64,000 nucleotides of DNA, taken from NCBI RefSeq assembly GCF_964355755.1, contig NC_092672.1, positions 1,798,001 to 1,862,000 on the forward strand, written 5' to 3'. Positions 1 through 64,000 of this stretch are shown one piece after another. Every line of letters begins with the position of its first letter. The first letter of the stretch is position 1. Origin of the DNA: Antedon mediterranea. Lineage: Eukaryota; Echinodermata; Crinoidea; Comatulida; Antedonidae. Made by a program: the position numbers and the translations under genes. The notes beneath the pieces were generated by a model, which saw nothing but the letters and a program-made list of their open reading frames with translations, made no database searches and was not told the origin of the DNA.

Positions 1-1581
1 TTCCTCTCTTAGTTTTTCTTTTCTAGCATGATCTCTAGTGGCAACAAAACTATGCCTATCATGATTCTTATCCCTCTTCCCTAATAAGTCTCCAAATTTA
101 GGAAAGTCCCTACCAAGAATTACATCTCTTGGTAAATCGCTGCAAACGCCAACCAACAAATTATGGTCTTCGTTATTAATCTTAATATTGACGAATGCAG
201 TAGGATAGGCTTGGACATGGTCATGGACGCACCTGCATGTAATTTTAGCTTGCTCCGCGCGATTAATTTTCTTAGCCGCTACTAAATCAGAATGAACAAG
301 TGTCATATCACATCCAGAGTCTATCAAAATTTCACAATCACATCCTTCAACTAGGCCTCTACAAATATAAGGTGTACATGGTTTTGAAACAGTATCTGTC
401 TTTGTCGACAAAAAGCCATCCTTACTTCGACAAAATCGTTCTATGTGGCCTACTTTTTTGCACCGTCTACAAACGAGAGGTTGTCTAGCGTCAGATTGTG
501 ATTTATGAAAGTTATCAGGGGGATTATTATTACCCTTACTGTCAACTTCAGGAGTGCCTTTCACTGTTTTCTCCTGGTTGTTTCTATTTTCGTGTTTTCT
601 ATTTTGAAACTTTTTCTCAAAATCGATACCTTTTCTAGCTTGAAAATAATTATCTGCTAATTCTGCAGCATTTAATCCGGAATCTGGTTTATGTTCTTTA
701 ACCCAAATTTGTACCCCTGTGGGCATAATATCTATTAATTGCTCTAAAATAACAATTTCAGCTAAATCATCTTTGCTTTTATCAGCAGGCCTAGCCCACT
801 TAGTAAATAAATCTTTTAACCTAACATACATTTCTCTATAACTTTCTTCACTTTTCTTTTTAATTGACCTAAACCTTTGCCTATATGTCTCTTCAGTTAT
901 GTCATACCTTTGTAATATTGCTTTCTTCACTATGTCGTACTGGTTACTTTCTGTCACTGGTAGTGATGCATAGGCTGCTCTTGCTTTGCCTGTCAAATGA
1001 GGTATTAGTTTTACTACCCAGTGTTCTTTTCGCCACTCATAGGTGTTAGCAATTCGTTCAAACGTAGTGAGATAATTTTCAATATCATCACTATCAGAAA
1101 GTTTTGCAATCTGAACTTCTTTCAATCTCATCATGTCTTTTAATCGTTTCTCCTCACTGTCCTTTTGCTTATCCATTAACGCCATTACTAACGCTTGCTG
1201 TTTCTCCATATCTTCCCTACGTAAACGTTCTTGTCTTTCCATATCTTCTTTGCGTAAACGTTCTTGTTTTTCCATATCTTCTTTGCGTAAACGTTCTTGT
1301 TGTTCCATCATCTGCTGCATCATAAGATTCTGTTGTTGCATTTGCTGCTGCATTTGCTGCTGCATTTGCTGCTGCATTTGCTGCTGCATTTGCTGCTGCA
1401 TCAACAACAAAACATCTTTTGAAGATGAGTCAGCCCCTGTAGGGTTATGTCCACTGGTTGGTCCAGACTCTTCTGCCTGTTGTTCAGGTTGTATTGACTG
1501 AACCGATTCTACCTCAGAATCAGATTCATCGCCGCCGCTGTATTCTCTACCGGATCTTGTTGTTGATTGTTTATCAGCCAT
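1..1581 (-). CDS. LTR retrotransposon Gag-protease polyprotein, 5' part (runs off the left edge)
   Basis: An uninterrupted reading frame runs leftward from an ATG at 1579-1581 for 527 codons to the window edge, checked codon by codon. Residues about 60-80 are (MQQQ)n and about 90-130 are near-identical RLRKEDME/Q repeats, a likely coiled coil. A Gag-like helical core follows at about 140-300. Residues 371-384 are a CX2CX4HX4C zinc knuckle (C371, C374, H379, C384), which binds element RNA. D421-S422-G423 sits in an ILIDSG context, the catalytic aspartate motif of a retropepsin. Gag followed by protease in one frame is typical of Ty3/Gypsy-like elements; reverse transcriptase and integrase would lie left of the window. 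No stop or frameshift is seen, so this copy may be young. The exact clade is not determined. Confidence 0.88.
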   Translation of the reverse strand, partial: MADKQSTTRSGREYSGGDESDSEVESVQSIQPEQQAEESGPTSGHNPTGADSSSKDVLLLMQQQMQQQMQQQMQQQMQQQMQQQNLMMQQMMEQQERLRKEDMEKQERLRKEDMERQERLRREDMEKQQALVMALMDKQKDSEEKRLKDMMRLKEVQIAKLSDSDDIENYLTTFERIANTYEWRKEHWVVKLIPHLTGKARAAYASLPVTESNQYDIVKKAILQRYDITEETYRQRFRSIKKKSEESYREMYVRLKDLFTKWARPADKSKDDLAEIVILEQLIDIMPTGVQIWVKEHKPDSGLNAAELADNYFQARKGIDFEKKFQNRKHENRNNQEKTVKGTPEVDSKGNNNPPDNFHKSQSDARQPLVCRRCKKVGHIERFCRSKDGFLSTKTDTVSKPCTPYICRGLVEGCDCEILIDSGCDMTLVHSDLVAAKKINRAEQAKITCRCVHDHVQAYPTAFVNIKINNEDHNLLVGVCSDLPRDVILGRDFPKFGDLLGKRDKNHDRHSFVATRDHARKEKLREE

Positions 1582-2560
1582 ATTTTAAATCTGGATTAGG
1601 GTCTTGTTACTAGTTAATCGTAGTTACCGAGACGTTCACAAGTCTACTGTTCCAAATAAAATAATCTACTGTTCTTTAAACAATGTTTGTGTACTTACGA
1701 TTAAACAAAACGTAGCACCACGGCTTCCGTAAAATATCACAGTATCGTAAGTACCGCTTCCTCAAAATATCAATAAAGTACACTTGATCCTAAAACAGCC
1801 ACCAATCTATGGCAAAATACAGTAGATCAAACTGCTACCACAAAATATCACAACAGTAGATAAATACACAGTTAAGTCGAACAGTAGATCGAAATAACCG
1901 CTGCCACCAAATTATGTCACGAACTCCTCTCACGTATGTTTCCGAGCGGTTGAAAATACTTTAGGAACTCCCTTGTGACATAAAAGTATACACACAAAAT
2001 CCACAAAGTTGTAAAATAACTCAAAAACAAAGCTTTAATTTCAATCAACTTCAACTTTCAACAATCCAGTAAGCACTTTAAACAACAGCTTCACAATGAC
2101 TTTACAATATAACATCCAACCTCTAATCCAACAACCTTACAATAGTTTACATCCCTTTATATACAAGATGCTCCTATCCTTCTAGATCATTCTTTATACT
2201 TCTCATTATTACATGATTACAGTTTCTATTAATAGCACTTCTGGAATGTTCTTGATTGTTCTTATTAATTATACATGGTTTATTAAATCAAAACATCTTA
2301 TTCTAGAATGTTCATGTAAATACTATGTTACTCTATATGTTAGGGAATGGTAATTTATTACAGTACAGTAATTATTATATCATAATAGAAATTTATTATA
2401 ATACTAAATTTTGGTTAAAACTGGCCCTGTGTTTCTTATTGAATCTCCTTTCCAAGTTTACAAGACGAAATGTACAAGAAATTAACAGTTTTCAAAGATT
2501 TTTCGAAGTTAATAGTGTTTGGCGATTCATTCAGCCAATGTTGTATAAATGACATCTGCA
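1582..2560 (-). other. Leader and possible 5' LTR of the retrotransposon (boundaries unresolved)
   Basis: This AT-rich stretch lies upstream of the gag ATG, where the primer-binding site and 5' LTR should be. Degenerate repeats of an AAAATATCACA-CAGTAGA type occur at 1725-1900. A short inverted pair, TTATGTCAC (about 1912) and GTGACATAA (about 1976), is present. I could not find an unambiguous TG...CA LTR or a tRNA-complementary primer site, so the limits are guesses. Confidence 0.3.
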
Positions 2561-3702
2561 TCAGAGAGGTGATAGTAACATAGTTTATCTGTATCTTAGT
2601 AAACTTTGCAAAACCTTATGAACTGAAACAGATCAAGTGCCCATCCTGATCTCTAACTGGTTTTGTATAGCATCACAATTCCATCTCTTTCTGTACCCAG
2701 CAAAGTTCCATTTTGTCAATCTAGAATGCCATCTCTTCTGGAAAAACTTGATAATTTATAATATTAATAATTGACCTAGCTGCAGGCTTCAGTTGGAATA
2801 CAGAGGATTACACAGTTAATACAGCTTCTTGTTTAGCACTCTAAGAAGTAGGTCAAACTAATTTCCGCTATGATATAACTTTTTTAGTTTTTCCATGACA
2901 GTGGTGTGAGTGGTCACAAAACTGAATTTATAACAAGTAAAATTTAGTAGAATAAAGTATTTAATTCAATTATATATTAACATTACCATATGTGTTAATG
3001 AACAAATAAATAATAGCAAATAGGCCAAAGATCAATAATAAACATTGCTATTATATTTGATTGACTTACAATCTGAGATACCAATTGTTTCATTTGATTC
3101 TTACAATCGATTTACAACTCCCATGAAGGAATTATAGTTATATAGATTGATCTACAAGATTTTTATTGTGATAGCTGAATGATTTATGAGATGACATAAT
3201 ATTCCATAGTCTTAGCAACATTCATGGTATAGTGAACATTATAGACATTTTTTTTCTCTTTTGTGGCGCAAACACCACTTTTATTCACATTCATATTATC
3301 TCATGTCATTACATAAAATCATATTATTTAACACATTTATGTTAGACATTTAACAGCCTCTCCTCAATTCCCATTCAAGACATTATGAGTGACATATACA
3401 TTTGTTCAATATTTGTATTTGTTTAAAATAATATGCTTATTATTTATCTAAAAGTAAGTCTAGAAAGTGTAAATTGTAGCATTCATTATTTGATTTACAA
3501 TGAAATAATTATAATATTTGTATCCAGGGTTCTTTAAGGTTTCATGGAACTTATGAATATGTTTTAATTACCTGGTAGATACTTTTTTATGGCTATGGAG
3601 GCATAGAACACTAATCAGGGATATTAGAATAATATATAGAATAATATATATCTGTCTCACTGTCTGTCCATGATTTTACCTTCACGATAGAGCTGAAAAT
3701 AT
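2561..3702. other. Intergenic AT-rich sequence, nothing recognised
   Basis: No supported exon, RNA gene or inverted-repeat element was seen. Reading frames are short and lack family motifs. Confidence 0.5.
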
Positions 3703-4022
3703 GAGTGAGTGGCCAAGCGGTTAAGACAGTGGAACCGTAATTACGTAGCCATAACATCGGCAGGGGTTCGAGGCTCACTCACTCCATGGTTCTGGTGGTA
3801 GAACGAGTCTTCTCGGATAAGGACTATAAACCGTAGGTCCAGTGTACACATCTAGCTCGTGTGCACTTTAAAGAACCTAGTACATCTTTCGAGACGAGTA
3901 GGGGGTTACCCCGGTGTATTAGTACATCACAGCCACTGATCACCAACTGGGCCCTCTGGGAGACCAGTCTTTGACTGAAGAGGTTACCCAGTATAAATAT
4001 AAATTTCATTCAATCAATCAAT
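3703..4022 (+). mobile_element. tRNA-derived SINE (MetaSINE-like body)
   Basis: The head (3703-3784) looks like a tRNA gene of the Leu/Ser type. It has a box A (TGGCCAAGCGGTTAAG), a box B (GGGGTTCGAGGCTC), and GAGTGAG/CTCACTC ends that can pair as an acceptor stem. A non-tRNA body follows, with a TCGGATAAGGACTATAAACC-type segment, which I associate with the conserved central domain of animal MetaSINEs. The 3' end is a short (TCAA)n tail at about 4007-4022. Transcription by RNA polymerase III and mobilisation by a partner LINE are inferred from the family. The MetaSINE assignment is from memory and needs alignment. Confidence 0.72.
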
Positions 4023-5157
4023 GCATCAAATCAGAGAATTGTTTTCATGTTTATTTCTATAATTACCAAGTAAACCATAATAACTACATTATTCACAATA
4101 CATTTCAATTAATAATGGATAAACCTACTTGTGTTATATCATGCTAAGCTGCTTTGTTTTCAAGAATACCCTATATAATATTCTAAAAATGACATAAACA
4201 ACATTGTAACATAATGAATCAAATTACGTAAGCAAATGCACAAATTGTCTCAATAAATCATTTTAATCATTTCACTAAAATATACCAATTTGAACGAATA
4301 TTTCCATACAAATAAGGATGAATCTAGAAAAAATTAATTAACCTGTAACATAAAATGATATTCAAATTCCATATTTGACTTCTGTGGTTGAAAAAACCCA
4401 CAAAGTAGACTAAGTATGAATCACCTGTACTATTTCCTACCTACCTTAGTCTGTTAAACTCATCTAGCAAAGAAAGACATGTTACACCTTTGATGAGTCA
4501 CCCTACTAGGGTTTGTCAAGTTTTCTTTCCTTCCTTTACTAGACTTCCTTTCTCTTTCTTGCCTTTGTTTACACCTTATTTACTACCTTTGTTCTCCCAT
4601 ACTTTACTTCTGTTATTAAAACTAATCATCTCAAACCACATTATTACCTTTTAAGATGTTTTTTCCTTTTTCTTTTTTCTAGTTGAGTACCACTATTGTT
4701 AAATTTTAATATTATTCTTTTATCAAGTAAATCTTATGAGAAAATTTGTTTTCTTTTTATTCAATTTACACGTTTTTTTGCGATTATTAGATTGTTTTCT
4801 CATTGTGGTCTTCTTTTTTCTATTCTAATTAATTCAGTGTTGTATTTTTATCACCTTGGGTGTGGATTTCCTCTACAGTTTATCGGTTATTTTAAAGTGA
4901 AATTTTAAATTGCAGGTGAAAACAGATGAATGTATTTGACTGTTAAAACACTGAGCTAGTTACATTATTCTTTGAATTGAAAATAAATTTTCAAATTAAA
5001 ATGCAATTAATCAATTTTATTTTCCTTGAATTTAATTTCTGAAAAAAAAATGTGAGAAAGTGTTTTCCTAGTATAGTGTAGGCACATATCAACTATAAAA
5101 TAATAACGTTTGTTGAATTTCAAAATCAGCAGTAGATCTCCTTTGGGAATACAAATA
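4023..5157. other. Intergenic AT-rich sequence, nothing recognised
   Basis: Only short non-conserved reading frames and T-rich tracts are visible. Confidence 0.5.
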
Positions 5158-5312
5158 CGGAACCTCTATTCACGGGACAAGTTTATGCTGACAAATGGGG
5201 AATCTCTATTTAAGGGACAATTTTAAGATGACATTCAAATGGGAACCTCTCTTCAATGGACAATTTTATGCTGACAAATAGGAAACCTCTATTCAATGGG
5301 CAATTTTATGAC
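5158..5312 (+). repeat. Degenerate tandem repeat, about 40-bp unit, four copies
   Basis: Four imperfect copies of an AACCTCTATTCAATGGGACAATTTTATGCTGACAAAT-type unit follow each other. The units differ by substitutions and small indels, which suggests an old array. Confidence 0.6.
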
Positions 5313-5343
5313 AAAATAATGGTGAGGAACAAGCTGCTGGTCT

Positions 5344-5510
5344 TTAAAGTGAAGAACTATCAATCGAACTAGTTTAACAAAAAAAGTGTGATGTGCCCAA
5401 ATATGGTGGTGATGTGCCCAAATATGGTAGTGATATGACATCATCATGTCCATATATGGGCACCTCACAATTTTTTTCACATAAAGTTTGCTAGTGTAGA
5501 CAGAGCTTAA
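5344..5510. mobile_element. Foldback MITE, family M1, copy 1
   Basis: Family M1 is defined here. Its consensus ends are TAAAGCTCTGTCTACACTAT and the inverted complement. Inside are arms reading TTTGACAAAAAAATGTGATG and a variable number of 21-bp units of the CCATATTTGGGCATATCACTA type. Ends begin and finish with TA, as expected for Tc1/mariner-type targets. No coding capacity is present, so mobilisation needs a transposase in trans. This copy is divergent at its left end. Confidence 0.75.
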
Positions 5511-5997
5511 CATTAGCTCTGTCTTTTTCAGGTTATTTGCTCTATCACAAGCCATTTTAGAACAATAAAGTTCCAAATTGGTAACAATATCTCTATTTGT
5601 GGGGAAAAACAACAAAACATTAGAAGCAATAATGTCTTGTGGTTACAAACAGTGTGGTGAGGCATTTATCTGACCTCTGACCCAGCTGTAGGGGGTCTCA
5701 GAACAAACCAATGGATGAATAATGACCCCATGTTGAACTCTCGTACATTTGTCCTATCTTGTATGCCAACAATATAATGTTCCACATGAATTCATTTGCT
5801 TTGTAAACACAAGTTTTCAAGAAAATGAAATGTCTTCAAGGTTATTGGAGGTCATTAGTATTTTTGTGGTAAAAATGAATTTTCAAGGTTCCACATACAT
5901 GTGTTCTGTTCGTAACAATGGCTATACTTACACTACAGTCTGGTAAAAGATGGAAGATTTTTCCCAAAAAAGTGCTGTGGACATCCTGACAAGGAGA

Positions 5998-6206
5998 AAG
6001 CTCTTTAACACTATCAAACATTATGTGACAAAAAAATGTGATGTGCCCATGATATGGACATGATGATGTCATATCACTACCATATTTGGGCATATCACTA
6101 ACATATTTGGGCATATCACTGCCATATTTGGGCATATCACCACCATATTTGAGAACATCACACTTTCTTTTGTAAAACTAGTGTGATAGTGTAGACAAAG
6201 CTTTAG
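5998..6206. mobile_element. Foldback MITE M1, copy 2 (expanded internal units)
   Basis: Inverted ends are at 5998 and 6206. The centre holds about four consecutive 21-bp CATATTTGGGCATATCACT-type units, more than in most other copies. Confidence 0.8.
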
Positions 6207-9200
6207 TAGCTGTTGGAGGTCTATTGAAAGTTACCAGTGCTGTGTGATCGTAAAAGTGCTGCCAAGGCATATCTTGACAAATTGAGTCATTGAACTCAGA
6301 ATTACCTAATGTCCAATAATATTTTGCAATGTAATTTCTGGGCTTGAATCCGTATGATTATTAGTCCATAGTTTATGACGGCATACTACTATAGCTGCTG
6401 GGGACAAAGACAAAACTACCCAATTAAAAAAAGTTATAAATATACAGTAGATGAACAACAAATTGAAGTCCATACTCCATGTCCCCTTCTCCATTCATTT
6501 TAAACTGTAAAACATGTCCATCCCCAAGGATGAGATGAATTTATATCCTTCTAAGTACACATTTAACTTCAAAGAATTTTATCATTCGTATATTTGACAT
6601 TTCAACATACCTCGTCATTTTTTCAAATGCTAATGTAAAAATATTTACATAAGTTATTAACCTGACATAGCTTTCTGTCTTCTCATATAAAAAGGGAAAA
6701 TTCTATAAAATGTAGTACAGGAGATGACAAGCAGTATTTCATGGTATTTAGGTTTCCATTCTAACTGACCACAATTTATATTGTTGATTTTAGCAACATG
6801 GGTAAAATATTTTTAATAAATAATTTCCTTTTTTGGAATGTGGAGTGGGATTTTTTTTTTAAATCAACCATTCAGTTGACTGAACTGAACTTTTTGCCTT
6901 ATCTGTTAATTTTACTGAACTTTTATATTTTTCTTTCTATTAAATTCTATATTACTCATTTACATTCATAGAAGAAATTCTAAACTACATGATGATACAC
7001 TGAAAATTAATCAATTAATTAATCAAATGGTAAATCTATGAGATGAGATAAATTTGCCCAAACCGATATTCAAACTTGGAACCTCCTCTTTGTACTAATA
7101 CTAGACATATTCATAGGATTTTTTTGGGGAAAAATTAAAAAATACATACTCAGACTGAGATAATAAATGATATCTTTATGCCATTATTATAGTTAATACC
7201 TATAAACAAATTATGCATACAAAATGATGCATGCTAAACTAAATCACATAAGTATGGTATAATGAGTACAATGAAATCTACTGACGTACTATACTGATAG
7301 GGTTGAGTGTTAACAACGCATTGCTGTAGATAGCTGGATGGAGTAAGCCATTTGTTACATTGTTGTGCTGTTTCCAAGAATTTCCACATGGATGATGATA
7401 TCCTACCTACTTCATAAGAATTTATGATGTCACAAGTAATTGACCAATCACAGACAAGAGTTGAGGAGAGTCATAGTTTGGTGAAGGTTAATGATAGTTG
7501 AAGGGAGAGTAATGTGATGCCATGTACTTTTTTAACTGCAGGTGAATTAATCACCTTAAATAGATATTTTAATCAATTTTATTTCGCTATTTCACTGAAT
7601 TTTACGCTCATGATTGTAATTTCCTTAATAAACTAATTAATACAATGCACAAACCACAAGAAGTACCGTATTCAATTATTTTAAGAAATTTTGAATGAAA
7701 TAAAGAAAATAAGAACTGAAAAAATTGACAATGCTGTGGCTATCAGTGGCTGGATCTCAATGGAGATAAAAAGATAAATCAAAACGATAAAGTAAAACAA
7801 CCAGAAAAATATGCAGAGCTTTCGGGCAACACTAGCTGTTCATCAGTGCAAGTGAATTTGGACAAAATTGAGAATATATAACAGAAAGACAAGAGCTGCC
7901 TGAGTAGTCCGGAATAAAAGAAAAAAAAAGACTTATCAATCTATTGAGGTAGGCCTAGACTGAATAATACCGATGAACCTCTGACGATTTCAATGTATAG
8001 CACTTATCATTGCACCACACAGAGATCTTTAATCCTTTTTTTAATCCGGCAGATTAAATGTTGAGGTGTCGAGTGAGGGAATAAAATTGTCACTTTCTCA
8101 TGAGAGTCAACAAACAGAATGACATGGTTTTAATGTCAACTCTGAAGCCTGGAAAATGATCCATGCTTCAACAACAAATGCATCTGATTGGTCAGAATTT
8201 TTGCTCTATTCTGATTAAATGTTACTGTACAATCAATGATCAATGCTGTACTCATTAATATTCATAAGTCAATATGACACTTACTGTGTTCATTTGGGAA
8301 CTATTTTAAGAAATCGCCCTCTTTAAACTCCAGCATTGTCTTGTTTGTTTCTTTGTATTATAACTGTAGTCTAAGTTGAAAAATACTTATTTACAAACAA
8401 AACATCTGACCTTCCTGAAGCAAACTACTTTGTACTTAAAGTATAATCTGTTTAGCCTGTAAGTGTTCTCATGAATCTTTTTAGAAGAGTTCAGCTGAGC
8501 ACACAGATAATGTTAGGTGTTATTTACATAAATGGACAATTATTACTCTTATTAATATTAGTTCATTCAGTTCATCATCATACTACTATAGTACTAGTAC
8601 ATAACAACATGAAAGAAAAGAAAATATATCGTACCTGGGATTTTAACCCATGAAATCACTTGCCCTTGGCAGTGTTTCCATAAAACATTAAACGAAAAGG
8701 AAATTCTATAATTAATACTAGTGGGTGCCTAAGTATAATAATAATAATAAAATCTTAAATAATATTAGATGTCACTATTCTGAAAGAATTTGTTTACAGT
8801 CACAAGCCTATTGTTTTTTTTTTTGGAGGGGGGGGGGGGGAACCATCTCCTTCTTCTTCCTTTTTAAAAACAAAATTGCATCCAAAGCAGCTGCAGGTGC
8901 CTTTGTACGTGAAACAAGTAATTAAAAAAAGTGAAGGACTGTTTGCAGAAAAACAATAAAGAAGTGGTACATCATCAAGGTCAGGTGTATTAATGTAAAA
9001 ACAATTCTTTTTCTCAGTAGAGAACTTTTATTAGGGCTCGTGTATCCTATTGGACGTAACGCGCACCGTACTAAGTATAATTTTTGATCAATCACGAGCG
9101 AGAGTTCTTTGTGCGCGATTGATGTAGGAGCGCGCGCATACGTCGTACGTCCTCTTGTTGCGTTGCGTTTAGCATGTGCTATATATAATTCACAGCGATT

Positions 9201-9424
9201 TTTGTTGTTGCTTTCTAAAAAAAAGTACTTTATTTATAGGGGGCTCACTTCAGTCAAAGAATATAATATCATAAAACGATGCTTGCTGCAGCAGCAGCAG
9301 AGAGAGTGTGTCGTGTACGGAAAAAAAACCCCAAATCATCCAACACAGACAGTATTTTGTTCCGTATTCTGCTGCTAGCTGAATACGTAGTTTACAACGA
9401 AAATAAAACCACTCTAAAGGTACC
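6207..9424. other. Intergenic region upstream of BLMH
   Basis: Mostly AT-rich with no supported exon. At 7740-8060 a block with ATCTCAATGGAGATAAAAAG and GAGCTTTCGGGCAACACTAG resembles the end of a retroelement (a Penelope-like terminus is possible), but no coding domain is present. A G12 run lies at about 8828-8840. The last 400 bases before the BLMH start (about 9000-9400) are richer in CpG and CGCG words than their surroundings, so the BLMH promoter probably lies there. No TATA box was assigned. Confidence 0.4.
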
Positions 9425-12400
9425 ATGAGTGGCCAACAAGATGGAGGTTTGTCTTCACGTAATTAAGGATAAATTTTAACTTCATACACGGTTAAATTGT
9501 AGATAAATTAGCCTTATTAGATAGTAGCCAGTGAGTCTAAGAAAAGAGGCTAGGCTACACAGTGAACCGACCTGGTCTCCCTCCATAACTGGCCAAAATG
9601 CTGTGTGTGACCAGCTATGCGTAGTATGGTCTAGCTAGGCCTCTAAGCATTCTCTCAAAATTATGGAAAAGTTTCAGTTACCTTCCCATATAGGCTAGGA
9701 GGATATAGGCTAGAGATTCTGTATTATTAGGTGAATCTGGTTATCGAAACGAATACATTACAGGCCAGTATTGTTTCTACTAATATTCTATTTTACATTT
9801 TTTGCTTTGTCATTCCTATCCTAACATTTTCTTCTTTTCTTTGACAGAAATTACCAATGCAATGATCGATAAGTTTTTGGCAACATTTTTAGCTGAACCT
9901 AAAAACAAACTTGCCCAGAATGTTGTCATCAAGTATGATCTTAATGAAGTTTGCATGGACTACAATGAAGCCCAAACAGTTAACCATGCGTATAATTACC
10001 GGGTAGGTTTATTTTATAATCTAACCACTTACTGATACCCACAGCATTGTCATTTTTCATTAATTTGCCTTTGGATTTATGTATTTTATTATAGTTATAT
10101 GGTATTTGTTTTGACAGGTACCAGAAGTAAAGCCAGTGACGAACCAGAAAGCAACCGGCCGATGTTGGATTTTTGCTTGTTTAAATGCAATGAGGATACC
10201 TTATATGAAGCAGATCCAGTTGGAGGATTTTGAGTTTAGTCAAACGTACTTGTTCTTCTGGGATAAGGTATGCATAGTCATTAATTAGTTCACTTTGTGT
10301 TGCAGTTACAAATATATTTTAACATTCCAAATTCTCTCTCAATGTAGGCCTGAGGGATAGCTGACTCATTTGAGTTACAGCGATGTATTTTTCTTAAGCT
10401 GCTCCTGCCCAGCACTTTTTCATTTTTTTAAAAAATATTTATATATGTTTATATTGTATTGATTTTATGCTGGTGGTATAAATAAACAAAACGCACAAGC
10501 AAACTATCAATTTGCTAGTAGATTTTTCATGATTGCTAATTAAACATTTCAGTTAAAAATATAATTTAAAATTTAAACCCTTGCTAAATACATTTTTGCA
10601 TTTACATTTAAAGACCCCTTCCCTGCAATTTTGGACGTTTTTTGGAAAATAATACATATATATCACTTTAAAAACATTAAACCATGTCATTCCTTGTCTT
10701 AAATGTACGTTTTATGGTAAATTATGATAAAAAGTGAGAAACAATGCACTACCTAAAGTAGCTCGCGGCGATCGACCTCTCGTGGACGGTCTTAGGCCTA
10801 GCCTAGCTAGGCTTAGTTTTGTAGGCCTAGCTGGTAAACATCGGTAACGTACGAACATCGTACGCTACCTATATACCTAGCCTGACGTTGTATAGTTGCT
10901 GCATTAATTGTCTTTCTATTTTTGCCAGACTCCGTTGATACAAATTGGGGAAAACCCGGTATTTTCGCTGAAAAGTTAGGAGTCTTCCATTTGTTTTGGC
11001 CTCACGATCGATCGAAAAGTGGGCGAATTACAGGTGAAAAACAAAAATATCCATCCGCGCGCAATGCATTTTGGGATTTATAGCGGGCCGCTATAATTAT
11101 TAGAATCGACTTATTTTTCACATTTATAACCGTTTAAAGACGAAAAAAGTTATCGCAATAGGACCATATAGTATTAGTTTTACATTAAATATAGTTTGTG
11201 ATCTTAAATTAGATCTAAAAAACGTAGGGAATGGGGCTTTAAAAAGAAATAACTTCCATCATAACAGTTGCTTTTGTACTTTTGAACTAGATTGAAAGAA
11301 TAAACTACTTTCTGTATTCATACGTGAAAGTGTTCAAGACCGGTGAACCCGCCGACGGCAGACTTGGAAGCTTTCTACTGTCAAACCCAACAGAAGACGG
11401 CGGCCAATGGGATATGCTCGTTAACCTCATCAACAAGTATGGTGTGATGCCGAAAAAAATGTTCAAAGATGGTTTCACCGCGGAATCCTCGTCCAAGATG
11501 AACAAACTCTTGAAAAATAAGGTGAAATCAATTGATGATGATGTCATCATTACTATATTTGGGCATATCACTACCATATTTGGGCATATCACTACTGTAT
11601 TTGGGCACATGACATCACACTTTTTTTTTGTCAAACTAATTTGATAATGTAGACAGAGCTTTATGCTAACTCTGTGACACAAAAATGTGATGTTCCCATA
11701 TATGTACATGATGATGTCATATCACTACCATATTTGGGCACATAAAAACGTTTTTGAAAAACTAGTTTGATAGTGTAAACAGAGCTTTATATTTATCAAA
11801 TAACCTTAATATAACCGTTATATTATCTGGTTGAATTGCTTGGTTATTCAAGTGAACATGAGAATGACCCCATGATGGAACATTGTTCCTCCTTTTTAGC
11901 ATATTTTTCTTTTAATTATATAATTTATAACCTGAAAGGTATAACAATTACTCCAAATAATGAGAGGGACGTCATGCTTCCTTATTTTGATCTATGTTTG
12001 ATCCTCTTTGTTTTTTAATCATAATCCGTGTATCTGTTTGATGCATAATTTATTGTTTAATTCAGTGTCACACTCTGACATGGTAAATGTTTTTTTATCA
12101 TCTTCAGATTCGTGAATTTGCCAAGAAACTAAATGACATGGTTCAGGAGAAGAAAACCGACAAAGAAATCAATGAGGAAATTGCTAGCATGATGCAAGTG
12201 GTAAGAGAGAGTGTACTTTAATTTGTTGTTGATACACTGATCAACTTTGAATTTATTAATTTACATATGATTGATTGAATGATTTATTGGTGATTCAATT
12301 ATTTATATTAATTCGGCCATTTTGTTCAAAACAAACTTGTATTTACAAAAAATCTATTTGGTGAAAGTTTAACTGTTTATGCATTTTCCAAATATTCGCA

Positions 12401-15400
12401 GTAAATTTCAGACATGCGAGTCTGTTAGTTTTCCCCAGTTAGTTGTCCCCCAGTTAGTTGTCCCCCAGTTAGTTGTCCCCAGTTTAGTCTATAGCATGCA
12501 TATTACATTAGTTAGCATTTGTTATGAACATTTTGATTTTCATTCATTGACTGTGTGTCTGGAGTATGTTACAATTGCATTTATTATCCAGTGTTCTCGT
12601 GAATTTTGCGCAATGTTTCCCCCATTCCATAGCATACATGGGTATGGCAATCTGGGTATGGCAATCTGGGTATGGCAATCTGGGTGTGTCAATCTGGGTG
12701 TGGCAATCTGGGCATTGTTATACACATGCTGAATTTCATTTGTATTATGTATTTCTATTTTATATACAGATACATCGGATATGCTCTATCTGCCTAGGAA
12801 CACCTCCTGGCACATTCACTTGGGAGTTTTATGACAAGAACAAGGCGTACCAAAAGATAGGACCTATTACACCAAAGGAGTTCTATGAGAAGCATGTCCA
12901 GTCCTTGTTTAATGTCAATGATAAGGTAAAGCCAATATTATTGCTAGTGTAAGTGCATATTGTTTTTCTGAAAACAGTGACTGAAATTTTGAAAAAGTAT
13001 TGGAATGTTGAAAATTCTCATTTTACACTAAATAACAAAAATTCAACAATCTAGATGCTAAGTACTGTATATCCCTTTGTTCATATACTAATTGATATGC
13101 TAATTTATATGCTAATTTAGTGTCCAAGGTTATGTATGTGGGTTGCATTTAATTGGTATTAGTATTACCATGGAGAAATAACTTATTTCTCCATGGTATT
13201 ACAGTTTATTTTTAACTTGGTTTTATTGAACTTCCGTTTTATCAGAATATTATCTGTTTTAATCTTGTCTACCTTTATTTTTTATACTCATATATTTTTA
13301 TATTGTTAATTTATTATGTGTGCCGCTGTTCAAAAAGCGTTTTCCGAATAAATTATTATTATTATTATTATTTCTTGACTTGGAAACAAATTAATTGTAT
13401 TGTTTATTAATTTTGGCAAAACACAACACAACAATAGTGAGCCAACGAGTGGAAAAAGACCACACAAGCTTCTGTCAACAATTAGGCGTGGCACTCTAAC
13501 AGCCCTTCACAAGTTTTTCGCTTTTGTGGGTTTCGCCGATCTTATTTATAATTAATTTATCACAAACTTTGTACATAGAAACGAAAAGAGAAATAAATGT
13601 TACAATGATGATGATGAACTAGAAAATAACAAACTTAATTATACATGATTTTCCACAATAATAAGTACAGTATTTAGTTCATTTGAAATGTTTTTAAATT
13701 TTGTTTTGCAGCTTTGTTTTGTAAATGACCCAAGGCCATCAAATCCTTACAGCAAGTTGTACACCGTGGATTATCTAGGCAACATGATTGGTGGACGTAA
13801 AACACTTTATATTAATCAACCAATCAGCACGATGAAGCAAATGGCTGCCGCTTCTATCAAGGCTGGACAGGTAAATACAACAGTAGTCTAAACTGGCTCA
13901 ACTTTGACCTGGCTGGTGTGAAATATGATATGAAATCAACAGAATTTTATTGGTCAAAAAAGGAAATTTGTTTCATTGAAAAGCTCAAACAATTATAAAT
14001 ATCAAAAATCATGAATACAAAAATACAAGTGTAGATAAAAAGATCTTTTAAAAATAAGAATAAACATCAAACAAAAAATATAAAAAACACTATATATTAT
14101 AAACATATCAAATGAATTATAAAAAAAATATATATAGCAGTATATACAAATTTAAAAAATGCAGCGTTACATATAGGTTATAACAAATTAACCAATCAAA
14201 TTGCAAGGATACTCTTAAGTTTATAATACAACATAAATCCACAATATAAATAAGAAATATCTTTTAAATTCCAGGCGGTGTGGTTTGGATGTGATGTTGA
14301 TAAACACTATCATGGCAAGTCTGGAGTTTTAAACTTGGACCAGTAAGTTATTGATTAATATTGATTTTAATCAATCAGTAATCTATAAGAGATTTGGTTT
14401 TTGCTATTGCATGCATCAACATGAATGGATTGTACTGGCAAATTTGGAACATTTCAACTGGGAAAGGTGTTTGGATGGGGGTGACGCCCCTCCCCTTCTC
14501 CTCCTTGATCTTTACCACATTTAAACTACAGATAGGTGTGGTCACGGAAGCCTCCATTCAATTTTGAAGGGAATCTGGACCAGGACGACATTTTTATAAT
14601 TTTTTTAGCTAATCTCAGGTCGTACATCAAAACTATATCGTTATTACAATTCTTGATCCTTTTTTCTCTTTTTAATCCTGACGTATCTTGCAACTCTCTG
14701 ATTGCTCATATTATTTATCTTTCAGGCATGATTACGCTTTAGTATTTGATACAACTGTTAAGGGTCTATCAAAGGCAGACAGACTGATATATGGAGAGTC
14801 ACTGATGACCCATGCTATGGTGTTCACAGCAGTGTCCATTGACGAATCAGAAAGCGCAGACGACGAGAAGACAGAGAATGGAATAAAGACACTGAAATGG
14901 AGAGTTGAAAACTCTTGGGGGGAGGAAAGAGGAAGCAAAGGTTACCGTATACGTCGTTACTTTCGCAGTGATTTAATTTTTGCGATCGGGAACCTTTCCA
15001 CTTTATACTTGACCAAAAAGTTTGTAATCTAAGCTACATTAGGCCTAGGCTAGCTCTCTACTTTAATTTAGATGATGTTTTTAGCCTTTTTCAACATATT
15101 TTAATACCTGTTTTTCTTCTAAGCACTGCTCAGGGGCCCCCATGAGCTCCGGTTTAGCCAGTGAGTGATCATAGCCGTTACGCCGCTGGCAATAATGTAA
15201 CAAATCTAAATAACTCTTTTATTCTATTTGAATTTTCATATCTTAGAATTGTTCATTTAATTTACCTTCATTTATTGCAGGATATCTGATGATGACTGAT
15301 GAGTGGTTCTCTGAATATGTGTATGAGGTTGTGATAGACAAGGAGTTTGTTCCAGAGGATCTGTTGGCCATCATGAAGCAAACGCCAATAGTGCTGCCTG

Positions 15401-15486
15401 CCTGGGATCCAATGGGAGCCCTAGCTGGCAGCTCCGCAGCCAATCACACTCAATCAACTCATGTACCACATGCCAAACAGTTTTAA
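9425..15486 (+). CDS. BLMH: Bleomycin hydrolase, complete, 10 exons, 484 aa
   Basis: Exons: 9425-9446, 9848-10002, 10118-10267, 11291-11521, 12108-12200, 12770-12925, 13712-13870, 14275-14342, 14726-14940, 15281-15486. All junctions are GT/AG and phases agree, giving 1455 nt. The product is a papain-fold (C1B) cysteine aminopeptidase, normally a cytosolic hexamer with the active sites inside a channel. The catalytic triad is visible: Cys75 in GRCWIF, His374 in MTHAM and Asn407 in VENSWG. Other conserved blocks are DGGQWDMLVN, FVNDPRP, GGRKTLY and TDEWFSEYVYEVV. Two oddities: an acidic insert (about residues 384-396) between His and Asn, and 19 residues after the usual MGALA end. In this family the C-terminus reaches the active site and limits cleavage, so the extension matters. 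The ATG gives a short first exon of seven codons plus one base. Confidence 0.95.
10612..11238. mobile_element. Non-autonomous DNA element in BLMH intron 3, flanked by TTAA
   Basis: The left end reads TTAA-AGACCCCTTCCCTGCA and the right end, reversed, TTAA-AGCCCCATTCCCTACG, so imperfect inverted ends lie directly inside TTAA duplications. TTAA targets are used by piggyBac and Kolobok families. The inside has CpG-rich blocks (GATCGATCG, GCGCGCAATGCATTTTGGGA) and no reading frame of note. Confidence 0.65.
11531..11663. mobile_element. Foldback MITE M1, copy 3 (left arm missing), in BLMH intron 4
   Basis: Recognisable element sequence starts only about 10-15 bases after the exon 4 donor (exon ends 11521). 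Three 21-bp units and the right arm ending AGACAGAGCTTTA are present; the left arm is absent. Confidence 0.75.
11664..11790. mobile_element. Foldback MITE M1, copy 4, adjoining copy 3
   Basis: Starts directly after copy 3 with a shortened left arm (AACTCTGTGACACAAAAATG) and ends GTAAACAGAGCTTTA. The pair could be one tandem insertion or two nested events. Confidence 0.72.
12434..12486 (+). repeat. 15-bp tandem repeat in BLMH intron 5
   Basis: Three to four copies of CAGTTAGTTGTCCCC, nearly identical. Confidence 0.85.
12640..12715 (+). repeat. 14-bp tandem repeat in BLMH intron 5
   Basis: Five to six copies of GGGTATGGCAATCT with G/T changes in the last units, about 55 bases before the exon 6 acceptor. 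Confidence 0.85.
13100..13378 (+). mobile_element. 3' fragment of a non-LTR element with (TTA)n tail, in BLMH intron 6
   Basis: Ends in TTCCGAATAAATTATTATTA, a microsatellite tail typical of some LINEs and SINEs. The same tail type ends the insert at 28671-28769. Just inside is a near-perfect palindrome at 13166-13198 (16-bp arms, one-base loop) containing CCATGGAGAAATAA. No coding domain remains; the 5' limit is approximate. Confidence 0.5.
15076..15189. mobile_element. Truncated hAT-like MITE in BLMH intron 9
   Basis: Matches the right part of the element at 40764-40941: a TTTTTAGC...TTCAACATATTT-type block, then GTGAG-GATCATAGCCGTTACG and a CGCTGG end. The left terminus is missing. Confidence 0.6.
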
Positions 15487-16121
15487 TGATAATATCTAAT
15501 GGTCTAGAGCTGAGACTAATATTTTATATTGTGTGTGTTCCATGCTAGTAATATTGACTTATATCATGGCTTAAAAAAGGTTTTAACTAAATTAAAAGGG
15601 GTTTTTACTAAATTAAATATGTATGTTTGGGAATAAATGATTAATTAACTAACTAACTAAATCCTTCCATCTTGAATTATCAGGGAAAATATATTATTGG
15701 TTTGTTTATGGATTCCTTTGCAACCCCTCCATATATTGGCACACGTGGCATGCCATACCTAACTCCTACTGATGAATAGTATTGAGATGTTAAAATAGAC
15801 ACATATTGTTGGAGAAAAGAATATGAAGTTGGAATCTACTTAAGAAATATTATTTATTCTAATATAAATATTATTTTTATTCAAACATTTTAAACAAATT
15901 TAAGGGGTGGATGAATTTACAAAATAATGATAAACAAAATTAGATGATGAAATAAAATACTATTGTTTTTCAATAATAATATTGAGTGTACAGTTTTGCC
16001 TTTTTTTATACAAAATTACAGTACAACAGGTATGGTCCAAAAAATTAGAAATTGAGGTTTATATGTAAGCGCACGTACGGCGACCGTTTCTATAGTCACA
16101 TGATTGAAGTCCAAAATAAAG
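15487..16121. other. BLMH 3' region and spacer to VPS33A
   Basis: 635 bases separate the BLMH stop from the VPS33A ATG; both genes run rightward. A short inverted or tandem (TTAA)-type stretch lies at 15640-15660. The VPS33A promoter must lie in the right part; no motif was assigned. Confidence 0.5.
15632..15637 (+). terminator. Candidate BLMH polyadenylation signal
   Basis: AATAAA 146 bases after the BLMH stop codon. It is the first canonical hexamer downstream; the cleavage site is not known. Confidence 0.5.
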
Positions 16122-19100
16122 ATGGCGCATCTAAATAGTGGTAGTGGGCGTGTAAATCTTGCTCTAAAATGGAAAGAAGTTGCACAGAAAGAATTATTAG
16201 AATGTTTAGATAAATGTGCAGGAAGTAAGGTATCGTATAAACGTTTAAATTCAACAAATCGTTACCTTTGTCTGATGTAAATACGATGCGAAAATCCGTG
16301 TAGGCGCTAGGCCTCTAGAGGCTAGCTAATAATAATAAGCTAGGCCTAGGTAGGCGCACCTTACGAACAAATGTGAACGTGGTGTAGAATCCAGGACGAT
16401 TCGACCCATTTTAGTCCTTTGTTGGACCGAAACGTCTCACTTTCTAGAGACCGATATAGTGGGCCTACTAGGTACGGGAGAGGTACGGTGGTATAAATTT
16501 CGGACATTATAAACTAGGCCTAGCTAGGCCTATAAAGGGATCATCGGGGTGACAGATGACATGTGTGTTTGGCGCTACTGCAGTTTCGCACCACACTGTT
16601 ATATCTTCGACTTCTCGCTTAATTTTTTTCTCGCACCCACATCATACAGTTTTGGGCCATTCTGTAACATGTTCCCATGATTTAGCCACCGTTATATTAC
16701 CTTTATCACAATAAAAAATGCCTTTCAAAACAGCTCCTTTTCCGCGAAAACTTTGATCGAACTGTGGCCATTTTAGAATCAGAAAATTGCCAGAGCAGAA
16801 ATCAATGTTTTATTTTCTGTTTTTATTTTTAAACTGCAAAGAGTGGTTTTATCACGAACCAGCTGTACATATCAAAACGGCGACGATATGAGTCCGTACA
16901 TAAAACATTGATAGGACCTTTTAATATGAATAATAATACTAATAATGAAATATTAATTTAACCTCTATTTCGCCAGCTGATAGACTTGCCCCAAGTCTGT
17001 ATTTATTGTCTTTTTTAATATTTATTTGTTTTTATTTCGACCGCGATTTTTCTCTGAAAATACAGACTTGTGAAACACGTATAGAAATCGATTTGCAGAC
17101 CGCAAACATCCGATAAGAATGACGTAGGTTATCATACCGTATTTGGCTATATGGGGCGGGCGGTATGTAAATATGGATTTCGAATCAACCAATGATCATT
17201 TTGTTTCAAAATGAAAAAGATAGAGTACGTACAGTGCTGAATGTACGATCGAGACTGAACAACTGTTGAAATATAAAATCGTGTTGCCAAGTTGTTTTGT
17301 TTATTAATTGTTTAGTCCTGGCCTAGGCCTCCTTCGTAGGGATACTCAACTCGTACGTATGACCTGCCAAATAGAACGCCAATAAAGTACATACCACCAC
17401 CGACCGGCACACAACAGGGCTACACCGGCACACAACAGGGCTACACCACCACACAGAACAGGACAGGGTATGGCTGGGTGGGAAATAAATTAAATTATCT
17501 CCGCATAATAAATGATCCATTCAATGTTTGATTTGCGGAGAAGCTAGCCTATCATATCAAGACGAGTTTTCATGTTCTTGGGAAAAATCCCATCAAATGT
17601 TTACCAGACTACTAGGCATATAAAATCATTTTTAGCTTTCAGAAACTGTCATCAATGTACCCAAGTGCACATTGTCTAAACGTAATATAGCGCATGCGCA
17701 TCGTCTTAGATGTTGAGTCTTTGAAATTCTGAAATATGAATATTAAAACAGTGTACGAGTGAGTAGCCAATCACATGCAGCTGAAACTAGTCAACCGGAT
17801 AATCGTATGCACCAAGAATTCTTGGTGTCAAACCACGTGACTTGTGCGTGTTTTCCCAGACGGAGTATCCAAACTCAAGTAATACACGTATGAAACGCCA
17901 TATGTGCAAAAATATTTATATTTTTACTAATATTAAGACAAAACTCCGTCTGGAGCCCAGACTAGCCAGCTGAAAACATTTCTTGCCTTTCAAAACTAAA
18001 TAGGCCTATAATATGTGTAATCGAATTTTATAACACTGCCTTCTATAGTTTCTATATTTTTTGGGGAAAATGAAGCATACATTCTGGCAATTAAGTGATA
18101 AGATGGCGAACATTTCGCAGTGGTGTGTTGACAGCGAGTTCAGTATGGTTTAAAATGTTTTGAAAAGTATTGTTATTTAACAAAAATTACTTCGTAAGTG
18201 GTCGAATCGTATAAACATGTTGCATAATATTATGTTGTGAGTGTGAAAAAGGAAAGTTTTGGTGAGAAATCAAAGATATAACAGTGTGGTGCGAAACTGC
18301 AGTAGCGCCGTGTTTTTCACCTCTTGTTGTTGGCTTGTCTCTTGTTATGTAACCTAGTAGAAGGCTAACTCTACCCCTCCTCTAGCTACTCGAGTCCTAC
18401 ACTACACAGAATGCAGCACTAAAAAAGTAGTTATTTTTCAGGCTATTGTTTGGGATGACCCACTTATCAGTTCAGTTGGTCTAATTGCTGAATACTCATT
18501 ATTAAAGGTACAGTAGTCTATATTAATACTTGTAAGATTTACATTTTCTTAACAAATAAAATTAAAAATTAATGTATTTAAATGTAAAACAATGAATGAG
18601 GCAACATTGCAAACTATTGTTGGTTAAGATACAACATTTTTTCCTACATTTTGAAACACAAATTAAAACATTCGTTACTACTGTGTTTGTGTAATGAATA
18701 CTAATAATAACTTGTTTGAACTTTCATTTATTTAGAATTGTTCCTACTAATACCTGTCTGTGAGTTTACAATTAAAGGTCTGTCTACACTATCAAAGTTT
18801 ATGTGACAAAAAAATGTAATGTGCCCAAATATGGACATGATGATGTAATGTCACTACCATATTTGAGCACATAGCACATTTTTCGTCACACTAGTTTGAT
18901 AGTGTAGACAGAGCTTCATATACTAAATCCAGTACATTAATTTAACCATTACCAGGAAAATGAAGTTGAAAAGATGTTTCCTCTGCGTGCTGGTCGCTTG
19001 CCACAGAACAACGTCCAAAACGTCATATTTATCACAAGACCGATACTGAAGCTGATGAGATTGGTGGCTGAAAACATCCGAGAAGAAGAAAAAGTGGGAA

Positions 19101-22100
19101 GCTTTAGGAAAGAGTATCACATATTGTTTGTCCCTGGGAAGAGTCTGCTGTGTGAAAACAAACTAAAGGTATGCATCAAGTTTTCTTTGCTTGAGGGTGG
19201 AGGAATAGTTGTTTTTAATGTAAAGACTGTAAAGCTCTGTCCACACTATCAAACTAGTCAAAAAAAGTGTGATGTGCCCAAATATGGTAATGATATGACA
19301 TCATCATGTCCATATATGGGGACACCACATTTGGTTTGTCACAAAGTTTGATAGTGTGGACAGAACTTAAAGCTACCATATTGACTACTATATTTAAGTA
19401 GTTTAGTTTCTTTAGTAGTATTCATAATGTTAAACTTGCTTTGTTAGTATTTTAATAATATGGACTAGGCCAATCCAATCCTTAAAAAAAAAAAAAAAAT
19501 CGCTTTTATTTCAATAAAATCAACATCCAAAGTTTATAAATCAAGGAGGCCAGGTTGTATGCAATTTTTACAATATATTGTTTTTTTATTCACAGTCTTT
19601 TTGTGATTTCTTTATTTAGGAGCTAGGAGTGTATGGAACTCTGAACAACATTGGTGAATTTGGCTTGGAACTTCTTCCCCTTGACAGTGACCTGTTATCG
19701 ATGGACATGACTTCTATTTTTAAGGTTTGTGGCCAGTCAAATCCTAAAGCTCTGTCTACTCTATCAAACTTTATGTGGCAAAAATATGTGATGTGCCCAT
19801 ATATTGACATAATATGTAATATAACTACCATATTTGGACATATCGCTACCATATTTGGGCAAATCACATTTTGTCAAACTAGTTTGGTAGTGTAGATAGA
19901 GCTTTATAGATGAATTAACTTCCATACACTGATTAATTGATATACCACTTCTGTCCATAAATTAATATTACATATTTCAGGAATGTTACCTGCATCGTGA
20001 TCCAACCGGTATGTTTTACATGGCAAAGGCTTTAATGAAGATACAGGCATTGTATGGAGTGATCCCAAACATCTATGGCAAGGGAGAATACGCAAAAGTA
20101 AGTTTAAATTGACATGTCAAAGGTTATTTTTTAGTGAATAAAATAAATGTTTTTTTTCTCACTGAATTTGTTATCATTTCAAAACATCCAAAAGTATGTA
20201 ACTCCCAAATTACAGGATGGATAAACTATATCATTTGAAGCTTAAGCTCTGCCTACACTATCAAACTTTATGTGAAACAATCATGAGTAGAAACAATCAT
20301 GAATTAGGAGTAGAAGCAATCATGAATTACAACCCTGACATCAGTTCATCATTGAACCCTGAACCAGGATTGAACCCTGACACTAGGTCAGGATTGAACC
20401 CTTGAAAAGCAAACATGTTAACCACCAATAATACCGCTGCGCTACATTGTATTATTATTCATATTTCAGCAAGTATCTGATATGATATTAAGAATGAGAC
20501 GTGAGCTGGCGGTCAGTGAGCGTCAGATTACACCGCAGATTGACACGGTTCTGCTACTGGACAGGACAGTGGACTTACTCACACCGTTAGCAACTCAATT
20601 GACCTATGAAGGTCTTATAGATGAAATATATGGAATATCAAACAGTAAGTACTGTTGCACCACTTTGGATTGGTTTTTAATTTGTTGTCAATCAGTAAAG
20701 TAAAGCTCTTGTCTACACTATCAAACTAGTTTGACAAAAAAAGTGTGATGTGCCTAAATATGGTAGTGATATGCCCAAATATGGTAGTGATATAACATCA
20801 TCATGTCCATATATGGGCACATTACATTTTTTATCATAAAATTTGATAGTGTAGACAGAGCTTTAGGTTTGCAATACAACTGAATTGACATTATAAACTT
20901 TAGGTAGAATATATTCACAATACCTTTTGTATGGTCAGGCAGACAAAGAAATCTGTGTTCTTTTTACTTAATTTTTGTTTTGTTATGGGTTGTGATCCCT
21001 AAGCACAGAGTGTAAAGCTCTGTCTACATTATCAAACTAGTTTGACAAAAAATGTGATGTGTTCAAATATGGTAATGATATGACATAATTTTGATAGTGT
21101 AGATAGAACTTAAGTGATAGTACTTAAGTGTAGATAGAACTTAAGTGGATTAAATATCTGTTGTGTTTGTGCTGAAATATAATCATTCTTTTTTTTTATT
21201 TTGTGTAGCGACAGTTAAACTTCCAGCTGCCAAATTTGCCAAAAAGAATGAAGGGGACCAAACGGACGTCGCGGCAGAACCAAAAAAGTTCCACCTTAAT
21301 TCTGGAGATGAACTTTTTTCCATCGTCCGAGACAGAAACTTTCACGCAGTTGGAACAGAACTTAGTAAAAAAGCCAAGATATTATCTGCTCAAGTTGAAG
21401 TAAGTATGCAAACGTTTCAGAGCACATCACTACATACAAATGCTCACAAACAACAGTTTTTGTTTTGTGAGCATGTTCAGATGTTTGTTACACTCCAATG
21501 CTTCATGGTCTATGGTGTTCACAGTGTAAATCTCGATGTGCTAAATGGTCTCTGTAAAATCTTTCCTTTTTGGTAGGAAAGAAAAGGTGCTAGGACCGTA
21601 GGCGAGATAAAAGAGTTTGTGTCAAAATTGCCGCACATTACAGCCGCAAAGCAGTCCTTGGCTACTCGTGAGTATAACATTGAGTACAATTAGGTTGATT
21701 AGTGATCACTATTAAAAAGCTTGTGTTCTTTTACAGCTGAGAGTAAATTATTAAAGATGGTATTACAGTCAACTCTCCCATTACCGGACTCTTTGAAAAC
21801 CACAAACTCTCCCAAAACCAACCTTTTCTTGAGGACCAAGAGGTTCCAAATTCTTTTTTACTATTAAAAACACATTACGAATACTAGACTTTCCGGAAAA
21901 CAGACATATTAGGCCAACCCACCTTTATCCTAGATAGTTTTTTTTAGTACTGTAATAACCAATGTTAGAACGAAAGAACAGTTATATTTCAAGGACTTCT
22001 TATAAATGTTATCTTTTTTTTTATATCAGACACGTCAATTGCAGAACTTGTTAAAGAAGTAACGGACAAAGACACATTCCTAGAAACATTACACATGCAG

Positions 22101-25100
22101 CAAGGTACGGCAATAGTTAGTGAAAAGGTTTATCGGGATCTTAATTGGTTATCCGCACTTGGCGGATAACCTCTTGTTATTGTCAGGATCTTTTTTTTTT
22201 TTTTTCTTTTTTTTTTTTTTCTATATTCTTCTTTCTTTCCACGAATTTTGTTGGTCGCGTATCTCTAATTCTGGCCAACATAAAGTTGTATAACTTTGTG
22301 AAAAGATTGCCCTGTAGCTGTAGATGTGCAAGAAACTTTTTTTTATGAATTTTGAGTCGCGCAGCGTAAGTTACGCGCGATTTTATGAATTTCAATGATT
22401 GATCATAGAATAAAAACTAAAAGTCATTTTGTATAGAAACTTGGTGAAAATTTAAGTCATATTATGCGCTAACTTTCTATGGAGAGAAAATGGCATGTTT
22501 TACAAAAAGTTACGCGCGCACGCGCGTTTAAAATTTCAAATTGCGAAAAATCAATTTCTAATCAACTTTCTACGCGTTTCATGTCATTTTGGGCATTTCA
22601 AAAATTCCCACGCGTGCGCACTTTTTTTACGCGCCCGTGCGCACGTAGCGCAAAAACATCTTTTTTTTGCTTGATTTTTGTTTTTTCTGTCTTTTATAAT
22701 ATATTTACCAATTTTCAATCAATTTTGCCTTAAAATCTCGTTATACGAGCACGTAGAATTAAACAATTTGCGCGCAATTTTGATGAAAAAGTCCAAAAAT
22801 TTGTCAAAATTATGCCTTTTTTTAAACAGTCATAGATTCTAAACTACGTGGTAAACTTTTTTATAATTACATATTCTGGTAGTAGATGAGTTGTAGATAT
22901 CGAATCATGTATCAATATGGCTATCAGGACATTGTGACGTCATCGTATGGCCACTCGAATATAAAATATAGGATTTTTTTCTCTTTCGTATAGCTCATCA
23001 CATTTCATAGAGCGCATCTCCACTTATCCGTATTCCATTGCCCTCCATTTCTTTATATTGTCTATGTCAATCAATTATCTTTCGCATGATTCACCATTTT
23101 AAAAATTGTTATGACGTCATCATGTGCAAAAGCGTCAATAACTTTGGTCACTTATTTTCACCTATTCTGAACTGTATGTAGTACGTATACGGTATATAGT
23201 GTATACCGTATACACTTTGACGTGACACAAAATAGAGAGCGCACTCACATTTTTTCAATGGCATAATCGTTTTTCTGCGCGCAATATTCCAACGTATAAC
23301 GTGCACGTGGCTTTAGGACTGCGGATAACCTAACTCGTCCGTAGTGACGAGTTCAAATCTAGTATTTATTTGTTTCCTTCCACCCTTCTCCCCCATTTTT
23401 TGTGCGCAGCGTATCTCTAATTCTGGCCAACATATGATTGTATAACTTTGTCAAAAGATTGCCCTGTAGCTGTAGATGTGCAAGAAACTTTTTTTTTCAA
23501 ATTTCGAGTCGCGCAGCGTAAGTTACGCGCGATTTTGTGAATTTCAATGATTAATCATAGAATAAAAACTAAAAGTCGTTTTGTATTGAAACTTGGTGAA
23601 CATTTAAGTCATATAATGCGCAAACTTCCTATGGATTAAAAATGGCATGTTTCATAAAAATTTACGCGCGCACGCGTATTTAAAAATTCAAAATGCGAAA
23701 AATCAATATCTAATCAACTTTCTACGCGTTTCATGTCATTCTGAGCATTTCAAAAATTCCCACGCGTGCGCAATTTTCTTACGCGCGCGTGCGCACGTAG
23801 CGCAAAAACATCTTTTTTTTGCTTGATTTTTGTTTTTTCTGTCTTTTATAATAAATTTACCAATTTTCAATCAATTTTGCCTTAAAATCTCGTCATACGA
23901 GCACGTAGAATTAAACAATTTGCGCGCAATTTTGATGAAAAAGTCCAAAAATTTGTCAAAATTATGCCTTTTTTTAAACAGTCATAGATTCTAAACTACG
24001 TGGTAAACTTTTTTATTATTACATATTCTGGTAGTAGATGAGTTGTAGATATCGAATCATGTATCAATATGGCTAACAGGACATTGTGACGTCATCGTAT
24101 GGCCACTGGAATATAAAATATAGGATTTTTTTCTCTTTCGTATAGCTCATCACATTTAATAGAGCGCATCTCCACTTATCCGTATTCCATTGCCCTCCAT
24201 TTCTTTATATTGTCTAGGTCAATCAATTATCTTTCGCATGATTCACCATTTTAAAAATTGTGATGACGTTATCATGTCCAAAAGCGTCAATAACTTTGGT
24301 CACTTATTTTCACCTATTCTGCACTGTACGTAGTACGTATACAGTATATAGTGTATACCGTATACACTTTGACTTGACACAAAATAGAGAGCGCACTAAC
24401 ATTTTTTCAATGCCATAATCGTTTTTTTGCCCGCAATATTCTAACGTACGACGTGCACGTGGCTTTTGCGCTGCGGATAACCTAACTCGTCCGTAGTGAC
24501 GAGTTCAAGTCTAGTAATAATTTGTATTTTATAAAATTTTATTTTTTATGATCTGAGAAACTGAATAATTATGATAAACTTGCATTTCATTCACTTGCTT
24601 TCGATGGTTTATCCACTCGGCTTAGTCACGAGTGAGTTCATGCACCTTGTGAACGGTTCTGTGAAACCTTGCTTTGTTGTAGCACCATCTATTGAACGTT
24701 TTTCCAAATGGGAGTATGGGAGACTCTTCCTTTAGCACTACTTAGCTTATATTATGTTTGTATTTATGTGTTAGAGTTTTTGAGTGGATCAGACACGGAC
24801 AAAGTAAACAACTTTATAGAAGATTGTATCGGCAAGAAAGAACCTTTAGTCAAGGTAAAATAATTTCTCCAAATTGTTTATGTGTGCTTTCTAATATATG
24901 TAGTACAGTCAACTCTCCCAATACCTGACACTTTTGGGCTGTCCAAATACGTCTGGTTTTCCGGAAGGTCTTGTATTGGGAATGTGTTTATAATGGTAAA
25001 AAGGAATTTGGGACTGTTTGGACTTAAGAAAAGTCTGGTATTGGGAGAGTTTCCAGTTTTCAGAGAAGTATTTGGAGAGTTGACTACATTATGTAATAAG

Positions 25101-26928
25101 TTAGGTCTAGTTTTCTTGTACGAATACTCTTAACTAAATACAAAACAGAAAACTAATAGCCGCCAATCAATAATACACCAAGTATTTGTTTTTGTCAGGT
25201 ACTTAGGCTTGTGTGTATGCAGTCTTTAACCAATAGTGGCCTCAAGCCTAAAGTTTTAGATTTTTACAAAAGAGAAATTCTGCAGGTAAGAATGACATTA
25301 CATTGAACAGTAAAAATAATAATCACTTATTCATTCATATGATTGAACCCTGGACCTTAGAATTGGTAGGCAAGCATTTAACCACCAAGCTATATTAAAC
25401 ATCGTTATTGTACTATACAACTTTTTTTCTCTTTTTAGACGTATGGGTTTGAACATATTGTTACTCTTCACAATCTAGAAAAGATAGGTCTGTTGAAACA
25501 ACAAGGTCAAAAGTCATACTCAACAATTCGCAAAACACTCAAACTAGTAATGGAAGAAGTAAATGAACAGGTATAACATACAATAATGCACTGTACTAAA
25601 ATAATTTGTGCCCAAACTCCTTCAACATTAGTGGTACCATGCATGGACAATTTTACTCTAATTCTGTTTTCTTTTTACTTTAAGGAGACACTTTCCCATA
25701 AAACGAACAATGGACTATATTTGTTAACACTAACAACAACTGAGGCAGCGCCCTGCCTTATGAAAGGGGAATTTTCTTGGGTCCTCGGGTGTCCCTTAAT
25801 AGAGGTTCAACTTATAATAGTAACCAACACAGAGAATTATTTGCCCACACAAGGAGTGGTTAACAATAATATACCAACCAGTTTATTATTTTTGTTGCAG
25901 AATCCAAATGATATATCGTATGTTTTTAGTGGCTATGCTCCGTTGTCAGTTAGGCTAGCTCAATATTTAGCCAGGCCTGGGTGGAGGAGCATTGAAGAGG
26001 CATTACGACTTCTTCCAGGCCCATTGGTGGAGGAGCAACAGCAGATACCAGTAGGACTAAGGAAGAAACGTATGTTGTGATAGTTGTTGTAGGCCTACAT
26101 CTAAGTGTAGACAAATAGAAAAAATGAAGTGTAGAAAAAATAATATAAAATACCATTTCTTTATCTCGCGTATTTGTAGGCCCACCTGGTGGTGATGCTG
26201 ACAATCAAAAGGTTACATTAGTGGTGTTCTTAGGTGGGGTAACATTTGCTGAGATTGCTGCTCTGAGGTTCTTATCACAACAAGAAGATGGTGAGTAAAA
26301 ACAGCTAGCCTGGGAAAAAGTCAAATGCTGGCCTGGGAAAAAGTCAAGTGCTGGCCTGGGTAAAGGGAAATGCTGGCCTGGGAAAAAGTCAAGTGCTGGC
26401 CTGGGAAAGAGTGAAATGCTAGCCTGGGAAAAAGTGAAATGCTAGCCTGGGAAAAAGTCAAGTGCTGGCCTGGGAAAAAGTCAAGCGCTGGCCTGAGAAA
26501 AAGTCAAGCGCTGGCCTGGGAAAACGTCAAGCGCTGGCCTGTGAAAAAGTCAACTGATGGCCTGGGAAAAGGTCAAGTGCTGGCCTGGGAAAAAGTCAAG
26601 CACTGGCCTGGGAAAAAGTCAAGTGATGGCATGGGAAGTCAAGTACTACATTTTTGGGGTCTGAGCAACCAACTTTGGGTCTTACATAGAATCCTGTCCT
26701 GCAGTTTATTACAGTTTGTGTATCTAAAGTATATTACTGTAGTTATATTTAAATTGACATTTAATAAAACGTTTTTTACATTGTTACATTTCATATATAA
26801 TTTCAGCTCCAACGGATTATATTATTATTACAACTCAAGTCATGAATGGTCGAACTTGGATGGAATCATTAATGGAGAATTTAAGCGTGTCAAATCAAGA
26901 AGAAGGCGGAGCTTCACCATTCAGATGA
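16122..26928 (+). CDS. VPS33A: VPS33A, Sec1/Munc18-family subunit of HOPS/CORVET, complete, 15 exons, 613 aa
   Basis: Exons: 16122-16229, 18442-18507, 18956-19168, 19620-19724, 19981-20097, 20470-20644, 21209-21399, 21577-21667, 22030-22104, 24775-24854, 25199-25285, 25439-25570, 25901-26069, 26180-26290, 26807-26928. All introns are GT/AG and every phase closes (1842 nt). The product binds SNARE bundles and, in the HOPS and CORVET tethers, drives fusion of endosomes, lysosomes and autophagosomes. Family blocks: SGRVNL and LDKCAGSK at the N-terminus, [95 protein letters not shown] and [18 protein letters not shown]. These match VPS33A rather than VPS33B. Length is close to the vertebrate protein (about 596 aa), with a slightly longer serine/glutamate-rich C-terminus. 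Confidence 0.96.
16570..18311. mobile_element. 1.74-kb non-coding TIR element in VPS33A intron 1
   Basis: A 37-bp perfect inverted pair bounds it: the left end begins GGCGCTACTGCAGTTTCGCA, and its exact reverse complement ends at about 18311. GTGTTT lies directly outside both ends, a 6-bp target duplication (8 bp if one mismatch is allowed). The inside has no convincing transposase. It holds a 22-bp tandem (CCGGCACACAACAGGGCTACAC, about 17402-17450), an 18-bp perfect palindrome at 17810-17827 and an inverted CCAGACGGAGT pair (17856-17866, 17943-17953). It is a non-autonomous element of undetermined superfamily. Confidence 0.82.
17873..17935 (+). repeat. Short dispersed repeat shared with 42832-42891
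   Basis: CTCAAGTA...ATGAAACGCCATAT...ATATTTAT-TTTTTACTAATATTA is common to both sites, about 80-85% alike by eye. Here it sits between the inverted CCAGACGGAGT pair, so a small nested element is possible. Confidence 0.6.
18773..18917. mobile_element. Foldback MITE M1, copy 5, VPS33A intron 2
   Basis: Complete ends (TAAAGGTCTGTCTACACTAT ... ATAGTGTAGACAGAGCTT). It ends 38 bases before exon 3, so it covers or displaces the usual branch-point zone. Confidence 0.85.
19230..19370. mobile_element. Foldback MITE M1, copy 6, VPS33A intron 3
   Basis: Complete element with both arms (left CTCTGTCCACACTATC) and a CATCATGTCCATATATGGGG centre. Confidence 0.85.
19745..19906. mobile_element. Foldback MITE M1, copy 7, VPS33A intron 4
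   Basis: Both ends are present; two 21-bp units. It starts 20 bases after the exon 4 donor (exon ends 19724). Confidence 0.85.
20242..20280. mobile_element. Solo left arm of MITE M1 (copy 8), VPS33A intron 5
   Basis: Only TTAAGCTCTGCCTACACTAT-CAAACTTTATGTGA remains. It is followed by GAACCCTGA-containing short repeats at 20328-20402. Confidence 0.7.
20701..20865. mobile_element. Foldback MITE M1, copy 9, VPS33A intron 6
   Basis: Complete element with two 21-bp units on the left side of the centre. It starts 57 bases after the exon 6 donor. Confidence 0.87.
21013..21112. mobile_element. Foldback MITE M1, copy 10, internally deleted, VPS33A intron 6
   Basis: The left arm and first unit join directly to ATAATTTTGATAGTGTAGAT. 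The right end was then re-duplicated in short (AAGTGTAGATAGAACTTAAG at about 21123-21143). Confidence 0.75.
21764..21905. mobile_element. Partial pogo/Tigger-like MITE, VPS33A intron 8
   Basis: Starts TACAGTCAACTCTCCCATTA, as the complete element at 24904 does, and keeps a CTTTCCGGAAAAC segment. The right terminus is not found. Confidence 0.55.
22149..23362 (+). mobile_element. Helitron-like repeat, unit 1, VPS33A intron 9
   Basis: The left end is a hairpin (TTATCCGC 22149-22156 pairing with GCGGATAA 22162-22169). The right end is another hairpin (AACTCGTC 23332-23339, GACGAGTT 23346-23353) followed by TCAAAT and CTAG, then T. A stem-loop shortly before CTRR followed by T is the Helitron 3' signature. 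The body has many ACGCGCG words and no reading frame with Rep or helicase motifs. It is non-autonomous at best. Confidence 0.6.
23363..24514 (+). mobile_element. Helitron-like repeat, unit 2, head-to-tail with unit 1
   Basis: Collinear with unit 1 from about 22250 on, roughly 95% alike by eye, with the same 3' hairpin (24484-24491 with 24498-24505) and CTAG end at 24511-24514. It lacks the 5' hairpin. Unit 1 ends and unit 2 begins with no other sequence between. Confidence 0.6.
24904..25088. mobile_element. Complete pogo/Tigger-like MITE, VPS33A intron 10
   Basis: About 185 bp bounded by TACAGTCAACTCTCCCAATA and, inverted, TGTAGTCAACTCTCCAAATA. TA flanks and CAGTCAACTCTC-type ends fit pogo/Tigger derivatives. 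The inside is partly self-complementary (CTGGTTTTCCGG). Confidence 0.7.
26304..26640 (+). repeat. 23-bp minisatellite in VPS33A intron 14
   Basis: About 14-15 units of GGCCTGGGAAAAAGTCAAGTGCT type, 22-23 bp each, with scattered substitutions. It begins 14 bases after the exon 14 donor. The same unit in reverse orientation is at 43960-44117. Confidence 0.93.
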
Positions 26929-27003
26929 CATCATCAACATCTGACCAATCAGTGTGCCAAATAATGAGATTATACAGTAATATTATAAGATGTTAACTGT
27001 AAT

Positions 27004-27605
27004 ACAGCAGACACCCCCTATTAAAGGAACATTTTTGTGAATTGAATGATGGGAAATGTATGGTTTACACAACAGCCAACCCCTATTAAAGGGACATTTC
27101 TGTGAATTGAATGATGGGAAATGTATGGTTTACACAATAGCCAACCCCTATTAAAGGGACATTTCTGTGAATTGAATGATGGGAAATGTATGGTTTACAC
27201 AACAGCCAACCCCTATTACGGGAACATTTTTGTGAATTGAATGATGGGAAATGTATGGTTTACACAACAGCCAACCCCTATTAAAGGAACATTTCTGTGA
27301 ATTGAATGATGGGAAATGTATGGTTTACACAACAGCCAACCCCTATTAAGGGGACATTTCTGTGAATTGAATGATGGGAAATGTATGGTTTACACAACAG
27401 CCAACCCCTATTAAAGGAACATTTCTGTGAATTGAATGATGGGAAATGTATGGTTTACACAACAGCCAACCCCTATTAAAGGAACATTTCTGTGAATTGA
27501 ATGATGGGAAATGTATGGTTTACACAACAGCCAACCCCTATTAAAGGAACATTTTTGTGAATTGAATGATGGGAAATGTATGGTTTACACTACAGCCAAC
27601 CCCTA
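27004..27605 (+). repeat. 65-bp tandem array, nine units, just after the VPS33A stop
   Basis: Exact 65-base spacing of TGGTTTACAC at 27061, 27126, 27191, 27256, 27321, 27386, 27451, 27516 and 27581. Units are almost identical and vary mainly at AAAGGGACATTTCTG versus AAAGGAACATTTTTG. It begins 76 bases after the VPS33A stop codon, so it may be in the 3' UTR. Confidence 0.95.
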
Positions 27606-27996
27606 TTCAGATGACACCTTATTAAGTGACAAATCCAGGGTTAGGCACTTAACTATTCAAATTAAATAATATCAGTACAGTAATATTCTGTAATGACTGT
27701 AGCCCCATCATTTAAAAAACATAAAAACACTTTTGTAGGAGTGAGTGGGGATATCCAATGACTGAAATGGATTGTCCTATACTGAAATTGATACCAGCTG
27801 CTGTACACGTATTGCCTTCCTAGAGGTCTGTGTAGTTCAAGATGTACCTTACCTGGCTAGGTGGCTAGTACTTCTATTAGTTCTTTCTCAGTACTATTTT
27901 CTTTATTATTGGCCCCACTGTGACCATAGTCTATAACATTCCTCATTCAAACACTTTACAATTCATTTTATAACTTAGAGGATGTCTAGAAAGCTT

Positions 27997-28120
27997 TAAG
28001 CTCTGTCTACACTATCAATCTAGTTTAAAATAAAAAAGTGTGATGTGCCAAAATATGGTAGTGATACAACATCGTCGTTTCCACATAACGTTTAATAGTA
28101 TAGTGTAGACAGTGCTTTAG
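27997..28120. mobile_element. Foldback MITE M1, copy 11
   Basis: TAAGCTCTGTCTACACTATC left end and TAGTGTAGACAGTGCTTTA right end; the centre is shortened. Confidence 0.8.
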
Positions 28121-28187
28121 ACTAGAAAAGAAATTTGATTGTTTACACATGTATAAACTATGATGTAATATATAAATATGATATACC

Positions 28188-28193
28188 AATAAA
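28188..28193 (+). terminator. Possible VPS33A polyadenylation signal
   Basis: AATAAA 1.26 kb after the stop codon. If used, the 65-bp array and MITE copy 11 would be transcribed in the 3' UTR. There is no direct evidence for its use. Confidence 0.25.
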
Positions 28194-28601
28194 AATGTAA
28201 CAAATTTATTCTTTTATAAATAATTTTATTTGAAATTTTCATGAACTTTTTCACTTTATAATCACGCCTGTTTGTTATGGTAAGTTGATGTTACTTTTTG
28301 ATACCATTTTCAAAATCATAAGATATCTTTAAAATAAAATTTGTTTAATCTTTACTAATGAATTTGATTATTTTAAGGTGATTGATGGTGATGAGCGCCC
28401 TTATCTGAAGTTAATGTTCACCTGTCCGACCATGTATGGAAATCAAGTGACTTCATAGTTGTAAAGGTCAGTGACCTAGAGGGCAATGAACTTTTGATGC
28501 ATTTTTCTAGATGATGGCACTAACACAGCTTTAGGTGTTTATTTTCTTTTAGAATCTTTGTGTATATTGTCTGCATGTTTATATTTGTTAATTATTGGTT
28601 G

Positions 28602-28850
28602 AACTCTATCAAAGAAAAATGTGATCTGTCCATATATGGACATAATGATGTCATATCACTACCATATTTATGGAGTGCAGAATCTGTTTGGGCTTTAGCC
28701 TATTCTCATTCCTGGTTATTTTTACATTGATGACCGAATAAATATTATTATTATTATTATTATTATTATATTTGGGCATATCACCACCATATTTGGGCAC
28801 ATCGCACGTTTTTTGTCAAACTATTTTGATAGTGTAGACAGAGCTTTATA
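28602..28850. mobile_element. Foldback MITE M1, copy 12, split by a nested insert
   Basis: The left arm and centre run to 28670. The 21-bp unit resumes at 28770 with ATTTGGGCATATCACCACCA and the right end finishes GTAGACAGAGCTTTA. Confidence 0.82.
28671..28769 (+). mobile_element. Nested 5'-truncated retroelement with (TTA)n tail
   Basis: About 99 bases ending GACCGAATAAATATTATTATTA inside MITE copy 12. ATATTT occurs on both sides as a likely short target duplication. The tail matches that of the BLMH intron 6 fragment. Confidence 0.65.
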
Positions 28851-29187
28851 CAGGTATTGTCTGATGTCCTGTACAATTATTTTTAGAATTGTTATTACTG
28901 TATTGTATTGTTTCACCATGGAGGTATACTGGTTTCATAGAGTAGAATGGTTGGTTTATGACCACAGTACTTTAATATAATTGTTTTGCTTTCATTTACA
29001 TTTGTATTACCCAGGATGTTGGTATTATTTCAATTACATGGTTGGTTACTTTGTCAACATTGTGGTAATAACCTACACAATACCTACTGCTAATAAGTCT
29101 TTAGTTTAATTTACAAAGCTTGTTTTCATCTGTGGTTTTTAAAACTCAACAATTTGTTACTTTCTCAGTTTAGTCACCAATATTTAA
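28851..29187. other. Intergenic sequence, nothing recognised
   Basis: AT-rich; no exon-like motif or inverted ends seen. Confidence 0.5.
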
Positions 29188-29530
29188 ATGGCAATGTTTT
29201 TTTACATGAATGTGCCAAATTTGGACCTAAATTTACACATGATGAAACTATGTTAATGTTAGATGGAAATGTTTTTTTACATGAATGTGCCAAATTTGGA
29301 CCTAAATTTACACATGATGAAACTATGTTAATGTTAGATGGAAATGTTTTTTTACATGAATGTGCCAAATTTGGACCTAAATTTACACATGATGAAACTA
29401 TGTTAATGTTAGATGGAAATGTTTTTTTACATGAATGTGCCAAATTTGGACCTAAATTTACACATTGATATACTATGTTAATGTTAGATGGAAATGGGTT
29501 TTTTTCCATGAATATGCCAAATTTGGACCT
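29188..29530 (+). repeat. 75-bp tandem repeat, four near-perfect units plus a decayed one
   Basis: Units contain GAATGTGCCAAATTTGGACC and CATGATGAAACTATGTTAAT. The first four are essentially identical and the last drifts. Because 75 is divisible by three, frames stay open on both strands. I read this as a by-product of the repeat and not as a gene. Confidence 0.92.
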
Positions 29531-31307
29531 AAATTTAAAGCACTTGCCTCATTTCAAAATTTGAAGACAAACATTGATTGGTTTTGCCACAATCAAACTA
29601 AAATGAATATCTTTTTTAGGAACTCCTAATGTGATGTCTATGAATGCACCAATGAATGAACACTCATGAGGCTAATGGGTACGTGTCAGCAACCATTCCA
29701 ATGTAAGTTGTATTATAAGTATTTAAAATATTTCCCCCTAGACAACCCCCCCCCCCCCCCATCATAAGTGAGATTATTAATATTTGTATAGTGGTGGCTA
29801 ATCTCAATGTAATTAATTAGTAATTAAATATGTAATTGGTAATTAGTAATTAATTTAATTACTAATATATAACAAAATTTGTTTAGACTTGCCAGCATTT
29901 AATTTTCATGTATCAATAAACAATATATTTATTTCTTTATTATTGCTCTACATTTCTTTAAGATTAAATATATATACAAAATCAGAAATTTGTTTTTTGT
30001 AAATCAGAGCAAAAAATACATACGAGAAAAGTCAAAAGACTCTGTAAAATACAAAATACAAGTGTGTAACATTCAAGACAGTATAAACATTAAAAAACAT
30101 GCATTCTACATAACAATTAAAATAACAACATTGATTACATTTATCGTATTTATTAATTATTTAATTTATTCAATTGATATTTGGCTCTAAGAGTTATTGG
30201 TTCATCTTCAACAGATATTTTCTGTACATTCATAGAATGGAGTGGTTTACTGTTTAAATAATTCATATAGTTGAGTGAACCTTTGTTAACACCCACAGCC
30301 CCCCTCCCCCCCCCCCCCGATTTCAAAATGAATAGCACATGTTTCCCTTTGTTATCTTTGGAAGAAAAGTTGTATTTAAATTACTATGATTTGGTTGTTT
30401 TTCATTTGAAATAATGTGTGTTAAAATGTTTTTTTTTTATCAAGCTGTTAATGTAATGAATTCTTTTATGGTTGGCCTACATTTCATATATAATTATAGA
30501 TATCATTGATAACATACTGTTATTCAATTAATATCAGTACTCTGAGTGGTAACAAAGAATAACCTTAATATGTAATACCCATAGGATCAGAGCAGATTTA
30601 GCCCCTGTGACCTCTGATTACTGCTATTCAGCAAATCACAAATGAACAAGAACAGTATGTGTTACAGCTTTTGTTTCCTCCAAGGTTAAGGCCTGCTTCC
30701 ATGTGGTTTCCAAAAGAGGGCGCTGTGATTGCCCCAAGGTCGCTATTGTTCTTCAAGTGTGTTTTTGAAATAAAGTACCAATAATGACCTTGTTACAATA
30801 TACTTAAATGCTTTTGTTTCTGCTGTGTTGTTATCAGTGTAGGCCAGGACACGCTGGTGTGTAGGCCACGGCACACTGGTGTGTAGACCCAGTTTTACAA
30901 GGAGTAATTGTGTACAGCTAATACACTGTTCCCCCACCCCCTGCAATAACCACCCATTGCAGTAGAAAGGTGAAGGTTATTGGTTTCATTTTCTTTTAAA
31001 TTGAAGGTATGTGTTTTATTTATAGCATTTTTAATAATGTAGTAGATTGTATACTATACATTATGTGTTATTTTTTAGGTCTTCTTAACTTAATAATGTA
31101 ATCAATAATTTATTTTCTTTTATGTCTTTTACATTTATATAAACAACAATAGTTATTCATGTTTTTTAAACCTTTGTGCAACCTACAAAAATCTAATGTA
31201 AACAATGACATTGGTTAGTAGGTCTTCTAGTAGAAATCAGTGTTATCACATTTTGATATAGGCATAATACTAATGTAGTTTATTACTCCATCTATGGTAG
31301 GCCATAG
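29531..31307. other. Intergenic AT-rich sequence
   Basis: C14-16 homopolymers at about 29747 and 30306, and a run of AATTAGTAATTA-type words at 29810-29870. No supported gene. Confidence 0.5.
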
Positions 31308-31375
31308 TTGTAGTGGTCTAGTGGTTAAGGAGCTCACCTTGTTAGTGCTAGGTCATAGGCTTGAATCATATGGAG
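31308..31375 (+). mobile_element. Decayed tRNA-derived SINE head
   Basis: Box A-like TAGTGGTCTAGTGGTTAAGG and box B-like TAGGCTTGAATCATA at the right spacing. The flanks do not match the SINE at 3703, so this is another family or a strongly decayed copy. Confidence 0.5.
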
Positions 31376-32926
31376 AGCTATTTACTTTACCCTTGTTTAA
31401 ATGTATAGTAGTTATAAATATGATCATTATTATTTTGATTTCAAATGTTATTTTTCCATTCCATAGATCACAACGTATCATAAAACTGATAATGGTAGTA
31501 TCGATTCTCACCATTTAAAACACCAGTTGATCACTAAACAGCTGAGCTTCAAAAGGCTTCCCTGATCAAAGAATGACAGAGTAAGTCCTGGTCACTGCTG
31601 CACCATTCCGTAAATGAAGATCCATTTTTGTCAATGTGAGGGTGCAAGATTTAACAGAGGCATATGGCACAGGAGCACACACAGAATGTATTGTGGTTGG
31701 GCTGTAGCTTACAAGAACATATTCACTGAAAGCTGAAAACCATCAATCGCCTCGTATTCCTACTGCAATGCAAGAGATGCCTGCCTTAAAGAAGGTTACA
31801 CAAGACTGGACCTTTGACCACGGATGTATCTGTATTTTAATTTATCGACAATTTTGTTTAATTTTTTTTTTTATTTTAATTTAATTAGTTAAAATTGCAT
31901 GAAATTAATTTAGTAGAATGTAGTAATGTGCCAAAGGAAAATAGTTCCATTAATATTTAGCTGTTACTTAGCAACACTTTTTCAAAATTAATTAAAATTT
32001 ACTTTTATACTTTCTGGTTTCTGCACAAGTTATATAATACATGCATGCCCAATGTTTGTTAATTACTAAATAACATTTTTTTATGCACAGTTTAAAAAAA
32101 AAATGTATTTAATAAAATTATTAGATTTATTTTTAATCTTTAATGCTTATTTTGTATTCGTATTTATTGCAATACAACGTGTAATTCCATGTCTTGCCAA
32201 ACGTCATCACTGCTAGCTCTTTTTAGGCTCAGAGCAGTAGATTATTTTATATTTTAAATGCTTTTAGATTTTACGGTGCAATATATATGCTTTCTTTTTT
32301 AGGCTTTATTAGTTTATATTTGAATAGTATCATGGGAGATTTCAAATGTATCTTATTTCTTATAGTTTTTATTTATTATGTTTTATGCTACTCTTCCAAC
32401 GGTTTAATATTTTTCTATTCATCTTTTTATTTGAGGGCGCTCTGCAGGTTTTGTGAGGGTGCTCAGTAGCGTATTATATTAAATATTAGATTTAAAGATT
32501 GAAGGATGTATGATAGTATTAAACTATATGTCCGATATCCTATTAAGCAAAATGTCCAGTTAAAGTACTAACAGAGTTTGTGACGCACTGGTATTGTGAC
32601 TCAATTGATATCAGAAATGCGTGACATCATGAGTCGCACACTCCAGGGGCGCACGAACTTCTGACTGAATGTAATAAAGAATGATGAAGATAAGTTGATG
32701 ACAGATTAAAGTTTTGATATATTCAATTTTTTTAATTGTATTAATTTGTTTAAATTGTCTAATCTAAATGTAGGCATTGCATTACACTTTGTTGGTTTAA
32801 CCGCTGTCTGAATTTATTCGCGGTAATCGAAAGCGTTGAGTATTGCGCATGCGTAAAAATGTTCTTATCTACACTACAGTACTTGTTGTAATGTGAAGAA
32901 ATTGTTCGGGCCACTCAGCAGAACTA
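31376..32926. other. Intergenic sequence, nothing recognised
   Basis: 31470-31830 is less AT-rich than its surroundings and could be a noncoding transcript or UTR, but I see no coding signature. Confidence 0.4.
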
Positions 32927-33704
32927 GGGTCGTGTTTATACAACACCCTAAATTTGAACACGGCTTTAATTTTTAGCGTGTTGTTCGGACCGAGGTCAAC
33001 CCACCTTAACGTTTGCTGTTATACTAGAAATCACGATACCGTGTTGTACCGGAAGTTTCATCAACACGCAGTGCATGCTAGGATAAAAGGTCAAATCGTT
33101 GATCGCTTGAATTGAATTGTTGGCTGGGTTGTCAACAAATCATCGTCGCCTCCTCGCTGCTGTCCGATGTATTCGCGCGGTTTTTACCGTTTTCATTATT
33201 GTATTCGTTCACGTTTGCATTGTTGTTTATTTTGTTCTCGGTTCATTTAAATTAATAAAAGTTATTTTAAGGGTTTCATTGTTTCATCTATACACTATGG
33301 AAGAAGATGCCATTTTTGCGATGTTATTTTTTATTCTGTTTGGAGTGGGAAACGATAGTCTATAGAGGCCTACTACCACTACGAGTTGGCCCTACCAGGC
33401 TAGGCGTAAGACGTGGTAGGAGGATGATTGCTGGCAGCGAAGCAGCAATAAATGGGCCCAATCTTGTTAGACGTCGCATGACATGATTGATATTACGACC
33501 TGTTTTAACGAGAGGTCAAAATATACCCTGAGGACACTTCCAACACGGTAACGGCGACCGGGAATCCACCAAATTTTAGGATTCAGCCAAGTAGCCTTTT
33601 TTGCAATTAAAATCTCATTACACGGAATCTCTTTGTTGTTATACAACACACTTCTCGTAGGCGTGTAGAATATGCGTGTAATAGCGTGTTGTATAAACGC
33701 GCCC
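32927..33704. mobile_element. Harbinger-like TIR element, about 0.78 kb
   Basis: Inverted ends: the left begins GGGTCGTGTTTATACAACAC and the right, reversed, GGGCGCGTTTATACAACACG. Ends of the GGG...GTTTATACAAC form are typical of PIF/Harbinger derivatives. A short frame at 33117-33365 is hydrophobic and ends in stop codons; no DDE nuclease motif is seen. The target duplication is not clear (CTA left, TAA right). Confidence 0.65.
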
Positions 33705-35471
33705 TAAGAAAAGTTCGATTCGCTAGCGGGTAAACAGGCTAAGTACGACACAAACTGTAGGCTTACAAACCTATTTATTTAAGCAATATACCTAGCATTA
33801 ATTTAACGACGGACGGTGAATTGATTTTTGCCAAACAGAAATCGCACATACGTAGTTGTATTTATTTACCGCGTTGATCCGTAACAAATGATTGTTTTTG
33901 TACAGTCATTCGTTTACCACAAACCACTCAAACGCTGTAAGTTGATACTGAAAACGATATTGTTGAAATTGCAAACAATACCTCGTTTTATTGTTTTGAT
34001 AATTCAATTATTTTCTTTCCAGTGAACATGTATGCCAAACTCAATTTGATGTTGATTACCTTTCACAATTAAAAATAGTTGGTAAGCCTATTCGCTTTAT
34101 TTCGCAATGTAGTAGCTATTTATTTATATAACGAAATTTCAACTATCACACTTTACTTACGCAGGCGTTCAATTGTTGATACTAAATTGTGTTATGGATT
34201 TTGTACGCGGCATCAACTTAATAAGGAGTGCGTGTGAAAAAAGCATATTTATTTTATTTCCTTAAAGGCCTATTTCTGTTGAAAAATTCGAATAAACGGT
34301 TTTTGCAAAACCGATTTTATAAAAAAGATCGCACAGTGCAGCTTCATGGAAACTGTGTCGTGGAAGCGCATCCTCCTGATGTCCCCGCATGCGCATAATT
34401 ATTTAACATGACATAACTAACCTTAGGTCCTAGATCGTCGCAAATTGAAAACTCCTTATTTTCTCACAAACGTCAACACAGTATTTTAATAATTTTCCTT
34501 TTATTAAAAAAACACGAGAATAGATTTTAAAATTTGGTCTAAAAATGGAAGACACATGATAAAGCCTAAATTTAAATATAGGAATGTACACATACTCTAA
34601 TTATATAACTATAATATGTAATCAAACATGTACAGGCAAGGCACTAATGGTCCGGCCCGACACCTGATGTCCAGTGATTGGTCACAGCGACCCAATTCAT
34701 TGCTTCGGTTTGTTTTTCTTGATCTCTGTCGAAACACCTCCGCGAAAATGTTTCAAATGTGAGGCAACTTTTATTGCTCACAACTTAAACTTGAAGAAAT
34801 GATTTCACCAAGCTCACAGTGACAAATAAACCTAATATCTCAGTTATAAATCAATACAAACAAGGCGACTTACCAATATACCGCCTGCAGTATTTTGTTT
34901 ATCGCCTTGCTTTTTACAATTACTAAAAAATATGCTAATTTATTGTTTATGCCTAAATATAGTTAATAGGTCATATAGATAAGAAAGACTAATATACCCG
35001 TTTACATTACAAATATCACAATATACGGGTTTTTTTTCCTATTATAGTCAAGTTTGTGGCTTGACGCACAACCAACCACTGCGCTACACACAAACTTTCA
35101 CGGTTTGCTCTGGTGGGATAATCTTTGCTAACGCCGTACAGAAACGATGATCCCACGTGATCCATCATCAGTGGTTCATTCATAATAATAATTATTCGTT
35201 TCGTAATTTATTCGTTCTTATAAAGCGCCTATTGCACAGTGCTTGACATTATTACCCTGGTCATTTTTTGGATCAAACACGTCTGGAAACATACTCCTAT
35301 AATGCAGCTAGTAATCAGAGTAATGTTGTGTCTTGATCTAACCGGGTACCCAATACACAATGTGGTTTATCGAATAATATGTTTGATCATGGAGAACTCC
35401 ATGGTTTGATATAATGAACAACCACCACATCTTTCAATATTTAAAATATCCTATGAGATGACCTTAATTAA
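33705..35471. other. Intergenic sequence downstream of the MMP gene
   Basis: Holds a CCGCATGCGCATAATTATTTAACATGACAT block (about 34385-34415) that recurs in diverged form in the MMP intron at about 39048-39078. Otherwise nothing recognised. Confidence 0.4.
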
Positions 35472-38400
35472 TTAGTTAGTATAATTGATTATTATAAATA
35501 ACAAAAACGATATAAAAAGTGTTAAAAAATGTATAGTTTTTCTTGGACTTGAATTATCGATTGCTAGGTTGTTGTTTGGTATTGCTGCCGCTGTTGGTTG
35601 CGTTTCGCCCGCTTGGATTCCTAAACCACACCCAAACCAATCCTGGACTGTTAGCCTAGGATATCCGTAATTTACGTTAAAGTTCCACGGACTAAATTGA
35701 TAATACCAGCCGTAACTAGAGAAAAAGTAGAGGTAGTTATCTGTCCACTGCACGCCTGCCACGATGGATGGCGGTATACCTTTAAATGATCCTATGGAGA
35801 ATGGCCCGGATATTTGTTCAGAATAATCGTAGATATAGAATCTATCACCTGAAAATATATGAATTAATATTATATAGTTTGTTTGGATCTTTGGATAAGT
35901 AGAAAAATTTTTAACAATGTTTAATGCTAAAGTATTTTAATTGTAATATATATCTATTTATCCAATATCTATTTATTATATCCAAGAGGTTGTTTGAACT
36001 AACAAAAGCGATGATTCTTCCTTTGAAAAAGCATTCGATAAGAGTCGTTGCTTGTGATAGGTCAAATCAAAGAAATCCCAACCAATCGGAAGAGACCAGT
36101 AAAGGCGGTCCCGATCGATAAGAGTCGTTGCTTGTGATAAGTCAAATCAAAGAAGTCCCAACCAATCGGAAGAGACCAGTACAGGCGGTCCCGATCGATA
36201 AGAGTCGTTGCTTGTGATAGGTCAAATCAAAGAAGTTCCAACCAATCGGAAGAGACCAATAAAGCCGGTCCCGATCGCGAAAACCGGTCGTATGGAATGT
36301 CATGACAGTATACTTTCTAGCATGTCTATAGCCTAACTAGGCCTAGTAGTAGGCCTGTAGAAACTGAGTGAAAACCCAAATGAAAGGCCTACCTGTAAAG
36401 AAATAAGTCTGCCCATTTCCTATACCCTCCACAACCGCATCCAATTTAGCTACATCGTACGGAAACCCACCGAACTCTGTACTTATATCACGTGGGAATC
36501 CCATATCAAGATTGTACAATGTATACCGATAGACCTGCCGACCCTGAAAAATTATTGAACATTTATAAAATCGTGATAAATTAAATTTATTTTTCATACT
36601 TTTCGATCGTTGAAATGTCGTAGCCTAATCTTTCAACATCCTAAATGTTAATGAATAGCCAGTCAACATAATGATTAACGCTATACAATTTCGTTTTGTA
36701 GATTAGGCCTAGGCCTAAATTTCAATTTACATTGACATTGACTAACAGTAAGCAGGAAAAAATGAATTTTACAATCATTATTGCACAAAACGCGGAGAGG
36801 ACGGGCGGTTGAGCGGAAAGCCGCTCAGGATAGATTGTAAGCTACGCGGTTTTCGGCCTACCGCTTGTCCGCCGTGTAAATTGAACTTTAGTGTGTATCA
36901 GTAAAAGCCTATTATAGTTTCCATTTATAGGAGCAAACTTCATTATTGAAGGCTACTGCTCCACTGACCCTAGATTTATGTATGCATGCTGTATGTGGTG
37001 CATACACAGACAGTTAAATCTTAGTTTTAAAAATTCGCGATCTTATTCTTAAAACTGAAATTCAAAATACCTTAAAAAAGTAAGTCTTGGCCACACGATC
37101 CTTCCAGATGTAACTGTTCTTAACCGTTACAGCGGCATCTAGATTTGCCGCGAGATGAGGCCACGTACTATCAATTAGCTTAGGGATGTACACCTTACGA
37201 TCAATCATTTGCCAGTAATATCTACCTAAAATAAAGTGTGGACAAAAAGCTTCATTATAGAGATTGAAAAAGACAGATAAGCACTGATTCACACTATAGG
37301 TCTGCTCTGTGCTGGATTCTCAGTGCTTTAAATCCATAATGTGAATCAGGACAAACACTATCATATTATGATAGTGTTTTTCCAGTGTTATATATGTATG
37401 ATAAATCCGTAAAAAATGGTTAGAGGTTAGGACCAGCGTGTGAAAGACAAAGTGGACAAATTTAGATACAGTACTGGGAGTCGGCTATCTGTACTACGGT
37501 CTAAATCAGGTGGTCATTGCCACTGTAGCATGACTGAAGAGAGGTTTTTGTCATCTATCTCTAGAACGCCTCTTAAGTTTCCTATTCCTAAAGGCCAACT
37601 CAGACTGCGTCGTACGCCGAGGCTCGACGAAACGTCTGCTTCGTCGGTACTGTCTGAATTTAATCCCGACGAGACGAGTCATCTTGAGATAGCGTAGGGC
37701 GTAGTTTTTAGGTCGTCGGGAGAACTTTAAACATGTTTAATTTTCTCCCGATTAGACGACTCGTCATACGGACAAAGGTGTCCCCTGAATAGGTCTGGCC
37801 GCAGTGTTAAAACTCCTTGTTGGTTTCATGTAAAGCGTCCACTGAATATGGGTGTCCATTGAAAGGGATGTCTCAGTCAAAATTGAACTTTATTTGTAAA
37901 ACAAATACCTTTGAATATGTAAGTTCCTCCGTCAGCTCCGACTGTTATTGTGTCGAACTCCACTTGGCAATTACTGGGTATGAACGGCTTTGTTACTGTT
38001 GGTGCTTCTGTCAGCTTTTTCGTACGTTCAGTTGGTTGATACGAATCAGTAGGTGGATACCAAATAGTTGGTGCTCCTGCAATAATTGTCATGGATTAAA
38101 TAAATATACAGTGTGGAATAATTCTCAATACTTTATCTCCATATGTGACAATGTGACACACAGGAGATGCTTTATTACGACGTTTGCCTATTATACTGGA
38201 CAAATTTATATTCAGACCGAGAATAAAAAACGATTAGGGGAAAAATATCTAGAGGTACTATATGTTCTATAGAACCCAGTCGGATGAATGTTGTGACCTT
38301 TGACCCTAAGCTTTCAACACTCCATCAGAATAACTGTCATATTTTACCAGTAGGCCTCAGAATGAGTAAATCTATTAGAAGTACTTATTAATAACCTATG

Positions 38401-40521
38401 ACCTGTTCTAAGCTTACGGTACTGTACTAAATAACGGGCGGTTGCTACCACCAATTCAAATGATTTTCTAAAACACTTTTGTTCCTAGAAATGTTGTAAT
38501 TTCTTATCAGAAATATAACCAGTTAAATCTATCTGTTACCATAGAGTTCTTGGGCTCCATTTATGTCGTCTTGATCTAGTTCTAGGTGTGCATTATATGC
38601 CTTATTCCACGGCCACATTATTGAGTTGAATAGGTTACTATGTGCTAAGCCAATGCTGTGTCCAAATTCATGTGTGGCAACCGATACAATATTTGTCCCT
38701 TGGAAAAATAAAAATTATATATTTTGTTTTAACGGGGTAACGCAACGACGTTGGCGTCGTCTTTGTCAACGTCATCGTCGCCATTGTTAACGTCATCGTC
38801 GCCGTTGTTAACGTCATCGTCGTCGTTGTTAACGTCATCGTCGTCGTTCTTAACGTCATCGTCGCCGTTAACGTCATCGTCGCCGTTGTTACACCGAAAT
38901 GCGAATTGCTTTGATGCGGGTTGCGACGACCGACTACGCAGACACGACACAGGTTAGTTCATGTCATGTCGTCAATCGCCTGAACCTAGAAAGCTTTGTA
39001 GAGGTGAAGTAAGCAACTGTCATGGAAGTGTAGTGCAAGGAAGCTTCACCGCATGCGCATAATGAATTAACATGACGTAGTTATGTCGTCAATAAACTCA
39101 CCAGTTGTTACACCCACCGTCCACGTTTCACTGTTATCAAAGTGCGCATCACCGGACCAGATGCCACTACCCGGGTAGAAAGCATGTGCCAGGACTTGGC
39201 CTTTGCCTTGGAAGACTATCCCGTCACCGTGATCATCATAAGGCTCAGCAAACAAGACTATGATGTCAGGGTCTTCGATATATTTGCGTTCAAACGTAAG
39301 CCCTGATACGTCCGACCAATACTGTGAAAGGAACAGATTATATTTTAGTAGAATTATATAGAAACATGCATTAATAAGTATAAGTATAAACATATGTATG
39401 GCATATCTATATTTTATAGAATTGGATTTGTCTGGTGTGAGTCAACAGGTCACGTGACATCCACCAGGATCTGGTTAAACACTATCACCTTCAATACCAA
39501 TCATCACGCCCATCATCTTCATCATCAATATCATCATAATCATCATTATCGTCGTCGTCTTTATCATCATCATCATCAATACACCGTCACCATCATCATC
39601 GCCATCATCTTCGTCATCATCTTCATCGCCATAATCATCGTCATCATCATCAGTATCATTTAAATTATTATTATTATCTATCGTCATCATCAACTTCATC
39701 CTCGTCATCATCATGCCATTCATCTTTAAATTCTTCATTAGGTTGTTTATCGTATTCCGGTTTACCTTTAATGCAGTCTCAATTGCGTCATCAAGTTGTG
39801 AAGGCGTTACTTTGACGGTGTATCGTAAAATATTCCACGTTAAATGTTTGCGGTCCCACTTGGTGCTATGCAGCGAATACCGCTTTGATCTACCACTGGA
39901 CGAAGTGTCTGTTTTATCTGATAGGCCGCATCTTGGTGTGTTCATCAACGTTAGCGTGGGGTCATCAAGCTCGCCTGTAATAATTGTAATAATAATTGTA
40001 ATAAAATATTCGTAAAACTGAAAGCCCTCCCCCATTGTTCAGTCACTCGGCAGCAGCGCAAAGACTTGTTTTAAAATATTCATTCATAATTCCAGTGTTC
40101 AATAGTACCAAAAGAAGCGGGTGCTTGTCAGTTTGGATACCATTTATGTACAGTACACACATACCAGACAACATTCATGAACAAAAACAAGGACCGGTGA
40201 GCCGGACACTCCGTTGCTTTAATAACGTCGGTGGGTAAGCGGACATAAGAGTGACCATCACAAACTATTGTCACTGAAATCAGCAATACGGTTCCTTAAC
40301 ACTATTGTTTCTATTGCTACAGTTTACTTAATATTTCGTTTCCAGTCGAAAGTCCTTATATATTATTATGTAGTCTGTCGTCGTTTTCCCAAGCATTCCA
40401 TACCTGTCTGAGGTATATTTCCGGTCGCTTGGTATTTTTTAAGAGCTTCAACGAAAGCACTGATGTCCGTGTTTGCCCCTGGATCAGGTTCCTCTAAGTA
40501 TTCGTACTTTATTAAATGCTC
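35472..40521 (-). CDS. Membrane-anchored matrix metalloproteinase, 8 exons seen, first exon missing
   Basis: Exons in coding order: 40521-40404, 39974-39766, 39321-39102, 38698-38540, 38076-37909, 37225-37071, 36543-36393, 35848-35472 (1557 nt, phases close). Order of parts: prodomain (KYEYLEEPDPGA); cysteine switch PRCGLSD; furin site RSKR; catalytic domain with HGDG and the zinc site HEFGHSIGLAHS followed by the Met-turn NSIMWP; hinge; four-bladed hemopexin domain opened and closed by Cys (SNC ... WFGC); and a C-terminal hydrophobic stretch with almost no tail after it. Furin activation plus this tail suggests a GPI-anchored type like MMP17/MMP25, acting at the cell surface on matrix proteins. 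The signal-peptide exon was not joined in frame. GLSD replaces the usual G(V/N)PD. Confidence 0.92.
36036..36275 (+). repeat. 80-bp tandem repeat, three units, in an MMP intron
   Basis: AGAGTCGTTG recurs at 36041, 36121 and 36201. Each unit contains TCAAATCAAAGAAGTCCCAA, CCAATCGGAAGAGACCAGTA and GGCGGTCCCGATCG. Units are above 90% alike by eye. Confidence 0.92.
37353..37379. repeat. Perfect palindrome in an MMP intron
   Basis: 13-bp arms (AAACACTATCATA) around one base. CACTATCA resembles the arms of MITE M1, but the rest of that element is absent. Confidence 0.7.
38751..38892 (+). repeat. 21-bp tandem repeat in an MMP intron
   Basis: About six units of GTTGTTAACGTCATCGTCGCC type, one of 18 bp. 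Its pattern of triplets keeps all frames open. Confidence 0.9.
39490..39700 (+). repeat. (ATC)n-rich microsatellite in an MMP intron
   Basis: About 210 bases of imperfect ATC/ATT triplets. On the minus strand it reads as an open Asp/Met-rich frame continuing past the donor at 39766, which is an artefact. Confidence 0.9.
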
Positions 40522-40763
40522 CTAAAATTAAACAAAAAACAATCTGTAAACATCATGCAGATAAAATAATCATACAGACCAGAATTACGTACAGGTGTGG
40601 ATATACATTTCCATATTTTTGCCATAGTTTTTTTTTAAATATTCACAACGATGATTGGGGAGACATTGATGGGGCGCGCGTGCTTACAACCAAACTCGAC
40701 ACTTCGACCAGGGAGTACATCAACTCCCTGCTTCGACACTGCACAGTTTTGGTTGAGTGTAGA

Positions 40764-40941
40764 CAGTGGCGTAACGCGGAGGTCTGAGGCCCCTGGTTTA
40801 GAAACCCTCCGACGCTGGATGCCTTGGGCGTTTTTAGCATTTTCGACATATTTAATGCCTGTGCCTCTGTGCACTACTCATCAAGGTCCCCCATAACCTC
40901 CAGGGTTTAGTCAGTGAGCGCTCATAGCCGTTACGCTACTG
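40764..40941. mobile_element. hAT-like MITE upstream of the MMP prodomain exon
   Basis: 178 bp with ends CAGTGGCGTAACG and, inverted, CAGTAGCGTAACG. CAGTGGCGTA ends are common in hAT derivatives. The flanking octamers (AGTGTAGA, ATTCTAGA) are only partly alike. Confidence 0.65.
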
Positions 40942-41035
40942 ATTCTAGATCTAGGTGACGAACAACGACACAATATCCGCAGATCAAAGATCATCGTAAA
41001 CCGTGTGACCACCGACCTATTTCTGATGGACATAC

Positions 41036-41253
41036 CATCCCACTCCGGGAATAAGCATTGTTAATGTACTGTAAATAATTGCACCGAGAATACAAAGACA
41101 AATACAAATCGAGCAATAAAGCATTGTCACGCTGTCGGCGTATAATTTGTACAACTTTTTGACTTGTTTTACCGACGACAAAACTGGCGCCGCTATAAAT
41201 GTTTTCGATAACAAGTTATTTATTCGGTATTCCGTCGGGAATTTCTTCTTCAA
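41036..41253 (-). other. Candidate signal-peptide exon of the MMP gene (frame not resolved)
   Basis: A frame with a strong hydrophobic stretch (LYCSICICLCILGAIIYS) ends at a good donor, GGATG|GTATGT. Joined directly to the exon at 40521 it would run into a stop, because it ends in phase 2 while the next exon needs phase 0. Either a further exon lies between, or this is not the first exon. Confidence 0.3.
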
Positions 41254-42075
41254 ACTTTGATTGGAAATACGGTCAATTGTTATCCACTAAGGACGTTTGA
41301 TGTACGTGTAGATCACATGCACGTGAGCTCGCGCGCGGGCGTACTACATGATACTGACTGTAGAACTACAAAAAAAAGCCTCCAGTGCTGTACCCTGGGC
41401 TACGTACACAGACACTAGACATAAATTGCTCGACCAAATATAGTGGTTAGATGGCACCAGGTATTCAAACTATAATTATCACGCGACCATTTTATTTGAT
41501 GAAAACATTGTAAAATTCAATTTATAGAAAAGCATTGAACGAATACTATGAAAGATTTCAATGCATCACAGCTTTTGAAAAAAAAAATGTTTGACGGTAT
41601 GGGCGGTACCAGTATTTGACATAAACAAAACAATACATCGAATAAATGTCTTGTAATTTTGATATGCCCGTGAGCATTGAGCAATTGAACTTAAGGGCCA
41701 CAATGGAAATAAGTTTGACCTTTGGTTACTTTTTTGTGTTACCCTGAATTCATTCTTTGTTTTTTTTTTATGTTGTGTTATTTTATGAATTCGAATAAAG
41801 AAATGAAACCTAGATTTTTTTATTTTTTTTTAATAGATAGTTCCGGTATTCCAAGGCGTAACTATTGCCTACTAGCATCTTGCGGTGAAAAGCAAACATT
41901 ACAATTTATGTTTGTTTACTGAATTTAATGCCCAATGTGATCGACTTTGTTGCTATTAAAGTTTATTTAGAAAATAAAACGTTTAGAAAGCCTCCTGGAA
42001 ATAAGGCGTCCTTAATATTCCGTTGTGCAATTTTGCGTGACGATAAAGAGGGCGCATTACTAGCTCCTTTTGTTT
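41254..42075. other. Intergenic AT-rich sequence, nothing recognised
   Basis: CpG-rich words near 41320-41340 (CGCGCGCGGGCG); no supported exon. Confidence 0.4.
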
Positions 42076-42217
42076 TAAGCTTGGTTCGCACTAGGACGCA
42101 ACGCAAGCGAGTTGACCAATGACAAGCGACAGTTTGAATAATCCATCGCTTGTGATTGGTCAAATACCTTACGTTGCGTCTACGTCCTTACGTTGCCTCC
42201 TAGTGGGAACCAACCTG
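42076..42217. mobile_element. Foldback MITE, family M2, copy a
   Basis: Family M2 is defined here. The ends are AAGCTTGGTTCCCACTAGGA-CGCAACGCAAG and the inverted complement. The inside reads TTGACCAATGACAAGCGACA ... TCGCTTGTGATTGGTCAA, so each copy places CCAAT and ATTGG facing each other about 45 bp apart. About 140 bp, no coding capacity. Confidence 0.82.
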
Positions 42218-42831
42218 TTAGTGGCGGTTGCATCGCTGTTGGTTGTAAACTGAATAAAATTTAAAAAAAATAAAATAAATTGTACTCTGGTGTACAGATC
42301 GATCGAGCGTACACCACAATGTTTTGTAAATCTTTAGTTGTAGGTACAAAAATATCGAATTCCCATGACATATAAATCACCATGCGTAACATTTTTTTCG
42401 ACGTAAACACAAATAATTACATTGTTTGTTTCCTAATAGTTTGGTTGTTATCGTGCAGGAAATAAACTATTCTACCCTAGGCTAAAATACATGTATTTTC
42501 TCTCCCATGCTTAAACATAGTAGGCCTGATTTAGATTATAATGATTACATTGATGATAGTGATATCTTTTATCTCATCATAAAAAGACGATTAACTAACG
42601 ATAAGAAGAAGAATATGATTATCAGTGTAAGTTATGAGAACGCTCTCATCTCATGACGTCAAACTTTCTTTAATACTTTCAGATTAAAATAATTTAACTG
42701 ATAAACTTCACAAGGTGACTATAAAAAGTTACCAATGTGGTTTTCCCATGATAAAAATTAGTGGGCAATATACCCTATAATAAAAGTTCCCGGCGTTTCA
42801 TTTTTTTTGGAAAATACTACGAGTTTCTGAG

Positions 42832-42891
42832 CTCAAGTATTATACCAATGAAACGCCATATATGTTAACATATTTATCTTTTTACTAATAT
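42832..42891 (+). repeat. Short dispersed repeat shared with 17873-17935
   Basis: Same AAACGCCATAT ... TTTTTACTAATATTAGA block in the same orientation. Confidence 0.6.
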
Positions 42892-42920
42892 TAGATAGAA
42901 ACATAGTCTAGAACCTAAAC

Positions 42921-43036
42921 TAAAGCTCTGTCTACACTATCAAACTTTATGTGACAAACAAATGTGATGTGCCCATATATGGACATGATGATGTCATATC
43001 ACTACCTTATTAGTTATACCACTACATATTTGGGCA
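42921..43036. mobile_element. Foldback MITE M1, copy 13, right end lost
   Basis: The left arm and centre are intact; the right arm is replaced at about 43037 by the 45-bp array. Confidence 0.8.
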
Positions 43037-43170
43037 TATCACAAAGCTAAGCATGCTTGTAAGACATGCCATAGGCGTCCATATCACAAAGCTAAGCATG
43101 CTTGTAAGACATGCCATAGGCGTCCATATCACAAAGCTAAGCATGCTTGTAAGACATGCCATAGGCGTCC
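43037..43170 (+). repeat. 45-bp tandem repeat, three units
   Basis: GCTAAGCATG recurs at 43046, 43091 and 43136. The units are identical over TATCACAAAGCTAAGCATGC and TTGTAAGACATGCCATAGGC. CATATCACA also belongs to the MITE, so the array may have grown from its broken end. Confidence 0.92.
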
Positions 43171-43959
43171 ATATTGTGCGTCTCCAAGTAGCAGACAAAT
43201 CTTTCTAAATTATATAAGGAGTTTTCTATAAAAAATAACAAATTCTGCCAAATATAAAGTCACCTAATTTTATTCACACGTAACGTGCGATTTCTTTGAT
43301 CAACCGCGTCCTAAACACAGAGGTACACAATAGTGACACTATTGGTACCCTTTGACAGGACCCGCCAATAGATAGATTCGTGTGAAAGCCATTGTTAATT
43401 TCTGTGAAGGCAAATTTCCTTATAAATATTATACATTGTCTATTATACACATGTGTGTTGTCATTTTAGTCGGGTTTCTCTTTATCTGATTTATATTTTG
43501 TAGAATCTGTTAGGTAAATTGTAAGTTGTGTAAATCTCATAATTTGTGGTTATCGAAAACTAATCGGCGTCTCTTTAATCTAATTTAATCGTGCCGTACC
43601 GCGTAATATCAATTCAGAATCTGTGTGTGTTTAGATATTCTCAATAATACCGTTCAAAATTTGTATCGGAACCCTTTCAATCTGGATTACGGTTTGTCTT
43701 ACAACTTGTATGATGTTGTTCTTTTTGTGAGAATGATGTTCATATCTGATAATCTTAAAGTTTACAAATCGGCCGAAATGAAAATCCACCAGGAATAACG
43801 GAACTTCTTGTTTAGATTGTACTTTTTCTACAGTGGTAGTGGCCCAGCCTAGGATATTAAATTGTCATAAAAACGGAAAGATGCAATCAAGATTTGTTTC
43901 GTATTCGTCAACCAACATTGCTGCTTTCTCGGCTTCTTTTAGTAATTCGTAACGTTTTC
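43171..43959. other. Intergenic sequence, nothing recognised
   Basis: No exon, RNA gene or inverted ends identified. Confidence 0.45.
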
Positions 43960-44117
43960 CCAGGCGCGGCCAGCACTTTGCTTTTTCCCAGGCCAGCACT
44001 TGACATTTTCCCAGGCCAGCACTTGGCTTTTCCCAGGCCTAGCACTTGACATTTTCCCAGGCCAGCACTTGGCTTTTTCCCAGGCCAGCACTTGACTTTT
44101 TCCCAGGCCAGCATTTT
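43960..44117 (-). repeat. 23-bp minisatellite, second site (inverted)
   Basis: About seven units of TTTTCCCAGGCCAGCACTTG type, the reverse complement of the 26304-26640 unit. Confidence 0.93.
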
Positions 44118-44481
44118 GTTGATGATATTGATTGGCATTCTCATCTTTCTCTTCTTGTCAGAAAGCGTCTGGCACAAAACCTCTGGATAATGTCTTATTG
44201 GTTGTGCTACGTGATGAATGCTGGATGATCTCCAAAACAAAGAGAACCACATCACCTTCCTTTCCACATTCTCTCTCCCCATTGATATTTTAAACACAAA
44301 CAGGGTTTCATTAGGAGAGGCACGTAAATAGTGTAGAAGACCGTTATTTCAACTCTTTTGTTAAATATAATTGTTTATGATAAATTCATTTTCATGAACT
44401 AGTAACTGTGAAATAACGACGCATGTAAAACTTTTTTTTAATTCATGCGTTCACCGTTGGTTATCTCATATGTGCTTATCC

Positions 44482-44620
44482 TAACTTGGTTCTGAACTGG
44501 ACGCAACGCAGGTGAGTTGACCAATAACAAACGACGGTTCGGATGACACACGCGTTGTGATTGGTCAAATTACTTGCGGTGCACCTACGTCGCGCGTTGC
44601 GTCCAAGTGGCAACCAAGTC
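44482..44620. mobile_element. Foldback MITE M2, copy b
   Basis: CTTGGTTCTGAACTGGACGC left and GCGTCCAAGTGGCAACCAAG right. The inner GACCAATAAC and TGATTGGTCA pair is kept. Confidence 0.75.
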
Positions 44621-46962
44621 TGATATCTAACCATGGTCTAAATGCTATTTTCAGTACTGGCCTTCCACGGTGGATGTGGTTAGGTTCCATAGGCCTAGAT
44701 CAATACCAGAGTAGTAACACTTTTAACAATGTTCTGTACTGGAATCCCTAATCCTCGGTGATCTGCGTATAACACGTGATAGGATCCCATTGTCTATTGT
44801 CTGACATATATCTATTTGTTCAATAGTGTTAAGCTGATTATTTGCTGCAACTTGTAAAACTAAGCAAGTATATTCATCAATAACCAATACGCTGTTAGTG
44901 ACAGCATAGAAATATTATAATATCTCTACGGTGACAGGCAGTTTTTGCTATTGTCACTGTTAACGGTCAAATAGACAATATGTAATAAAACTCGCGTCGT
45001 CACGTACTACTATACTAATCTCGCTGCCATCACATTTAATTATGTTATACCTTTCTTGTTGAATTACTTTATACAATACATTTTGTTTATGTAATCAGTT
45101 AATTTATTATAGTTTAATATCAACGATTTAATGTCTGTTATTTTTAATAATGCTAAAATTAGTTAACGTAAACACATAAACCATAGAGTTCTATTTTTAT
45201 ACCTCCATGCATAAAGTACAGATACAGAAGTCCAGATAAATGCGCTGGTATCGAATTCTAACAATTGGTATATTAAATCAATCAACTGTGTTGCTGTATC
45301 GAACAGTTATAGTTAAATATTAACATATTATTATGGAAAACATTAATTTCCTTCTTTTAGAACCGGTCCTAACAATAAATATATAAGAAAAAGCATTAAA
45401 GTTGTTAATATAAAATACTGATTGAATATGTTATAATGGTGTACATGTGTACATGTTACTATTATGGTCCTATACAGCCTAGAATCACCAGCTTAACGTC
45501 CAGTTCGAAGTTTTAAAACGATAATTCTTTGGAATACTAATACAGTACATTACTGCAGTATTTCGAGGTGTACGAAATATTGCTCTAGGCATATCGTCGA
45601 TGTCAGTTAAAAGATATCGCATGATGATCTCCGCTCTTTTTTATATTTACATACTCTATAAAAATGTTAACGTCAATGGAAAAGAGGCTGGTGGATGTTT
45701 AAACAGCAAAGTTCATATTTGACACCAGTAAAGTACACAAGGTCTCGTAGCACGTAGAAGTTACAGACATCATTTGGAACATAAAAGTTCATTTTTCTAT
45801 TTTTTAGCAACGTTTCTTTACCTTTTCTCACGTATTTTGATCTGTAGGCCTATACTTTAAAAACATCATCATTGGAAACTAGTTTCTAAACGGTTTTTAA
45901 AAGAATTGTCAAGCATAGCTTTGTTGACAGCAAACAATGCGAAGTGTTCACACTGTTGTTTTGAAAACGAAACAAACTGCCTAAAATAAATCCGATGACG
46001 TAACAAATTGAATATTCTAAATCCATAATTATAGATAAACATGACCTCTACAAAAAGTCTAGAAAACAATAAAGCAGTTCTAGTTGATGCATTTATTTAG
46101 TAAAAGAAATGAAGGAAATGATAACGATATTGTAGTAGCACCAACACAAACAAAGTATAGATACGATATCTGATTATATTTTTGGACCACCTAAAAATTA
46201 GAATGGCGTCCTTGTCATAAAGAATAACGAAAAGAAAAAAATACTGATAAAAAAACATTAAAATCGGCAAACTGAGAAAGCTATTCAGCTGGTTGCATTT
46301 TGTGCTTTCGTTTTAGTGTGACTTTTAACCTTGCATGAAATATTGTTATAAAGCACACTGATTTATTTAAATAGATTATTAAAATAGATGTTATGTATTG
46401 TTATTGTCATATGACTAACAATTAATAAGTGAAGCTGCGACGCCATGCATATGCATACAGCATGTTGCGATCAGTAAGAAGTCTATGTTTTTATTGACAT
46501 TAAAATCGATTTTCAACGTATCAATTGCTTTACTCCACCCTCACTGATTAATCACGCGCGCGCGAATAGAATTCACCAACAGCCAATAAAATAAGTTTTT
46601 ACAGGTCAATAAATACACACGAAAGCAGTAATAATAATCTATTGAGCACATTATACATAAAGTATGCAGGAATTAGACTAGTTTATCTTCCATGATCCAA
46701 CTTTGCCACAACAAACCCGTTAGGCCTTCATTCATTGTCTCAGTGGTTGGTTCTCAATTGTAGAATTTGTTGATTTACCCGGTTTGTTTATTGAAATATT
46801 TTAGAGCGGACCTAATGATTTTTTTTTTTTTAGTTTTTTAATCTGAATTGATCATGTCATTTCTAGGGAACAGATATTGAGATTTCATTTTTATCTGATG
46901 GTTGTGTGTTTGCAGAACTTTCTCCACTTTCCAGCTAGCTGTATGGCTACGCGTGAGACTTC
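44621..46962. other. Intergenic AT-rich sequence, nothing recognised
   Basis: A (CG)5-like word lies at about 46555. No supported exon or element. Confidence 0.45.
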
Positions 46963-47817
46963 GGGCCTGTTTCTATAGAGCAGAGAATACGGTTTTGAAT
47001 ACCGTTCTTTTCAAGAACCGTTTTTTCTTGCCAGCAGAAATGGGTCCCCACAAAAAACCACAAAAAAGAACCGATCTTAAAAACGGTTTCAAAAACCCCA
47101 ATTGATTGCGGTCTCGATCGCAAAGAACCGTTCTGAAACCGGTTTCCGCGGAGCAATTTTTAGCTGCAACACAATCGCGGTCTCAATTTGACCCCAAAAA
47201 CTGAACTCTGCAGTGTGCTGCACTGGGATGATTGCGGTCATCTCGCAGTCAAACTCGCGCGATAGGACCTAGGCCTAAGTCATTTTTATTTCTCTAGATA
47301 GTGAGTATTTTATTTAACTAAAAAATGTTGACCGATGCCATTACGAGGTTCGTAAAAAATATGTGAAGGAAAGAAGATGAGGGGACTTGTCGGGAGTCGG
47401 AAGAAATACTCGCGTACTATAGGCCTACATGTTTTTAAGAATATTGTAAAGCGTGTGAAAAATAGACGAGTTCAACTTGACAATATCAGAGGGTGCGACG
47501 TACCTACAGTATACTTTAACCAAGGACCACAATAACGTTTCAGGTAATAATTCCCCCTTCTATGATGAAATGGATGCTATTTCTTGGGGATCGCGCTATG
47601 CGAAAAAAAGTAAACATGACCTCGATCAAATCGCGCTTCCGCCTAACGAACTGCATTGTGGTGTATATAATGACGTCATTCATAACGAACGCACATGGAC
47701 GGAACCGGTTTTATTGGAGTAAAAATTGAGCTGCAACGCGATCTTTATTTATAAACAACAGCCGAAACCGGTTTCCAAAAAACCGTTCTTTTTTTATTTT
47801 TCAATAGAAACAGGCCC
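46963..47817. mobile_element. Harbinger-like TIR element, 855 bp, 3-bp target duplication
   Basis: Ends are GGGCCTGTTTCTATAG and, inverted, GGGCCTGTTTCTATTG, flanked on both sides by TTC (46960-46962, 47818-47820). These fit PIF/Harbinger. Near both ends AACCGTTCTT / AAGAACGGTT and GAAACCGGTTTC words form extra inverted repeats. The frame at 47477-47722 shows no transposase motif. Confidence 0.75.
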
Positions 47818-47820
47818 TTC

Positions 47821-47965
47821 GTGGATACGTGCGTGGGACTGTATGGCTACGCGCGTGTGACTGTCTGGCTACGCGTGGGACTTCGTTGCTACGCGCGTGT
47901 GACTGTGTGGCTGCGCTAAGCGTGGGACTTTGTGGCTACACATGGGACTTTGTGGCCACCTAGAC
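47821..47965 (+). repeat. Degenerate 19-20-bp tandem repeat, target of the Harbinger-like element
   Basis: About seven units of GTGGCTACGCGTGGGACTT type. One more unit lies left of the element (about 46941-46962), so the element inserted into the array. Confidence 0.8.
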
Positions 47966-50357
47966 TTCCTCAATAACAGTTCCCACCATGAAGTACAGTT
48001 CCAAATACCATCCAAAAAATCTTCTTTTCAAAGATTTGAAAACCTCTTTTATAGTAGTAGAAAATAAATGTAAAAAACTCTAGAAAGACTAATAGTGAAA
48101 TAAAAATTAGACAATCTTGGTCATGTCAATTTTGAATACAATGCACATTGTTCCGATTGAAATATCGACAGAGATCGATTGTTGTATATGACTTTAGAAT
48201 AGATTGTATTTATTATTGTATAAAACTTTTCTAAACCTGGCCTCCTTTCAACATTTTGAACACACAAGAGTTTAATTTAAGTTTCAACATCACGAAGCAT
48301 CAGTTGAACCATGTATTAGCACAGTTATTGATTGGTCAAGTAAGAGATCATGTGACAGTACTTCACTTATAATGTAAAAGTTTCCTATCTAAATGAATAT
48401 AAATATTTAATGAAAATCCTTAAATACGTTTAATTTACTTAAGTGAAATATCTCACTTAAGTGTGATTGTGAATACGACCACTGCTTTCAGCAGTTGAAT
48501 TTTCATATATATATTTAATGGCAATCCTATTTATTTATTTACTCACTTCACTTAAGTGTGATTGGTGAACTGACTTACATCAGTTGAATTTGAATATGGC
48601 AACAGTACTAATTTAACAGTATCATTTTACAATATTGAAACAATTTTTACCTGGTAATCTATCTGTGAACAATAATTGTCAAAGAACAATCGAACAATAC
48701 CGGCAGCATGCCAACACTATTACTAACGATTCACCTGCACACCATTGTATCCAACTAAACAAATCCTTTCAATTCGTTAACGGGACTTTTTCAGATAGTA
48801 ACAACATACTAAGTAATTTGAATAATGTTGAGCAATATAACTTCCGTGTTGCATGGAGAAATTAATAAATGGAGTAATAATTATTTAGTGATGGCAAAAT
48901 AGTGTTTAAATTGTTTTACTCGTATTTAACTTGTGTTTTGACCCATAAGGAATGTTTGTTTAGTGATGCATTCAATCAGATAGCATTGCTAGAGAGGAGA
49001 ACGATAATTTAATTATTTCCAATGTTCATGCAAGTATCTAAATCACTAAAAAGAAAAACAATAATAACATTTTCAAAAAAATTGTGGCAAATTAACTATT
49101 ATAATCAGCACTTTTGTTTATAATCTTGATTTGAAGATTCTGTATCTAAAATTAAGATAGGCCTGTTCATCTGTTATACCAGAGTGAAGAGTGGAATTCA
49201 ACTCTTCCCTGGTTGTACCGTGCTTTGATAGGTATGGAAGGCATACGAAGTCAAACACATTCCGGTCAATGGGACTTGTAAATAGAATGTATGTTGATAT
49301 AATATCATAGAATGTACTTTTAATTAATTAACTAAATGCTGTGAAAGCCTTTTTATATATACATTACCAAAAATAAAAGGAATATAAAATACAGCATTAC
49401 AATGTTGATGATCACCACAGTTTATTCAACAATTCATCTTCAGATGCAAATGTCATTCCCGGTCGTTTATATTCGACGATTTCTTTTTTTTTTTTTACTG
49501 AAAACTGTAAATTGCGTAATCGATAACTGAACCTATTTCGAATAAATTATGTATTAGGATTTTAATCTTCTCTTAGCAAAAGAAGGGTATAGTGAACATG
49601 TAGACATAGACCAAACTTGAAAAATAAACCCCTGGGGTATAAACGACCAACAAAACAATGTCGCTGCCAGCCCGTGATAACAAAAGGAAGTAAATTACTT
49701 TTAAAAATGTATAGACCCCCTAAATGAATTGAATAAAGTAAGCATCCTGCAATACGGCAACGCTAAACGTTAGTTTAAAGATCAACTAATTTCATTTCTT
49801 TCAAGAAAGTAGGCCTACATTGCAACTTCTGAGGAAAAAGCACGGCACCCAAAACCACTACAAAAGAAGCTCTGCGTGAAAGTATGAAATGGAACTTATT
49901 ATCCCATCAACAAGTGCCATATCTTCCTTTTGTCATGGCAGGGGCAAAAATGGTGACCACTTACCGCCGCCTCTCCCGCGTTAGTAACTGGTGTTCCTTC
50001 TACAACTGTAAGTATTGAAAACGCACTCAATATATAAACATAATGGCAACTACTGCAGACAATGTATAACTTCCTTAACATTTTTATAAAAGGCTGGAAT
50101 AGATAAACAGCAGTAGCGCTTGGTATGATCCTTGGTTGGATGACTAGGCCTATACAATTAAACACTCTGACATTCACGTTTCGTTTGTTTTGACTCACTC
50201 ACAGCCCTGTGTTGAATTATAAACTCTCTTTTAATTCATTCTTTTCATCGTAGTCGCTCAAGTATGAAACAATCTATAAACAGTGTACTGTACTATGTAT
50301 TATACAATAGTTATCTTTTCTATTTGGAGAGGGCGCTGTAGATCGTCAATGACACAA
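47966..50357. other. Intergenic sequence, nothing firmly recognised
   Basis: 48425-48600 has two copies of a CACTTAAGTGTGATTGTGAA ... CAGTTGAATTT block. The rest is AT-rich without a supported gene. Confidence 0.4.
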
Positions 50358-50612
50358 CTTGTGTTGCGTCGCTAGTGGGAACCACGCTTTAAGCTTGGTT
50401 CCCACTAGAACGTAACGCAAGCAAGGACGTAAACGCAACGCAAGCGTTTTAACCAATGACAAGCGAAGTTATAGACAGTTAGCAATCACAAGCGAATAAG
50501 CCATCGCTTGTGATTGGTCAATTCACTTGCGTTGCGTTACGTCCTTGTGTTGCGTCGCTAGTGGGAACCACGCTTTGCGTTCCTGCGTTGCGTCCAGGGA
50601 ACCAAGCTTACA
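50358..50612. mobile_element. Compound MITE M2, copy c
   Basis: A solo right end (GCGTCGCTAGTGGGAACCAC), a full element with doubled inner stretch, and a further right end (GCGTCCAGGGAACCAAGCTT) lie in series. Confidence 0.75.
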
Positions 50613-51216
50613 ACGACTTTTCTACGCGCAATTTGTAAAAGTGAGGTTCGCTACAATGGTGTCACTTTTACACCTCCACTCAGTACCAGCGATGGTGTTT
50701 ATATAATCAGCAATGGTGTATACGTGTTAAGATGTTTTATTGACAATTAGTTTACATAATTCACCATTTTATCGAAATAATAAGACTGACTACAGTGCTG
50801 TGTTTAGAGTCAAATGATGGTTATCAATTCATCATTAATTTGAAATTGAACGAATTTAACAGTGAATCACAGTGCTGTGTTAACACTTTGTTGATTACGA
50901 ATTGACTACGAATAAATAATTATACTAAATAATTATTGTAATTATACTGTCTGCATATTATTATTATTTCCGTTTTCCATAATTTCGGCGCCAAAAACCA
51001 TTTTTTGTTATGCCTACGGCGCATCAACACTGTATACTCTGGACTACAACAACAAACAATCTCTCGGAGTTTCTGTATAATTTTTATTTGTTTGTAATTT
51101 AGATCTCACAACAATTTTTGTTGTTTCCGATTTAAAACGAAAACGAATTTCTAATATTTTAATATTATTCTAAACTATTGATGCTTCTTCCACGTTCTAG
51201 ATTCTAAAAATAATGA

Positions 51217-51353
51217 AGCTTTTCCACCGCTAGAACTACGCGCAAGCAAATTCACCAATCATAAACGACGGTTCAGACAATTGTTCGCTTGTGATTGGTC
51301 AAATTACTTTCAATACGTGTACGTCCTTGCGTTGCGTCCAATGGAACCAAACT
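51217..51353. mobile_element. Diverged MITE M2, copy d
   Basis: CACCGCTAGAACTACGCGCA left and CGTTGCGTCCAATGGAACCA right, with CACCAATCAT and TGATTGGTCA inside. Confidence 0.65.
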
Positions 51354-51409
51354 GAAATACAATGCTTGTGCTGCTTCAAAAGCCAGGGAAACGATTTTAC
51401 TAAATACAT

Positions 51410-54400
51410 TTAGTAGTTATCAAGACCATATCTCCCCAGTACAAGGACTGAAGAATAGATCTCTTCACCAGTCGGTATGATTTGGTCGGCTGGTAACAGG
51501 AATCCATATTCACCAGTATCTCGTAGCTCCACCAGGTACGAGTACTTGGCTCCTAAGGTACCATATCCCCAGTCAACGCTGGCACCGGTAGCTACGTCTG
51601 TGGTATAAACATTACACGGTTTAATTAAATAGTGTATGCTGACTTACTCCAGAACTCATGACGTAGTAAATGACTTATGTATACATTTCATAATGATTTA
51701 CATAAATTTACGTATTCTGGTATTCAAATTTAGAAAAATGTTTAGGCCTACTAAAATCTTCCCTTCAACAATTTCTCTCCTCGACTGATTACTCTGAAGT
51801 CAGGGAGGTATAAAATAAATACACATCTCCACTGGTGAAGTCGTGTATTATAGTGGTTTATACTCTTCAGTCCAGGTATTAATGTATAGAATATGCTATA
51901 GACTCTATAGGACTACAGTACTTGGTCCTGGATACATAGATAATAACACTCTAAACTTACATAATGTTTTAGCCGATTGACCTGATATATATTCTTTTCC
52001 ATGAACTTTCTTAATTTCTGCTACAGCCTCATCTCCAAGAGCAAGCTACAGAAATTGTAAATAGACATTGTATTTATGAACGTGTACTATAAGTTCTCGA
52101 CGTCACCGTCAAACTGTGGTTGCCCGCAAGGACAATGCAAGTGATTTGACCAATCACAAGTGATGGATTATTCAAACTGTCGCTTGTCATTGGTCAATAG
52201 CTTGCGTTGCTCCTAGTGAGAACCAAGCTTTTATGTCGACTTTATTTAACGCGAGATAGATTTCCAGAGAACAGTTATACTAATAATCTAAGTTGAATTT
52301 TTTAGAAATTGCTCACTTGCTGATCTGCGTTTCGTGGGTTATCGACAGTAGAGTACGACCATGGTGCAAGCCAGAGCTGTGTGTAGCTGTGCCAGTCTAC
52401 GAATACACGTATATCTTGTGTCTTCTTCACATTTAATAGGTACTCGGTTACCGATATGATTTCAATCTCTGAGTGTGGCTCACTCCCTCGATATGTTCTG
52501 GAGCACGGCCATGTACTGGCTCCATCACCTGTATGAATTGGTTGAAAATGTTAGCTGATTTTATCGTGTACAGGTACAAAACACATTTGTAACTTTAAGA
52601 ACATTTGTTAATGTTTAATCATGCTTGATTGAATATCGAAATATTTTGTTTTCTGCGAATATCCGTATCTACAGCGAAAAGGTTTCCCTAAATGAAAGGT
52701 TTCCCTAAATGACATATGAAGATGTTAGACTGAGAAAATTAAAGTATTGGTTGAAGCATGGAGGAAAAGTGAATACTATTTCTCTATGGTTGAAAAGAAA
52801 ATCATTATAAGCTTTTAGTTATAATTAGTTATCATTTAGTTATAGTAGGCCTATATCGTTTTTTTTTTAAATAGAAGAAAGCTTAAATATTACCTCCCCA
52901 TTTGTAGGCCCAGTTTCTGTTGGCGTCAGTTCCTATGCACGATGTTCCCAGATTCGGAGATCGAGTTTTACGCCAAAGACGATCCTTGAACAAAAAAAAA
53001 GTTATAATAGACATTATCAGTGTTATTAAAGTATCCGTTGTGTGCAAGGTGGGGATGTGGGGGTGGTGGAAAAAATGTGAAGGGAGTGCGCATGCTTGGA
53101 TTCATTAGGAGCAGCAGATCAACATCACAACATCAACATCCTTTCCAGCTTCTTTCTCTTTACTGTTGCTTATTGAAGATAAATTTTGGATGAAAGGATG
53201 GATCCGACGGTAGTATGATAACTATAGCTATAATTATGTTAATGCAAGTGACTTTGTTGTAAAAATGTTATGATTGATACTCATGGTATAATAATAGTGA
53301 TGGTAAGTGTGTGACATGCCTGAAAGGTATAAGTTGTATTGTTGCAAGTAATTATGCATTGTATTAAATATTTACCGTACTCTGTACCGTGACATAGATC
53401 ATGGAAAAGGTGATATGACGTAATTGCCAGAAGATTAATTAATTTGCATAATATGTAGGTGAAGAAAGTCGAGAGGTATATAGCGAAAGACGATCAAGAA
53501 TGACAGAGGCGTATAATTCCGATTTATAAGATTGTGCCAAAACTATGGAAACGAGCAATGCAGTTGTTAATGGAGTTATTACACTATTCGTAAGTATACA
53601 AAGTAGTTTAATGATTGTTGGAATAATGTCATGAAACCGTGCGGAAGTCTTATGTATGAAAGAAAATTGACTATTGTGAAAGGCATTTGGTGAACTTGGG
53701 GACTTACCCCGTTCTTGTCGTCCCACGTGTATGCATAGCCGTCCACATTGAGTGAAGGCACTATCAGCCAATCCAAACCGTCCAGGAGGCGTACCTCCTC
53801 GGTACTACCGGCAGCATAATTCTCAAGTAGCTAATAAAATATTAATTTAGGCCTATTATTTAACATTCTTTAATGTGTTTTCTCTATTTTGAGACTTTTA
53901 ATATAGTAGGCCTAATATTAATAATGACGGAATTTAAGGATTTTGAGGATTAATGCCATATTTATAGTTGGCATGTAGTAAGATAGTGGGATGTGTGGAA
54001 ATAAACAGTGAATTATTGCTTCTTTAGAAAGTACATTTTTAAAATAAAACTTCTAATTTCTTACTCTGTTGGTGAAATACACCACTGTAGCCGGTGAAAT
54101 CCATTCTCTTGCGTGGATACCGCCCTCAATCCAGACAACCGGTTTCCCTGAACCGCCAGATCCCTTTAACTAATTGTAAGTAAGTTTTAGAAAAGTTTAT
54201 AAGAACCAAATAATCTACGTTATTCAGTGTGAGAATGTCTAATGAATTGTGTAATGTTTTATGAACTTTATGCGTACGTCTAATGGACCTTGCTGCCATT
54301 ACTTGTTTAGGCCTATAACTATTTGCATAATAATACCTCTCGTGTTGTAAAATATGACAAAGATATATTGAGGTGAATCCACACAAAAGAAAAAAACCAT

Positions 54401-55804
54401 TATGACGACCAATTGGGCCTACCTACCTTTATTCCTCCAATTGGTCTGCCTTCATACGAATTCCCAATTGTAAATTCTTCTGTTATCATTGGGTACGCGG
54501 CTACCATATCTTTTATCCATTGCTGAATCTAGATAAATAAAACGAATCATTCTTAGGCATATTTTGCAATCCGGCCTTCTATTTTAAGTCTAAAATGAAG
54601 AACAAAATAATTCTTTAAATGTTGTATGTATTGCTAACACATTTTGAAAAGGGAGTAAAGGTTCCTATTTACGACAAATACAAGGAACATTTTGTGACGC
54701 ATTGATGATACAAACCCTCTTGAAGAAAAAAAGACAATTTGCGCTCATTTGATGAAACTCGAGAAGAACTCGCATTTTGGAAATGTTATAGGTATAGGCC
54801 ATATGTCTGTTTGATTGGATGTAATGATGTGTTATAATTTTTCTATGGGACGTAAACAACTAACATGTATATTAGTGACTCCACCCAGATCTACCACCTG
54901 AGCTGATGTGTTTTTAGAAATCAAAATTAATGGAGAAAATAATCACAAACGTAGGCCAAATGTGAAAGTAACTTATAAAGCATTCTGGTTACCTCCTCGT
55001 ACGTATGATACGTAGAATAGTCAAATGACGCTAAGTCACTACTGGTCACGCGGTCATCCATTCGCTGGTCATCTATAACTTTCTGGACGTCATCCATCAT
55101 CACATTAAATTTTAGGCCAGCAGCTTCAAGAAGTGTTTTGACATAGTGTTGTTCTTGTGGTTTTACCATGACGTCAACTGGTCTGGAGAGGGCTCGTGTA
55201 GATTGCCAAAACTCAACTCTGTCTCCAAGTCGATTTTCCATGTCATGCATCAGGTTTAGCTCACTTTCAGAATTCAACGTCACTCGTAAAACTTGGTAAC
55301 TTATTCATAAAAGTAATGACATGTTTTGAATAGGATAATTATGATAATGCTGAGTGATGGCAACATAGATGAAAACAGAAGGTTATTAATGTTATATGTG
55401 TGTTCAGAGAAACAATAAACACAAACAAAACGTTTAAACATTCAAAACAAACGTGTAGATCTTTTAAGTGTGATTCCCACTAGAGACGCAACAAATGGAC
55501 GTAGGCGCAAGCAAGACCAATGACAAGCGACAATTCGAACAATCCATCGTTTGTGATTGGTCACTTCGGGCTGGGTTGCGTCCTCTAATCGGAACTACGC
55601 TTTAACGGAAAGTACGAGGATACTTTCGAATTATCACATCAGTAAGCCTACATACACCAAGTACCCTACTTCAGTACCATGATATACTTTTTAAGCTAAC
55701 TAGTTTTGTTTAGATGTTTATACTTACCCATCATAGCGCGTTTGTTCGGCAACCACGAGCGCAGCCAAGAAGCATAGCACAGCAACCGTTTTGTAATAAT
55801 TCAT
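51410..55804 (-). CDS. M14A carboxypeptidase precursor, copy 1, complete, 9 exons, 429 aa
   Basis: Exons in coding order: 55804-55728, 55299-54993, 54528-54427, 54169-54065, 53830-53708, 52984-52894, 52528-52317, 52045-51961, 51597-51410; all GT/AG, phases close. A signal peptide (about residues 1-19, [13 protein letters not shown]) leads into an inhibitory propeptide; Arg109-Val110 is a plausible trypsin-type activation site. Zinc and catalytic residues: His181 and Glu184 in HAREW, His315 in HSYTQL, Tyr368, Glu391 in VELRDTG. Arg/Asn binding residues lie in TDANRNW. The residue equivalent to 255 is Val375, which favours hydrophobic C-terminal residues (A type) rather than basic ones. It is secreted, probably digestive. 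Oddity: three extra codons (WDDKNG before DRLWRK) at the end of exon 5 compared with copy 2. Confidence 0.95.
52115..52231. mobile_element. MITE M2, copy e, in carboxypeptidase 1 intron 7
   Basis: GACAATGCAAGTGATTTGACCAAT ... ATTGGTCAATAGC-TTGCGTTGCTCCTAGTGAGA. The same insertion is at 57645-57771 in copy 2. Confidence 0.7.
55464..55605. mobile_element. MITE M2, copy f, in carboxypeptidase 1 intron 1
   Basis: TTCCCACTAGAGACGCAAC left, GCGTCCTCTAATCGGAACTA right. The orthologous copy in gene 2 is at 60894-61029. Confidence 0.75.
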
Positions 55805-56382
55805 TGTTACCCCTGTGACATCAAATACTCTAATGAACTGTAAGGCTTGTATATTACCTTTTAGAATGTATTGAAATTATCTTATTAAATAAATACCAGC
55901 ATATTGTTTTCAAACCTGCTGACGAGTTCCCACCATGAAGATTTGATAGATGTTCTTATCGCAACAAGCTTGACAAATTGTATTATTTTCGCGCGGTTTG
56001 GTGGTTTTTCGCGCGCTTTATCGGCAATTGGTAGGATATGGCGATTCTGCTAGATCATATTTTGTTTGTTTCTTTATCAATCTTATTGGTTAATACTCGA
56101 AATGATGATAACGTTATTCAAAATTTTATAGCTGTATACCAAATAATATTTCCAAATTTATAAATTAGACCTATGTAATTTAGAAGTTGCGTATTTTTGT
56201 TTAAAACAATATGTAGTTGTATCAAGTCAAATGTTGGTTAGCAATTCAGCATTTAATTCGAAATACAATGTCGTTTTTGCATTCTGTTGATTATGCTACG
56301 AAATAATTCTGTACTATTATGTTACTGTCTGCACAGTACTTTGTTATAATATAAAAACTATAGTATAATATACTGTACTCTC
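55805..56382 (-). promoter_or_regulatory. Upstream region of carboxypeptidase gene 1
   Basis: A block from the ATG to about 56050 (CTGCTGACGAGTTCCCACC, TATTATTTTCGCGCGGTTTG, CGATTGGTAGGATATG-type words) is closely matched at 61164-61400 upstream of gene 2, so the duplicated gene kept its promoter. No TATA box or factor site is claimed. Confidence 0.45.
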
Positions 56383-56511
56383 TAAAGCTCTGTCTACACT
56401 ATCAAACTTTACGTGACATCATCACTTCCATATTTGGGTATATCACTACCATATTTTGGTACATCACTCTTTTTTGTCAAATTAATTTACTAGTACAGTA
56501 TAGACACAGAT
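56383..56511. mobile_element. Foldback MITE M1, copy 14
   Basis: Left TAAAGCTCTGTCTACACTAT; right arm decayed (TAGTACAGTATAGACACAGA). Same site as copy 15 in unit 3. Confidence 0.8.
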
Positions 56512-56751
56512 AATTAGTATATTAAGTATTTCCGTTTGTCGCAGTTGCGTGCTTTAATTTCGACGCTCAAATTGTTTTTTTTTATTATAGGCCTGGAGTA
56601 GGCCTACGTCACCTTGTTGATCGTTACATGATTACAGAACACAATCACAATCTTTATCTGCAATTATATGTTTATTATTATTTCCGGTTTCAGTGAAAAC
56701 ATATAATTCAAATCGAGTGTTTCCACATTCTAGATTCAAACAATATTAAAG

Positions 56752-56895
56752 CGTTGCTTCTTTAAGACGAAACGCAAAGAAGTACGCGCAGCAAAAATAA
56801 TTTAACCAGTCAAAAACGACAGTATGATCGGTTACTTGTGATTGTTTGAAATTAGTTGCGCTGCGTGTACGCATTTCTGATGCGTTTGGATGATT
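56752..56895. mobile_element. Decayed MITE M2, copy g
   Basis: AAACGCAAAGAAGTACGCGC and TGTGATTGTTTGAAATTAGT-TGCGCTGCG remain. Orthologous to copy j at 62145-62280. Confidence 0.5.
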
Positions 56896-56950
56896 GACAT
56901 TGATCTTGTGGAGTGCTGGAAAAGATAATGGAAATATTCACTAGATACAT

Positions 56951-59900
56951 TTAGTATTTATCAAGGCCATATCTCCCTAGTACAAGGACTGATGGATAGA
57001 TCTCTTCACCCGTCGGTATGATTTGGTCGGCTGGTAACAGGAATCCATAATCACCAGTATCTCGTAGCTCCACTACGTACGAGTACTTGGCTCCTAAGGT
57101 ACCATATCCCCAGTCAACACTGGCACCGGCAGCTGAGTCTGTGGTATAAACATTAAACTTGGTTTAAATACTGTATGCTGACGTCAAACTCCAGAACTCA
57201 TGACGTAGTAAATGAGTAATGTATACATTTCATTAAATGATTTGCATAAATTTACGTATTCTGGTATTCACATTTTGAAAAACGTTTAGGCCTACTAAAA
57301 TCTTGCCTTCAACAAATTCTCTCCTCGACTCGTTACTCTGAAGTCAGAGAGGTGTAAAATAAATACACACATCCACTGGTGAAGTCGTCTATTTTAGTGG
57401 TTTGTACTCTTCAGTACAGGTATAATGTTGGATATGCTATAGACTCTATAGGACTACTTCTTGGTCGTGGATGAACGTAACATAATAATAACACTTACAT
57501 AATGTTTTAGCCGATGGACCTGATATATATTCTTTTCCATGAATCTTCTTGATTTCTGCTACAGCCTCATCTCCAAGAGCAAGCTACAGAAATTGTAAAT
57601 AGACATTATTTATGAACGTGTACTATCAGTTCTCGACGTCACCAGCTAACTTTTGTTGCCCGAAAGGACAATGCAAGTAATTTGACCAATCACAAGTGAT
57701 GAATTATTCAAACTGTCGCTTGTCATTGGTCAATAGCTTCCATTGCTCCTAGTGAGAAACAAGCTTTTATTTCGACTTTATTTAACGCGAAATAGATTTC
57801 CAGGGAACAGTTATACTAATAATCTAAATTGAATTTTGTATAAATTGCTCACTTGCTGATCTGAATTTCGTGGGTTTTCCACAGTAGCAGAGTACGACCA
57901 AGGAGCCAGCCAGAGCTGTGAGTAGCTATGCCAGTCTACGAATACACGTACATCTTGTGTCTTGTTCACATTTAATAGGTAGTCGGTTACCGATCTGATT
58001 TCAATCTCTGAGTGTGGCTCACTCCCTCGATATGTGATTGAACACGGCCATGTACTGGCTCCATCACCTGTATGAATTAGTTGAAAATGTTAGCTGATTT
58101 TATCGTGTACACGTACAATACAAAGTTGTAGATTAAAGAACATTTTTTAATGTTTAATCTGCTTGGTCGAATATCGAAAGATTCTGTTTTCTGCGAATAT
58201 CCGTATCTACAGAGAAAAGGTTTCCCTAAATGACATATGAAGATGTTAGACTGAGAAAATTAAAGTATTGGTTGAAGCATGGAGGAAAAATGAATATTTC
58301 TCTATGGTTGAAGAGAAAATCATTATAGGCTTTTAGTTATAGGCCTAATTAGTTTTCATTTAGTTATATTATACCTATATCGTGTTTTTTTTAAATATAA
58401 GAAAGCCTAAATATTACCTCCCCATTTATAGGCCCAGTTTCTGTTGGGATCAGTTCCTATGCACAATGTGCCCGGATTCGGAGATCGAGTTTTACGCCAA
58501 AGACGATCCTTGAAGAAAACAAATGATTGTGAATCATAATTAGGCAATATCAGTGTTATTTTAGTATAGATCATTTTTGTGTGCAAGGTGGGGATAAGGG
58601 GTGGGAGAGAAATGGGGAGGGATGCGCATGCTTGGATTCTTCATAAGCAGCAGATCAACATCAAAACATCAACATCATTATCAGCTTCTTTCTCTTTTGC
58701 TTATTGGAGAATAAAAGGATGGATCCGACGGTACTATGACAACTGTAGCTATAATTAGGCCCTATGCTGATACAATTGCCTTTGTTGTAAAAATGTTATG
58801 ATTGATACTCAATAAAAAAGATAATGATGATGATAAGTGTGTTACAGGCCTGAAAGGTATAAGTTGCATTGTTGAAAGTAATTATTCATTGTATTAAATA
58901 TTTACCGTACTCTGTACCGTGACATAGATCGTGGAAAAGGTGATATGACGTAATTGCCAGAAGAGTAATTTGCATGTAGGTGAAGAAAGTCGAGAGGTAT
59001 ATGGCGAAAGACGATCAAGAATGACAGTGGCGTATAATTCCGATTTATGAGATTGTGCCAAAACTATGGAAGCGGGCAATGCGAATGTTACTGGAGTTAT
59101 TACACTATTCGTGAGTATACAATGTAGTTTATTAGTTGGAATAATGTCATGAAAAGTCTTACGTATGAATGGTAAAGAAAATTGACTTTTGTGAAAGGCA
59201 TTTGGTGAACTTGGGGACTTACCCCGCTCCACGTGTACGCATAGCCGTCCACATTGAGTGAAGGCACTATCAGCCAATCCAAGCCATCCAGAAGACGTAC
59301 CTCCTCGGCGCTCCCGGCATTATAATTCTCAAGTAGCTTTAAAATAAAAGGCATTATTAAAGCTATGTGGCCTACAAATATGGCAATTTTTAGTAGGTTG
59401 GGGCGGGGTGGGGCGGGGGGTGTTGATTCTGAGGAAAGATAAATTAATTTAGGCCTACTATTTCACATTCCTTAATGTGTTGTCCTTTTTTAGCGGGAAG
59501 ACCCTTCGATAGTAATTATAATGATGAAATTGAAGAATTTTAGGTGATGGTAAGATAGTATGTGGAAATACACAGTGAATTACCACTTTTTCAACAATAT
59601 ATTTTTGTTATCGAAACTCAAAATTTTGATTTCTTACTTTGTTGGTGAAATACATCACTGTAGCGGGTGAAATCCATTCTCTTGCGTGGATACCGCCTTC
59701 AAACCAAACAACTGGTTTTCCTATACTGCCAGATCCCTTTAACTAATAATACGAGAAAGAAAGAAACATAATTTACAGCCCATAGGACTTTCTGCAATTT
59801 TCACTGTTTTTACTGTTTCATCTGATTTGATAATAGTATTCTATTTATACATTTTACGTGCTTCCTCTCGAATATATTAAATGTGGACGAAACCTACACA

Positions 59901-61163
59901 GAAGGTAAAACCAACGACTAATTAGGCTTTCCCATACCTTTATTCCTCCAATTGGTCTGCCTTCATACGAATTTCCAATTGTAAATTCTTCTGTTATCCC
60001 TGGGTACGCTGCTACCATATCTTTTATCCATTGCTGGATCTAGATAAAAAAAGAGAACGAATTACTTTTAGTTATACTTTTCTAGTTATACTTTTCAGTT
60101 ATAAAAAAATATGAAAAACAAAATGATGTTTTCCATATTTTTAACACATTTTGAAAAGGGTGTAAAGGTTTCCATTTTCGACAAATAATTGATTGATAAT
60201 GCAGCCGATCTTGAGAAAAAACGCAACTTGCGCTCATTTGATGAAACTGCACGAAGCATCAGTGAGAGAAGCATTTTGGAAATTGTATAGGTTAGGCTAT
60301 TTATTTGTTTATAAAATGTAAATAACTAAAATGTATATAGTGAAGAAATCAAAATTCATGTGGAAAATGAACAGAAACGTAGACTAAATGCGTCAATCAA
60401 CTGCATTCTGGTTTTTACCTCCTCGTACGTATGATACACAGAATAGTCAAATGTCGCTAAGTCACTACTGGTCACACGGTCATCCATTCGCTGGTCATCT
60501 ATAACTTTCTGGACGTCATCCATCATCACATCAAATTCTAGGCCAGCAGCTTCAAGAAGTGTTTTGACATAGTGTTGTTCTTGTGGTTTTACCATGACGT
60601 CAACTGGTCTGGAGAGGGCTCGTGTAGATTGCCAAAACTCCACTCTGTCTCCAAGTCGTTTTTCCATTTCATGCATCAGGTTCAGCTCACGTTCAGAATT
60701 CAACGTAACGCGGAAAACTTGGTAACTTATTCATAAAAATAATGACATGTTTTGAGAAGAAAGGATAATTTATATGACATTGCTGAGTGATGGCAACATA
60801 GATGAAAACAGAACTTATTAATGTTATAGTGTGCGCAGAGAAACAATAAAAACAAACAAAACGTTTAAACATTCGAAAGAACGTGTAGATCTTTTAATGT
60901 GGTTCGCACTAGAGACGCAACGTATGGACGTAGGCGCAAGCAAGTTGACCAATGACAAGCTACAGTTTGAACAATCCGTCGTTTGTTATTGGTCACTTGC
61001 GTTGTGTCCTAGTCGGAACTACGCTTTAACGGAACGTGCGAGGATATTTATTTCTAACCCTAACTATCACATCAGTATATACTTACCCATCATATCGCGT
61101 TTGTTCGGCAACCACGAGCGCAGCCAAGAGGCATACCACAGCAACCGTTTTGTAATAATTCAT
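56951..61163 (-). CDS. M14A carboxypeptidase precursor, copy 2, complete, 9 exons, 427 aa
   Basis: Exons in coding order: 61163-61087, 60725-60419, 60039-59938, 59742-59638, 59336-59223, 58508-58418, 58067-57853, 57583-57499, 57138-56951; GT/AG, phases close (1284 nt). Same plan as copy 1: signal peptide, activation propeptide, HAREW, NVDGY, TDANRNW, HSYSQL, Y-(S/A)-A-G-A-S-V-D-W and ELRDTG. The specificity position is again Val. Compared with copy 1 it has a shorter loop before DRLWRK (WSG, the usual family length) and one extra codon near the end of exon 7 (SATVENP for STVDNP). The start codon, signal peptide and upstream block are conserved. Both copies look functional, with no stops or broken splice sites. 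Confidence 0.95.
57645..57771. mobile_element. MITE M2, copy h, in carboxypeptidase 2 intron 7
   Basis: Orthologous to copy e; TTGACCAATCACAAGTGATG and TCATTGGTCAATAGC are kept. Confidence 0.65.
60894..61029. mobile_element. MITE M2, copy i, in carboxypeptidase 2 intron 1
   Basis: TTCGCACTAGAGACGCAACG left, TGTGTCCTAGTCGGAACTAC right. Orthologous to copy f. Confidence 0.75.
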
Positions 61164-61732
61164 TGTTACCCCTGTGACATCAACTACTCTTATGAACTGT
61201 AAATGTTGTATATTACAATTTAATATATTCAAATTATCTTATTAAATAAATACCAGCATATTGTTTTCAAACCTGCTGACGAGTTCCCACCCTGAAGATT
61301 TGATAAATGTTCTTCTTATCGCAACAAGCTTTGACGAATTGTATTATTTTCACGCGGTTTGGTTGTTTTTCGCGCGCTTTATCGGCGATTGGTAGGATAT
61401 GATGATTATGCAAGATTATAGTTTGTTTGTTTCTTGATCAATCTTATTGGTTAATACTCGAAATGATGATAACGTTATTAAAAACTTGCTGTATACCAAA
61501 TAATATTTCCAAATTCATAAATTATGTAATTTAGTCAAATGATGGTTAGCAATTCAACATTTAATTAGAAATTGAATTGTCAACACTAAATACAGTGCTG
61601 TGTTTCCATTCTGTCGATTATGCTACGAAATAATTATACTAGCCTATACTATTAGGTTACTGTCTGCACATTATAATGTATTATATTAATGTACAAATAT
61701 TATAATATAAAAACTAAATATACTGTACTTTC
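61164..61732 (-). promoter_or_regulatory. Upstream region of carboxypeptidase gene 2
   Basis: Matches the upstream block of gene 1, then runs into the start of unit 3 at about 61535. No specific site is assigned. Confidence 0.45.
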
Positions 61733-61914
61733 TAAAGCTCTGTCTACACTATCAAACTTTATGTAACAACAAAATGTGATAGATATATATATAGACATAA
61801 TGATGTCATATCACTACCATATTTGGGTACATCACTACCATATTTGGGTACATCACTACCATATTTGGGTACATCACGCTTTTTTTCAAACTAGCTTGAT
61901 AGTGTAGACAGAGA
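61733..61914. mobile_element. Foldback MITE M1, copy 15 (three internal units)
   Basis: Same site as copy 14 but with one more 21-bp CATCACTACCATATTTGGGTA unit. Confidence 0.85.
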
Positions 61915-62144
61915 TAAGTATATTATGTATTTCCATTTATCGCAGTTTGTGCTTTAATTTCGGCGCTCAAATTGTTTTTTTTTATTATAGGCCTAAAGTA
62001 CGTCACGTCACCTTGTTGATCGTTGCATGACTACAGAACACAATCACAATCTTTATCTGCAATTAGATGTTTATTATTATTCTTCAAATAACAATAATAA
62101 TTCAAATCGGTCAGTGTTTCCACATTCTAGATTCAAACAATATC

Positions 62145-62280
62145 AAAGCGCAACGCAAAGAAGTACGCGCAGCAAAAATAATTTGACCAATCACAAACGA
62201 CAGAATGATCGGTTACTTGTGATTGTTTGAAATTAGTTGCGCTGCGTGTACGTACTTCCGGTGCGTCCTAGTTTCGAAGC
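62145..62280. mobile_element. Decayed MITE M2, copy j
   Basis: Keeps GACCAATCACAAACGAC and GTGATTG plus GTGCGTCCTAGT at the right. Confidence 0.55.
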
Positions 62281-62337
62281 AAGATTTACATTGATTGCTC
62301 TTGTGGAGTGTGCTGCCAATGGAATTCACTAGATATG

Positions 62338-62362
62338 TTAGTATTTATCAAGGCCATATCTC
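62338..62362 (-). pseudogene. Remnant of a third carboxypeptidase gene (last codons only)
   Basis: Reading leftward, the final codons encode RYGLDKY then a stop, as in copy 2. Upstream of 62362 the coding sequence is replaced by unrelated DNA. Either a deletion or insertion removed the rest of the gene, or the assembly is wrongly joined here. Confidence 0.75.
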
Positions 62363-62808
62363 TAAAGAGACTGTTTATGTTTACTTATTAACCTAGGAGG
62401 ACAATTAAGTCTCTTCGGTGTAACTACACACTCATCATTTGTACTCACCTAATCCTTTCTAGGCTGGTACGTGATGGGTATAGTTTGTGTCCTTCTTTGG
62501 TTGTGTCTTCGCTTCAAGAGAGAGAGTTTTGCCTCTCGCACATTCAACGCCTGGGGCTGGTCGTGACGTATCTCGCCACTGGCCAGTCCCAGGGCCGGAT
62601 TCGGGGGTTGAGTGCGCGTAGGCCCGGCGATTGGCTGTGACGTATAGATGACGTAACCACTAGCCAATCGCCAGGCACTACAATCCTCCTCGTTTTATTT
62701 TCTTTGTTTCCTGCCCCCCTGACTATTCTCTGACTGGTCTTCCCAAGGGAGACAGGCGCATTTTAGTTCACCGTCAGTGTCTGACATTGCTGTTCAATTT
62801 GATATTGG
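62363..62808. other. Unrecognised sequence right of the broken third copy
   Basis: GC-richer than its surroundings. A minus-strand frame at 62449-62667 (Pro/Arg-rich, ending ITYQPRKD) has no family motif I know. GCGATTGGCTGTGACGTA and ACGTAACCACTAGCCAATCGC form an inverted pair at about 62627-62671, so a TIR or hairpin element is possible. Confidence 0.35.
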
Positions 62809-62985
62809 ATTTCAAGTTCATTTGAAAGTTCATTTGATTTCAAGTTCATTTGAAAGTTCTTTTGATTTCCAGTTCCTTTTAAAGTTCATTTGATTTCAAG
62901 TTCATTTGAAAGTTCCTTTGATTTCCAGTTCCTTTTAAAGTTCATTTGATAGTTCCTTTGAAGGTGCACTTTGATTTTAAGTTCA
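62809..62985 (+). repeat. Nested tandem repeat of TTCATTTGAAAG/TTTGATTTC type
   Basis: About six alternating AGTTCATTTGAAAGTTC and TTTGATTTCCAGTTCCTTTT blocks. Confidence 0.85.
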
Positions 62986-63019
62986 TTTTCCATGGTGGGT
63001 CCTCCACTCCTTCCTCTTC

Positions 63020-63021
63020 TT

Positions 63022-63062
<41 letters not shown>

Positions 63063-63865
63063 GTAACACAACGGGGGGCACAGCCCCAACAAGAACAGGA
63101 TTTGAACAACTGAACACCAGAACGTCAAGGTGGGGGAATTACCCCAACAATTACAATTTGAACATATGAAAGCCAACAGGGGACTAAAGAGTCCCGAATA
63201 AAAAAATGTTGCCATAACAATCGAACAGTGGGCAATACATACGAACAATTGAAAAAAGAAATAAAGAAACAAGAAAATCAAATCCCTTCAAGCCATGTGG
63301 CATAGGGTATCCATCGGGTTGCTGACCGGCACCGCGTTCCAGGGAACACTGGTACCTGACAGCCCCCCGGAAGAGAACAAATCTGAGGAACACCGTTCTA
63401 GGGGTACAGAATTACAGATTTGAGAAAAGAAGGCACAAGCCTATGGGGATTGGCAAAAATTTAGCACACAACAGTAAAATTTTGTTCTGGAATTCCAGTA
63501 TATAGGGCTGACTGTTTGTGTGTATACAAAATATTTTAATTATGAGGGAAATTGTCAAAAAGAGACCGCACTGCCAATCGTAATTGAAACAAGGGACTTA
63601 CGGTCCCAGCTAAATAAGTAGAGGACATGTTGGACCTCAAATTTTGGGGTGGGAAGAGGATTTGCTCTTCGCCAATTTTTGGGCGTGCGGTGACTAAGGA
63701 CAGACAATTGTCCTGGGGTACAACAATGTTATACGCAAGTACACCAAGAAGGGGTGTACTGTATTCAAGTGATTAGAACGGTGTGGTATAGTAATAATCG
63801 TTTTGAAGAATTGAGTCCTGTTAAAGAATTGAGTTCTTTTACTTTTTTTTTTTTTTTTCTTTATT

Positions 63866-63909
<44 letters not shown>

Positions 63910-63915
63910 TATATA
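63020..63915 (-). mobile_element. Possible retrotransposed segment(s) with poly(A), minus strand
   Basis: Two long T runs (about 63022-63058 and 63842-63906) are poly(A) when read on the minus strand, so each could end a retrocopy. The 780 bases between them, with GGGGGGCACAGCCCCAAC and CCGGCACCGCGTTCCAGGGA, show no recognisable coding domain. A collapsed or low-quality assembly is also possible. Confidence 0.35.
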
Positions 63916-64000
63916 TCCAAACCAACGGCTCCCGTGGCGTGATCCTTAGCTGCCCCATTCTTGCTCCAAGGTCAGCCCGTCCAGGAACACCTGCAGCATT
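63916..64000. other. Right window end, possible coding fragment on the minus strand
   Basis: The last 80 bases are GC-rich and lack stops in one minus-strand frame (GVPGRADLGARMGQLR). Too short to identify. Confidence 0.2.

Follow-up and report, generated by a model that had tools for sequence, protein, structure and literature searches.

A minisatellite with a unit of 23 bp was found at two places in the window, 17.3 kb apart and in opposite orientation, and the flanks of the two arrays (A1 and A2) are no more alike than expected by chance. Both arrays descend from one minisatellite, and A2 was probably founded by a single local inverted templated insertion of array DNA, followed by separate homogenisation; we put the probability of this reading at about 0.6. 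The pair is genuine but ordinary, a minisatellite duplicated locally with no need of a carrier. The window is the whole stretch of DNA analysed (64,000 nucleotides, C3:1798001-1862000), and the genome searched comprised 354 Mb in 18 contigs.

The main features, in positions of the window, were as follows.

26304-26637, + strand: array A1, 14-15 units of 23 bp with the consensus GGCCTGGGAAAAAGTCAAGTGCT (TRF, unit scan, units listed)
43952-44116, - strand: array A2, the A1 unit reverse-complemented, about 7 units counting partial edges (TRF, alignments, units listed)
about 26291-26805, + strand: last intron of VPS33A, holding A1 (sequence reading; junction spanned by the match to the human VPS33A protein)
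about 26806-26928, + strand: last coding exon of VPS33A, ending ...GASPFR stop (sequence reading and match to human VPS33A)
35472-40521, - strand: matrix metalloproteinase gene with hemopexin and matrixin exons (Pfam; propeptide exon from the ORF list)

The two arrays and their gene setting

TRF reported A1 at 26304-26637 with 14.6 copies of a 23-bp period (87% matches) and A2 at 43968-44113 with 6.3 copies of the reverse-complemented unit; the homology of A2 to A1 reaches over 43952-44116. A2 was also called as a 46-bp higher-order unit (94% matches), in which AAGCC and AATGTC alternate, and the private variants of the A1 units were an AGCC start, GTGAAATGCT and AAGCGCT. Both arrays contain the consensus unit without any mismatch, and they could be aligned over about 165 bp at 87%. 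When GGCCTGGGAAAAAGTCAAGTGCT was scanned with up to three mismatches, 18 matches were obtained in the window, 13 on the + strand (A1) and five on the - strand (A2), with none in the window outside the two arrays and 0 expected from 100 shuffles. Head-to-tail units in the range of about 10-100 bp, with variants among them, place both arrays in the minisatellite class. The sequence-only reading had proposed one minisatellite at two places in opposite orientation, and this was borne out by TRF, the unit scan and the A1-A2 alignment; the end it gave for A2, 44117, was correct to 1-4 bp.

A1 lies inside the last intron of VPS33A, of which it makes up about 65%, starting 13 bp after the beginning of the GTGAGT donor at 26291. 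The spliced translation of the last exons matched human VPS33A (4bx9) over residues 435 to 594 (E = 2e-69), and the gene is intact across A1. The RNA structure of the A1 intron was considered and rejected, with folding weaker than that of shuffles (z = +2.1). Double-stranded RNA between the VPS33A and metalloproteinase transcripts was rejected too, because the sense strand of both genes carries the same strand of the unit and their RNAs would not pair.

A2 is located 3.5 kb past the most upstream recognised coding exon of the metalloproteinase gene, either in the first intron or in upstream DNA, and apparently sits in non-coding DNA. The propeptide exon of this gene (40366-40521) was read from the ORF list and has no Pfam match. 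A position of A2 within a coding exon was rejected, as the minus-strand ORFs across or beside the array gave no Pfam match, and for the 33-aa ORF flanking A2 no paralogue was found elsewhere in the genome. Elsewhere in the window, a carboxypeptidase propeptide exon was observed twice on the - strand, at 54927-55304 and 60356-60730 (only the first in the Pfam scan), which suggests that an M14 carboxypeptidase gene has been duplicated.

Distribution of the unit and its flanks

Arrays of the 23-bp unit were sought genome-wide with one DNA search and four pattern scans. Nine matches to two units in tandem, at no more than three mismatches, were obtained, all within A1 and A2, and A1 plus its flanks, used as DNA query against the whole genome, matched A1 and A2 alone. 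The single unit with up to three mismatches had one match outside the arrays, on contig C11, at an apparent exon-intron junction (by reading, the end of a coding exon); it was rejected as a further array, since this unit stands alone. Two looser patterns, in which the spacing was left free, returned A1, A2 and one unrelated match, and the reversed control gave three matches. In total, no further array of the unit was found in the 354 Mb by scans that could miss strongly diverged arrays or N stretches.

When the 100-bp flanks of A1 and A2 were compared, the best 20-mer similarity was 12-14 matches, the same as for random window pairs (mean 12.8, maximum 15). Neither terminal inverted repeats (TIR) nor a convincing target-site duplication (TSD) was found at the borders of the arrays, and words common to the two sides of either array did not exceed 4 bp. 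With 1.7 kb around A2 as the query, the genome search found A1 and a dispersed palindromic, MITE-like repeat that is separate from the array. This repeat lies at about 44500-44625, 0.4 kb from A2 and without touching it, and has dozens of scored matches in the genome (986 first-look candidates).

Possible origins of the array pair

For two identical 23-mers to lie within 18 kb of each other by chance, we estimate a probability of about 5e-6; A1 and A2 therefore share descent. The chance that a random landing in the genome would be as near as 17.3 kb is about 1e-4, and the event was therefore probably a local one. A putative template for A2 is found elsewhere and its flanks are absent at A2, as in templated insertions (TSI or MMBIR); since no flank travelled with the array, the copied piece started and ended inside it. 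A1 is suggested as the source, because the best alignment of A2 falls wholly within A1 (26368-26527), with an equal number of units and with its edge at the sole AACGT variant of A1, a match that requires a 5-bp gap.

In the reading preferred here, a piece of about 160 bp, equal to 7 units, would have been copied once from the interior of one array, most likely A1, and placed inverted 17 kb away, with array DNA alone being moved. The copying may have taken place during double-strand-break repair or by replication template switching (MMBIR/FoSTeS-like, or with a DNA or RNA patch). The common unit, the restriction to two places found, the inverted and local arrangement and the unshared flanks are observed, whereas a single copying step, its direction and the pathway of repair are inferred. 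Afterwards, slippage and gene conversion would have altered the units separately, giving the 46-bp alternation of A2 and the AGCC and GCGCT variants of A1.

Reinsertion of a small extrachromosomal circle comes second to templated insertion, and we regard it as unlikely. A few units excised from A1 would have formed a circle, which rolling-circle replication may have amplified before its reinsertion in inverted orientation 17 kb off. A circle would also account for the movement of array DNA alone, and a circle of 7 units fits about as well as templated insertion, with the start and end phase closing within 1 bp. The insert of A2 is 7 units minus 1 bp long (160 = 7 x 23 - 1), but a length so near to an integral number has a chance of roughly 1 in 8. 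Moreover, a released circle has no strong reason to land 17 kb away, and the scans of 354 Mb revealed no other reinsertion. A more general proposal, held here to be unlikely, is that existing tandem arrays of this lineage give rise to new ones nearby via small circles or template switching; minisatellites would then spread locally without a mobile element, and the pair would be a young two-copy example.

An ordinary inverted segmental duplication, with flanks that have decayed and arrays kept alike by mutual gene conversion, is improbable. Inverted repeats 17 kb apart can undergo gene conversion with each other, but the private variants in each array are contrary to strong mutual conversion, and inverted homology of the unique DNA flanking A1 and A2 was not found, with no trace of similarity between the flanks. 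The sequence-only reading had set against its mobile carrier the case of only two arrays, flanked as in an inverted segmental duplication; two arrays alone were indeed found, but without the shared flanks.

That a transposon or another mobile carrier brought the array to its second site has been largely refuted and is retained with very little weight. Carriers bearing minisatellites do exist in this genome. A 21-bp unit (ATCACTACCATATTTGGGCAT) was found inside a palindromic MITE with terminal inverted repeats, the ends of the element reading AAAGCTCTGTCTACACTATCAAACTTTATGTGACA and AGTTTGATAGTGTAGACAGAGCTTT, and two-unit matches of the 21-bp unit numbered 10,557 genome-wide. Insertions of this MITE were observed in the window at 5388, 6070, 11546, 19819, 20745, 56420, 61810 and other positions, and those seen there hold about 2 to 4 internal units. 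Since this family was detected, the tests can see a carrier where one is present. Like A1 and A2, the 21-bp minisatellite has a short tandem unit occurring in both orientations; unlike them, it combines thousands of matches with shared TIR flanks. For A1 and A2, by contrast, neither sharing of flanks, nor dispersal over the genome, nor TIR or target-site duplication was found, and the two places lie within 18 kb of each other; nothing therefore points to a mobile carrier. Of the earlier claim that the common unit reflected spread by a carrier or a rolling-circle process rather than chance slippage, the part on common descent held, whereas genome-wide spread and carrier sequence in the flanks were not confirmed.

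Had an inversion with its breakpoint inside a single array split it in two, a 17-kb segment would now be bounded by oppositely oriented arrays. This was rejected as scarcely credible, because VPS33A is intact across A1, with its last exon lying in the stretch that would have been inverted, and the order before the inversion would have broken this conserved gene. Equally little speaks for two seeds that resembled each other by chance and were amplified independently, or for selection of a shared regulatory motif: the lone unit-like 23-mer on C11 indicates that single seeds can occur, but the 5e-6 estimate stands against two of them, and the folding of the A1 intron RNA, poorer than that of shuffles, also counts against this reading, as does the lack of a known conserved role.

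It is possible in principle that recombination between A1 and A2 could invert the 17 kb between them, as the sequence-only reading had supposed, and such an inversion would detach the last exon (26806-26928) from VPS33A.

Comparison with other repeats and known systems

A continuous sample of 164 kb, consisting of the window and 50 kb on each side, was used for base rates. It contained 58 arrays with a period of at least 10, belonging to 48 families. Forty-six families were confined to a single place, one was the MITE-borne family (ten arrays) and one was the A1/A2 pair, the sole pair of its sort among the 48.

Other arrays of the window differed in their distribution. The 45-bp array at 43035-43174 has three copies that are 100% identical and lies at the broken end of a MITE starting at 42922; its unit was found at no other place in the whole genome, so this array is probably a very recent amplification. 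The 75-bp array at 29184-29537 (4.7 copies) is also confined to a single place genome-wide. It was observed to encode 25-residue repeats (LDGNVFLHECAKFGPKFTHDETMLM) in an open frame on the + strand, the - strand being open as well. The 65-bp array at 27004-27607 (9.3 copies, 96%) is situated directly past the VPS33A stop and has relatives of 68-83% on many contigs.

The A1/A2 pair is a clear example, probably due to a single event, of a new array arising close to its parent minisatellite with no carrier involved, with the carrier-borne 21-bp minisatellite beside it supplying the contrast. If relatives show an empty site, the event could be dated and oriented; otherwise the pair would be of local interest only.

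No described two-site minisatellite of this sort was found in the literature search. The dispersed euchromatic TCAST arrays of Tribolium (PMC3411249) are similar in that one tandem unit occurs at separate euchromatic places near genes, but TCAST is an abundant satellite with many copies genome-wide, whereas for A1 and A2 two arrays were found, close together.

Two classes of insertion resemble A2 in its proposed mechanism, and neither precedent (PMC5110952, PMC8421209) fits the A1-A2 distance exactly. Templated insertions at human breaks were 73-414 bp long in the assay, with a median of 191 bp, and derived from distant regions (PMC5110952). The class 2 TSI/TSIP of Onozawa and Aplan (PMC5110952) are, as proposed for A2, short inserts copied into a break with no TSD and no source flanks; they map to distant regions, whereas the source of A2 would be a tandem array 17 kb away, and its insert would have gone on changing in tandem form. 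Insertions made by MMBIR typically lie inverted and close to their template, the inverted copies as surveyed being within about 100 bp of it (PMC8421209). Compared with the 17 kb between A1 and A2 this is a far shorter distance, and what the MMBIR/FoSTeS insertions (PMC8421209) have in common with A2 is an inverted copy with its template nearby.
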